Of a stretch of 42,491 bases of DNA, positions 1-42,491 are shown in pieces; position 1 is the first letter of the stretch; every line of letters begins with the position of its first letter. Source of the stretch: Omnitrophica bacterium GWA2_41_15 (GTDB lineage: Bacteria; Omnitrophota; Gorgyraeia; Gygaellales; Profunditerraquicolaceae); contig CAKKQZ010000013.1 in assembly GCA_919902445.1 (NCBI GenBank), positions 18,803 to 61,293 of the forward strand. The letters are read 5' to 3'. The notes beneath the pieces were generated by a model. It did no database searches, was not told the origin of the DNA, and was given only the letters and a program-made list of their open reading frames with translations. The position numbers were made by a program, and so were the translations under genes.

Positions 1-1
1 C

Positions 2-772
2 TTAGGCCGAAGCCATTACTGCTTCTGTTGCTTCTCTGTTGTATTCCTTCCCCCTAAAAAGATATTTAAAAATAATATTCCACTGGCCCCCCCTAAATTT
101 AGCGCAGAAGTAACTTGCGCTTAAAAGAAGGAAACAGGTTATCTTTGAGGGTATGTAATTGGCCATTCCGTCTATAATCGCAGAGGCCCTGCCAAAGCTT
201 GCAAATCTTTCATTTCTGTAGCCGACCATAGAATCCAGGGTATTAACGGCCTTGTAAACCCAAGCCAAAACAGGGCCGCCTAAAAATGCATAAAATAAGG
301 GTGAAACTATCCCATCCATGGTGCTTTCGGCAACCGTTTCCACTGTTGCCCTGATTATTTCCGGCTCACCCATGCCTTTAGTATCCCTGGCTACTATCAC
401 GGAGAGTTTTTTTCTTGCAAGCGGTATATCATTTTTACTTAATGCTTTATAAACATTTCCCGCTTCTTTAGCCAAGGATTTTACGGAAAGGGCAAAATAT
501 ATCAGCAATACATAAACAATAGAATGAAAGAGCGGATGGATTAATGCGCTCAATTTAAGAAGCCCCAAAATGCAAATAACAGTTGATAATACTACCAAAA
601 CAACGAGCAGTAAACCGGAGTGTGTTTTATTCAAGCGCTCATTATTCAAGTTTTTTTCTAGCCTCGCGATTAATCTCCCGATAATACGCACCGGATGCCA
701 GGCAAAGTTCGGGTCTCCTATAATCAGGTCAAGAAGATAAGCTAGAAATATAGCTGTTAGTTGAAAGGTCAT
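2..772 (-). CDS. cbiB: Adenosylcobinamide-phosphate synthase CbiB/CobD, C-terminally short
   Basis: Inner-membrane enzyme that joins adenosylcobyrate to (R)-1-aminopropan-2-ol phosphate to give adenosylcobinamide phosphate. Seen: several hydrophobic membrane segments, the N-terminal DLIIGDP and HPVRIIGRLI motifs, and the conserved central block GMGEPEIIRATVETVAEST followed by DGIVSPLFYA. The ATG overlaps the cobQ stop as ATGA, so it is the last visible gene of the cobalamin operon. The reading frame ends in TAA at positions 2-4 after 256 residues, while family members usually have about 300-320. The region where a SPNAG-like motif is expected is diverged (EYNREATEAVMASA). A one-base shift would continue the frame, so this may be a frameshift or a real truncation. 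Family assignment is firm; intactness is doubtful. Confidence 0.85.
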   Translation of the reverse strand: MTFQLTAIFLAYLLDLIIGDPNFAWHPVRIIGRLIARLEKNLNNERLNKTHSGLLLVVLVVLSTVICILGLLKLSALIHPLFHSIVYVLLIYFALSVKSLAKEAGNVYKALSKNDIPLARKKLSVIVARDTKGMGEPEIIRATVETVAESTMDGIVSPLFYAFLGGPVLAWVYKAVNTLDSMVGYRNERFASFGRASAIIDGMANYIPSKITCFLLLSASYFCAKFRGGQWNIIFKYLFRGKEYNREATEAVMASA

Positions 773-2280
773 AGTTTAAGGCCCATCATTTTATAAAGCA
801 TGCGTATGTCAATATTTTCCCGTATCAGTTGCGCCAGTTTATCAAATTCCTTATCAAGGTTAAAGGCTGCATATGCATTTGATATGGGGAGGCCTTTTCG
901 TAAGCGTATGCGGTTTAAAAACTTTTTTCTGAAGCGGCCCTCGTCAAATACCCCGTGAATATATGTTCCCCAGGACCTTCCTTTATTCTCTATTGTTCCG
1001 TCAAAATATTCAATGGTTTTACCTGCCTTCCGGGTTATCTTAAAAACAGGGTTAAGTTGAGAGGGTTCGCAGCTGTGCCCATGGTGTATCTCATAACCGG
1101 AAACACTCAATCCGGAGCTTAATTCTTCTCCCTTAACTTGTGCAAGGGTCTTTTCTTTTTCAAGGTAGGTTATAATTGGAAGCACCCCAAGCCCATCAGT
1201 CTCCTTTTTTCTTGATTCTATACCAAAGGCATCATATATTTTTTTTCCCAGCATCTGATAGCCGCCGCATATCCCGATTAAGACAGTTGTAAGTCGTGAG
1301 TGATAAGTAGTAAGAATTTTATCAGCCAAACCAGACCTTTTTAACCAGGCCAGGTCTGCTATGGTATTTTTTGAACCCGGGAGTATAATTACATCCGGAG
1401 AGCCTAATCCTTCCGGAGCAGAAACGTACTTCAGGCTTACCCCCCTTTCTCTTTCCAGGGGATCAAAATCAGTGAAGTTTGATATGTGCGGAAGTTTTAT
1501 CACTGCTACATTAAGCCCTCGTCCTCTGTTTCCTGTCTTCTCTACCCGGCTCTCTAAAGACAAGGAGTCTTCTTCCGGTATTTTTATCTCTTTAAAATAC
1601 GGAATAATTCCTAAAACCCTCTTTTTCGTTTTTTTCTGCAAAAAATCAATTCCCTCTTTTAATAAGTATTTATCCCCGCGGAATTTATTTATGATAAAGC
1701 CTTTTATCCTCTCTCGCTCTTTTTTTTCAAGTAGCTCAAGGGTGCCTATTAATGAGGCAAATACTCCACCCTTATCAATGTCTCCTACGAGGATAACCTG
1801 AGCCTTTGCGTACTCCGCCATCTTCATATTTACGATATCATGCCTTTTTAGGTTAATCTCTGCAGGGCTGCCCGCCCCTTCCATAACAATTATGTCATAT
1901 TCTTTACTTAGCCGGTCAAATGAATCCTTCACCTCAAAAAATAATTTTTTCTTAAATTCTTTATCCTGATACTCCCTGGCAGTTTTATTCCCTATTGGTT
2001 TTCCCTGCACTATCACCTGCGCACCGATATCGGTAGTAGGTTTAAGAAGGACCGGGTTCATATCGGAATGCGCAGTTATACGGCAGGCCTGGGCCTGTGT
2101 AACCTGCGCCCTACCCATTTCTTCGCCTTCAGAAGTAACAAAGGAATTCAAAGACATATTCTGCGCTTTAAACGGGCAGACGCTAAAACCCTCTTGCAGG
2201 AGAATCCTGCATAACCCGGAAACAATCACGCTTTTTCCCACTCCCGAAGCTGTTCCGCAGACCTGTATCGCGGCTCTCAT
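769..2280 (-). CDS. cobQ: Cobyric acid synthase (glutamine-hydrolysing)
   Basis: CobQ/CbiP amidates carboxyl groups b, d, e and g of adenosylcobyrinate a,c-diamide using ATP and glutamine. Seen: an N-terminal dethiobiotin-synthetase-like ATPase domain with GTASGVGKS at residues 9-17 and KAQNMSLNS near 38-46, then a class I glutamine amidotransferase domain with the nucleophile Cys338 (GICGGYQMLG) and a catalytic His near 442 (GTYIHGVFDEG). Length 503 is normal for the family. It overlaps the cobD stop by 4 bases and the cbiB start by 4 bases, which suggests translational coupling. Its presence means the operon handles the corrin side chains and not only salvage of cobinamide. Confidence 0.96.
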   Translation of the reverse strand: MRAAIQVCGTASGVGKSVIVSGLCRILLQEGFSVCPFKAQNMSLNSFVTSEGEEMGRAQVTQAQACRITAHSDMNPVLLKPTTDIGAQVIVQGKPIGNKTAREYQDKEFKKKLFFEVKDSFDRLSKEYDIIVMEGAGSPAEINLKRHDIVNMKMAEYAKAQVILVGDIDKGGVFASLIGTLELLEKKERERIKGFIINKFRGDKYLLKEGIDFLQKKTKKRVLGIIPYFKEIKIPEEDSLSLESRVEKTGNRGRGLNVAVIKLPHISNFTDFDPLERERGVSLKYVSAPEGLGSPDVIILPGSKNTIADLAWLKRSGLADKILTTYHSRLTTVLIGICGGYQMLGKKIYDAFGIESRKKETDGLGVLPIITYLEKEKTLAQVKGEELSSGLSVSGYEIHHGHSCEPSQLNPVFKITRKAGKTIEYFDGTIENKGRSWGTYIHGVFDEGRFRKKFLNRIRLRKGLPISNAYAAFNLDKEFDKLAQLIRENIDIRMLYKMMGLKL

Positions 2281-3356
2281 TGGAAGGCCTTCCTAAGGTG
2301 TTTAATTAAATAAAGATTATCCCCTCTTCTTTTTACGGCGACCCTGAAGAATTTATTGTCTAACCCTCTAAAATTACTGCAATCGCGGATAAGGATACCA
2401 GATTTAAGCAGGCGCAAGAAAAGTTTTCCTGAATCGAGCTTACCGCTACATATTTTGCAAAAGATAAAGTTTGCACTCGGGTAATAAGGCATTAGCCCGT
2501 TTATCCTCTTTAAATTATTAAACAAAAAATCTTTTTCCTTAAGCAGGTATCTTTTGGTTTTTTCAATAAACTTCCGGTCTTTTAAGCCCTTTGCCACAAT
2601 CTCTTGAGCGAGAGAATTTACCGACCAGGATACCTGAAATGAGGCTATCCTTTTGATTGTTTTTTTCCCCCCTACCAGATAGCCTACCCTTAAACCCGGG
2701 AGGCTGAAAAACTTGGTAAAACTCCTTAAAATCAAAAGATAATCTTTTTTTACCGACTCTTTCAGCAGGGAAGATTCCTTTTCCTTATCCACAAAATCCA
2801 TGAATACCTCATCTATAAGAAGGTATACCTTATTATCCTCGCAGGCCTTGGCCAGTTTTAAAAGGCCCTCTTTTTTCAATAAATGACCCGTGGGATTATT
2901 CGGATTGCAGAGTATAATCAGGTCTACTTTCGGCAGATATGAAATTATTTTGTCAAGGTCAATACGAAAACCCTCTTTTTTACCTGAAAAAAGAAAATAC
3001 GGCTTTGCCCCGGAAGCCTTTACGCTAAACTCATATTCTGAAAAGGCCGGTTGGTATGTAAGTACGCGCGAACATGCAAGTGAACGAGGAACCAGATGTA
3101 TCAGTTCGTTTGAGCCATTTCCAAGAAGGAGATTATCTTTGTCAATGCCCCAATACCCGGACAGGGCTTTTCTGGCAGACCTGCATTGAGGATCAGGATA
3201 TTGGGTAAGTGAATTGAGGTTACGATTGAGAATATTTTTTATCCCAGGGCTTATCCCTAAAGGATTAATATTATTGCTGAAATCAATAATCCTATCCTCC
3301 CTGATTTTATACTTATCTATGACCTCCTTAATATTTCCTCCGTGGGCCGGTAACAT
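2277..3356 (-). CDS. cobD: L-threonine-O-3-phosphate decarboxylase (CobD-type, HisC-like PLP enzyme)
   Basis: PLP enzyme that makes (R)-1-aminopropan-2-ol phosphate, the linker used by CbiB. Seen: the HGGNI start typical of CobD, DFSNNINPLG, the substrate/PLP motif NPNNPTG, an Asp in LLIDEVF, and the PLP-lysine motif RSFTKFFSLPGLR. I start it at the ATG at 3356 (MLPAHGG), one base after the cobS stop, with an AAAGG upstream; an in-frame ATG at 3383 would add nine residues and overlap cobS by 26 bases. Gives 359 residues, normal. HisC is the close alternative family, but the N-terminal motif and the operon favour CobD. Confidence 0.9.
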   Translation of the reverse strand: MLPAHGGNIKEVIDKYKIREDRIIDFSNNINPLGISPGIKNILNRNLNSLTQYPDPQCRSARKALSGYWGIDKDNLLLGNGSNELIHLVPRSLACSRVLTYQPAFSEYEFSVKASGAKPYFLFSGKKEGFRIDLDKIISYLPKVDLIILCNPNNPTGHLLKKEGLLKLAKACEDNKVYLLIDEVFMDFVDKEKESSLLKESVKKDYLLILRSFTKFFSLPGLRVGYLVGGKKTIKRIASFQVSWSVNSLAQEIVAKGLKDRKFIEKTKRYLLKEKDFLFNNLKRINGLMPYYPSANFIFCKICSGKLDSGKLFLRLLKSGILIRDCSNFRGLDNKFFRVAVKRRGDNLYLIKHLRKAFQ

Positions 3357-3357
3357 T

Positions 3358-4104
3358 CTAAAGATATACCTTTGATAAAACAACTATTGATAATAAAATA
3401 AGCGCCTCGTTTAATTCGGATAAAGCGCCAAGTGAGTCTCCGGTTAAACCGCCAATTTTACTCTTTACCCAAAAAGAAGCGAAAAAAGTAAAAGCGATTG
3501 TAAAGAAGAGTATCGCCAGGCTCATAATCCTGAAACTAAACATTAAGATAATCAGGGTGATTGCCGTGGAAAAGAAAAAATTCTTGAGGCTCTTTTCCTG
3601 AAAAAATACCACGGCCTTTCCTTCGCTTCGCGCATAAGGAAAAAAAGTTATGGCTAAGCTCATGCTATACCTAGAAAGCAAGGCCATTAAAACAAGGGAA
3701 AAATGCCTTAATTCATGAGGTATTGAAGAAAGGAGCGCCAGCTTAAATAAAATAATGGCTACAATAGCCAGGATTCCAAAAGTGCCCAGATGGACCTCTC
3801 GCATTATGCTTAGCATCTCTTCTTTAGTCTTACCGCTGAATAATGCATCGCAGGAATCTGCTAATCCGTCGATATGCATTGCCCCGGTTATGATAAGGAG
3901 TGTAAATATCAGTATTAAGTTAGTTAAAAGAGGCGGCAATACCAAAGATAAAATCTTATCCAAGGCAATAAGCCCTATGCCCAGCAAGGCTCCTACTACG
4001 GGAAAATAAAGGGAAGATTCGCCTAATTTCCTGGTATCTTGCGAAGATTCATTTTTAATTCGCAGAACCGTAAGAAACTGTATTGCGCTGGTTAATCCGT
4101 TCAT
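3358..4104 (-). CDS. cobS: Adenosylcobinamide-GDP ribazoletransferase (cobalamin synthase)
   Basis: Integral membrane enzyme that joins adenosylcobinamide-GDP to alpha-ribazole (phosphate), closing the nucleotide loop. Seen: N-terminal SAIQFLTVLRI, the family signature HIDGLADSCDALFSGKTKEE followed by MREVHLGTFG, and multiple hydrophobic helices through the C-terminal half; 248 residues, normal length. Its ATG overlaps the TGA of cobT (ATGA at 4101-4104). It sits beside cobT and cobU, the enzymes that supply its two substrates. Confidence 0.96.
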   Translation of the reverse strand: MNGLTSAIQFLTVLRIKNESSQDTRKLGESSLYFPVVGALLGIGLIALDKILSLVLPPLLTNLILIFTLLIITGAMHIDGLADSCDALFSGKTKEEMLSIMREVHLGTFGILAIVAIILFKLALLSSIPHELRHFSLVLMALLSRYSMSLAITFFPYARSEGKAVVFFQEKSLKNFFFSTAITLIILMFSFRIMSLAILFFTIAFTFFASFWVKSKIGGLTGDSLGALSELNEALILLSIVVLSKVYL

Positions 4105-5171
4105 GCTATCTCGTTTTTTAAAGAAACACTCGCTGATTTAAAGGTGGCCATTTGCGTCAATATCTTTATTGATGCTTCAGCCAGGCCAATACCTAAGCAT
4201 GCCCCTGTTCCTTCTCCCAGGCGCATCCTTAAATCCAAAAGCGGATTTAAGCCGAGGTAGTCCAGGATAATTCCGTGGCCTGATTCCTGGGAGCGGTGGC
4301 TGGCTATGCAATAGTTTATTACCTTTGGCTCTATTTTGCAGGCTAAAAGGCATGCTGCTGTGGAGATGAAACCGTCAATTACCACCGGGATTCTTTTTGC
4401 CGAAGCTCCGAGGATTACTCCGGTAAGCCCCCCTATCTCAAAACCACCTACCTTAGATAACACATCAATAGGGTCATTAGCATCAGGTTTATTGATTTCT
4501 AACGCTCTTTTAATTACTTTAATTTTATTGGCAAGTTGCGTGTCGTCTATCCCCGTTCCCCTTCCAGTTAATTCTTCGACAGACTTACCTATAATAGCCG
4601 CAGCAATAGCGCTGGAAGCGGTTGTATTACCTATTCCCATATCTCCTGTGCCGACGATATCGCAGCCCTGCAAAAATTCCTCTTCAATTAATCCTATTCC
4701 CGTCTCGATGGCTTTTATCGCTTCATCATTGCTCATCGCAGGGCTTTTAACAAAATTCTTTGTCCCTAAATTTATTTTCCTGTCTTTAAAATTTTTTATT
4801 GCCGAAGGATCAATTTTTTCTGCTACCCCCATATCCACTACTATCACCTTAGCGCCAATGTGTTTGGCCAGGACATTTATAGCTGCGCCCCCTCGGATAA
4901 AATTATAAACCATCTGTGCGGTTACTTCTTTTGGGAAGGCGCTTATCTTCTCTTCGGTAACCCCGTGGTCCGCAGCCAGAGTAAAAATCACCTTGTTTTT
5001 TAGTTGTGGCTCAACCTTTTCGCTTATTGCGACAATCTGTTTGGCTAACTCTTCCAGGCGGCCAAGGCTTCCCTGGGGCTTAGTAAGAAAATCAAGCCTT
5101 ATTTGAGTTTCGCGTAAAATAGCGCTGTCTAAATCTTCGATGCTTTTAATGGTTTCCTGAAGCCTATTCAT
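4101..5171 (-). CDS. cobT: Nicotinate-nucleotide:dimethylbenzimidazole phosphoribosyltransferase
   Basis: CobT activates the lower-ligand base by making alpha-ribazole phosphate from nicotinate mononucleotide. Seen: TKPQGSLGRLEELA near residue 30, the AADHGVTEEKISAFP block, the GTGDMGIGNTT block, and the C-terminal RLGEGTGA motif with the expected catalytic base Glu320. Length 356 is typical. It overlaps cobU by 8 bases and cobS by 4. No gene for making dimethylbenzimidazole is visible here, so the identity of the lower ligand cannot be told from this window. Confidence 0.97.
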   Translation of the reverse strand: MNRLQETIKSIEDLDSAILRETQIRLDFLTKPQGSLGRLEELAKQIVAISEKVEPQLKNKVIFTLAADHGVTEEKISAFPKEVTAQMVYNFIRGGAAINVLAKHIGAKVIVVDMGVAEKIDPSAIKNFKDRKINLGTKNFVKSPAMSNDEAIKAIETGIGLIEEEFLQGCDIVGTGDMGIGNTTASSAIAAAIIGKSVEELTGRGTGIDDTQLANKIKVIKRALEINKPDANDPIDVLSKVGGFEIGGLTGVILGASAKRIPVVIDGFISTAACLLACKIEPKVINYCIASHRSQESGHGIILDYLGLNPLLDLRMRLGEGTGACLGIGLAEASIKILTQMATFKSASVSLKNEIA

Positions 5172-5697
5172 TATCCGCTCCTTTTAGCTTAAGAGGAAGG
5201 CCGGAAACTATAAGATAAACTTCATCCGAAGCCGCAGCAATAGACTGATTTATTTTTCCTGCTAAATCTCTGAACCTTCTTGCTAACGGATTATCCGGAA
5301 CAATCCCCATCCCAACCTCATTTGAAACAATCAAGGTGTTAAAGTTAGAATTTCTTATGGTCCTTAACACTGAATTAACTTCGCTTTGAATAGAATAATC
5401 GGATCTTCCTTTTAAGAGGAGGTTTGAAATAAAAATAGTCATGCAATCAATAATTATTAAATCTGTTTTTTTAGAAATTCTTTTGACTAAAAAAGATAAC
5501 TTTACCGGCTCTTCAATTGTTTTCCAGCGGGATGGTCTATTTTTGCGGTGCAATTTTATTCTTTTACGCATTTCATTATCAGAGGGTGCGGCAGTTGCGA
5601 TGAATAAGAGCGAGCTTGCTGATTTCTGCGCTAATTTTAAAGCGAATCGACTTTTTCCGCTTCGAGCGCCTCCCAGTATAAGAGTAATTTTACCCAT
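5164..5697 (-). CDS. cobU: Adenosylcobinamide kinase / adenosylcobinamide-phosphate guanylyltransferase
   Basis: Bifunctional enzyme that phosphorylates adenosylcobinamide and transfers GMP to make adenosylcobinamide-GDP, the substrate of CobS. Seen: P-loop GGARSGKS at residues 9-16, the IIDCMTIFISNLL block, and the C-terminal VSNEVGMGIVP, NPLARRFRDLAGKINQ and SGLPLKLK segments typical of CobU. Length 177 is normal. It begins 4 bases after the cobC stop and overlaps cobT by 8 bases. Confidence 0.96.
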   Translation of the reverse strand: MGKITLILGGARSGKSRFALKLAQKSASSLLFIATAAPSDNEMRKRIKLHRKNRPSRWKTIEEPVKLSFLVKRISKKTDLIIIDCMTIFISNLLLKGRSDYSIQSEVNSVLRTIRNSNFNTLIVSNEVGMGIVPDNPLARRFRDLAGKINQSIAAASDEVYLIVSGLPLKLKGADNE

Positions 5698-5701
5698 AAA
5701 T

Positions 5702-6283
5702 TTACTGATTAAATAGTTTTAAATCCGGCCTGCCACTATCAAATTCAATTACGCTAAAGGTAGCGGTCTTCGGTATGTACGCCCAGAAATCATTGCTCTT
5801 CAAAAGGGTGTTTATGAAAATACTTATTGCCCCGCCGTGAGAAACAACGGCTATTGTTTTATTTTTATTGAAGGCAATAACCTTTTTAAACGCCCTCCCT
5901 ATCCTCTTTTTGAAAGTTTTAAAATTTTCTCCTTTAGGAATGGGGAACTTATAAGGATTGTCCAGCCATTTTTTGTATTCATAAGGATATTTTTTTGTAA
6001 TTTGTTTGTAGGTTAACCCTTCAAATATCCCAAAGTCCATCTCCTGAAGGCCTGGGATCCTTTTAATGCCAATTTTGCCGAAGACTATCCTTGCGGTTTG
6101 CGCGGTTCGTTTCATATCGCTTGAGAAAATCTTATTAATAGAAATTTTTTTTAAACGGCTGCGCAGCGCAATGGCTTGTTTAACTCCAGTCCTGCTTAAG
6201 GAAATATCATTGCGCCCGCAGTACTTTTTTTGGCGATTCCAGCTTGTTTCGGCATGCCGAATTAATATTATCCTTATAGACAT
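5702..6283 (-). CDS. cobC: Histidine phosphatase, probable alpha-ribazole phosphatase
   Basis: Member of the phosphoglycerate-mutase-like superfamily. In a cobalamin operon its likely job is to remove the 5'-phosphate of alpha-ribazole phosphate. Seen: catalytic RHAETSWN near residues 9-16, the LQEMDFGIFEG block and the second histidine in VVSHGGAI. I start it at the ATG at 6283 (MSIRIILIRHAET), which gives 193 residues. An upstream in-frame GTG at 6346 lies inside the 5' arm of the riboswitch terminator hairpin, so it is rejected. No clear Shine-Dalgarno precedes the chosen ATG. Substrate is inferred from context; the superfamily is certain. Confidence 0.85.
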   Translation of the reverse strand: MSIRIILIRHAETSWNRQKKYCGRNDISLSRTGVKQAIALRSRLKKISINKIFSSDMKRTAQTARIVFGKIGIKRIPGLQEMDFGIFEGLTYKQITKKYPYEYKKWLDNPYKFPIPKGENFKTFKKRIGRAFKKVIAFNKNKTIAVVSHGGAISIFINTLLKSNDFWAYIPKTATFSVIEFDSGRPDLKLFNQ

Positions 6284-6298
6284 TTTAATTTGCGTAAA

Positions 6299-6340
6299 CA
6301 AAAAACCCCGAACATAGCTTGTTTTTGCTATTCTTCGGGG
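6299..6340 (-). terminator. Intrinsic terminator between cobalamin riboswitch and cobC
   Basis: On the minus strand CCCCGAA pairs with TTCGGGG and, inside it, ATAGC pairs with GCTAT, with an A-rich loop; the hairpin is followed at once by six T residues. It lies downstream of the riboswitch and 16 bases before the cobC ATG, so it is the likely expression platform by which B12 shuts off the whole operon through transcription termination. I did not find an obvious antiterminator pairing by eye. Confidence 0.85.
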
Positions 6341-6385
6341 CTGCACCCAAATATTGCTATGGCCCTATCCGCGAGGTAAGTTTTT

Positions 6386-6538
6386 GTATAGGCAGGTATT
6401 CTGACTTAGGGTTTTGCTTGCTTTTCTGCTCCTTCCCATCCCGATAAATTTCAGGACAGTGGAATAACGCAGTCTTTTATCCCCCTTACAGCGGCGGGAC
6501 CGCGGCTGATTCTCACAGCCTTCCCTTAACCTATACTA
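6386..6538 (-). promoter_or_regulatory. Cobalamin (B12) riboswitch
   Basis: Minus-strand aptamer with the recognisable conserved parts in order: AGGTTAAGGGAAG near its 5' end, then GTGAGAATCAGCCGCGG, TCCCGCCGCTGTAAGG (the B12-box region, with GCCGCTG where GCCACTG is usual), then CCACTGTCC, GGGATGGGAAGG, and the closing GTCAGAATACCTGCC. It sits between a good promoter and the cob genes with a terminator after it. The cob operon is therefore very likely repressed by adenosylcobalamin. Confidence 0.95.
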
Positions 6539-6553
6539 TCAATTGTCAACTTC

Positions 6554-6582
6554 AATTTATACCAAATTAACAGGGATGTCAA
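6554..6582 (-). promoter_or_regulatory. Predicted sigma-70-type promoter of the cob operon
   Basis: Minus strand shows a perfect -35 TTGACA (6577-6582) and a -10 region TATAAA (spacer 15) or TAAATT (spacer 17) within 6554-6561. The start point would fall around 6545-6550, just ahead of the riboswitch, which is where an aptamer leader should begin. Based on sequence match only. Confidence 0.7.
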
Positions 6583-6596
6583 GAAAAAAAATAATT

Positions 6597-7094
6597 TTAG
6601 GGATGATTTATTGCCTTCCAGCTAATTATTCCTAACCCGCATAAGGCCGCAACTATCAGGCCGGCTGCGATGACTCCGGCAATGATAGAAATAAATGCGT
6701 ACCTGAACCTGATTTTAAAAAGCGATGCCGCTATTACTCCGCTCCAGGCCCCTGTCATAGGCAGGGGGATAGCGACGAATATAGCCAGGCCCAAAGCTTC
6801 GTATTTCTGTATTGAATCGGAGTTTTTCCTGGTGCGTTCCTCTATCCAGTCAAAAAAGCGCGACCAGACCTTGAACTTGCGCAATCTGTTTGTGACCGGC
6901 TCAAAAAGAAAAAGAGCGGGCGCGACAAAGATACTGTTACCGATTATTGCAAGCATAAGGGCTTTTTGCAATGACATGCCGAATGATAACCCCAGCGGTA
7001 TCGCCCCCCTTAATTCCGAAATGGGGAGCGCGGCCGCAATCATTACCAAGTAATCTTTAGGTATATCTTTTAACCAGTCAATTATCATTTCCAT
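6597..7094 (-). CDS. Small integral membrane protein, COG2426 / 'small multi-drug export' family
   Basis: 165-residue membrane protein. Seen: the family motif SELRGAIPLGL near residues 26-36, a second conserved block PLPMTGAWSG, and about four hydrophobic helices separated by a charged loop (RLRKFKVWSRFFDWIEERTRKN). The family carries a drug-export name in databases, but the transport function is weakly established, so I treat substrate as unknown. It lies after pcm, separated by a 59-base GGGACACCC repeat element that directly abuts its start. Its own promoter was not identified; read-through from the upstream operon is possible. Confidence 0.85.
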   Translation of the reverse strand: MEMIIDWLKDIPKDYLVMIAAALPISELRGAIPLGLSFGMSLQKALMLAIIGNSIFVAPALFLFEPVTNRLRKFKVWSRFFDWIEERTRKNSDSIQKYEALGLAIFVAIPLPMTGAWSGVIAASLFKIRFRYAFISIIAGVIAAGLIVAALCGLGIISWKAINHP

Positions 7095-7100
7095 CTTGTT

Positions 7101-7159
7101 AGGGACACCCTTAGCTTTAGTTTCAAGGGTGTCCCTGCTTTGGCTTAAAGGGTGTCCCT
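7101..7159. repeat. 59-base tripartite palindromic repeat, copy 1
   Basis: Built as AGGGACACCCTT, 12-base spacer, AAGGGTGTCCCT, 11-base spacer, AAGGGTGTCCCT. The reverse complement has the same 12-11-12-12-12 layout as the copy at 13812-13870, with similar spacers. It fills the gap between pcm and the small membrane protein, and pcm's last codons and stop lie inside it. Confidence 0.9.
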
Positions 7160-7798
7160 GTCTTTGCAGGCGTATTTGCCCAGAAGCGGCACGAATACGC
7201 AGTTACAGATTTCGCTAGATTCTAATTTACCCTTTGTTTTCTCGGCTAAAGTTAATAGCTGGATAGAGTTTTCTCCCAAGGGAAGCATAATCTTGCCGCC
7301 TTCTTTTAATTGTTCGCTCAAAGGCAGAGGTATTCTTGGGGCTGCTGCCGTAATAATAATCCTGTCAAAAGGCGCTTCTTCCGGCCAACCAAGAGTTCCG
7401 TCTGCGCACCTTAGTTTAATATTTTCATAGCCCATGGCTTTAAGCTTCTCTTCGGTTTTTTTTGCCAGGATTTCCAATCTTTCTATACTGTAAACTTCTT
7501 TAGCCAGTTGCGAAAGTATTGCAGTTTGATATCCTGAGCCGGTACCTATCTCCAAAACTTTTTCTTCCCCGGTTAAACCTAAGTATTCTGTCATAAGGGC
7601 AACAATATAAGGCTGGGATATGGTTTGTCCTTCTCCTATCGGCAGCGGATAATCAGCGTAAGCGCTGGCAGCTAATTCTTGAGGCACGAATTTATGCCTC
7701 TCTATTTTGCGGAATGCTTCAAGGACCCGGTAGTTTTTTATGCCGCGGGGTATAAGTTGCTCTTCCACCATCCTCTTTCTTAATACTTCAAAGTCCAT
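7145..7798 (-). CDS. pcm: Protein-L-isoaspartate O-methyltransferase
   Basis: Repairs isoaspartyl damage in proteins using S-adenosylmethionine. Seen: an N-terminal VEEQLIPRGI block, the substrate-side motif PIGEGQTISQPYIVA, the SAM-binding motif VLEIGTGSGYQTAIL at about residues 81-95, then FDRIIITAAAPRIP and LKEGGKIMLPLG. Length 217 is normal. It overlaps the upstream glycosyltransferase by 19 bases. The last residues (KDRDTL) are encoded within the 59-base GGGACACCC repeat, so that repeat now supplies its C-terminus and stop codon. Confidence 0.95.
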   Translation of the reverse strand: MDFEVLRKRMVEEQLIPRGIKNYRVLEAFRKIERHKFVPQELAASAYADYPLPIGEGQTISQPYIVALMTEYLGLTGEEKVLEIGTGSGYQTAILSQLAKEVYSIERLEILAKKTEEKLKAMGYENIKLRCADGTLGWPEEAPFDRIIITAAAPRIPLPLSEQLKEGGKIMLPLGENSIQLLTLAEKTKGKLESSEICNCVFVPLLGKYACKDRDTL

Positions 7799-8451
7799 AA
7801 TTCACTCAGTATAAATTTGATAAATCTTAATGTATCAACTACAGGATTGATGCTGCTTTTTTTTCCCAAATATATTGCCTTGATCGGGACAGATTCAATT
7901 TTAAAGCCTAAACTCGACCCCCTAATCAATATTTCTGACTCAGTCTCATATTTGCTGGTAGAAAGAGAAACTTTTTTTAAAACATCTTTTTTTATTAATC
8001 TGAAACCGCACTGCGAGTCCGGGATCTTCTGTTTTGTCATCAGCGAAATAAGCCAGGACATAATCCTGTTTATGATTTGGCGCTCCAGGGGCATATTTTT
8101 AATCTTTTGCATCCTGTTTCCGATTATTATTCCGCTATCTGAATATTCGGCTAAACGCATAAAGTAAGGGATATCTGCGGGAAGGTGCTGGCCATCACCG
8201 TCCATGGTTATTACAGCTTCACAGCCGCAATCCAAAGCATAATTGAAACCCTTGATTAAAGATGCTCCCTTACCTTGGTTAGGCTCATTTTTTAACACAG
8301 TGGCTCCGCTCTCCTTGGCTATTCCTGCAGTATTATCTATTGAGCCATCATCAATAACTATCACTTCCAGGCCCTGTTTTTTTACCTCGGCCACCAGCCT
8401 GGCAATATCTTTTGATTCATTATAAGTAGGAATAATCACGCAGGTTTTCAT
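7780..8451 (-). CDS. Family 2 glycosyltransferase, dolichol-phosphate-sugar-synthase-like
   Basis: Transfers a sugar from a nucleotide or related donor; dolichyl- or polyprenyl-phosphate mannose/glucose synthases are the nearest type. Seen: IIPTYNES near residue 6, DDGS at about 34-37, the metal-binding DGD at 84-86 (ITMDGDGQH), and DSQCGFRLIKKDVL in the second half. No membrane helix, 223 residues. Its ATG overlaps the TGA of the acyltransferase (ATGA), so it is translated with that gene. It probably works on an envelope glycolipid or polyprenyl-linked sugar; donor and acceptor cannot be read from sequence. Confidence 0.85.
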   Translation of the reverse strand: MKTCVIIPTYNESKDIARLVAEVKKQGLEVIVIDDGSIDNTAGIAKESGATVLKNEPNQGKGASLIKGFNYALDCGCEAVITMDGDGQHLPADIPYFMRLAEYSDSGIIIGNRMQKIKNMPLERQIINRIMSWLISLMTKQKIPDSQCGFRLIKKDVLKKVSLSTSKYETESEILIRGSSLGFKIESVPIKAIYLGKKSSINPVVDTLRFIKFILSELWTLKY

Positions 8452-9377
8452 AAGCCTAAAGGTAAAGATACTTTAGGGACAGTCCCTGTGGCTATACAAG
8501 TATTAGCTCTGACCGGGACAGTCCCTATCCAGAACCTTTTGAACATATACCATTGGTCGGGGTATTCGCGGATATATTTTTCGAAAATCTTAAGATACTG
8601 CTTCATCAATTCTTTCATATCCTCCCTTTTATTTCCAGTAGGGGTAAATTCAATAGGTTTTTCTATTCTTAGCGTAAATGTATCATCCGGATTTCTTAAC
8701 ATAAATCCCGGCACGATACTTGCACCGGTCTTTAGTGACAAGGCGGCAGGGCCCTCAGGAAATATTGCCGGCTTGCCGAATAAATCCATAATAACCCCTT
8801 TTCCTGTAAAATCCCTGTCTCCGGCTAAAGCCAGTAAACCATTGTTATTTAGTACATCGAGGCTCTTTCTAACTGCCTTACCCAACGGTATAACCCTGAT
8901 TCCTTTGCTTTCTCTTTGAAAATTAAAAAAATCATTTACTCTTTTTTCTTTATGCACTAGCGCAACCACCCAAAAGGGATACCCCGACTGCGCAACCGCT
9001 ACTCCCCCCAACTCCCAGTTGCCCAAATGCGCCGATAAAACAATAACGCCTTTTCCTTTTGATGCCGCTTCGTTAAAATAATTTATATTATCTATGCGGA
9101 TATTCTTTTTAATGTATTCCTTGTCCAATTTTTCAAAACGGAAAAAGTCCACGAGGTATTTGGCAAAATTCCTTGCCATTCTGATTCTTATCCTGCGTAT
9201 TTCACTGTTTGATTTTTCAGGAAAAATTGCCCTGAGGTTTTCCTTTACATACATACGGTCTTTATTTGCAACTATGTAATGCAGGTCAGAGAAAAAGATA
9301 GCTATTTTATAGGTGATTTTTAAAGGCAGGTGCATTGCGATAAATTGCCCTGTCCTGTAGAGGAAGTAATCAAGCAT
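8448..9377 (-). CDS. LpxL/HtrB-type lysophospholipid or lipid A acyltransferase
   Basis: Membrane-associated acyltransferase of the lipid A late-acyltransferase family. Seen: HLGNWE at 117-122 giving the H-X4-E catalytic pair, GDRDFTGKGV, FPEGPAALSLKTGA, and the typical end EYPDQWYMFKRFW. The frame then continues about 25 residues further through two GGGACAGTCCC repeats, read as GTVP twice, before meeting the next gene in an ATGA overlap. It overlaps the upstream glycosyltransferase by 8 bases. Either lipid A or a glycolipid made by the neighbouring glycosyltransferase could be the acceptor; the gene neighbourhood alone does not decide. Confidence 0.88.
   Translation of the reverse strand: MLDYFLYRTGQFIAMHLPLKITYKIAIFFSDLHYIVANKDRMYVKENLRAIFPEKSNSEIRRIRIRMARNFAKYLVDFFRFEKLDKEYIKKNIRIDNINYFNEAASKGKGVIVLSAHLGNWELGGVAVAQSGYPFWVVALVHKEKRVNDFFNFQRESKGIRVIPLGKAVRKSLDVLNNNGLLALAGDRDFTGKGVIMDLFGKPAIFPEGPAALSLKTGASIVPGFMLRNPDDTFTLRIEKPIEFTPTGNKREDMKELMKQYLKIFEKYIREYPDQWYMFKRFWIGTVPVRANTCIATGTVPKVSLPLGL
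8475..8526. repeat. GGGACAGTCCC palindromic repeat pair within a coding region
   Basis: Two near-identical palindromes, AGGGACAGTCCCT at 8475-8487 and GGGACAGTCCCT at 8515-8526, about 27 bases apart. They lie inside the 3' end of the acyltransferase gene, where they encode two GTVP motifs. The same palindrome recurs at 16702-16777. Confidence 0.85.
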
Positions 9378-10494
9378 TAGTTAAATCCAGTAAAAGACGG
9401 GCTATATCTAAACTGGCATTAGGTTTACTTATGGCGCCAGCGCATTCGCTGATGCGTTTTAATTTTTGGGGATCGTCCAGTAAATCCTGGATAACCAGGT
9501 AAACCTCTTTCGGTTTATCTAACTCAATTGCAGCTTTCTTTTTAGTAAGATAATCAGTATTATTTGCTTCCTGCCCCGGTATGGGTTTTACGATAATCAT
9601 AGGAATTTTTTTTGCTAAAACCTCGGCAGTAGTCACCCCTCCGGGTTTAGTAATGATAATATTCGAAATATCCATGAGCTCATGGATATTATGCAGATAA
9701 CCGAAAACAAGCACCTTCTTTTTATATTTTTTTATCCTTCTCTTTAAAGTCTTATAAAGCTTCTTATTTGTCCCAGTTACTACAATCTCTTGAATACCCT
9801 GCTTAGCTTTTTCAAGAGATTTAACTATTGTTTTAATCGGGCCTAAACCCTGTCCACCACCCATAATCAATATGGTAGGCGCTTGCGGATCTAATTTTAA
9901 TTTACGCATAAGCCTTATTTTATCTATCGGCTCATTGAATTTTGGGTCAAAGGGTATGCCTAAGGATTTTATTTTTTCTTGAGGAACGCCTTTTTTTATT
10001 AAACGCAAAGTCACATCAAGCGATGGAGTAATATAATAATTTACAGTATCATAAACCCAGTAAGAATGCGGGATGTAATCGGTAAGTACAGCAACTAAAG
10101 GAAGATGGGAATTGTAGGTTTTTTTATAATCCGCAACCATTCCGCAGGGGAATGCCTGAGTGCAAAGCACTGCGTCAGGTTTAAACTCTTCAAAAAGGTT
10201 CTTTAATTTAGGCGAATTGAATTTATATACCTTTTCTTTTAATTTTTCCACCCTTTTTACTACCTCGGGATTATCATAAAGGTAATCCCAGATTTGCGGC
10301 GTCCTTTTTATTATGCCCATATAGATGCGATTGACGATTTTTTCCGAAATCGGATTAGTGTAATTAAAGGCATTGATATTCATTATTTCTATATCCGGGC
10401 GCAATATTTTCAGCGTTTTTTCAATGGCAAGCGTAGCGCTGCGGTGGCCTGAGACCTCTGAGATGTACATTAAAATTATGCGTTTGGGAGCCAT
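9370..10494 (-). CDS. MGDG-synthase/UgtP-like diacylglycerol glycosyltransferase
   Basis: Processive or single-step glycosyltransferase of the MurG/MGD1 fold that adds sugar from a UDP-sugar to a lipid acceptor, commonly diacylglycerol. Seen: N-terminal SEVSGHRSA in the place of the family's SGGGH loop, a conserved CTQAFPCGMVADY and LTDYIPHSYW region, the GGGQGLG loop opening the C-terminal domain, and the UDP-sugar site TKPGGVTTAE followed by PIPGQEANN. Length 374, typical. Located between a 67-residue unknown ORF and the acyltransferase, with which it overlaps by 8 bases. Donor sugar and acceptor are unknown; anionic or neutral glycolipid synthesis is the likely role. Confidence 0.85.
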   Translation of the reverse strand: MAPKRIILMYISEVSGHRSATLAIEKTLKILRPDIEIMNINAFNYTNPISEKIVNRIYMGIIKRTPQIWDYLYDNPEVVKRVEKLKEKVYKFNSPKLKNLFEEFKPDAVLCTQAFPCGMVADYKKTYNSHLPLVAVLTDYIPHSYWVYDTVNYYITPSLDVTLRLIKKGVPQEKIKSLGIPFDPKFNEPIDKIRLMRKLKLDPQAPTILIMGGGQGLGPIKTIVKSLEKAKQGIQEIVVTGTNKKLYKTLKRRIKKYKKKVLVFGYLHNIHELMDISNIIITKPGGVTTAEVLAKKIPMIIVKPIPGQEANNTDYLTKKKAAIELDKPKEVYLVIQDLLDDPQKLKRISECAGAISKPNASLDIARLLLDLTNA

Positions 10495-10502
10495 AAGAGG
10501 GT

Positions 10503-10706
10503 TTATATCTTATTTTCTCGGTAAATCTCTACCAGCGCATTGGCTGTTTGCGGGCGGTATGGCCTGTCAGTAGTCATGGCATAAATATGTCTGCTGCTGA
10601 AATTATCGAAGCGATTAAAGGCATCCGGCAGGATTCTTATTGACGGCCAGTAATTTTTTAGTTCTTTTATAGTTACCGGGTTGACTATAAAGGCAAAAGT
10701 TTTCAT
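10503..10706 (-). CDS. Small 67-residue ORF of unknown function
   Basis: Lies in line with the operon, 30 bases after the lipoyl-domain gene and 8 bases before the glycosyltransferase. The protein begins MKTFAFIVNPVTIKELKNYW and contains IRILPDAFNRF. This start reminds me of the N-terminus of COG5322-type predicted dehydrogenases (FAF-[IV]-hydrophobic-HP...LP), so it could be the remnant of such a gene, but that is recollection only. The rest (RHIYAMTTDRPYRPQ) I do not recognise. No strong Shine-Dalgarno. Coding status is plausible, not proven. Confidence 0.45.
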   Translation of the reverse strand: MKTFAFIVNPVTIKELKNYWPSIRILPDAFNRFDNFSSRHIYAMTTDRPYRPQTANALVEIYRENKI

Positions 10707-10736
10707 TATTCTAAGATTTCCCTAGGGGGGCTTTTG

Positions 10737-10976
10737 TTATTGGTTTTCTTCTAAGGCCCCCAGGACTTCACCAGGATGGACTGTTTCTCCTTCATGAAAA
10801 GTAATTTCGGAGAGCATCCCGGTTGCAGGGCTTGGCAGGTTAAAAGTGGCCTTATCAGTGGTGAGTTCCACTAAGTCGTCTTTTTCGTTTACCTTCTCTC
10901 CCTCTTTGAAAAACCAGAAGGAAACTGTTGCTTTTTCAATCCCTTCCCCCAACTCTGGCAAAACAACTTTCACCAT
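10737..10976 (-). CDS. Free-standing lipoyl-domain protein
   Basis: 79 residues that form one complete biotinyl/lipoyl domain of the 2-oxoacid-dehydrogenase E2 type. Seen: LPELGEGIEKATV at the start, the lipoylation lysine Lys42 in ELTTDKATFNLPSP, and the closing HPGEVLGAL. There is no linker, peripheral-subunit-binding or catalytic acyltransferase domain after it; the stop is clean. It overlaps lipB by 41 bases and follows lpdA, so the enzyme that attaches octanoate and the enzyme that reoxidises dihydrolipoyl groups are encoded with it. Its E1/E2 partners are not in the window. It could serve as a separate lipoyl carrier or be the detached domain of an E2 encoded elsewhere. Confidence 0.88.
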   Translation of the reverse strand: MVKVVLPELGEGIEKATVSFWFFKEGEKVNEKDDLVELTTDKATFNLPSPATGMLSEITFHEGETVHPGEVLGALEENQ

Positions 10977-11589
10977 TTTGCAATCTCCTGGTTAAGATTT
11001 TTTTTATATCGCGAACCGAAATCTTTTCTCCGATGCAAGTTTCAAGCGATGTCATCATTATATCCATTCCGCAGGGCCGAATCAAGGAAAAATTACTCAA
11101 ATCATCCTGTTTTATATTCATGGCTACACCATGATAAGTTATCCAGTTTTTAATGGCAATGCCTATCGAAGCAATCTTTTTATCCTTGAACCAAACTCCA
11201 GTTAGCCCCTTAATCCTCTGAGTCGCTACTGAAAACTCTGAAAAAGTTTGCATTGCAATACTCTCAAGTTTCCTTAAAAAGATATGTATATCGCGCTTAA
11301 AATAATTTAAATTTAATATAGGATAAAACATTAGTTGCCCGGGGCCGTGATAAGTGGCGTCCCCTCCCCTTTCAACATTGAAAACTTCAATACCTTTATT
11401 TTTTAGTTCGGATTCAGGAATTAAAATATTCTTGCTGGTTGCCTGCCTTCCTAATGTTATCACCGGATTATGCTGGCATAGAATGAACGCATGCGTTAAC
11501 TCTCCGTTTTTTACATCACTGAAGACCTTTTTCTGAAAATCCCAAGCCTCTTTAAAATCTACCAAACCAAGGTCAAATATATTAACCAT
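10936..11589 (-). CDS. lipB: Octanoyl-[ACP]:protein N-octanoyltransferase
   Basis: Moves octanoyl groups from acyl carrier protein to lipoyl domains, the first step of lipoate synthesis. Seen: HNPVITLGRQA, the signature RGGDATYHGPGQ at 74-85, the catalytic Lys near 138 in KKIASIGI, YHGVAMNI, and the acyl-accepting Cys173 in IRPCGM. Length 217 is normal. The gene runs 41 bases into the lipoyl-domain gene, and its final residues are out of frame with that gene. No lipA is seen nearby. Confidence 0.95.
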   Translation of the reverse strand: MVNIFDLGLVDFKEAWDFQKKVFSDVKNGELTHAFILCQHNPVITLGRQATSKNILIPESELKNKGIEVFNVERGGDATYHGPGQLMFYPILNLNYFKRDIHIFLRKLESIAMQTFSEFSVATQRIKGLTGVWFKDKKIASIGIAIKNWITYHGVAMNIKQDDLSNFSLIRPCGMDIMMTSLETCIGEKISVRDIKKILTRRLQNGESCFARVGGRD

Positions 11590-11593
11590 AAGC

Positions 11594-12883
11594 TTATTTT
11601 AAGGCTTCGTGTATTGATTCGGAAAGAGTCGGATGAGCAAAAATAGTATCTTTGATTTGAGAAATTTTTAGTTGATTGGTTATGGAAACGCCAAAGGCGG
11701 CTATTAATTCGGTTGACTTTGGCCCGATAATAGAAGCGCCGAGGATTTGGCCTGTCCTTGCCTCCGAGATAACTTTTATAAAACCTTCGGCCTCATCCAG
11801 TATGCGCGCCATCCCGCTCCCTAAAAAATCAAATTTGTTTATTTTGATATCTATTCCTTTATTTTTTGCCTTTTCCTCACTGCTTCCTATGCTCGCGATT
11901 TCCGGGTCAGTAAAAATACAATTGGGGATGATAGAATTATCGGCTTTTTTGGGTGAATTCAAATTTGCAATATTTTCTGCGGCGATAACTCCCTGATAAG
12001 CTGCAAAGTGCGCAAGCATAATCTTAGCTGTGCAGTCGCCTGCGGAATAGATGTTGTTAATATTGGTTTTAAGATACTCGTCTACCAGGATTTTGCCTCT
12101 TTCTAATTTTACCCCGATTTCGGCAAGCCCCATCCCTTCGGTGCGTGGCGCCCTGCCAACACAAACTAAGGTTAAAGAATAATTTTTTGTATCAAAGGTT
12201 TGGGCATCGGTATTTGTGTGGACCTTTACCCCTTTCTTTTTAAAAATTATTTCAAGCTTTCTTGCCACTTCGCTATCTTCACCCGGAAGTAGCTGAGGCA
12301 TCTTTTCTACTACTGTTACCTGAGCCCCAAGAATAGAAAATAAACTTGCGAATTCACAACCGATAACTCCTCCGCCTATAATTAAAAGCGAAGCTGGAAT
12401 TTCTTTAAGATTCAATATGTCATCGCTTGAAAGGGTAATTTTTGAATCGAATTTAAATGCTGGTAATTCGATTGGCTTTGAGCCGGTGGCAATAAGAATA
12501 TTTTTTGCCTTTATATTTTTACCGCCTGCTTTTATTTCTTCGTTTGACAAAAATTGCGCAGGGGCAGATAAGAAATCAATTCCCTTGAGGGAGGATTGCA
12601 TTCCCTGTCTTAGTCCTGCTACGATCTTTTCTTTCCTCTCTTGCACTTTTTGTAAATTTATTTTGGGAGTTATGTCTTCAAGCCCGAAAGTTGCTGATTT
12701 TTTTATAAGCGTGAAAACTTTTGCGGATTGGATTAAAGTTTTGGTTGGTATGCATCCAAGATTTAAGCAGGTGCCGCCGACCTGAGATTTTTCAATGAGG
12801 CAGCACTTTTTGCCTAAATCTTTGGCTTTTAAAGCGGCATTAAAACCTGCCCATCCCGCGCCGACTATAACAAGGTCATACAT
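11594..12883 (-). CDS. lpdA: Dihydrolipoamide dehydrogenase (E3)
   Basis: FAD flavoprotein disulfide reductase that reoxidises dihydrolipoyl groups with NAD+. Seen: N-terminal FAD-binding GAGWAGFNAA, redox cysteines Cys39 and Cys44 in GGTCLNLGCIPTK, an NAD-binding GGGVIGCEFAS segment, the SAGDCT motif before the dimer domain, and the C-terminal catalytic His417-Glu422 in HPTLSE. Length 429 is slightly short for the family. It lies 3 bases from mdh and 4 bases from lipB, so the three are surely cotranscribed. Other members of this reductase family are excluded by the HPTLSE end and the lipB/lipoyl neighbours. Confidence 0.93.
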   Translation of the reverse strand: MYDLVIVGAGWAGFNAALKAKDLGKKCCLIEKSQVGGTCLNLGCIPTKTLIQSAKVFTLIKKSATFGLEDITPKINLQKVQERKEKIVAGLRQGMQSSLKGIDFLSAPAQFLSNEEIKAGGKNIKAKNILIATGSKPIELPAFKFDSKITLSSDDILNLKEIPASLLIIGGGVIGCEFASLFSILGAQVTVVEKMPQLLPGEDSEVARKLEIIFKKKGVKVHTNTDAQTFDTKNYSLTLVCVGRAPRTEGMGLAEIGVKLERGKILVDEYLKTNINNIYSAGDCTAKIMLAHFAAYQGVIAAENIANLNSPKKADNSIIPNCIFTDPEIASIGSSEEKAKNKGIDIKINKFDFLGSGMARILDEAEGFIKVISEARTGQILGASIIGPKSTELIAAFGVSITNQLKISQIKDTIFAHPTLSESIHEALK

Positions 12884-12886
12884 AAC

Positions 12887-13807
12887 TTAAACAGGCAATT
12901 GTTTGGAAAGCTTTCGTATGACTAAAGCGGAACCCTTTAACAGTTCCAGCTCTTTTTTATTTAAGTCCAGCTCAATAATTTTTTCTATGCCATCTTTTCC
13001 TAAGCGGCAAGGTACGCCTATACAGATATCCTTTATTCCATATTCACCGTTAAGGTATGCGCAAACGCCGATAACGCGCTTTTCATCTTTAATAATTACC
13101 TTAACCATCGCCGCGATGGCTGCTGAAGGAGCAAAATACGCACTTCCGCTGCCAAGCAGGTTCACTATTTCGGCTCCCCTGCCTATAGTTTTACTTACGA
13201 GCAATTCCAATTTTTTATCATCAACGAATTCATCCAGGGCAACGCCTTTTATTTTAGAAAACCTCGCAAGCGGCAGCATCGCTTCGCCGTGGCTGCCTAT
13301 AACTACCGCTTCTACATCAGTAACAGGGATATTAAGTTCTTTTGCGATAAGGTTTGCGAATCTTGACGCATCCAGGCTGACACCCATGCCAAAAACCTTC
13401 TTAAGGCTAAACCCGGTTATCTTTAAAACAAAGTTTGTCATCAGGTCTAAAGGATTGGTAACAACGATAATAATTGCTTTGGGAGATAATTTCTTAATGT
13501 TGCCGCAGATGCCTTTTAAAATTGCTGAGTTTTTCTGGAGGAGTTCCTCGCGCGTCATTCCGGGCTTGCGCGCAAGGCCGGCAGTAATAACTATAACATT
13601 AGAATCCTTAATTTTACTAATATCATCGCTACCTTCTATTTGATAGTTATATTTTAATACTGCCCGCGCATCTTCTAAATCAAACACTTTGCCCTGGGCA
13701 AGCCCCTTTATTACATCAATCAGGACAACCTCGCCAAGCCCTTCTTGAGCTATGCGTAAAGCGGTTGTGCTGCCTACATTTCCCGCTCCTATTATGCTAA
13801 TCTTCAT
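12887..13807 (-). CDS. mdh: Malate dehydrogenase (LDH-like type)
   Basis: NAD-dependent interconversion of malate and oxaloacetate. Seen: GAGNVG at 7-12 with Asp31 after the second strand (NAD-type), the substrate loop ARKPGMTR at about 79-86 with Arg80 where lactate dehydrogenases have Gln, DASR at 146-149, and the catalytic His173 in GSHGE. Length 306 from the ATG at 13807. A longer in-frame start (TTG at 13831) would be encoded by a GGGACACCC repeat and is rejected; that repeat provides the only AAGGG-like ribosome-binding sequence. Lies 3 bases from lpdA. Confidence 0.93.
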   Translation of the reverse strand: MKISIIGAGNVGSTTALRIAQEGLGEVVLIDVIKGLAQGKVFDLEDARAVLKYNYQIEGSDDISKIKDSNVIVITAGLARKPGMTREELLQKNSAILKGICGNIKKLSPKAIIIVVTNPLDLMTNFVLKITGFSLKKVFGMGVSLDASRFANLIAKELNIPVTDVEAVVIGSHGEAMLPLARFSKIKGVALDEFVDDKKLELLVSKTIGRGAEIVNLLGSGSAYFAPSAAIAAMVKVIIKDEKRVIGVCAYLNGEYGIKDICIGVPCRLGKDGIEKIIELDLNKKELELLKGSALVIRKLSKQLPV

Positions 13808-13811
13808 AACT

Positions 13812-13870
13812 AGGGACACCCTTGAATCCAAAGCAGGGACACCCTTGAAACCAATCGGAAGGGTGTCCCT
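13812..13870. repeat. 59-base tripartite palindromic repeat, copy 2
   Basis: AGGGACACCCTT, 11-base spacer, AGGGACACCCTT, 12-base spacer, AAGGGTGTCCCT. This is the inverse orientation of the copies at 7101 and 14970. It fills the gap between isocitrate dehydrogenase and malate dehydrogenase. Confidence 0.9.
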
Positions 13871-13874
13871 AAGA

Positions 13875-14954
13875 TTATAGTTTGGAGATGATAGCGTTTG
13901 TCATTTCTTTTGTGCCAACAGCGTTCGGGTCATTGGGGTCGGCCTTAAAATCATAGGTTACCGATTTTCCTTCGGCAATGACTTTTTTGACCGCATCCTC
14001 AAGCCTCTCGGCAGATTTATCTTCCTTAATATACCTAAGCATAAGCACGCCGGATAAGACCATTGCTGTAGGATTAACCTTATTCAAGCCCTTATATTTC
14101 TGGGCTGAGCCGTGCACTGCCTCAAATACACCCATATTATCGCCTATGTTTGCCCCCGGAGCAATCCCTAATCCTCCGATAAGCCCTGCGCAAAGGTCAG
14201 AAAGTATATCGCCATAAAGGTTAGGTAGGAGTAAAATATCGTAATTGTTTGGTTTCTGCACTAACTGCATGGACATATTATCTACAAGCATTTCTTCAAA
14301 TATTATTTTTCCCACGTATTTCTTAGCAACTTCCCGCGCAGTCTTAAGAAAAAGTCCGTCGGTAAACTTCATAATGTTTGCTTTAGTAACACAGGTTATT
14401 TTTTTTCGCTTGAATTCTAAAGCATATTCAAAAGCGAACCTTACTATTCTTTCCGTAGCAAACTTAGAAATTGGTTTTATGGATATGCCAGAGCCAGGAC
14501 GGATTTTTTTCTTTGAGGCCTTTTCTATCTGTGAGATTAGCTTTTTAGTTGCGCTTTGCCCTTCTTCAAATTCTATTCCCGAGTATAAATCCTCGCTATT
14601 TTCCCTGACAATCACTAAATCTATATCTTTATAAAAACTTTTTACTCCGGGATATGTCTTCGCTGGCCTGACGCAGGCGTATAAATCCAGCGCATGCCTT
14701 ATCGCAACATTCACGGAGCGGAAACCCTCACCTATAGGAGTTACAATCGGGCCTTTTAAAGCAACCTTATTCCTTTTTATGGACTCAATGACGTTTTCAG
14801 GGAGCAACTCCCCGAATTTTTCTTTAGCGCTAAGGCCGGCAATAACTTCTTCCCATTCAATCTTTACTCCTGTTGCCTCAATACACATCTTGGCCGCATC
14901 AGTTACCTCGGGGCCTATTCCGTCACCAGGTATCAATGTTATTTTATGTTTCAT
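13875..14954 (-). CDS. Isocitrate dehydrogenase, probably NADP-dependent
   Basis: Oxidative decarboxylation of isocitrate to 2-oxoglutarate. Seen: PGDGIGPEV at the start; substrate residues Ser80, Asn82, Arg86 and Arg96 in RSVNVAIRHALDLYACVRP; RENSEDLYSG, which is isocitrate-type rather than the isopropylmalate-type RELTGG; the metal-binding region NLYGDILSDLCAGLIGG; and a cofactor loop HGSAQKYKGLNKVNP whose Lys-Tyr and Val match the NADP-binding residues of the E. coli enzyme, with a later VTYDF. Length 359. An AGAGGG precedes the ATG. Flanked on both sides by 59-base GGGACACCC repeats and located beside a LeuCD-type isomerase, which suggests the two act in sequence. Confidence 0.88.
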   Translation of the reverse strand: MKHKITLIPGDGIGPEVTDAAKMCIEATGVKIEWEEVIAGLSAKEKFGELLPENVIESIKRNKVALKGPIVTPIGEGFRSVNVAIRHALDLYACVRPAKTYPGVKSFYKDIDLVIVRENSEDLYSGIEFEEGQSATKKLISQIEKASKKKIRPGSGISIKPISKFATERIVRFAFEYALEFKRKKITCVTKANIMKFTDGLFLKTAREVAKKYVGKIIFEEMLVDNMSMQLVQKPNNYDILLLPNLYGDILSDLCAGLIGGLGIAPGANIGDNMGVFEAVHGSAQKYKGLNKVNPTAMVLSGVLMLRYIKEDKSAERLEDAVKKVIAEGKSVTYDFKADPNDPNAVGTKEMTNAIISKL

Positions 14955-14969
14955 CAGATTTATCCCTCT

Positions 14970-15028
14970 GGGGACACCCTTTGCTTTAACAGGAAGAGCG
15001 GCTCCCGATTGGCAGAAAGGGTGTCCCT
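14970..15028. repeat. 59-base tripartite palindromic repeat, copy 3
   Basis: GGGGACACCCTT, 12-base spacer, AAGAGCGGCTCC, 11-base spacer, AAGGGTGTCCCT. Outer arms and spacing match the other two copies, but the middle unit is changed to a different small palindrome (GAGC-G-GCTC). The stop codon of the LeuD-family gene (15027-15029) lies in its edge. Confidence 0.85.
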
Positions 15029-15527
15029 AAACTTTAAGTTCTCCGTGCTTCTTGTAATAATTGACTATCCCGCCTTCTTTTAAAAATTCCTGCATGAACT
15101 TAGGCAGTGGTTTAATCTTAAGCTTGATATTTTTACTAAGATTCCTGACGATTCCGTTATCAAGGTCAATTTCAAGAGAGTCGGATTCATCAATTTTGTC
15201 AGAGTCGGTTTCGACTAAGGGTAGGCCTATATTGAAAGCGTTGCGGTAAAATATGCGGGCAAAACTTTTAGCCATTACAGCTACAATCCCGGCTTCTTTG
15301 ATTACAAGCGGTGCCTGCTCGCGCGAAGAGCCCATGCCGAAATTCTTTCCTGCAACAATTATTGATTTCCCATGTATTATCTTTGTAGGAAAACCGGGGT
15401 CAATATCCTCCATAATATGCTTTGCAAGCTTATTTATATCCGTAATGGAGAATTTGTACCTCCCGGAGATAATAAAATCAGTATTAATATTATCCCCTAA
15501 TTTTATGCTTTTACCGTCTATTTTCAT
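15027..15527 (-). CDS. Aconitase/isopropylmalate isomerase family, small (LeuD-type) subunit
   Basis: Swivelling domain that completes the active site of a LeuC/LeuD-type hydro-lyase. Seen: NINTDFIISGRY at 14-24, HIMEDIDPGF, GKNFGMGSSREQAP and KSFARIFYRNAFNIGLP. Length 166, typical of the short archaeal-type small subunit. The substrate loop after the conserved Tyr reads YKFS (24-27). As I recall, archaeal homoaconitases carry YLRT and isopropylmalate isomerases YLV-type loops, so this fits neither. Neighbouring isocitrate dehydrogenase and absence of leuA/leuB favour an aconitase role; isopropylmalate isomerase remains possible. Its large subunit is split from it by pilT. Confidence 0.85.
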   Translation of the reverse strand: MKIDGKSIKLGDNINTDFIISGRYKFSITDINKLAKHIMEDIDPGFPTKIIHGKSIIVAGKNFGMGSSREQAPLVIKEAGIVAVMAKSFARIFYRNAFNIGLPLVETDSDKIDESDSLEIDLDNGIVRNLSKNIKLKIKPLPKFMQEFLKEGGIVNYYKKHGELKV

Positions 15528-15578
15528 TCCCTTAGCAATCTCCCTCCCTACCGCTTTTATTAAAATTTATACTCGGGT

Positions 15579-16625
15579 TCATAATTGTTTAAACTCTTCA
15601 GGGTTTTTAACCTTAGACAAAGCTACATCTAATGAGATAGACCCGCGTTTTACCAGTTCTTTTAATGATTTATCCATAGTTTTCATTCCGTATTGAGAAC
15701 CTGTCTGCATTAGTGTAGGGATCTGCTCTATTTCCTGTTCACGGATGAGGTTTCTTACGCCAGCAGTGCCGATCATAATTTCAGTAGCAAGCACACGGCC
15801 CTTGCCAGATGAATGAGGAAGTAGCAATTGAGAAACCACGCCTTGTAAACAATCCGCAAGCTGTAATTTCACCTGTTGCTGTTGGTGTGGAGGGAATACG
15901 TCTATGATCCTTTCAACTGTCTGAGGGGCATCGGGAGTATGCAGTGTGGCCAAAACTAAATGGCCTGTTTCAGCTGCAGTAAGCGCTGTAGATATAGTCT
16001 CCAAATCGCGCATTTCTCCAACCACTATAACATTAGAATCCTGCCGCAAGGCATGCCTGAGGGCTTCGGAGAATGAGAGCGTATCAGCATAAATTTCTCT
16101 TTGCTTAATAATACTTTTTTTATTAGAAAAAATAAACTCTATAGGGTCTTCAATAGAAACAACCATGCACTCCCTTTCATTATTGATCAGGTTTATCATT
16201 GCGGCTAAAGTCGTGGTTTTTCCCATACCAGTTGGCCCGGTAACTAGTACAAGGCCATTTGATTTGCGCGCAAGGTCGGTTACTATTGAAGGAAGCCCTA
16301 GGCTATCTATGCCCGGAATCTCAAGCGGCACGCGCCTGAAGGCGGCTTCTACGGAACCTCTTTGCTGATGGATATTCACGCGGAACCTATCTATAGCAGG
16401 TAGCGCAAGTGAGAAATCAAGCTCTAACTCCCTTTCAAATGTCTCTTTTTGCGGATCTGTCAGGACGCTATATATAATCCTTTTCAGGTCTTGTTTTGAT
16501 AAGGTAGAAAACTCCGTGCGTAATAATTTTCCGTCAACGCGTAAAATAGGAGGTTCATTGTCGGTAACATGTAAATCAGAAGCGCCTTTCTCAATACACA
16601 ACAAAAGTAATTCCTTTATCTCCAT
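15579..16625 (-). CDS. pilT: Type IV pilus retraction ATPase PilT
   Basis: Hexameric cytoplasmic ATPase that depolymerises type IV pili. Seen: N-terminal KGASDLHV, Walker A GPTGMGKTTT at 130-139, Asp box SIEDPIEF, Walker B VIVVGEMRD, His box GHLVLATLHT, and a RNLIREQEIEQIPTLMQTG segment typical of PilT retraction ATPases. Length 348 is normal. A strong AAGGAGGG precedes the ATG. It is oddly placed between the large and small subunit genes of the LeuCD-type enzyme, with palindromic repeats on its upstream side; no other pilus gene is near. Confidence 0.95.
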   Translation of the reverse strand: MEIKELLLLCIEKGASDLHVTDNEPPILRVDGKLLRTEFSTLSKQDLKRIIYSVLTDPQKETFERELELDFSLALPAIDRFRVNIHQQRGSVEAAFRRVPLEIPGIDSLGLPSIVTDLARKSNGLVLVTGPTGMGKTTTLAAMINLINNERECMVVSIEDPIEFIFSNKKSIIKQREIYADTLSFSEALRHALRQDSNVIVVGEMRDLETISTALTAAETGHLVLATLHTPDAPQTVERIIDVFPPHQQQQVKLQLADCLQGVVSQLLLPHSSGKGRVLATEIMIGTAGVRNLIREQEIEQIPTLMQTGSQYGMKTMDKSLKELVKRGSISLDVALSKVKNPEEFKQL

Positions 16626-16642
16626 AAATCCCTCCTTAAGTT

Positions 16643-16777
16643 GGGACAGTCTTCTACCTTCCTTTTGGCTTTGTTACCATTCGAAGCTTATCTCGCTTGG
16701 TAGGGACAGTCCCCTGTGTTTTTCAATAATTTGTGCTTTGATGGGGACAGTCCCTACTTCAGTGGGGATTGTCCCTG
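16643..16777. repeat. Cluster of GGGACAGTCCC palindromic repeats between leuC-type gene and pilT
   Basis: Four units in the 152-base gap: a degenerate GGGACAGTCT at 16643, AGGGACAGTCCCCT at 16702-16715, GGGGACAGTCCCT at 16743-16755 and GGGGATTGTCCCTG at 16764-16777. The last abuts the leuC-type stop codon. The spacing of the two best units (about 27 bases between arms) matches the pair at 8475-8526. Confidence 0.85.
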
Positions 16778-18028
16778 TTATAAAAATTCCCTGGGGTCGG
16801 CAATAAACCCTCGTATTGCCGAAGCAGCCACTGTTGCCGGTGAAGCAAGGTAAATAAAGGCATTGGGATTACCCATCCTGCCTTTAAAATTCCTGTTGGC
16901 AGTAGATATTACAACTTCTCCATCTGCAGGCACACCGTTATGCGTACCTACGCACGGCCCGCAACCCGGAGCGACTATTACAGCGCCAGCCTTAATAAAG
17001 GTATCTACGATTCCCAGCTTTAAAGCCTCTAAGTATATGCCCCTTGAGGCAGGTGCGATAATGAACCGTAGGCCCGAAGCTACTCTTTTAGATTTTAATA
17101 TTTTTGCCGCTATTTTAAAATCAGCTATCCTTGCGTTTGTGCAAGTGCCTAAGAAGGCCTCATTTATTTTAATTTTTTTTAGTTGGTCTACCGAACTTAC
17201 ATTATCCACGCTATGCGGGATAGATACCTGCGGTGAAAGGTGCGAGATATCAAATTTTAGCGTGTTTTCGTAATTAGCACCCTTATCCGGCGTTACAGGT
17301 TTAATCCTTCTTTTGACGCGGTGGGCTTTAAGCCATTTGATTGTTTTCTCATCCTGCGGCATAAAGGCGCATTTTGCCCCCATTTCAACTACCATGTTGC
17401 ATATGGTAAACCTGCCATCCATATCCAATTTGTTAATCGCTGTGCCGGAAAATTCCACCGCCTTATAAGTTGCGCCATCGGCTTTTATCTGGCCGATAAT
17501 GTGCAGGATGATATCTTTTGCAAATACCCCTTTCGGAACCTTTCCGCTTACAACTATTTTTATTGTTTCAGGGACATTAAACCAGTTTTTACCTGTTGCC
17601 AGAGCGATAGCCAGGTCAGTAGAGCCTACGCCGGTGGCAAAAGCCCCCAAGGCTCCGTAAGTGCAGGTATGTGAATCCGCACCCAAAACTAAATCACCGG
17701 GTAATATTTCTCCTGATTCAGGGATCACTTGATGGCACACGCCGCAGCCGATATCAAAAAGCTTAAGTTTAAATTCTCCTGCAAAATCGCGCATCTTTTT
17801 ATGCACTCGCGATACCCCTTCGTTAGGTGAAGGCGCGCTATGGTCAATAACCATACAAAACTTTGTGCCTAAGGCCGTAGGCTTGAGTTCTTTAATCCTA
17901 TCAATAATAATAGAAGATGTGCCATCCTGCCCAAAGGTAAAATCAACTTTGCAGATTGCAAAGTCTCCCGCAGATAAATTTCTTCCGGCATGAACACTTA
18001 ATATTTTTTCAGCAATAGTCTTTCCCAT
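16778..18028 (-). CDS. Aconitase/isopropylmalate isomerase family, large (LeuC-type) subunit
   Basis: Iron-sulfur hydro-lyase large subunit of the short archaeal/Thermotoga-like type (416 residues). Seen: GADSHTCTYGALGAFATGVG near 117-135 and the three [4Fe-4S] ligands Cys296 (LGTCTNAR), Cys356 and Cys359 (APGCGPCVG), then NRNFKGRMGNP and YLASPATVAASA. The ATG follows the aminotransferase TAA with no gap (TAAATG). With the LeuD-type subunit and isocitrate dehydrogenase further down, it may convert citrate to isocitrate; 3-isopropylmalate or homocitrate are the other known substrates of this family. Annotated by family only, since substrate is unresolved. Confidence 0.88.
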   Translation of the reverse strand: MGKTIAEKILSVHAGRNLSAGDFAICKVDFTFGQDGTSSIIIDRIKELKPTALGTKFCMVIDHSAPSPNEGVSRVHKKMRDFAGEFKLKLFDIGCGVCHQVIPESGEILPGDLVLGADSHTCTYGALGAFATGVGSTDLAIALATGKNWFNVPETIKIVVSGKVPKGVFAKDIILHIIGQIKADGATYKAVEFSGTAINKLDMDGRFTICNMVVEMGAKCAFMPQDEKTIKWLKAHRVKRRIKPVTPDKGANYENTLKFDISHLSPQVSIPHSVDNVSSVDQLKKIKINEAFLGTCTNARIADFKIAAKILKSKRVASGLRFIIAPASRGIYLEALKLGIVDTFIKAGAVIVAPGCGPCVGTHNGVPADGEVVISTANRNFKGRMGNPNAFIYLASPATVAASAIRGFIADPREFL

Positions 18029-19204
18029 TTAAAATTTAGCCAACCATTTCTCTAATCGCTCCATCCCGCTTTCAAGTTGTTCTAAGTTGTTCGCGAAGCT
18101 TATGCGTATATATTTATTTGCTCCGAATCCAGACCCCGGGACAGTACTTACTGAGGCTTCTTCAAGAAGCCTGTCGGCGAAGGTTAAGGAATCCAGCATT
18201 GTTTTAGATATATCGCAAAATATATAAAACGCGCCCCTGGGAGTTACGAAACTAATTTTGTTCATTTTTTCAAGCCGTGAAATACAATAATCCCGTCTTT
18301 TTTCAAATTCTTCACATATCTTAGCAAAGAAATCATTGGGTGAGCTTAATGCCGCAACAGCTGCCTTCTGGCTTATTGAAACAGGGTTTGATGTAGAATG
18401 GTCCTGTAATTTTGATACTGCGTCAGATATTTCTTTAGATGCACCAAGATAGCCGATACGCCATCCTGTCATTGAGTAACTTTTGGATAAGCCGTTAACC
18501 GTAACGGTTAATCCGTAAATATCTTTATTCAGGCTGGCTATGGAAACATGGCTTTGGCCGTCATATATTAGTTTTTCATAAATCTCATCGCTGATAACAA
18601 AAATCTTCTCTTTAACGCAAATTTTAGCAATTTGCCCTAATTCATCTTTATTATATACGCATCCCGTAGGGTTTGATGGGCTGTTTAATAAAAGGGCCTT
18701 TGTTTTTGGCGTGATTTGCTTTTCAAGGTCTTTTGATGTTATCTTAAAGTTATTCTGCGGCAAGGCGCAAATGAAACGCGGAGTCCCGTCGCAAATATGC
18801 GTCATTTCAGGATAGCTCACCCAATAAGGAGCAGGTATTAATACCTCATCTCCTTTGTTAACTAAGGCCATCAACGCATTGAATATGCTATGTTTTGCTC
18901 CGCATGAGACTACGATTTGCTCAGGAAGATATTCCAGCGAATTGTCTCTTTTAAACTTTTCGCAGACCGCATTTTTAAGTTCGGGGGTCCCTGCGGTTGG
19001 GGTATATTTAGTAAAGCCGCTTTTAATAGCATCTATGGCGGCGGCTTTAATAAAATCAGGGGTATCAAAATCAGGTTCGCCGGCAGCAAAATTTATAATA
19101 TCCCTGCCTTCTGCTTTTAATTTCTTTGCCTTTGCGTTGATAGCGAGAGTAGAGGATGGATTAACTTTTTTTAGCCGTTCTGCAAGCCTTGTGTCTATTC
19201 GCAT
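18029..19204 (-). CDS. Class I aminotransferase, aspartate/prephenate aminotransferase type
   Basis: PLP-dependent aminotransferase. Seen: NFAAGEPDFDTP near 38-49, KYTPTAGTPELK, NSPSNPTG with the cofactor Asn near 178, SDEIYEKLIYDG, and the PLP lysine Lys241 in NGLSKSYSMTGWRIGY. The YTPTAG/NGLSK/TGWRIGY set is that of the bacterial aspartate aminotransferase 1-gamma group. I choose the ATG at 19204 (MRIDTRLAER; 391 residues); there is no Shine-Dalgarno, and the predicted transcription start coincides with this ATG. First gene of the operon after the ribosomal terminator. Aspartate or glutamate supply links it to the malate/isocitrate enzymes downstream. Confidence 0.88.
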   Translation of the reverse strand: MRIDTRLAERLKKVNPSSTLAINAKAKKLKAEGRDIINFAAGEPDFDTPDFIKAAAIDAIKSGFTKYTPTAGTPELKNAVCEKFKRDNSLEYLPEQIVVSCGAKHSIFNALMALVNKGDEVLIPAPYWVSYPEMTHICDGTPRFICALPQNNFKITSKDLEKQITPKTKALLLNSPSNPTGCVYNKDELGQIAKICVKEKIFVISDEIYEKLIYDGQSHVSIASLNKDIYGLTVTVNGLSKSYSMTGWRIGYLGASKEISDAVSKLQDHSTSNPVSISQKAAVAALSSPNDFFAKICEEFEKRRDYCISRLEKMNKISFVTPRGAFYIFCDISKTMLDSLTFADRLLEEASVSTVPGSGFGANKYIRISFANNLEQLESGMERLEKWLAKF

Positions 19205-19210
19205 TGGTAT

Positions 19211-19238
19211 ATTATACAACAAAATAATTAATAATCAA
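19211..19238 (-). promoter_or_regulatory. Predicted promoter for a leaderless aminotransferase transcript
   Basis: Minus strand carries TTGATT (19233-19238), a 16-base spacer and a perfect TATAAT (19211-19216), followed by ATACCA and then the ATG at 19204. The expected start site, about seven bases after the -10, is the A of that ATG. The -35 overlaps the T-tract of the upstream ribosomal terminator. Confidence 0.75.
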
Positions 19239-19300
19239 AAAAAATAACCAATACCCAAGCATTAAAAATCAAAGAGCAACATTTGGTTATTGGTTATTTA
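19236..19300 (-). terminator. Intrinsic terminator at the end of the ribosomal superoperon
   Basis: On the minus strand AAATAACCAATA pairs with TATTGGTTATTT as a 12-base-pair stem, with a further four pairs above it around CCAA/TTGG and a large AT-rich loop. The stem runs directly into eight T residues (19237-19244). It sits just after the rplQ stop at 19318 and before the next promoter. Confidence 0.85.
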
Positions 19301-19317
19301 AAGGACTAAAAGCTTTA

Positions 19318-19890
19318 TTACAAAGAGTCTCTTTCTTTTTTGAATATATTCCTTAATCCACCGAAGAATTTTTTAGCCGGTTTTTTTGTTTCCGTGCGTT
19401 TTTCCTTAATCGGCGCGCCTGTAGAAACCTCAGGTTTTTTTTCTTCAGCGGCTTTTAGCTTTATGTCTCCGGCCTTTCTTTCTTCTTCGACAGGTTTTTT
19501 TTCTTTTTCTTTTTTAGGCTTTTTGGCTTCTTTTATCTTTTTCTCGGTCAGTTCAAAGATTACCATATTTGCATCATCGCCGCGCCTTTTGCCTATTCTG
19601 ATAATTCTGGTAAAACCTCCCTGTGTTTTAAAGCGCTGGCCCATTTCCTTAAAAAGCGCACTTACCATGCTGTGGTCTCCTAAAATAGCGAATGCCTGTC
19701 TTTTTGCTGCAAGCGTATTAGCCCTTGCTAAAGAGATGAGTTTTTCAACTAAAGGCCTGGCTACCTTCGCCCTATGGGCAGTGGTTTTTATGCTTTCATA
19801 GGTGAGTAGGCTTTTTGCCAAAGAGGTCAATGTTGCCTCACGCCACGATGAGTTTCTGTTTAGCAGTAATTTTGAGTTTCTATGCCTCAT
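19318..19890 (-). CDS. rplQ: 50S ribosomal protein L17 (bL17) with long basic tail
   Basis: Large-subunit protein near the exit tunnel. Seen: MRHRNSKLLLNR, the TLTSLAKSLL block, ITTxxRAK-like IKTTAHRAKVARPLVEKLI, and GGFTRIIRIGKRRGDDANM. I start it at the ATG at 19890; an upstream in-frame GTG lies in a repeat hairpin and is rejected. The conserved domain ends near residue 115, after which there is a tail of about 75 residues rich in Lys, Glu and Pro (KEAKKPKKEKEKK and similar) not present in the usual 115-130 residue protein. No clear Shine-Dalgarno; the start follows the GA-hairpin element. Last gene of the superoperon. Confidence 0.95.
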   Translation of the reverse strand: MRHRNSKLLLNRNSSWREATLTSLAKSLLTYESIKTTAHRAKVARPLVEKLISLARANTLAAKRQAFAILGDHSMVSALFKEMGQRFKTQGGFTRIIRIGKRRGDDANMVIFELTEKKIKEAKKPKKEKEKKPVEEERKAGDIKLKAAEEKKPEVSTGAPIKEKRTETKKPAKKFFGGLRNIFKKERDSL

Positions 19891-19947
19891 CTTAAATGAG
19901 CCCACAACTTACGAACACGTTAGTGTGAGTAAGTTGTTTGGGCGAAT
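19891..19947. repeat. GA-hairpin element, copy 1 (rpoA-rplQ gap; H3 only)
   Basis: The whole 57-base gap is one hairpin. On the plus strand: AAAT, GA, GCCCA, CAACTTAC, GA, ACAC, loop GTTA, GTGT, GA, GTAAGTTG, TT, TGGGC, GA, ATTT. The two GA/GA pairs face each other as tandem G.A mismatches. Lower stem GCCCA/TGGGC and middle stem CAACTTAC/GTAAGTTG differ from other copies on both arms together. Confidence 0.85.
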
Positions 19948-20940
19948 TTATGCCTTCTTTAACTTTTTTTGGTCTATCTGCATACCTAAAGTTAAACCCA
20001 TGCCTGCGAGGAGTTCTTTTATCTCAGTCAATGATTTTTTGCCAAAGTTCTTAAAACCAAGCATTTCATCCTCATTCCTTTTTACAAGGTCAAAGATAAC
20101 CTTGATATTTGCCTCTCTAAGGCAATTAGAGCTCCTTACAGACAATTCCAGTTCTGAAATCGGCAGCCTTAATTTTTCATAGAGCACAATCTCCTCGCGC
20201 GTCATCTCGGGCTCTTCTTCAGTTATCTCTTCAGGGAGCTGCCCGAAATTGACAAAAATATCCAAATGCCTCTGAAATATATTTGATGCGTATAAAAGCG
20301 CATCTTTGGGAGTAATGGAGCCGTTTGTCCACAGCTCCAGTATTAGTTTATCGTAGTCTGTTCTTTGTCCGACGCGTGTATTCTCTACGGAAAAATTAAC
20401 TTTTTTTATCGGAGTAAAAATAGCATCTATAGGTATCACGCCTACCGTCTTTCCTTCTTTTTTATTTAACTCCGCAGGCACATAACCGCGGCCGCGGGAT
20501 ACCTCCATCTCAACCTGAAATTTAGTATCTTTTGTCAGTGTAGCGATGTGCAAATCCGGATTGATAACCTCTATCGTTTCATCGCACTCTAAATCCTTTG
20601 CTTTAATTTCTCCCTTAGAGTTCTTCTTGATATATATGGTCTTGGGTATTTTGGAGTGTGAATTTATAATCAGGGTCTTTAAATTGAGGATTATTTCAGT
20701 TACATCCTCTAATACACCCGGTATAGCGGAAAATTCATGCTCAACTCCTGTGATCTTTACCGATGTTACCGCGCTCCCTTCTATCGAAGAAAGCAGCACT
20801 CTTCTCAAAGAGTTACCTAGAGTCACGCCGTAACCTTTTTCAAAGGGGGCGGCGGAGAACTTTCCGTAGTTTTCCGTGTAAGTGGATTCGTCGCACTCTA
20901 ATCTTTTTGGTAGCTGAAAATCACGCCATTTTATCCCCAT
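19948..20940 (-). CDS. rpoA: RNA polymerase alpha subunit
   Basis: Assembly platform of RNA polymerase. Seen: the N-terminal dimerisation domain with EPFEKGYG-like APFEKGYGVTLGNSLRRVLLSS, ILNLK, and the VPID...VNFSVENTRVGQRTDYDKL region, then a C-terminal domain with ELELSVRSSNCLREANI and FGKKSLTEIKELL that contacts promoter DNA and activators. Length 330 is normal. A clear AGGAGG lies 6 bases before the ATG. Placed after rpsD as in most bacteria, but separated from it by a full repeat element. Confidence 0.98.
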   Translation of the reverse strand: MGIKWRDFQLPKRLECDESTYTENYGKFSAAPFEKGYGVTLGNSLRRVLLSSIEGSAVTSVKITGVEHEFSAIPGVLEDVTEIILNLKTLIINSHSKIPKTIYIKKNSKGEIKAKDLECDETIEVINPDLHIATLTKDTKFQVEMEVSRGRGYVPAELNKKEGKTVGVIPIDAIFTPIKKVNFSVENTRVGQRTDYDKLILELWTNGSITPKDALLYASNIFQRHLDIFVNFGQLPEEITEEEPEMTREEIVLYEKLRLPISELELSVRSSNCLREANIKVIFDLVKRNEDEMLGFKNFGKKSLTEIKELLAGMGLTLGMQIDQKKLKKA

Positions 20941-20952
20941 CTATTTCCTCCT

Positions 20953-21128
20953 TAATGAACAGGCAACTTATGGAGTTAGCAGAACGACATAAGTTGTAGC
21001 TGATTATATCTTTAATATCACCAGCGTCTGAGAATTAATCCCGCCTCTGTGCCGAGGCGGGATAAGTTCGCACTTATAAGTTATGTCGCTTACATTACCT
21101 TTAATATAAGGCTCCATAACTTATGTGC
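20953..21128. repeat. GA-hairpin element, copy 2 (rpsD-rpoA gap; H1-H2-H3)
   Basis: Three hairpins. H3 (20964-20996): CAACTTATG, GA, GTT, loop, AAC, GA, CATAAGTTG. H2 (21038-21063): ATCCCGCCTC/GAGGCGGGAT, a perfect 10-base-pair stem. H1 (21076-21124): ATAAGTTATG/CATAACTTAT, with GCAC/GTGC below it, where other copies have GGAC/GTCC. On the transcribed sense strand H1 also opens with GA...GA. The rpsD stop lies in the element's first bases. Confidence 0.85.
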
Positions 21129-21764
21129 TCACTTAGAATACAACTCTACGATTAACTGTTCTTGTATAGGATGCTGAATATCTTCCTTATCCGGCAACCT
21201 TGATACCTTTGCAGTTAAGTCAGCAGGGTTAAACTCAAGCCATGCAGGGACAGTCCTATCCTTTGATGATTCAAGGTTCTCTTTCAGTTTTTTAAGCGCC
21301 TTTTCTTTTGCCTTGGCTTGAACCGAATCCCCCTGATCCACCAAGAAAGACGGAATATTCACGCGTTTTGAATTTACTAAAATCTGGTTATGGCGCACGA
21401 TCTGTCTTGCTTGAGACCTTGAAATTGCAAGGCCCATACGAAAGACCACATTGTCCAGCCTTCTCTCCAATAACTGCAATAAAACTTTTCCCGTGACGCC
21501 TTTTGTTTTTGAAGAGACCTCGAAATATTTTCTGAACTGCCTCTCAAGGACACCATATATCCTTCTCACTTTTTGTTTCTCTCTTAATTGCAGCCCGTAG
21601 TTGGAAAGTTTCTGTCTTCTACCTCTACCCTGGCCGTGCTGGCCCGGGGCATAAGCCCTTCTGGAAATAGCGCATTTTTCAGTGTAACATTTAGTGCCTT
21701 TTAAAAATAATTTTTCCCCTTCCCTTCGGCACAACCTGCAAACAGCATTGATATAACGAGCCAT
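21129..21764 (-). CDS. rpsD: 30S ribosomal protein S4 (uS4), zinc-binding form
   Basis: Primary 16S rRNA binder that nucleates the 30S body. Seen: the four-cysteine N-terminus Cys9, Cys12, Cys26, Cys31, which marks the C+ form; [27 protein letters not shown] and the S4 RNA-binding segment [17 protein letters not shown]; end IVELYSK. Length 211. In E. coli S4 represses the alpha operon that includes rpsM-rpsK-rpsD-rpoA-rplQ; the same gene set is here. The TGA stop is part of the repeat element that follows. Confidence 0.98.
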
Positions 21765-21767
21765 AAA

Positions 21768-22157
21768 TTATACTCTCCTTTTTTTCTTGGGGCGACAACC
21801 GTTATGAGGAATGGGGGTTACGTCTTTTATCGAAGTTATGTTAAGCCCTGCTGCCTGCAAAGCCCTGATAGCCGACTCTCTTCCAAACCCCGGGCCTTTT
21901 ACTTGGACATCAATATCTTTTATCCCTATTTCTTTCGCCTTTCTGGCTGCGTCCGTAGCAGCTACCTGGGCCGCAAAAGGCGTGGATTTTTTTGAACCAC
22001 TATAGCCTACTATCCCCGGAGCAGACCAGACTAAAACATTCCCCCCCCTATCAGTGATAGTGATAATCGTATTATTAAAACTTGCCTGGATATGAGCGAT
22101 ACCACTCGTAATGCCCTTTGCTATCTTTTTCTTTTTTGCTTTTTCTTTTGTTGCCAT
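21768..22157 (-). CDS. rpsK: 30S ribosomal protein S11 (uS11)
   Basis: Platform protein near the mRNA exit. Seen: [28 protein letters not shown] with the typical TDRGGN, the [17 protein letters not shown] block, [16 protein letters not shown] and the basic end [16 protein letters not shown]. Length 129 is normal. GAGG lies 8 bases before the ATG. Three bases separate it from rpsD. Confidence 0.98.
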
Positions 22158-22183
22158 TAATTTTTCCTCTTCTTTCTTGCCTG

Positions 22184-22237
22184 AAAATTTACCCTAAGCA
22201 ACTGCCTATAATTAAGAAGTTGGGAGGGGCAATTTTA
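22184..22237 (-). promoter_or_regulatory. Two-part hairpin in the rpsM-rpsK gap
   Basis: Minus strand: AAAATT and CCC near the rpsM stop pair with GGG and AATTTT before the rpsK ribosome-binding site; inside, CAACT pairs with AGTTG. It fills most of the 77-base gap and lacks a T-tract, so it is not a terminator. It does not have the GA...GA pattern of the repeat family. Function unknown; an autoregulatory or processing structure is possible. Confidence 0.5.
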
Positions 22238-22651
22238 CTTTGCAGCTGGTTTGCTCACCGGGGCTTGCTTAACCGGCTCCTTCTTCTTTGCCACCATTCC
22301 GCCTCTACGCGGCCCCTTTCTGGTACGGGCATTAGTGCGTGTGCGCTGGCCCCTTACCGGAAGGCCCTTTTTATGCCGCATGCCTCTCCATGAGCCAATA
22401 TCCATTAATCTCTTGATATTTTGCGAGATGTCACGCCGTAAATCCCCTTCTAACCTCAGGCCCATTTTTTGTATGGTGTTTGCAAGATGCGCTATTTCTG
22501 CGTCGGAAAGCTCCTTGGCGCGCCTGTCCGGGCTGATGTTCGCTTCCTTTAATATTTTATTGGACAATGTCCTGCCGACCCCGTATAAATAAGTTAAAGA
22601 TATTTCTATTCTTTTTTCTTTTGGGATATCAACACCCAGTATTCTTGGCAT
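22235..22651 (-). CDS. rpsM: 30S ribosomal protein S13 (uS13)
   Basis: Head protein contacting the P-site tRNA and 50S bridge. Seen: [75 protein letters not shown] start it at the ATG at 22651, six bases after AAGGAG; a GTG seven codons upstream lies in the repeat hairpin and is rejected. A Lys/Pro/Ala tail of about 17 residues follows the conserved domain. First gene after the repeat element, at the place where the alpha operon begins in E. coli. Confidence 0.97.
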
Positions 22652-22660
22652 TAATGTCTC

Positions 22661-22776
22661 CTTAATGAACACTTGACTTACGAATACGTCAGTATGAGTA
22701 AGTCAATGTGTGAATTAATCCCGCATCTTGTTTTCCAAGGAACAGCGGGAGAAGTTCAATTTAAACTATGAACCAA
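22661..22776. repeat. GA-hairpin element, copy 3 (rpmJ-rpsM gap; H2-H3)
   Basis: H3 on the plus strand: TTAAT, GA, ACAC, TTGACTTAC, GA, ATAC, loop GTCA, GTAT, GA, GTAAGTCAA, T, GTGT, GA, ATTAA. The middle stem (TTGAC/GTCAA) and upper stem (ATAC/GTAT) are both changed on each side compared with other copies. H2 follows: GAATTAATCCCGC with GCGGGAGAAGTTC. No H1. Confidence 0.85.
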
Positions 22777-22890
22777 CTATCCTTGCCTCTGTTTATGTTT
22801 GGGGTTAGAACAGATCACTCGCAGGACCCCTTTTCTTTTTATAATCTTGCACTTGTCGCAAATCTTCCTTATAGACGCTTTTACTTTCAT
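22777..22890 (-). CDS. rpmJ: 50S ribosomal protein L36 (bL36)
   Basis: Smallest ribosomal protein, 37 residues, a single zinc ribbon. Seen: [20 protein letters not shown] at the start, ligands Cys11, Cys14, Cys27 and His32 (C-X2-C-X12-C-X4-H), end PKHKQRQG. The ATG at 22890 has GAGG 8-9 bases upstream. Position between infA and rpsM is the standard one. Confidence 0.97.
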
Positions 22891-22924
22891 CTAGCTGTTC
22901 CTCTCTTTAATACCCAGTTCTTTT

Positions 22925-23143
22925 TTATTTCACCCTGAAGGTAATTCTTCCCCTGGTTAGGTCATACGGGGACAATTCCAGTTTCACTTTGTCTCCGGGA
23001 AGTATCCTGATAAAATTCATACGCATTTTTCCCGATACATGTGCAAGCACTATATGGCCGTTTCCCAGTTCCACTTTGAACATTGCGTTAGGTAACGCTT
23101 CAATGATCTTTCCTTCGGTTTCTATGAGCTCTTCTTTAGACAT
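22925..23143 (-). CDS. infA: Translation initiation factor IF-1
   Basis: Binds the 30S A site during initiation. Seen: [67 protein letters not shown]; one OB-fold domain of 72 residues, the usual length. It overlaps the end of map by 8 bases, which implies translational coupling. Confidence 0.98.
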
Positions 23144-23882
23144 TGGTCAATATTTCCGGCCCCTTTTCTGTTATTGCCACTGTATGCTCAAAATGCGCAG
23201 AAGGAAGCCTGTCTTTAGTTACTGCTGTCCATCCGTTATCACCTATTTCCGATTCCCAGGTGCCCATATTTACCATTGGCTCGATGGCTAAAACCATCCC
23301 GCTTTTTAATACCGGCCCCTCATGAGGCCTTCCAAAATTCGGGATTTCCGGATCCTCATGTAAACTTAATCCTATGCCATGCCCAACAAATTGCCTGACA
23401 ACCGAAAAACCATTCTTCTCAACGTAATTCTGGATACTGTAAGATATATCGGATAGATTATTATTTACCTGTGCCTGTTTTATCCCTTCCCATAAAGACT
23501 TTTTAGTAACATCAATCAATTTTTTAGCCTTTGAATTTATATTTCCTACGGCCAAGGTAACCGCGGCGTCGGAGAAATAACCTTTATAATTAACACCTAA
23601 GTCTAAGCTTAAAACATCCCCTTCTAAAAGCCTGCGGGGCCCGGGTATGCCGTGGACAATCTCTTCGTTTACAGAAGTGCAAACACATCCAGGAAACCCT
23701 CTATAACCTTTAAAAGCCGGCAATGCGTTTCCTTTTAGTATCAATTCTTCTGCAAGGCGATCGATCTGTTCTGTGGTAATTCCTGGTTTTACTAATTCCT
23801 GTATATTTTTGAGCACCTTCGCTAATATTTTACCAGAAATCCTCAGCACCCCTAGATCTTCTTTAGACTTTAAGGGAATCAT
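23136..23882 (-). CDS. map: Methionine aminopeptidase, type I
   Basis: Removes the N-terminal methionine of new proteins. Seen: the metal ligands Asp94, Asp105, His168, Glu201 and Glu232 in the expected order (LSLDLG, GYFSD, GHGIG, AIEPM, FEHT), and [14 protein letters not shown]. Length 248 fits the short type I form without an N-terminal zinc finger. It overlaps adk by 20 bases and infA by 8. Confidence 0.97.
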
Positions 23883-24531
23883 CGCATTTTAGCGCAATTT
23901 CTATAATCTCACTTAAAACCAGTTCCGGTTCTGCGTCAGCGGATAAACGGTGTAATTTTTCTTTTGCCTGGTAAAATTCAATCAGCGAAGCCGCTTCTTT
24001 TTTATAAACTTCCAAACGTTTTTTCACAGTAGATTCTTGATCGTCTTTCCTCTGGTAAAGCCTTGCCCTGCAATGGTCGCAAATACCTTTTTTTTTAGGG
24101 GGCATATTTTTAATATGGAAGTTCGCTGCGCAAGCCTTGCATACCAACCTTCCTGCGAGGCGTTGGATAATCACATTATCGCTGCTATCCAAATAAAAAA
24201 CCATGCCTATATCGAGTTTTCTTGCGCCTAAAATATCATCCAATGTCATTGCCTGGCTTAAATTTCTGGGGTAGCCGTCTAATATGAATCCCTTTTTGAC
24301 ATCGGCCTTATCAAATCTACTCATCAGCATCTTGGCGACTAATTCATCCGGAACAAGAAGCCCGCGGTTCATATAATCCTCCGCTTCTTCTCCTATCGGC
24401 GTCAAATCCAAGACATTCTGGCGTAAAATTTCTCCAGTGGATATGTGAGGCAAAATCAGCTCTTCCGCTAATCTCACTGCCTGTGTTCCTTTACCTGCTC
24501 CGGGAGGGCCTAATAGGACTATTCCCGTCAT
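23863..24531 (-). CDS. adk: Adenylate kinase, zinc-binding LID
   Basis: Interconverts AMP, ADP and ATP. Seen: P-loop GPPGAGKGT at 8-16, ISTGEILR in the AMP site, GFILDGYPR, and a LID with four cysteines Cys131, Cys134, Cys151 and Cys154 that should bind zinc, as in many Gram-positive and thermophile enzymes. Length 222. Overlaps secY by 4 bases and map by 20. Confidence 0.97.
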   Translation of the reverse strand: MTGIVLLGPPGAGKGTQAVRLAEELILPHISTGEILRQNVLDLTPIGEEAEDYMNRGLLVPDELVAKMLMSRFDKADVKKGFILDGYPRNLSQAMTLDDILGARKLDIGMVFYLDSSDNVIIQRLAGRLVCKACAANFHIKNMPPKKKGICDHCRARLYQRKDDQESTVKKRLEVYKKEAASLIEFYQAKEKLHRLSADAEPELVLSEIIEIALKCDDSLKV

Positions 24532-25877
24532 CTGCGCCCCCTTATGTGCCCGGATTTTATAAAACCTTCGTAGTGGTGCGTTAACAGGTGCGATTCAACC
24601 TGTTTTAAGGTATCCAGCATTACTCCGACTATAATCAAAATTCCCGTACCGCCGAAGAAAGAGGCGACCAGATATGGGACCTTAAGCCATGCCATAATAA
24701 AATCCGGAAAAATAGCGATGATTGCGATAAAAATAGCGCCGGCCAAAGTGATCCTGGTCATTACATAATCTAAAAAATCAGCTGTAGGCGCTCCCGGCCT
24801 TATTCCCGGGACAAACCCTCCATATTTTTTCATATTTTCCGATAAATCATTAGGATTAAATACTATTGCCGTATAAAAATAACAAAAGAATATTATAAGC
24901 AAGGCATAGATAGCGGTATAAAGCAACTGACCCCTCATTAACCCTTGCGCTAATCTCTGGAATCCCGGATTGGGTATAAATGAGGCAAGAGTTGCCGGAA
25001 AAAGGATTATGGATTGAGCAAAGATGATCGCGATAACTCCTGATGTATCGACCTTTAGCGGAATATATGTAGATTGTCCGCCATAGATTTTTCTTCCCAC
25101 GATTCTACGCGCATACTGCACAGGTATTTTCCTTTGTCCCTGCGCGATCATGATTATTGAAAAAACCACTCCTGCAAGCAGTATCGCCATAATTATTAAG
25201 GTGAAAGGCTGGATCTGCCTGCGGCTAGGCGCAAAGGGAGAAATCAAAACAAATAACTGATGAAATGCCGTAGGTATCCTGGAGATTATACCCGCTGTAA
25301 TAACCAGCGAAATACCGTTACCAATCCCTCTTTCCTGAATCTGCTCACCAAGCCACATAATAAATATTGTGCCGGTGGTAAGGGTGAGGACAGTGAGAAT
25401 CCTAAACCCGAATCCCGGGTTCATAACAATCCTTAACCCTTCAAAGCGGGCAGGATCCTCAAGCCACAAAGCGATAAAGAATGACTGGATCAGGGAGAGC
25501 ACGACCGTACCATACCGGGTAAACTGATTAATCTTTTCATACCCGGCCTTGCCTTCTTTCGCCAGTTTTTCCAAAGCCGGTATGACTGCCGTAAGGAGCT
25601 GCATGATAATGGAAGAGGAAATATAGGGCATAATTCCTAAGGCAAAAATAGTTAACCTTTCCATAGCGCCTCCGGAAAACATATTGATTATACCAAAGAG
25701 CGTTCCGCCTTGAGTTTTAGCTATCCTGTTAAAGAATTCTGCTAATGCGGATCCGTCGATACCCGGGGTAGGAATATAGCAGCCGACTCTATATATAGCA
25801 AGAAGTGCACCCGTAATTATAAGGCGTTTTTTTAAATCAGGGATTTTAAATGAATTGACTAATGCGCTAATCATCAA
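24528..25877 (-). CDS. secY: Protein translocase subunit SecY
   Basis: Channel subunit of the Sec translocon in the inner membrane. Seen: about ten hydrophobic helices, the plug-side TPGIDGSALAEFF region, IMPYISSSIIMQLL, GIGNGISL, QGQRKIPVQYARR in the large cytoplasmic loop, and the GTGILIIVGVMLDTLKQVESH end. Length 449. It overlaps the rplO stop by 11 bases and adk by 4. Standard position in the spc-type cluster. Confidence 0.98.
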   Translation of the reverse strand: MMISALVNSFKIPDLKKRLIITGALLAIYRVGCYIPTPGIDGSALAEFFNRIAKTQGGTLFGIINMFSGGAMERLTIFALGIMPYISSSIIMQLLTAVIPALEKLAKEGKAGYEKINQFTRYGTVVLSLIQSFFIALWLEDPARFEGLRIVMNPGFGFRILTVLTLTTGTIFIMWLGEQIQERGIGNGISLVITAGIISRIPTAFHQLFVLISPFAPSRRQIQPFTLIIMAILLAGVVFSIIMIAQGQRKIPVQYARRIVGRKIYGGQSTYIPLKVDTSGVIAIIFAQSIILFPATLASFIPNPGFQRLAQGLMRGQLLYTAIYALLIIFFCYFYTAIVFNPNDLSENMKKYGGFVPGIRPGAPTADFLDYVMTRITLAGAIFIAIIAIFPDFIMAWLKVPYLVASFFGGTGILIIVGVMLDTLKQVESHLLTHHYEGFIKSGHIRGRR

Positions 25878-26475
25878 CCCCGCCCTTTTTATTTAACTCC
25901 TCGCCCTTAACAAAAATGGCGGGGTTGATGATTTCAACCTTACCGCCGGCGTTTCTAATAACTTCAGATGCCTTTTTTGAAAAAGCGTGGGCTTGGACAG
26001 TAATGGGGATTTTAATTTCTCCCTCGCCTAAAACCTTAACTAATTTTAATTTATTTTTGATTAACCCCTTTTCTTCCAACACATCCAGAGTAATATTCTG
26101 TTCCTTAAGTCTAGCTAAATCAGTTAAATTTATAATTTGGTATATCTTTTTAGAGGCGCTTGAGAATCCGCGCTTTGGCATCCTGCGGATTAAGGGAGAC
26201 TGGCCCCCCTCAAAACCAAGGTAAAAATGCCTTCCTGCGCGGGAGGTCTGCCCCTTACTTCCCCTTGTTGAAGTTTTTCCATGGCCGGAACTCGGGCCCC
26301 TGCCTAAATATTTCCTTTTTTTGTGAGAACCTTTAGGGGCCTTTAGATTATGCAGGCCGAATTTTTCTACGGAAACTTTATTTTGCGCTTTCTTTATGCG
26401 CTTCGGCCTAACTGGTGTTTCAGGTTTGGCGGCTGTTTTAGTAGTTTTCTTAAGTTTTATCTTCTTCTTTTCCAT
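25867..26475 (-). CDS. rplO: 50S ribosomal protein L15 (uL15) with N-terminal extension
   Basis: Late-assembly 50S protein. Seen: LHNLKAPKGSHKKRKYLGRGPSSGHGKTSTRGSKGQ, FEGGQSPLIRRMPKRGF and the C-terminal VQAHAFSKKASEVIRNAGG. Before the usual start there is a Lys-rich extension of about 38 residues (MEKKKIKLKKTTKTAAKPE...), so the protein is 202 rather than about 145-150 residues. It starts only 2 bases after rpsE, leaving no room for rpmD, which normally sits between them. Confidence 0.96.
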   Translation of the reverse strand: MEKKKIKLKKTTKTAAKPETPVRPKRIKKAQNKVSVEKFGLHNLKAPKGSHKKRKYLGRGPSSGHGKTSTRGSKGQTSRAGRHFYLGFEGGQSPLIRRMPKRGFSSASKKIYQIINLTDLARLKEQNITLDVLEEKGLIKNKLKLVKVLGEGEIKIPITVQAHAFSKKASEVIRNAGGKVEIINPAIFVKGEELNKKGGVDD

Positions 26476-26477
26476 TT

Positions 26478-26930
26478 TTATGCTTTTAAATTTTTAAGGC
26501 CCTCGACCGTTGCCTTAATAACATTGCCAGGATTATTTGAATTCAGGCATTTTGTCAGGATATCTTTTATCCCGGCCGCTTCGCATATAGCCCTTACCGG
26601 GCCAGCAGCAATAACCCCTGTTCCTTCGGAGGCGGGCTTCAGTAACACCTTTGCTGCTCCGAATTTGCCTATAATCTCGTGTGGTATTGTGGAGCCTTCC
26701 ATTGTAACCTTAAATAGGCTTTTTTTAGCTTTGGTAAGGGCCTTGCGGATAGCATCCGCAACTTCGTTTGCTTTATCCTGCGCAAAACCAACGCGGCCCT
26801 TGGTATCTCCCACTACTACAAGCGCGCTAAAATGCAGCTTTTTACCGCCTTTGGTTACTTTTGCTACGCGGTTAATAGTAATAACTTTTTCGATTAATTC
26901 AGGTTGTTGTTCAATATTTAATTCGCGCAT
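26478..26930 (-). CDS. rpsE: 30S ribosomal protein S5 (uS5)
   Basis: Protein at the mRNA entry channel involved in decoding accuracy. Seen: [74 protein letters not shown] and the [22 protein letters not shown] end. Length 150, on the short side because both tails are small. Five bases after rplR. Confidence 0.98.
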
Positions 26931-26935
26931 CGTAT

Positions 26936-27295
26936 TTAAAACTCCAATCCGCCTTTTCTTAAGGCATCTGCAAATGCTTTTATTCTCCCGTGGTATAAAA
27001 ATCCAGCCCTGTCAAAAATAATCTTATTGATCCCCTTTTCTTTTAGTTTTTGGGCGATGGACTCGCCAAAAACCTGGGCAGCCTTGATATTGCCGCTTGA
27101 AGTAAACTTGGCCCTAATAGCTTTGTCATAGGTTGAGAAAGAAAGAATGGTTTTATTCTGGGTATCATCAACGGCCTGCGCTGAAAAATGTTTTAAGCTG
27201 CGGCGGACAACTAAACGCGGCTTCTCAGGCGTGCCAGTCATCCTGAGTTTTATACTCTTGTGCCTCTTTACCCTTGCTTCCTCTTTTTTATTCAC
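26936..27295 (-). CDS. rplR: 50S ribosomal protein L18 (uL18)
   Basis: 5S rRNA-binding protein. Seen: [37 protein letters not shown], the [21 protein letters not shown] block and [26 protein letters not shown]. Length 119 is normal. Lies 13 bases after rplF and 5 before rpsE. Confidence 0.98.
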
Positions 27296-27308
27296 CCCGC
27301 ACCTTTTA

Positions 27309-27854
27309 TTATTTTGTAGTGGCTTGCGACTTGCCGACCTTCTTCTTCACATATTCGCCTACAAACCTTATGCCTTTTCCTTTGTATGGCTCCGGAGGGA
27401 ATATTGCGCGTATTTCGGTAGATACTTCTCCCACCTTTTCCTTATCAATACCACTTACAACAATCTGTGTAGGCTTTGGGGTCTCTATCTTGATGCCTTC
27501 GGGTATTGTAAAGTTAACCGGGTGAGAAAACCCCAATAGTATATTCAGGATATTTCCCTGGACAGCTGCCTTAAAACCAACGCCGATTATCTCTAATTCT
27601 TTTTGATAACCTTCCGTTACCCCCTTTATCATATTTGCTATTAATGCGCGGTAAAGCCCGTGTAAAGATTTATCGAGCTTTAAGTCGGTAATTCGTTTTA
27701 CCAATACCTGATTATCCTTGATTTCCAAATTTATGCGCTGGTGTAAAAACCGGCTCAAGCGCCCTTTGGGCCCCTCAACAGTTATGGAATTATCCTTGAC
27801 TTCTACCTTTACACCGCCCGGTATGGCTACCGGTTTTTTCCCAATCCTTGACAT
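27309..27854 (-). CDS. rplF: 50S ribosomal protein L6 (uL6)
   Basis: Sits near the factor-binding site of the 50S. Seen: MSRIGKKPVAIPGGVKVEV, the LHGLYRALIANMIKGVTEGYQKELEIIGVGFKA block and GIDKEKVGEVSTEIRAIFPPEPYKGKGIRF with the typical PPEPYKGKGI. Length 181 is normal. Twelve bases after rpsH. Confidence 0.98.
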   Translation of the reverse strand: MSRIGKKPVAIPGGVKVEVKDNSITVEGPKGRLSRFLHQRINLEIKDNQVLVKRITDLKLDKSLHGLYRALIANMIKGVTEGYQKELEIIGVGFKAAVQGNILNILLGFSHPVNFTIPEGIKIETPKPTQIVVSGIDKEKVGEVSTEIRAIFPPEPYKGKGIRFVGEYVKKKVGKSQATTK

Positions 27855-27866
27855 TTTAAACCCCGC

Positions 27867-28262
27867 TTACCAGATATATCCGATAATTTCTCCGCCAACT
27901 TTTAAATCCCTGGCTTCTTTATCGGTAATTATACCTTTTGAAGTAGAAACAATTGCAAGCCCTCTTCCTCGTAAAACTAAAGGGAGTTTTAAGCTCTTCG
28001 CGTAAACCCTTAAGCCCGGCCGCGAAACTCTCTTTATATTCCTGATAGCGGGTTTATTTGCAATATACTTAAGGTATACCCTTACCACCCCTTGTTTCTT
28101 ATCCTCTATTAATTTAAAATTTTCGATATAATTTTCTTTTTTTAATATCTCCATAATGGCTTTAAGCGTGTTTGAAGCCGGAAAGTCCACGTTTTCTTTT
28201 TTAGCCATCATGGCATTGCGTATAATCGTAAATGCGTCAGCTATTAAATCCGTTCTAGACAT
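27867..28262 (-). CDS. rpsH: 30S ribosomal protein S8 (uS8)
   Basis: Primary binder of 16S helix 21; in E. coli it also represses the spc operon. Seen: DLIADAFTIIRNAMMAKKENVDFPAS, IKRVSRPGLRVYAKS, and the C-terminal GRGLAIVSTSKGIITDKEARDLKVGGEIIGYIW. Length 131 is normal. Confidence 0.98.
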   Translation of the reverse strand: MSRTDLIADAFTIIRNAMMAKKENVDFPASNTLKAIMEILKKENYIENFKLIEDKKQGVVRVYLKYIANKPAIRNIKRVSRPGLRVYAKSLKLPLVLRGRGLAIVSTSKGIITDKEARDLKVGGEIIGYIW

Positions 28263-28284
28263 TCTTACCTCATTTTTTAAACCT

Positions 28285-28470
28285 CTACCAGCTTGCCTTT
28301 TTAACGCCGGGTATCAAACCCTGCCAAGCCAGCTCTCTAAAGCATATGCGGCAAAGCTGAAACCTTCGAATGTAACCTCCGGACCTGCCGCAGATATTGC
28401 ATCTGTTGTATTTTCGCGAAGAAAATTTTGCAGGCCTCTTCCATCTTGCTATCTGTGAATTTTTAGCCAT
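28285..28470 (-). CDS. rpsN: 30S ribosomal protein S14, type Z (uS14, zinc-binding)
   Basis: Short zinc-binding S14 of 61 residues with ligands Cys24, Cys27, Cys40 and Cys43 (YNRCNICGR and [10 protein letters not shown]), ending [11 protein letters not shown]. The short C+ form contrasts with the roughly 100-residue zinc-free form of enterobacteria. Two bases after rplE. Confidence 0.98.
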
Positions 28471-28472
28471 AT

Positions 28473-29027
28473 TTATTCTTCCTTAAAGCTAAAAGGCATG
28501 CCGAATAATTTAAGTAACGCTTGAGCCTGCTCTTTGGATTTAGCATTCTTTATACAGAAGGTTATATCCATGCCCTGAGTACGTGTCAATTTGTCGTAAT
28601 CTATCTCGGGAAATATGCCTTGTTCAGCAAGGCCCAGGGTATAATTACCGGCTTTATCGAATGAGCTGGTAGAAACCCCCCTGAAGTCGCGTATGCGCGG
28701 AATAGCGACATTCAAGAGCCGGTCCATAAATTCATACATCATTGAGCGTCTTAAAGTGACCTTGGTACCTACGGGGCCGCCTTCCCTAACCTTAAAGTTA
28801 GCGATTGCTTTTTTTGCCCGCCTTATAATCGGCCTTTGGCCTGTAATCAGGCTTAATTCATCCATTGCCCTTTCAAGTATCTTTATATCAGTGAGGGCCT
28901 CGCCCACGCCCATATTTACCACTATCTTATCAAGGTGCGGGACAGCCATCCTGTTCTTTATTTTAAAGGACTGCATCATCTGGGGGATAATCTCATTTTT
29001 ATATTTTTCCAATAATCGCGGAGTCAT
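28473..29027 (-). CDS. rplE: 50S ribosomal protein L5 (uL5)
   Basis: 5S rRNA-binding central protuberance protein. Seen: [17 protein letters not shown], the [23 protein letters not shown] block, [27 protein letters not shown] and the [15 protein letters not shown] motif. Length 184 is normal. One base after rplX. Confidence 0.98.
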
Positions 29028-29028
29028 T

Positions 29029-29340
29029 TTATATTGCCTCTTTACAAGACTTACATATCCTGACCTTTGTATTATCTTTCAGTATTGAAAAACCTACGCG
29101 CACGGGGCGCTGGCAGCTTTTACAAACCAGCATTAGATTTGAAACACTTATAGGCGCCTCAATGGAAACGATCCCACCTTGCTGGTCCTGGCGCGTCTGT
29201 TTTTTGTGTTTTTTGACTAAATTTATCGCCTCAACCAGCGCGCGCTTGCTTTCAGTAATAATATTCAGCACCTTACCCTTTTTTCCGGTGTCCTTGCCTT
29301 TAATTACCTGGACTATATCCCCTTTACGCACTTTTAACAT
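29029..29340 (-). CDS. rplX: 50S ribosomal protein L24 (uL24) with zinc-ribbon cysteines
   Basis: Assembly initiator of the 50S at the tunnel exit. Seen: the KOW motif KGDIVQVIKGKDTGKKGKV, VEAINLVKKHKK and a C-terminal C-X2-C (Cys73, Cys76) with a second C-X2-C (Cys96, Cys99), which resembles a zinc ribbon found in many bacterial L24 proteins. Its ATG overlaps the rplN stop by one base (TGATG). Confidence 0.97.
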   Translation of the reverse strand: MLKVRKGDIVQVIKGKDTGKKGKVLNIITESKRALVEAINLVKKHKKQTRQDQQGGIVSIEAPISVSNLMLVCKSCQRPVRVGFSILKDNTKVRICKSCKEAI

Positions 29341-29708
29341 CAGATTACCTCTGGGGCTAAAGAAATTATCTTGCTAAAATTCTTATTCCTTAATTCTCTT
29401 GCCACCGGGCCAAAAACTCGCGTGCCCCTCGGATTAGACTGGATATCAATGAATACAATGGCGTTACGGTCAAAACGCAATACCGAACCGTCAGGCCTCC
29501 TTATTGCTGATTTAGTCCTGACGATTACTGCACGGGCCACCTCCCCTTTTTTAATTACCGCATCCGGAGAAGATTCTTTTATATTGACATTAATGACATC
29601 GCCGATTTCTGCCATTTGGCAGTTCTTTTTGCCTAAAACGCAGATAAATGAGGCGCGCTTTGCCCCTGTGTTATCAGCAACATCTAAAATCGAGCGCAGC
29701 TGGATCAT
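29340..29708 (-). CDS. rplN: 50S ribosomal protein L14 (uL14)
   Basis: Subunit-interface protein forming bridge B8. Seen: [59 protein letters not shown] and [13 protein letters not shown]. Length 122 is normal. AAGGAG precedes the ATG. In E. coli rplN starts the spc operon; here it is the gene right after a long repeat element, so a unit boundary may exist at the same place. Confidence 0.98.
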
Positions 29709-29711
29709 TTA

Positions 29712-29853
29712 ATCTCCTTAAATGAACGCTTGACTTACGAACACGCAAGTGTGAGTAAGTCAATGCGCGAATTATTGAGCACACAAAGTTTCTATAAGCG
29801 AAATCCCGCGTAAGCGGGGATCCCGCTTCTTGCTTTTCAAAGTAACGGCGGGA
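29712..29853. repeat. GA-hairpin element, copy 4 (rpsQ-rplN gap; H3, 52-base insert module, H2)
   Basis: H3 at about 29718-29776: GA, ACGC, TTGACTTAC, GA, ACAC, loop GCAA, GTGT, GA, GTAAGTCAA, T, GCGC, GA. A 52-base module (29769-29820) ending in a small CCCGC-GTAA-GCGGG hairpin follows, nearly identical to the one in copy 5. H2 (29821-29853) then runs into the rpsQ coding end, so that gene's last codons and stop are made of repeat sequence. Confidence 0.85.
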
Positions 29854-30118
29854 GAAGCTCGACATGCGGAGCCTGAGCTTTTTTAATCAACTCCACAATC
29901 CTGAAATGTTTATCTTTTGATAAAGGCCTTGTTTCTTCTATTCGCACCGTATCGCCTAATTTAGCAATTCCCAGTTCATCATGCGCTTTAAACTTATTAT
30001 ATCGCCTGATCATCTTTGAGTATTTCGCGTGTTTCTTTAAATGCATTGTCCGGACTATAACGGTTTTTTGCATTTTAGCGCTGACAACTATGCCGGTGAA
30101 TTCTTTTCTTCTACCCAT
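29837..30118 (-). CDS. rpsQ: 30S ribosomal protein S17 (uS17), tail rewritten by a repeat
   Basis: Primary 16S rRNA binder with an OB fold. Seen: [70 protein letters not shown]. Length 93 against about 80-88 normally. The last residues (VELLPPLL) and the TGA are encoded by the H2 arm of the repeat element; the matching bases in the copy before rpsM are non-coding. Starts one base after rpmC. Confidence 0.97.
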
Positions 30119-30119
30119 T

Positions 30120-30311
30120 TTATTTCTCTTTCTTTGTGTTTAGTATTGTATTAATACGGGCAATATCTTTCTTAACCTGGGAGAACATATGCGGTTTTTC
30201 AACCCTACCGCTGTAACGTTGAAGATTCAGTTTTGCCAGCTCATCTTTCAGGGTTTTTTGTTTCTGCACTAATTCTTCCTGCGATAAGGCTCGCAATTCC
30301 TGTGGCTTCAT
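30120..30311 (-). CDS. rpmC: 50S ribosomal protein L29 (uL29)
   Basis: Small two-helix protein at the tunnel exit. Seen: [31 protein letters not shown] and the [24 protein letters not shown] end. Length 63 is normal. Its ATG overlaps the rplP stop by 4 bases. Confidence 0.97.
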
Positions 30312-30724
30312 TTATGCACCCTTGTGACAAACTTTGTCCTGCAAGGCAGCTTATACGCAGCTAAGCGGAAACATTGTTTTGCGTATTCTTCGGGAACTCC
30401 GCCTAATTCAAATAAGATCTTGCCCCTTTTTATAACAGCAACCCAATGGTCAATTTCACCCTTGCCTTTACCCATACGTACTTCAGCAGGCTTCTTGGTT
30501 ATGGATTTATCCGGGAAAACTCTTATCCAGAGTTTTCCTCCTTTATGAAGCTGCCTGGCTAAAATAACGCGCACAGCTTCAATCTGGGTATTCTTCAACC
30601 AGCCATTTTCAAGTGTTTTTAAACCGAACTCACCGAAACTTAACTGCGCTCCGGTAGTAGCAATACCTCGCCTCTTACCCTTAAGAAGCTTCCTGTATTT
30701 TACCCTCTTGGGCATTAAAACCAT
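30308..30724 (-). CDS. rplP: 50S ribosomal protein L16 (uL16)
   Basis: Organises the A-site tRNA region of the 50S. Seen: [87 protein letters not shown] use the ATG at 30724 because AGGAG lies 10 bases before it in the rpsC end; a second ATG (M4) is the other choice. Length 138. Confidence 0.98.
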
Positions 30725-30725
30725 A

Positions 30726-31418
30726 TTAATTCAACTCCTGACTTCTAACAGCTTCCGCTTCAGGAACCCCCTGTTTCTGAGGCACCTTCTTAGTAAGTAT
30801 CTCGCCTTTATAAATCCACACCTTTACTCCGATAAGGCCGTAAGTTGTTAAACTTTCGGCAAATCCATAATCTATGTCTGCACGAAGCGTCTGTAAAGGC
30901 ACCTTGCCTTGTTTATACATTTCTGTCCTGGACATCTCAGCGCCGTTAAGCCTGCCTGCGCAAGTTACCCTTACTCCTTTAGCGCCTGAGTTCATTGTCT
31001 GTTCCATTGCGCGCTTTACCGCCCTGCGGAAGGCAACTCTTTTTTCAAGCTGGAAAGCGATGTTCTGCGCAACAAGCTGGGAGTCCACAGCGGGATTTTT
31101 TATTTCTTCTATATCTATTGAAACTTCGGTTTTTATTAAATTACTCAGATCTTCGCGCAAACGTTCAATATCCGCGCCGTGGCGGCCGATAATGATCCCC
31201 GGACGGCCGCTAAATATGCGAATCTTTACCTTTTCGGCCAACCGTTCGATAATAATATTAGAAACCGCTGCCTGCTTAAACCTTAACTTTATTAATTTTC
31301 TTATGCTATAATCCTGCTTTATGAATTTAGGATAATCTGCCGGCTTTGCAAACCAGCGGCTATGCCATGTCCTGATAAAACCCACCCTTAAGACAAACGG
31401 ATTAACCTTGTGGCCCAT
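30726..31418 (-). CDS. rpsC: 30S ribosomal protein S3 (uS3)
   Basis: mRNA entry-channel protein with an N-terminal KH domain. Seen: [48 protein letters not shown] (KH GxxG loop), ELKNP-like [34 protein letters not shown], and [12 protein letters not shown]. Length 230 is normal. Four bases after rplV. Confidence 0.98.
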
Positions 31419-31422
31419 ACAG

Positions 31423-31761
31423 TTATTCTCCTGATTTTAAATCCAGTTCAATCTTTATATGCGATGTTCTTTTTAATATGGGGGCTGCCCTGCCAAAAGC
31501 AGCTGCCTTAAACCTTTTCCAGCTTGGGCCGACATTACATATAATCTTAGAAATATAGAGCTGTTCGGCATTGAAACCTTTAACTTTTGCGTTAGCAATA
31601 GCAGAGTTCAATATTTTAATAAGATGCTCTTTGGGCCTTTTGTTTAAGTTAAGAAGGATGCTTCTGGCCAAGAGCGCATCCTTATTACGGATCAGAGCCA
31701 TTACCTGCCTGACTTTTGGCGGTGCAAGCCTTACAAATTTTACTTCAGCTTTAGCTATCAT
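31423..31761 (-). CDS. rplV: 50S ribosomal protein L22 (uL22)
   Basis: Lines the exit tunnel. Seen: AEVKFVRLAPPKVRQVMALIRNKD, AIANAKVKGFNAEQLYISKI, GPSWKRFKAAAFGRAAPILKRTSHI. Length 112. The ATG at 31761 is reached directly from the repeat element (GCGCTCATAA then ATG) with no recognisable Shine-Dalgarno, although it is preceded by a 177-base gap. Confidence 0.97.
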   Translation of the reverse strand: MIAKAEVKFVRLAPPKVRQVMALIRNKDALLARSILLNLNKRPKEHLIKILNSAIANAKVKGFNAEQLYISKIICNVGPSWKRFKAAAFGRAAPILKRTSHIKIELDLKSGE

Positions 31762-31942
31762 TTATGAGCGCATAACTTACGAACACATTAGTGCGAGTAA
31801 GTTATTGCGCGAATTATTGAGCACATAAAGTTTCTATTAGCGAAATCCCGCGTAAGCGGGGCTCCCGCATCTTGATTTCCAGGGTAGCAGCGGGAGAGGT
31901 TCAACCGCATAACTTACGAGCACGCCAGTGCGGTAAGTTTAT
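31762..31942. repeat. GA-hairpin element, copy 5 (rpsS-rplV gap; H3, insert module, H2, second H3)
   Basis: Downstream H3 (31762-31818): GA, GCGCA, TAACTTAC, GA, ACAC, loop ATTA, GTGC, GA, GTAAGTTA, T, TGCGC, GA. Insert module 31811-31862 matches copy 4 at 49 of 52 positions. H2 at 31863-31895 is TCCCGC/GCGGGA. A second, slightly decayed H3 at 31906-31942 has upper stem GCAC/GTGC in place of ACAC/GTGT and touches the rpsS stop. Confidence 0.85.
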
Positions 31943-32226
31943 GTCTTTTCAGCGGCTTTCTTTGCCTTGACGCCCCCGTGTTTCCTGAAAATACGGCTTG
32001 GCGAAAATTCCCCTAATTTATGGCCTACCATATTCTCCGTAACAAAAACCGGGACGTGCTTTTTTCCGTCGTAAACGGCAAATGTAAGGCCGACAAAATC
32101 CGGTATTATGGTCGAACGCCTTGACCAGGTCTTAATCGCCTGTCGCAGCCCTGAACCGCGTAATTTTTCTACTTTCTTAAGCAATCTTTCTTCTACAAAC
32201 GGGCCTTTTTTTAATGAACGTGGCAT
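31939..32226 (-). CDS. rpsS: 30S ribosomal protein S19 (uS19)
   Basis: Head protein near the A-site finger. Seen: [69 protein letters not shown], typical GVKAKK end. Length 95 is normal. Starts one base after rplB; the TAA lies at the edge of a repeat element. Confidence 0.98.
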
Positions 32227-32227
32227 A

Positions 32228-33064
32228 TTATGGTTTCCTTCTCTTTACGATAAACTTTTTAGAATACTTATTGCGATTCCTGGTACGGTATCCTTTAGTA
32301 GGTTTCCCCCAGGGGGTAACCGGATGCGGATTTCCCTGTCCGGATTTTCCTTCGCCTCCCCCGTGCGGATGGTCAACCGCATTCATTGCAACGCCTCTTA
32401 CAGACGGCCTGATTCCCAGCCACCTGCTCTTTCCTGCCTTGCCTAAAATAACCGCTCCGTGGTCAATATTTCCTATCTGGCCTATGGTAGCGCGGCAATC
32501 TAAATTTATTAACCTAACCTCTCCGGAAGGAAGCCTTACATGGGCAAAATCCCCTTCCTTAGCCATAATCTGAGCGCTGGAACCGGCTGACCTTACTATT
32601 TGCCCTCCCTTCCCCTTACTCATCTCTAAATTATGAATCAGTGTTCCTGAAGGAATATGGCGCAATAAAAGGCAGTTGCCTGTTTTTATTTCTATATCTT
32701 TTTGATTTGAAGAAATAACCTCTTCCCCTACATTTAAACCCTGCGGCGCTAAAATATATCTTTTTTCCTTGTCAGGATATTCAACTAGGGCAATTCTTGC
32801 TGAACGGTTCGGGTCATATTCAATAGCAAGTACCTTTGCCGGCGCTTCAAATAAATTCCTCTTAAAGTCAATTATACGCAGCATCCTCTTGTGTCCGCCC
32901 CCCCGGTGCCTGACAGTCATGCGGCCGTAAGCATTTCTTCCTCCGCTCTTCTTAAGAGGGAGGAGTAGCGATTTTTCCGGCTTGCCTTTAGTGATTTCTG
33001 AAAAATCAGGGCCGCTCATATGCCTGCGGGAAGGTGTTGTCGGCTTAAATTTTATTAGTCCCAT
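32228..33064 (-). CDS. rplB: 50S ribosomal protein L2 (uL2)
   Basis: Core 50S protein near the peptidyl transferase centre. Seen: [19 protein letters not shown], the [24 protein letters not shown] block and the C-terminal [23 protein letters not shown] with the functionally important His of the DHPHGGG loop, then [15 protein letters not shown]. Length 278 is normal. One base after rplW. Confidence 0.98.
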
Positions 33065-33065
33065 A

Positions 33066-33350
33066 CTAGGTTATTGCCTCACTTATCTTCTGCCCCTCTT
33101 TTAAGGTGACAACGGCTTTTTTTACGTCAGGCGTCTTACCCAAGTGGTACCTTACCTTGCGCTTTTTACCCAGCGAGATAAAAGTATTAACATCTTTAAC
33201 CTTTACTTTATATAAATCTTCTACTGCGTACTTAATCTGGATCTTATTAGCCGTATTGTTCACCAAGAAAAGATATTTCCTATCCGGTTCATAACTTGTT
33301 GCTTTCTCTGTCCTTATCAATGCCTTGATTATATCTGTTGAGCTAATCAT
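33066..33350 (-). CDS. rplW: 50S ribosomal protein L23 (uL23)
   Basis: Tunnel-exit protein that docks trigger factor and signal recognition particle. Seen: [48 protein letters not shown] and [25 protein letters not shown]. Length 94 is normal. Its ATG overlaps the rplD stop by one base (TAATG). Confidence 0.98.
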
Positions 33351-34003
33351 TATTTTAACCTGTCAGTAATCTGGCTAAGGCCGTTCTTGGTTATAATTAT
33401 TTTTTTATGGCTCATTATATCGTAAACGTGGGTATCTTTTGCCAAATCCACATTTAAAAATGAGATGTTATGTAATCCGCGTTTTTGGTTTTCGTCAATC
33501 TTGTCCAATAATAAAAGCAGGCTATTCCTTTTTTTTTCATTGATAGGAATCAATTTCAGGTTGGAAAATACCTTTACCGCTTCTTTTGTCTTTGGAGTAC
33601 CCAGCTTTAAATCATCTAAAACAATAAGATCGTTCTCTTTTATTTTTGAGTTCAGGCTGGATTTTAACGCCAGTAATTTAATTTTCTTCGGCAGTTTGTA
33701 GTAAAAATCCCTTGGATGCGGGCCAAAGATTACTCCGCCATGCCTCCAGAGAGGAGAGCGTATGGAACCTACCCTTGCCCGTCCAGTACCTTTTTGCTTC
33801 CAGGGTTTTTTACCGCCGCCTGAAACCTCTCCTCTGGTTTTTGTTGAGGCCAGGCCTTTTCTCTGATTGGCCCTGAAGGCGTTTACAGCCTGATAAATAA
33901 CATCTGAATTGACAATACCGTCAAAGACAGCGCTGTTCAGCTTGAGAGTATCTATTTGGTTTCCTTCGCAGCTATATATAGGTAGGGAAATTACCTCTTT
34001 CAT
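33350..34003 (-). CDS. rplD: 50S ribosomal protein L4 (uL4)
   Basis: Exit-tunnel protein; in E. coli also the repressor of the S10 operon. Seen: QAVNAFRANQRKGLASTKTRGEVSGGGKKPWKQKGTGRARVGSIRSPLWRHGG, GPHPRDFYYKLPKK, and a C-terminal Rossmann-like part. Length 217 is normal. It overlaps rplC by 4 bases. Confidence 0.98.
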   Translation of the reverse strand: MKEVISLPIYSCEGNQIDTLKLNSAVFDGIVNSDVIYQAVNAFRANQRKGLASTKTRGEVSGGGKKPWKQKGTGRARVGSIRSPLWRHGGVIFGPHPRDFYYKLPKKIKLLALKSSLNSKIKENDLIVLDDLKLGTPKTKEAVKVFSNLKLIPINEKKRNSLLLLLDKIDENQKRGLHNISFLNVDLAKDTHVYDIMSHKKIIITKNGLSQITDRLK

Positions 34004-34668
34004 TTTTTACCCGGCTTGGTTCCTTTAGAAGTTGCTTTTGTTGACACAGCTTTCTTTACCCTCACCTTTACGGCTTTTCTTACAATAACATAACAATTCT
34101 TATAACCCGGAACACTCCCTTCAACTAGTATAATGTTATTCTCCAGGTCAGTTTTTATTACCTTAAGGTTCTGTAAAGTTGTTTTGCGCGCTCCCATATG
34201 CCCCGGCATATGATGGCCTTTAAAGACCCTACCCGGAGTTGTGGTTGAGCCTATCGACCCCACCCTTCTATGAGAAGTTGAGCCATGCGTCCTGGGGCCT
34301 CCTTGCCAGTGCCAACGCTTCATACCCCCTTGAAAACCTTTACCGATAGAGGTAGCGGAAACATCAACTAAGTCTCCGGGAGCGAACATATCCACTTTAA
34401 GCTCTTCTCCGACTTTGTACTCTCGTCCGGCCTCCTTAAGCACTTCCCTGATCACCTTGCGCGGAGCTATATTAATTTTTTTAAAATAACCCAGGATGGG
34501 TTTTTTGACACGGCTTTCTTTTGCCATATCAAAACCTAATTGTATGCTTTTTTCTTTTACCGCTAAAACAGGACAGGGCCCGGCTTCAATTGCAGTCACA
34601 CCGACCATTTTTCCGTCATCAGCAAATACCTGAGTCCTGCCGATTTTTTTGCCAAGCAATCCTGTCAT
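34000..34668 (-). CDS. rplC: 50S ribosomal protein L3 (uL3)
   Basis: 50S assembly initiator reaching the peptidyl transferase centre. Seen: MTGLLGKKIGRTQVFADDGK, VTAIEAGPCPVL, GKGFQGGMKRWHWQGGPRTHGSTSHRRVGSIGSTTTPGRVFKGHHMPGHMG. I start it at the ATG at 34668; an upstream in-frame GTG lies in a repeat hairpin. No Shine-Dalgarno: the repeat element ends (GTGCTCATAAAT) directly before the ATG. A Lys/Thr/Ser tail follows the conserved core. Confidence 0.97.
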   Translation of the reverse strand: MTGLLGKKIGRTQVFADDGKMVGVTAIEAGPCPVLAVKEKSIQLGFDMAKESRVKKPILGYFKKINIAPRKVIREVLKEAGREYKVGEELKVDMFAPGDLVDVSATSIGKGFQGGMKRWHWQGGPRTHGSTSHRRVGSIGSTTTPGRVFKGHHMPGHMGARKTTLQNLKVIKTDLENNIILVEGSVPGYKNCYVIVRKAVKVRVKKAVSTKATSKGTKPGKK

Positions 34669-34832
34669 ATTTATGAGCACATAACTTACGAACACTAAAA
34701 AGTGTGAGTAAGTTATCTGTGCGAATTAATCCCGCTTCCTGCTTTCCTGCGGAACAGCGGGATAAGTTCGGACATAAAAGTTATGTCTATTACGAATGTT
34801 TTAATATTTTTCTCCATAACTTTTGTCCTCAC
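34669..34832. repeat. GA-hairpin element, copy 6 (rpsJ-rplC gap; full H1-H2-H3)
   Basis: H3 (34672-34726): GA, GCACA, TAACTTAC, GA, ACACT, loop, AGTGT, GA, GTAAGTTA, TC, TGTGC, GA. H2 (about 34723-34769): GAATTAATCCCGC with GCGGGATAAGTTC, 12 of 13 positions paired. H1 (34770-34828): GGACATAAAAGTTATG with CATAACTTTTGTCC; here AAAA/TTTT replaces the ATAA/TTAT of the other full copies. It begins right after the rpsJ stop. Confidence 0.87.
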
Positions 34833-35132
34833 TTATTTTATCTCTACATCCACCCCAGAGGGCAAATTCAGTTTTCTTAATGAATCAATTGTCTTGGATG
34901 TCGGTTCGTAAATATCGATAAGCCGTTTATGCGTTGATAAATCAAACTGCTCGCGTGATTTCTTATCGATAACAGGAGAGCGTAAGACCGTATATATCTC
35001 GCGCTTCGTAGGAAGCGGCACAGGGCCTGATATCTTGGCACCTGTCCTCTTTGCGGTCTCTACAATCTCTTCTACCGCCTTATCCAACAGGCGATGATCA
35101 TAAGCTTTTAGTTTTATGCGAATCTTTTGCAT
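34833..35132 (-). CDS. rpsJ: 30S ribosomal protein S10 (uS10)
   Basis: Head protein, also NusE in transcription antitermination. Seen: [53 protein letters not shown], then [10 protein letters not shown]-like [22 protein letters not shown] start it at the ATG at 35132 (99 residues); an in-frame GTG further up would add 19 residues unlike any S10. No strong Shine-Dalgarno; the 77-base gap from tuf holds no clear element, only weak GTTCG/CGAAC complementarity. Confidence 0.97.
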
Positions 35133-35209
35133 TTTCGTTTTTGTGTTCTCTATTGTCGTGTTCGCTGGTAAACTAACTAAAGAACTCACGAACTAAAAGA
35201 ACTATTTCT

Positions 35210-36412
35210 TTACGCTATAACCTCTGTTACAACGCCTGCTCCTACTGTATGGCCGCCTTCACGAATAGCAAAGCGCGATTCCTTTTCCATGGCAATAGGA
35301 GTAATTAATTCTACATCCAGATTGATGTTATCCCCGGGCATAACCATTTCGACGGCCTGCGGAAGAATAACGCTTCCGGTGACATCGGTAGTACGAAAAT
35401 AGAACTGAGGCCTGTAACCTTTAAAGAAAGGCGTATGCCTTCCGCCTTCTTCCTTTGTTAAAATGTAAATCTGGGCTTTAAACTTGGTATGAGGAGTTAT
35501 TGATTTTGGTGCAGCGATAACCATACCGCGCTCGATGTCATTCTTTTCAATACCTCTTAAAAGCAAGCCCACGTTATCTCCTGCCTGTCCTTCATCCAGC
35601 AACTTGCGGAACATTTCAATCCCTGTGACTACTGATTTCTTTACCTCCGGCCTTAAGCCCACTATTTCAATTTCTTCGCCGATTTTTACTTTACCGCGCT
35701 CGATTCTACCTGTACCGACCGTACCCCTGCCTTCGATGCTAAACACATCTTCCACCGCCATCAGCAATGGTTTATCTGTTTCTCTTGTCGGAAGCGGTAT
35801 AAATTCATCAACAGCTTTCAACAGGTCAAGTATGCATTTTGAGTCCTCAGATTTAGGGTCAGATGAAGCTAATGCCTTTGTAGAGCTACCCCTTATAATC
35901 GGTGTTTTATCTCCCGGATAACCATATTTTGTCAAAAGATCCCTAACTTCCATTTCAACCAAATCTAGCAATTCCTTATCGGTTACGAGGTCAACTTTAT
36001 TTAAAAATACAACCATCGCAGGAACGTTGACCTGCCGCGCTAACAGGATATGCTCTCTTGTCTGAGGCATAGGGCCGTCAGCTGCAGAAACTACGAGTAT
36101 TGCGCCATCCATTTGAGCTGCTCCGGTGATCATATTTTTAATATAATCAGCGTGTCCAGGGCAGTCGATATGGGCGTAATGACGCGCAGCGGTTTCATAT
36201 TCAACGTGCGCAACACAAATAGTAACGACTTTTGTTTCGTCTCTTACTGTTCCGCCTTTTGCAATATCAGCGTACGCCCTGGCCTGCGCCATACCTAACT
36301 TTGATAATACGTGGGTAATGGCTGCTGTCAGAGTAGTCTTACCATGGTCAATGTGGCCAATGGTACCGATATTCACGTGCGGTTTGCTCCTTACAAACTT
36401 TTCTTTAGCCAT
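35210..36412 (-). CDS. tuf: Elongation factor Tu with unusual switch I
   Basis: GTPase that delivers aminoacyl-tRNA. Seen: G1 GHIDHGKT at 19-26, G3 DCPGH, G4 NKVD, G5 near [21 protein letters not shown] and the [15 protein letters not shown] domain 3 motif. Length 400. In switch I the near-universal RGITI is replaced: residues 53-65 read [13 protein letters not shown], keeping the Thr but not the Gly. I recall a similar form in PVC-superphylum bacteria. AGGAGG lies 7 bases before the ATG. The gene sits after fusA as expected but behind a full repeat element. Confidence 0.97.
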
Positions 36413-36425
36413 CTAAAGACCTCCT

Positions 36426-36606
36426 TTTAATGAGCGCATAACTTGCGAACACTGAAAGTGTGAGTAAGTTATTTGCGCGAATTAATCCTTGACACGTGAG
36501 GTTCAAGTTTAAATATCGTCGAATTCGTGCCAAGGGCAAGTTCGGACAAATAAGTTATGTCGTTTAGATTTTTTATTATATAGCTCTCCATAACTTATGT
36601 CCTCAC
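36426..36606. repeat. GA-hairpin element, copy 7 (fusA-tuf gap; full H1-H2-H3)
   Basis: H3 (36428-36485): TTAAT, GA, GCGCA, TAACTTGC, GA, ACACT, loop GAA, AGTGT, GA, GTAAGTTA, TT, TGCGC, GA, ATTAA. H2 (36486-36536) has the same place but another sequence: CCTTG-CACG pairing with CGTG-CCAAGG. H1 (36544-36602): GGACAAATAAGTTATG with CATAACTTATGTCC. Begins right after the fusA stop and ends at the tuf ribosome-binding site. Confidence 0.87.
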
Positions 36607-38706
36607 TTAGAAACTTCTTCTTGTGGTACCTGCCGTTGAAAAACCTGCTATGACTTTTTCGGCTATATGTGAAGGCACTTCAGCGTAAAATGAAGGCTCC
36701 ATTGTATAGGATGCACGACCTTGTGTCAAGGACCTTGATACGGTTGCGTAATTAAAAACTTCGGCAAGCGGAACATACGCACGGATAGCGCGCGCATTAC
36801 CGCGCTGGTTAATCGAAATTATTTTTGCGCGCCTTGAATTCAGGTCTCCGATTATTGCGCCCATATATTCTTCTGGCACGACAATCTCAATGTCCATAAT
36901 CGGTTCTAAGAGGATCGGGCGGCCTTTTCTTAACCCGTCCGTAAAGGCGAGGGCGGCAGCCATTTGAAAAGCCATTTCAGATGAATCAACTTCATGAAAA
37001 GAGCCGTCAACTAAAGTTACTTTAACATCGGTAACAGGATAACCGGCCAGGACACCGCTTTTTGCAGCCCCGAAAATACCCTGCTTTACTGACGGAATAT
37101 ATTCGCGCGGAATAGCTCCGCTTTTTATTTTATCTTCAAAAGTAATTCCAAGCCCGGGAGTTTCCTGCGGCTGCATTTCAATTACCGCATGGCCATACTG
37201 CCCGCGGCCGCCTGATTGCTGGATAAATTTTCCTACAGAGATAACTTTCTTAGTAAGGGTTTCCCGGTAAGCCACCTGCGGTGAACCAACCTGCGCCTCC
37301 ACGTTAAACTCGCGCATTATCCTGTCTATCACTATTTCAAGATGCAGCTGGCCCATCCCGGAAATAATAGTTTCTCCTGTTTCCTGGGCATAGGTAACGC
37401 GGAATGACGGATCTTCTTCGGCTAACTTATGCAATGCCATCCCTAATTTTTCCTGGTCTATTTTTGTCTTTGGTTCTATTGCCTGCTGTATGACCGGCTC
37501 AGGGAAACGCATAGACTCAACGAGTATTGGATTGGCTTCAGTGCAAAGCGTATCACCGGTTTTAGTTTCTTTTAACCCCACTGCCGCGGCAATATCTCCG
37601 GTATGAATATAGTCTATAGCCTCTTGCTTGTTGGCATGCATTCTTATTAATTTTGTAATTCTTTCTTTTGTTCTTTTTGATGCGTTATAAAGATAATCCC
37701 CTGATTTTAAAGTACCTGAATAAACCCTGATATAATTTAAGCGGCCGACATACGGGTCTGTCGCGACTTTAAAACACAATGCGCAAAAAGGGGCTTTGTC
37801 CGATGCGGTAATCTCTTCGAATTCCCCTGTTTCAGGATTTGTGCCTTTTACAGGAGGTAAGTCCAAGGGAGAAGGAAGATAATCGCATATGGCATCCAAC
37901 AGGGGCTGTATGCCCCTATTCTTAAAGGAAGCTCCGCAAAAAACCGGGACAAATTTATTCTGTATAACTGCTCTCCGGATTGCATGCTTAATTTCTAAGG
38001 CGCCGATTTTTTTCCCATGCACATAATCGTCCATCATCTTCTCATCCACTTCCGCTATTTTTTCGATTAATAAGTTGTGGAGCTTACTGACCTGTTCCTT
38101 AAACTCAACCGGGGTGTCCTTGATTTCAATTTGTAACCCAAGTTCATCATTATACTTAAGCAGCTTATTTTCAATGATATCTATGACTCCGGACAATTCT
38201 TCCCCTTCATAATAAGGTATCTGTGCTGCTGCGGCGTTTGCGCCTAATTTCGAATGCATCTGCGTGATTGCTTCAGGGAAATTGCTGCCTACCCTGTCCA
38301 TCTTATTAACAAAGGCAATCCTCGGAACATTATACCGGTCAGCCTGGCGCCAAACTGTTTCAGACTGCGGCTCAACTCCTCCAACACCGCAGAAAACTAC
38401 CACTGCGCCATCCAAAACCTTTAAAGACCTTTCTACCTCTATAGTAAAATCAACGTGGCCCGGGGTGTCGATTATATTAATGGTAAAATCCTGCCATTTA
38501 CAGGTTGTGCATGCTGCGGTAATAGTAATACCTCTTTCTTGCTCCTGGACCATCCAGTCCATTGTTGCAGTGCCGTCATGGACCTCTCCGATCTTATAAG
38601 TCTTTCCTGTGTAAAAAAGAATTCGCTCGGTAGTAGTCGTCTTACCCGCATCTATATGGGCAATAATACCTATATTCCTTAACGTTTCTAATGCGATTTT
38701 TCTCAT
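36607..38706 (-). CDS. fusA: Elongation factor G
   Basis: Translocation GTPase. Seen: G1 [19 protein letters not shown], switch [13 protein letters not shown] (normal here, unlike the EF-Tu), G3 [17 protein letters not shown]4 NKMDR, later GMGQLHLEI and the domain IV loop with SGGRGQYGH. Length 699 is normal. No clear Shine-Dalgarno before the ATG at 38706; a hairpin occupies the upstream gap. Confidence 0.98.
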
Positions 38707-38735
38707 GATCTTTTTCTATTACTTATCAATAATTT

Positions 38736-38773
38736 TATCCCTCTCTGCCTAAAGGCTGCTCGGGATAAATTGG
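38736..38773 (-). promoter_or_regulatory. Hairpin in the rpsG-fusA gap, GA-type
   Basis: On the minus strand TTTATCCC pairs with GGGATAAA and GCC-TTTA-GGC forms the top; between them lie GAGCA and AGAGA, so the lower stem is followed by GA and the upper strand returns with GA. This repeats the stem-GA...GA-stem plan of the ribosomal repeat family in H1 orientation. No T-tract, so not a terminator. May be a distant eighth member or a separate leader structure. Confidence 0.5.
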
Positions 38774-38797
38774 TAACTAACCATACGTGCAACAATT

Positions 38798-39268
38798 TTA
38801 CCACCTAAAATGCGCAAAGGCCTTGTTAGATTCAGCCATCTTATGGGTGTCGTCCCTTTTCTTAATGGCTGCACCCTCACCCTTATAAGCGGCAATAATT
38901 TCTTCCGCTAATTTTTCTTTCATTGGCCTGCCTTTTTTTGCTTTTGCGAAATCCCTGATCCAGCGAAGGGCAATGGATGTTCCGCGCTCCTGCCTTACTT
39001 CAATAGGGACCTGATAAGTAGCTCCGCCTACGCGGCGAGGCTTAACCTCAAGGTGAGGCCTTGTATTTTCAAGGGCTTTATGGAATATCTTTAATACGTC
39101 CTGCTCATTAAACTCCTTTTTTATGGTTTCAAATGCTCCATAAACCATCTTTTCGGCGATTGATTTTTTACCCTTTTCCATCACCATATTGATAAACTTT
39201 GCCACTATGTCGCTGTTGAATTTAGGGTCCGCTACAATTTTCTTTTCATGTGTTCTTTTTCTTCTCAT
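38798..39268 (-). CDS. rpsG: 30S ribosomal protein S7 (uS7)
   Basis: Primary binder of the 16S 3' domain; represses the str operon in E. coli. Seen: [89 protein letters not shown] start at the ATG at 39268, eight bases after GGGAG, giving 156 residues; five more residues would be added by an upstream in-frame start. Confidence 0.98.
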
Positions 39269-39308
39269 TGCCTTTTCTCCCAATCATTACTTTTTCTTGT
39301 TTCTATTT

Positions 39309-39680
39309 TTACTTTGGCCTCTTTGCCCCGTACTTTGAACGCGATTTTTTACGCTGGTTAACTCCTACGGTATCCAATGTTCCCCTGACAATATGGTATC
39401 TTACGCCCGGCAAATCTTTGACACGCCCCCCCCTGACTAAGACTATTGAATGTTCCTGCAGGTTATGGCCCTCACCCGGAATATAAGAAGTTACTTCGAT
39501 TCCTGTTGTAAGCCTTACCCTGGCAATTTTCCTTAATGCTGAGTTGGGCTTTTTGGGTGTCATAGTTCGTACTTGCAAACATACCCCGCGCCTCTGAGGG
39601 CAGCCTTTTAACGCAGGGGATTTTGTTTTCTTTTTCTTTGATACCCTGCCCGTTCTAATGAGTTGAGCAATTGTCGGCAT
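39309..39680 (-). CDS. rpsL: 30S ribosomal protein S12 (uS12)
   Basis: Decoding-centre protein. Seen: [37 protein letters not shown] with Lys43, and [17 protein letters not shown] with Lys88. These two lysines are the positions where streptomycin-resistance changes usually occur, and both are wild type here. Length 123 is normal. AAAGGA precedes the ATG by about six bases, at the very end of rpoC. Confidence 0.98.
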
Positions 39681-39682
39681 TT

Positions 39683-42491
39683 TTATTCCTTTGCAGTTAT
39701 TTTTTCGGTTTCTTTCTTTTTTTCTTCGAGTTTTTCCCTGACAGCTGATTTCATCACTTCAATATCCCGATGGTCGCGAAAACCGGTTCCCGCAGGTATT
39801 AAATGGCCGACAATAACATTTTCTTTTAGGCCGAATAATTCATCGTGTTTTCCGGAAGTCGCAGCTTCCGTAAGAACCCTGGTTGTCTCCTGGAAAGAAG
39901 CAGCCGAAATAAAACTCTCGGTTGTTAAGGAGGCTTTTGTAATCCCCAGTAAAAGCGGAGTTGCCTGAGCAGGTTTCTCGCCCTTTTTTATTACGCGCGC
40001 ATTCTCCTTCTGGAATTTCCATTTATCTACCTGTTGAGTAGCAAGAAATTCGGTATCGCCAGGATCTTCAATTTTTACCTTTTTCAGCATCTGCCGTATA
40101 ATCAACTCAATATGCTTATCATTTATATGCACTCCCTGAAGGCGGTAAACCTCTTGGACCTCGTTTACCAGGTATTCCTGCAGTATTTTATCACCGCAAA
40201 CACTTAAAATATCCTGTAAGACTACAGGCCCGTCAGTTAGCTGCTGCCCCGCGATAACCTTATCGCCTTTATAAACATTTGGATGTTTTCCGTGAGGAAT
40301 AACGTATTCGCGCGCCATGCCCGTAGTTGATTTTATTATAATTACGCGCTGGCCCTTTTTGGTTTCGCCAAATTCTACAAAACCATCTATTTCGCTTATG
40401 ACAGCCGGGTCTTTCGGCCGGCGCGCTTCGAATAATTCCGCAACCCGGGGAAGGCCCCCGGTAATATCCCTTGTTTTTACTACGGAACGCGGGATCTTGC
40501 CTAACAGGTCTCCGGCCCCGACATTTTGCCCGTCTTTTACCAGAATGTGGGCTCCGATAGGGATAGGGTAAATTCCCAAAACTTCTCTTTTCTCATCAAG
40601 GATTAGAATCTGAGGATGATACTCTGCTTTATGCTCAACTACTACGCGTTCAACTAATTTTGTAACGAGATTTAATTCTTCCCTGACCGTAAGGTTCTCC
40701 TTAAGGTCCTCATATTTTACGCCACCCGCTACTTCAGTTAAGACAGGTATTGTATACGGATCCCATCTAACAAATGCAATACCTTTCGCTACCTCTTCAT
40801 CGTCACCTATGCTTATCACCGCGCCCTGGGGAAGAGTATAACGTTCAAGCTCCCTACCCTGCTTGTCGTTAATGCTAAGGGAACCGTTACGATTCAAAAC
40901 TATATGTTCTTTATTTTTAACCGTAGTCCTTAAACTATGATATTTGACGAAGCCCTTATTTTTTGACTTAATAAACGACTGCTCGACAATCCTTGAAGCT
41001 GTACCGCCAATATGAAATGTCCGCATGGTTAACTGCGTGCCAGGTTCACCGATACTCTGAGCGGCAATTACGCCCACCGCTTCGCCTAACTCAACAAGGC
41101 GTCCGGTTGCCAGGTTCATTCCGTAACATTTTGTGCAAACCCCCCTGCCTGACTCACATGTCAGTACGCTGCGGATGCGTATCTTTTCTATCCCTAACTT
41201 TTCAATCATATCCGCTTTTTCTTCGGTAACTATATTGCCGGATTCAACGATGGCTTCATCCGTAATAATATCGACGATGTTATCTAAAGCCACACGCCCC
41301 ACGATACGGTCTTTAAGGCTTGCCACGACCTCATCGCCTTCGATAATAGCAGAAACAGTTATTCCGTTAAGGGTGCCGCAGTCCCCTTCGCTTACAATAA
41401 CTTCTTGCGCGACATCAACGAGCCTTCGGGTTAAGTAACCGGCATCGGCGGTCTTAAGGGCCGTATCGGCAAGGCCTTTGCGCGCGCCGTGAGTTGAGAT
41501 AAAATACTCCAAAACATTTAATCCTTCCCTAAAATTAGCGGTGATTGGGCTTTCGATAATTTCACCTGACGGTTTGGCCATAAGCCCGCGCATACCTGCT
41601 AACTGCCTAACCTGCAACCTAGAACCCCTTGCGCCAGAATCAGCCATCATGAATATCGGATTGAATACCTCCATCCCTTTAAACAACAGGTCAGATACCT
41701 TATCGGTTGCATGGGTCCAGATATCGATTACTTTAGATTTACGCTCGCTATCTGTTATGATGCCGCGGCGGTATTGTTCTTCCACCTTGGCGACCTCTTC
41801 GCGAGATTCTTTTAAAACCTCCGATTTTTCTTTGGGGACCCTCAGGTCGTCTATTCCGATAGAAATCCCGCCTAAAGTGGCATTCTCAAATCCGAACTTC
41901 TTTATATCATCAAGGAGTTTAATAGTAGCCGCGTGCCCGAAACGCTTGTAGCATTCCGTAACTACTTCCCCCACCCTTTTTTTATTCAACTCTTTGTTCA
42001 CATAACCAAAATCTTTTGGCAGCTGTTGATTAAACAATACCTTGCCTACGGTAGTGGTGATAATTTGCTTTCCCGGAATTAGCCTCTTTTCTTCCAGGTC
42101 AAAAAGACTTCCTATTCTTAATTTTATCCTTGCGTGCAAGTCAACGGCATTATCTTCGTAAGCCACGACGACTTCTTCGGAATTTGCAAAAATCTTATCT
42201 TCTCCCTTTGCCCCCGTTTTTTCTTTTGAAATATAGGAAGTGCCCAGAATTATATCCTGAGTCGGAGTTACAATAGGGCGGCCGTCAGCCGGAGAGAAAA
42301 CATTGTTTATGGAAAGCATCAACACCTTTGCCTCAATCTGAGACTCCAGAGATAAAGGCACATGGACAGCCATCTGGTCTCCGTCGAAATCGGCGTTGAA
42401 CGCGGTGCAGACTAAAGGATGTATTTTTATAGCTTTACCTTCGATTAAAACCGGCTGGAATGCCTGAATGCCTAACCGGTGGAGTGTGGGG
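39683..42491 (-). CDS. rpoC: RNA polymerase beta' subunit, partial (5' end beyond the window)
   Basis: Catalytic subunit of RNA polymerase. The frame is open to the right edge, so the N-terminal part is missing. Seen: the active-site motif NADFDGD at 42377-42397, the trigger-loop region around [40 protein letters not shown], the second zinc site with SEGDCG and [15 protein letters not shown], and the RIVEQSF / [17 protein letters not shown] segments near the C-terminus. About 935 residues are visible. It leads directly into rpsL with two bases between, so polymerase and ribosomal genes are probably cotranscribed. Confidence 0.98.

Follow-up and report, generated by a model that had tools for sequence, protein, structure and literature searches.

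A gene that encodes a single lipoyl domain and nothing else, lying next to lipB and lpd, raises the question of which enzyme such a domain serves. In the window (the whole 42,491-nucleotide stretch of DNA analysed here, from a genome designated G000, placed in Omnitrophota by its relatives), the gene occupies positions 10737–10976 of the minus strand. Its frame runs from an ATG start to a TAA stop and encodes 79 amino acids, with the lipoyl lysine at position 42 (K42) in the motif ELTTDKATF. Pfam assigned residues 3–73 to Biotin_lipoyl (PF00364) with 63.5 bits, in agreement with the earlier note, which described one E2-type lipoyl domain with a clean stop. The top NCBIfam match was the SucB lipoyl domain (68.7 bits), and the NCBIfam and PDB-chain profile matches together indicated an E2-type protein. 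The AlphaFold2 model has a mean pLDDT of 94.4, and the Foldseek matches were lipoyl and biotinyl domains with the E2 lipoyl domains on top. The protein shares the fold and the TDKA lysine motif with the lipoyl domains of SucB and PDH E2 (TMq of 0.69–0.96 to E2 lipoyl domains within the best 31 rows, which include biotinyl domains as well), but it contains neither a peripheral-subunit nor an acyltransferase domain.

The octanoyl-[ACP]:protein transferase gene lipB (10936–11589, minus strand, 217 aa) shares 41 bases with the lipoyl gene and is separated by 4 bases from lpd, the dihydrolipoyl dehydrogenase gene (11594–12883, minus strand, 429 aa). LipB matched LplA-B_cat in Pfam (153.9 bits) and TIGR00214 in NCBIfam (146.9 bits against a cut-off of 83.55). 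Lpd matched Pyr_redox_2 and Pyr_redox_dim (218.8 and 116.9 bits) as well as TIGR01350 (466.2 bits against a cut-off of 408.8), and contains the sequence CLNLGC, which we take to be the redox-active motif. The adjacency of the three genes had already been pointed out and holds, as does the statement that no E1 or E2 lies beside them, since none is found among the listed ORFs of the window. The next ORF downstream of the lipoyl gene (10503–10706, 67 aa) had no Pfam match. A truncated or frameshifted E2 was ruled out by the closure of the frame with TAA, by this downstream ORF devoid of Pfam matches, and by the recurrence of the gene at 80 loci.

The free-standing frame is not a chance product, since it recurs in relatives with its lysine kept. 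The stop-to-stop frame measures 76–146 aa in all 80 loci and the ORF from the nearest start 75–91 aa in the 79 loci scored; L143, in which a start codon is absent at or before the match, was set aside from the length scoring. K42 is present in every locus, and the motif is exactly TDKA-like in 78 and TDKT in the other two. Several of these loci belong to the same assemblies as the numbered genomes (for example, L099 is G012 and L156 is G129). Among 58 genomes of relatives including G000 itself, 49 bear the carrier and 9 lack it, where stand-alone denotes a frame of 121 aa or less read from the match listing and the tally includes the contig-edge fragment G023. The set contains 25 genomes with a completeness of 90% or more, that of the window included, and 24 of them carry the gene. 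In a wider sample of the phylum, 63 of 384 genomes, some of them 95–97% complete, gave no match to the carrier model. The median dN/dS of the carrier is 0.18 (149 pairs with dS below 1.5), indicating purifying selection. A non-functional vestige of a lost OGDH would account for a SucB-like sequence with no E2, but this selection result in effect refutes it, and the invariant K42 and the near-constant occurrence in the most complete genomes also speak against it; we give it almost no credence.

In the tree, the stand-alone carriers group together and are separated (support 100/97) from the lipoyl domains that belong to PDH E2s of the same phylum; the two groups have different invariant residues. 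Because F45 and N46 were partly selected by the search patterns in the 80 loci, a residue signature was derived from 21 proteins, namely the window carrier and 20 picked from the 49 carrier-bearing relatives. All 21 have A16, W21 and F45, and 20 have N46, whereas this A16/W21/F45/N46 signature is found in none of 14 lipoyl domains from E2s of the same phylum. The carrier of L040 (G057) is divergent and may belong to another family.

The lipoyl gene stands at the end of an aminotransferase–aconitase–isocitrate dehydrogenase–malate dehydrogenase string, of which lpd is also part and which extends beyond the interval 10737–12883. All of its genes are on the minus strand. The string starts at 19222 with a class I/II, aspC-like aminotransferase gene (18029–19222; PF00155, 266 bits), followed by the large subunit of an aconitase/IPMI-family enzyme (16778–18028; TIGR02086 over cut-off), a PilT-like ATPase of the T2SSE family (15579–16625; PF00437, 142.8 bits) and the aconitase/IPMI-family small subunit (15027–15527; TIGR02087 over cut-off). 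An isocitrate dehydrogenase-like gene (Iso_dh, 13875–14954), whose top model is isocitrate dehydrogenase but under the equivalog cut-off, and a malate dehydrogenase gene (12887–13831; Ldh_1_N and Ldh_1_C, PRK06223 over cut-off) complete the part upstream of lpd. The aminotransferase gene is at the matching position in relatives, and the PilT-like ATPase gene, which many relatives also have within the string, was found at 56 of the 80 loci.

The order mdh–lpd–(lipB)–lipoyl was observed in 18 of 20 loci from relatives. Across the 80 loci, lpd is the most constant neighbour; it lies upstream of the lipoyl gene on the same strand in 77, and two of the three exceptions start at a contig edge just before the lipoyl gene. 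L079 fails the criterion of this count, yet its lpd is visible on another reading. A lipB match is lacking at 17 loci, and lipA lies within the string itself in L023, L190, L193 and L195. In the neighbour tally, a non-overlap rule had hidden the lipoyl ORF in 8 loci, and all 80 were re-read from the match. The commonest other neighbours in these 80 loci (an MGDG-synthase-like protein, a 388-aa HD-domain protein, an LpxL-like protein, a glycosyltransferase and a small HTH-like protein, the last named by eye) yielded no candidate for a client.

The SucB-type match and the aconitase, IDH, MDH and Lpd genes around the carrier could suggest that it belongs, as the lipoyl domain, to a 2-oxoacid dehydrogenase (OGDH or PDH type) that is split or went undetected, the genes for E1 and acyltransferase lying elsewhere. 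However, the E2 acyltransferase domain (PF00198) was found neither in G000 nor in any other of the 58 genomes, and the same search was positive in 10 of 14 control genomes. The search for E2 catalytic domains lacking a lipoyl domain, suggested in the earlier note, accordingly returned none, and the split E2 considered there is unsupported because no such domain exists to complete. A complete E2 for every 2-oxoacid complex, which that note had named as evidence against its own reading, is not encountered either, because no E2 was found in G000 at all. In the wider sample, E2 matched in 62 of 384 phylum genomes, and a lipoyl domain of their own was identified in 11 of the 12 E2 loci read, all except L216; carrier and E2 occur together in G174, G257, G312 and G395. 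With these counts and the separate clade of the carriers, the split E2 was rejected. As for E1, no Transket_pyr-class protein of the E1-beta or SucA kind was found in G000 by the PF02779 search, its two Transket_pyr proteins being DXS and a split transketolase. PF02779 served as the E1 test, and an AceE-type E1 (PF17831) need not be caught by it, which lends a split or undetected complex slightly more weight; the PDH E1 of the phylum is AceE-like where examined (PDH_E1_M, PF17831; L215, beside E2). Taken as a whole, a split or undetected complex is quite improbable.

LipA is encoded in G000 away from the string (323.6 bits), which answers the earlier question about lipA, and lipB, lipA and lpd are all within this genome. 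LipA was not found in 6 of the 49 carrier-bearing relatives, including G030 (98% complete), with a contig-edge piece in G052 scored as present. GcvH (GCV_H, PF01597), GcvP and GcvT, the glycine cleavage genes that had also been proposed for checking, had no match in G000, and AhpD-family proteins (PF02627) were likewise absent there and present in 8 of the 58 genomes. Glycine cleavage and AhpD were therefore discarded as clients in this genome. With no E2, GcvH, GcvP, GcvT, AhpD or Transket_pyr-class E1 in G000, the carrier is the sole lipoate acceptor found there.

The distribution of glycine cleavage genes bears on whether the carrier could substitute for GcvH as part of a reduced system for glycine or C1 units. 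GcvH is present in 4 of the 9 relatives that lack the carrier and in 6 of the 49 that bear it; the Fisher p of 0.039 is uncorrected, and both kinship and broken contigs confound it. G004 (94% complete) retains lpd and has a glycine cleavage system, but its lipB–lipoyl pair is gone; this points to a function that can be lost or taken over, and it favours the substitution. However, G003, G012, G024, G035, G042 and G057 keep both GcvH and the carrier. Moreover, GcvT is confined to the 10 genomes with GcvH, so that 43 of the 49 carrier-bearing genomes have neither protein, and a substitution for GcvH appears very improbable. The carrier resembles GcvH in its small size, in being a free lipoyl protein and in its presumed recycling by Lpd, but belongs to a different family.

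GcvH is a lipoate relay protein in Bacillus subtilis, and a comparable role in lipoate assembly, in which the carrier would pass on octanoyl or lipoyl groups or supply free lipoate, was considered. The presence of lipB and sometimes lipA in the string is consistent with this role, as is L187, in which LipA and the lipoyl domain form a single joined frame, the only fusion-type case seen. AlphaFold2 folds both parts of the joined protein (mean pLDDT 90.9). However, the junction retains the Shine-Dalgarno-like AAAGGAGG and an ATG at the carrier start, so the join may be only a read-through, and it was not counted as a proven fusion. A second lipoate acceptor was not found in G000, and it is Lpd that is the most constant neighbour at the loci, whereas lipB has no match at 17 of the 80. 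We consider a relay protein decidedly unlikely.

The reading that we prefer, with confidence slightly better than even, is that the 79-aa protein is a dedicated, diffusible lipoyl carrier and NAD(H)-linked dithiol shuttle rather than a piece of an E2. The diffusible carrier suggested in the earlier note is borne out to the extent that the protein is free-standing, widely conserved in the phylum, present in relatives where E2 is not found and persistent beside E2 in four genomes. LipB, encoded next door, would attach an octanoyl group to Lys42, and LipA, whose gene lies away from the string, would convert this group to lipoyl. Lpd from the same string would use NAD(H) to switch the lipoyl group between its disulfide and dithiol forms, and the small carrier would thereby connect NAD(H) with a client enzyme separate from it, in the manner of thioredoxin and thioredoxin reductase. 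We infer that Lys42 is lipoylated in vivo, that Lpd is the redox partner and that electrons, not acyl groups, are what the carrier moves. Weighing against this reading are the 6 carrier-bearing relatives without a LipA match, the 63 phylum genomes without a carrier match, the loss of the lipB–lipoyl pair in G004 and the higher frequency of GcvH in relatives that lack the carrier. A replacement of the thioredoxin system was considered as well, and is weakened by a trxB-like gene (Pyr_redox_2 family, named by eye) beside lipA in G000, because such a flavoprotein makes it probable that the genome already has a dithiol system of its own. A trxA-like gene is present at the same lipA/trxB cluster in 13 of 20 loci (PF00085 was checked in one, L063), and the contig of G000 stops before that position.

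Several known lipoyl systems resemble this arrangement. In mycobacteria, a peroxidase chain runs through Lpd, DlaT, AhpD and AhpC; it shares an E2-type lipoyl domain and Lpd with the carrier, and differs from it in AhpD, which G000 lacks. LbpA of the sHdr sulfur-oxidising system is likewise a protein with one lipoyl domain; it serves neither 2-oxoacid dehydrogenase nor glycine cleavage and is encoded together with dedicated lipoylation enzymes (PMC6067878). As far as the cited part of that report describes the system, LbpA is GcvH-like whereas the carrier is E2-like, and LipB, LipA and Lpd distinguish the carrier's setting. No hdr-like genes were noticed in the carrier neighbourhoods read. A lipoyl system of Lpd and SucB is an electron donor to Ohr (PMC4486171), and the H and L proteins of glycine decarboxylase reduce OsmC in the PFOR-using hydrogenosomes of Trichomonas, where the glycine decarboxylase complex is incomplete (reviewed in PMC7946386). 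These systems also use a lipoyl protein and Lpd as dithiol donor, but, in the parts of the two reports cited, E2 or GcvH takes the place of the carrier. If one client had to be named, our best guess would be a thiol-dependent enzyme akin to the lipoyl-dependent peroxidases (Ohr/OsmC), in which case Lpd would work in the direction from NADH to lipoyl.

The position on the IDH side of the string and the SucB-type NCBIfam match would also fit a 2-oxoacid route. Specifically, a ThDP enzyme from among the 2-oxoacid:ferredoxin oxidoreductases might give electrons or acyl groups to the carrier, with Lpd passing the electrons to NAD+; this new lipoate-dependent 2-oxoacid oxidation would supply the 2-oxoglutarate step beside IDH. 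The aconitase–IDH–MDH–Lpd–lipoyl string is in line with such a route, and no complete OGDH was found, as no E2 was found. G000 also has a KOR/VOR-type alpha-beta-gamma set with ferredoxin. However, this set adjoins dxs on another contig than the carrier, and no fusion or neighbourhood links the two. Enzymes of this class generally use ferredoxin, which also argues against the route. A further point against it is that the TCA cycle of acetogenic Omnitrophota has been described, in the cited part of PMC10066038, as an incomplete "horseshoe". We regard the oxidoreductase route, taken jointly with the 2-oxoglutarate step, as unlikely.

Since the classical lipoate enzymes were not found and the carrier and lipoate genes are kept, some lipoate-using enzyme outside those searched probably depends on the carrier. 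More tentatively, and with clearly less than even confidence, this may be an undescribed lipoate-dependent enzyme that the carrier with the A16, W21, F45 and N46 signature links to NAD(H) via Lpd, the client perhaps being a 2-oxoacid oxidoreductase or a central-carbon thiol enzyme. Such an enzyme would add a further lipoyl class beside the 2-oxoacid and acetoin dehydrogenases, glycine cleavage and sHdr. A search of open-access papers found none on a stand-alone lipoyl carrier of Omnitrophota. To our knowledge, lipoate is expensive to synthesise and its known uses are few. Selection nevertheless maintains the carrier, alongside LipA, LipB and Lpd, in small genomes that gave no match for E2, GcvH/P/T and AhpD, which suggests that in Omnitrophota some lipoate-dependent reaction is absent from the known list or has been reassigned. 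PDH, OGDH or glycine cleavage should accordingly not be deduced from the presence of lipA, lipB or lpd. Ca. Velamenicoccus archaeovorus (G129), whose genome is complete, encodes the carrier and is not among the 62 E2-matched genomes, taking that sample of 384 to be the one used in the carrier search. An enrichment culture and deposited proteome data (PXD025008) are described for this organism in the cited part of PMC12583861, which makes the function of this small protein directly testable.

The 79-residue stand-alone lipoyl protein, hereafter the carrier, is encoded at the end of a gene string on the minus strand of the window. The string starts with an aspC-like aminotransferase (19222-18029) and continues with the large (18028-16778) and small (15527-15027) subunits of an aconitase/IPMI-family enzyme, an isocitrate dehydrogenase-like protein (IDH; 14954-13875), malate dehydrogenase (mdh; 13831-12887), lpd (12883-11594), lipB (11589-10936), and the carrier itself (10976-10737, with a TAA stop). 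Three bases separate mdh from lpd and four separate lpd from lipB, while lipB and the carrier gene overlap by 41 bases. Within 13875-18028 (minus strand), the aconitase pair belongs to the two-subunit IPMI/homoaconitase type and the IDH reaches none of the NCBIfam cut-offs listed for it, which leaves the precise substrate of this branch uncertain. Between the genes of the two aconitase-family subunits lies one for a PilT-like ATPase (PF00437; 16625-15579, minus strand), a relative of which is present in 56 of the 80 named loci; these are the 80 best-matching carrier loci among the named genomes. Directly downstream of the carrier gene, a 67-residue ORF (10503-10706, minus strand) matches parts of a 302-340-residue protein found near the same position in three relatives' loci (L030, L034, and L246); the L030 counterpart has a Shikimate_DH-like NAD-binding match in Pfam. 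The short ORF looks like a shrunken remnant.

Residues 3-73 of the carrier match Biotin_lipoyl in Pfam (63.5 bits), and in NCBIfam the carrier best matches the lipoyl part of SucB (68.7 bits, far under the whole-protein cut-off). The AlphaFold2 model, based on 21 sequences, has a mean pLDDT of 94.4. Foldseek ranked E2 lipoyl domains best and biotinyl domains lower; the best matches were 9a4v_B (an ODO2 model taken as the OGDH E2; TMq 0.96), the Thermoplasma E2 (2l5t), and the Azotobacter OGDH E2 (1ghj).

The carrier forms a separate family and is not a shed E2 domain. A maximum-likelihood tree was built from 29 stand-alone domains (including a joined one from locus L187) and 14 E2 lipoyl domains from the same phylum. 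In it, one branch parts the two sets with support of 100/97, and the stand-alone proteins of E2-bearing genomes (L199, L204, L205, and L206) group with the stand-alone set. The inner branches are weak because the alignment has only 77 columns and one very long row (L040). Among the window's carrier and 20 relatives fetched from domain-search hits, Ala16, Trp21, and Phe45 are invariant (21/21) and Asn46 is present in 20, and none of the four occurs in any of the 14 phylum E2 domains, although Trp21 alone is not unique, as it is found in aligned E2 domains from outside the phylum. Phe45 and Asn46 follow closely after the lysine turn, which makes a different partner surface plausible.

The carrier is widely conserved. 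Titles of 77 of the 80 named loci read Omnitrophota or Omnitrophica and two read only "bacterium" (L083 and L146); one locus is on the complete chromosome of Ca. Velamenicoccus archaeovorus, with a carrier of 58% identity. The lipoyl lysine, Lys42, is kept in 80/80. The stop-to-stop frame around the domain spans 76-146 residues (median 87); counted from the nearest start, the ORF has 75-91 residues (79 loci scored). The median dN/dS is 0.18 (149 pairs with dS < 1.5). Lpd is encoded upstream on the same strand in 77/80 loci and lipB immediately upstream in 61/80. Of the 20 relatives' loci taken first, 18 keep the mdh-lpd-(lipB)-lipoyl order; in one of these 18 (L038), three other genes separate lipB from the carrier. 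A short stand-alone lipoyl frame was found in 49 of the 58 genomes of the relatives set, including the window's own genome (G000; 1.29 Mb, 97 contigs, 94.6% complete), and was not found in nine; among genomes at least 90% complete, the count is 24/25. In the phylum sample, the carrier model matches 321 of 384 genomes and misses 63; some matches in distant families are probably E2 lipoyl domains or weak hits.

Classical lipoate users were sought by profile searches. The E2 catalytic domain (PF00198) had no match in G000 or elsewhere in the 58-genome set, while the same search gave matches in 10 of the 14 control genomes. Of the 384 phylum genomes, 62 have the domain, none of them from the family or order of G000. 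In 11 of the 12 such E2 loci read, the E2 has a lipoyl domain of its own (the twelfth, L216, was not resolved), several have adjoining Lpd-like genes, and the upstream partner, where checked, is an AceE-like E1 (PDH_E1_M in L215, Transketolase_C_1 in L209). Of the two Transket_pyr proteins in G000, one is DXS and the other the C-terminal half of a split transketolase, which leaves no E1 of the Transket_pyr class. GcvH, GcvP, and GcvT were not found in G000; 10, 11, and 10 genomes of the 58, respectively, exceed the cut-offs. G000 has a KOR/VOR-type alpha-beta-gamma set and ferredoxin. According to Seymour et al. (PMC10066038), most Gorgyraia and Velamenicoccia genomes of the phylum have PFOR, Pta-Ack acetogenesis, and a "horseshoe" TCA cycle. 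Biotin_lipoyl has three matches in G000: the carrier, a protein adjoining biotin carboxylase (taken as AccB), and an HlyD/CusB-type protein. As neither E2 nor GcvH was found, the carrier is the only lipoate acceptor identified in G000.

G000 nevertheless has a complete lipoylation path: LipB is encoded in the string and LipA elsewhere (C12:7202-8053; 323.6 bits against a cut-off of 310.25). The neighbours of lipA are genes for deformylase, aspartate decarboxylase (panD), a trxB-like flavoprotein, and PEP carboxykinase. Other families have lipA within the lpd-lipB-lipoyl string (L023, L190, L193, and L195), and in one Omnitrophota genome a single open frame of 366 residues covers both lipA and the lipoyl gene (L187:2226-3323, plus strand). 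The carrier start there keeps a ribosome-binding-like AAAGGAGG and an ATG, so separate translation is likely. No lipB match was found in 17 of the 80 named loci, and L026, L227, L228, and L232 likewise have no lipB in the lpd-carrier interval. G003, G012, and G024 lack lipB at this place; in their glycine cleavage clusters (L232, L227, and L228), gcvPB-like genes are followed by one of the lipoate-ligase family, and this ligase may have replaced LipB while the carrier stayed. The G035 cluster as read (L231) contains lipA and no such ligase gene, and G035 retains lipB next to the carrier (L022). LipA had no match in 6 of the 49 carrier-bearing relatives, which counts against universality of the path. 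One of them, G030 (98% complete), has lpd and the carrier despite this, and may use another sulfur-insertion enzyme, scavenge lipoate, or have lipA in an assembly gap.

The genome G004 (94% complete) is a natural experiment that counts against a unique carrier function. Its string reaches lpd, after which come groES and groEL; the site has lost both lipB and the carrier, and the carrier model has no match genome-wide, while Lpd and the glycine cleavage proteins H, P, and T are present. GcvH is commoner in carrier-lacking relatives (4/9) than in carrier-bearing ones (6/49; Fisher p = 0.039, uncorrected for kinship). The other three of these four (G005, G007, and G047) are 78-84% complete and the G007 contig stops within lpd, which leaves G004 as the one solid case.

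On the most economical reading, the protein is most likely a diffusible dithiol carrier: LipB and LipA would charge Lys42, and Lpd would link the lipoyl group to NAD(H). Clients of lipoyl and Lpd include AhpD, of which none was found in G000. The pair has precedents outside 2-oxoacid oxidation: among the systems tested in Corynebacterium glutamicum with cumene hydroperoxide, Lpd together with SucB reduced Ohr most efficiently (PMC4486171). On a bolder reading, which is possible, the carrier may work at a step next to IDH, for example with a ferredoxin-type 2-oxoacid enzyme or a new thiol enzyme. Like the carrier, LbpA is a single-lipoyl-domain protein outside the classical complexes (PMC6067878), so this kind of protein is already known. 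The open-access literature searched yielded no report of an E2-type stand-alone carrier that is the sole lipoate acceptor found in a genome and is kept across much of a phylum.

Elsewhere on the minus strand of the window, a cobalamin riboswitch (Rfam RF00174, 96.7 bits) is located at 6374-6549, and the genes downstream of it on the same strand (~1-6300) form, as judged by eye, a cobalamin biosynthesis-like string.
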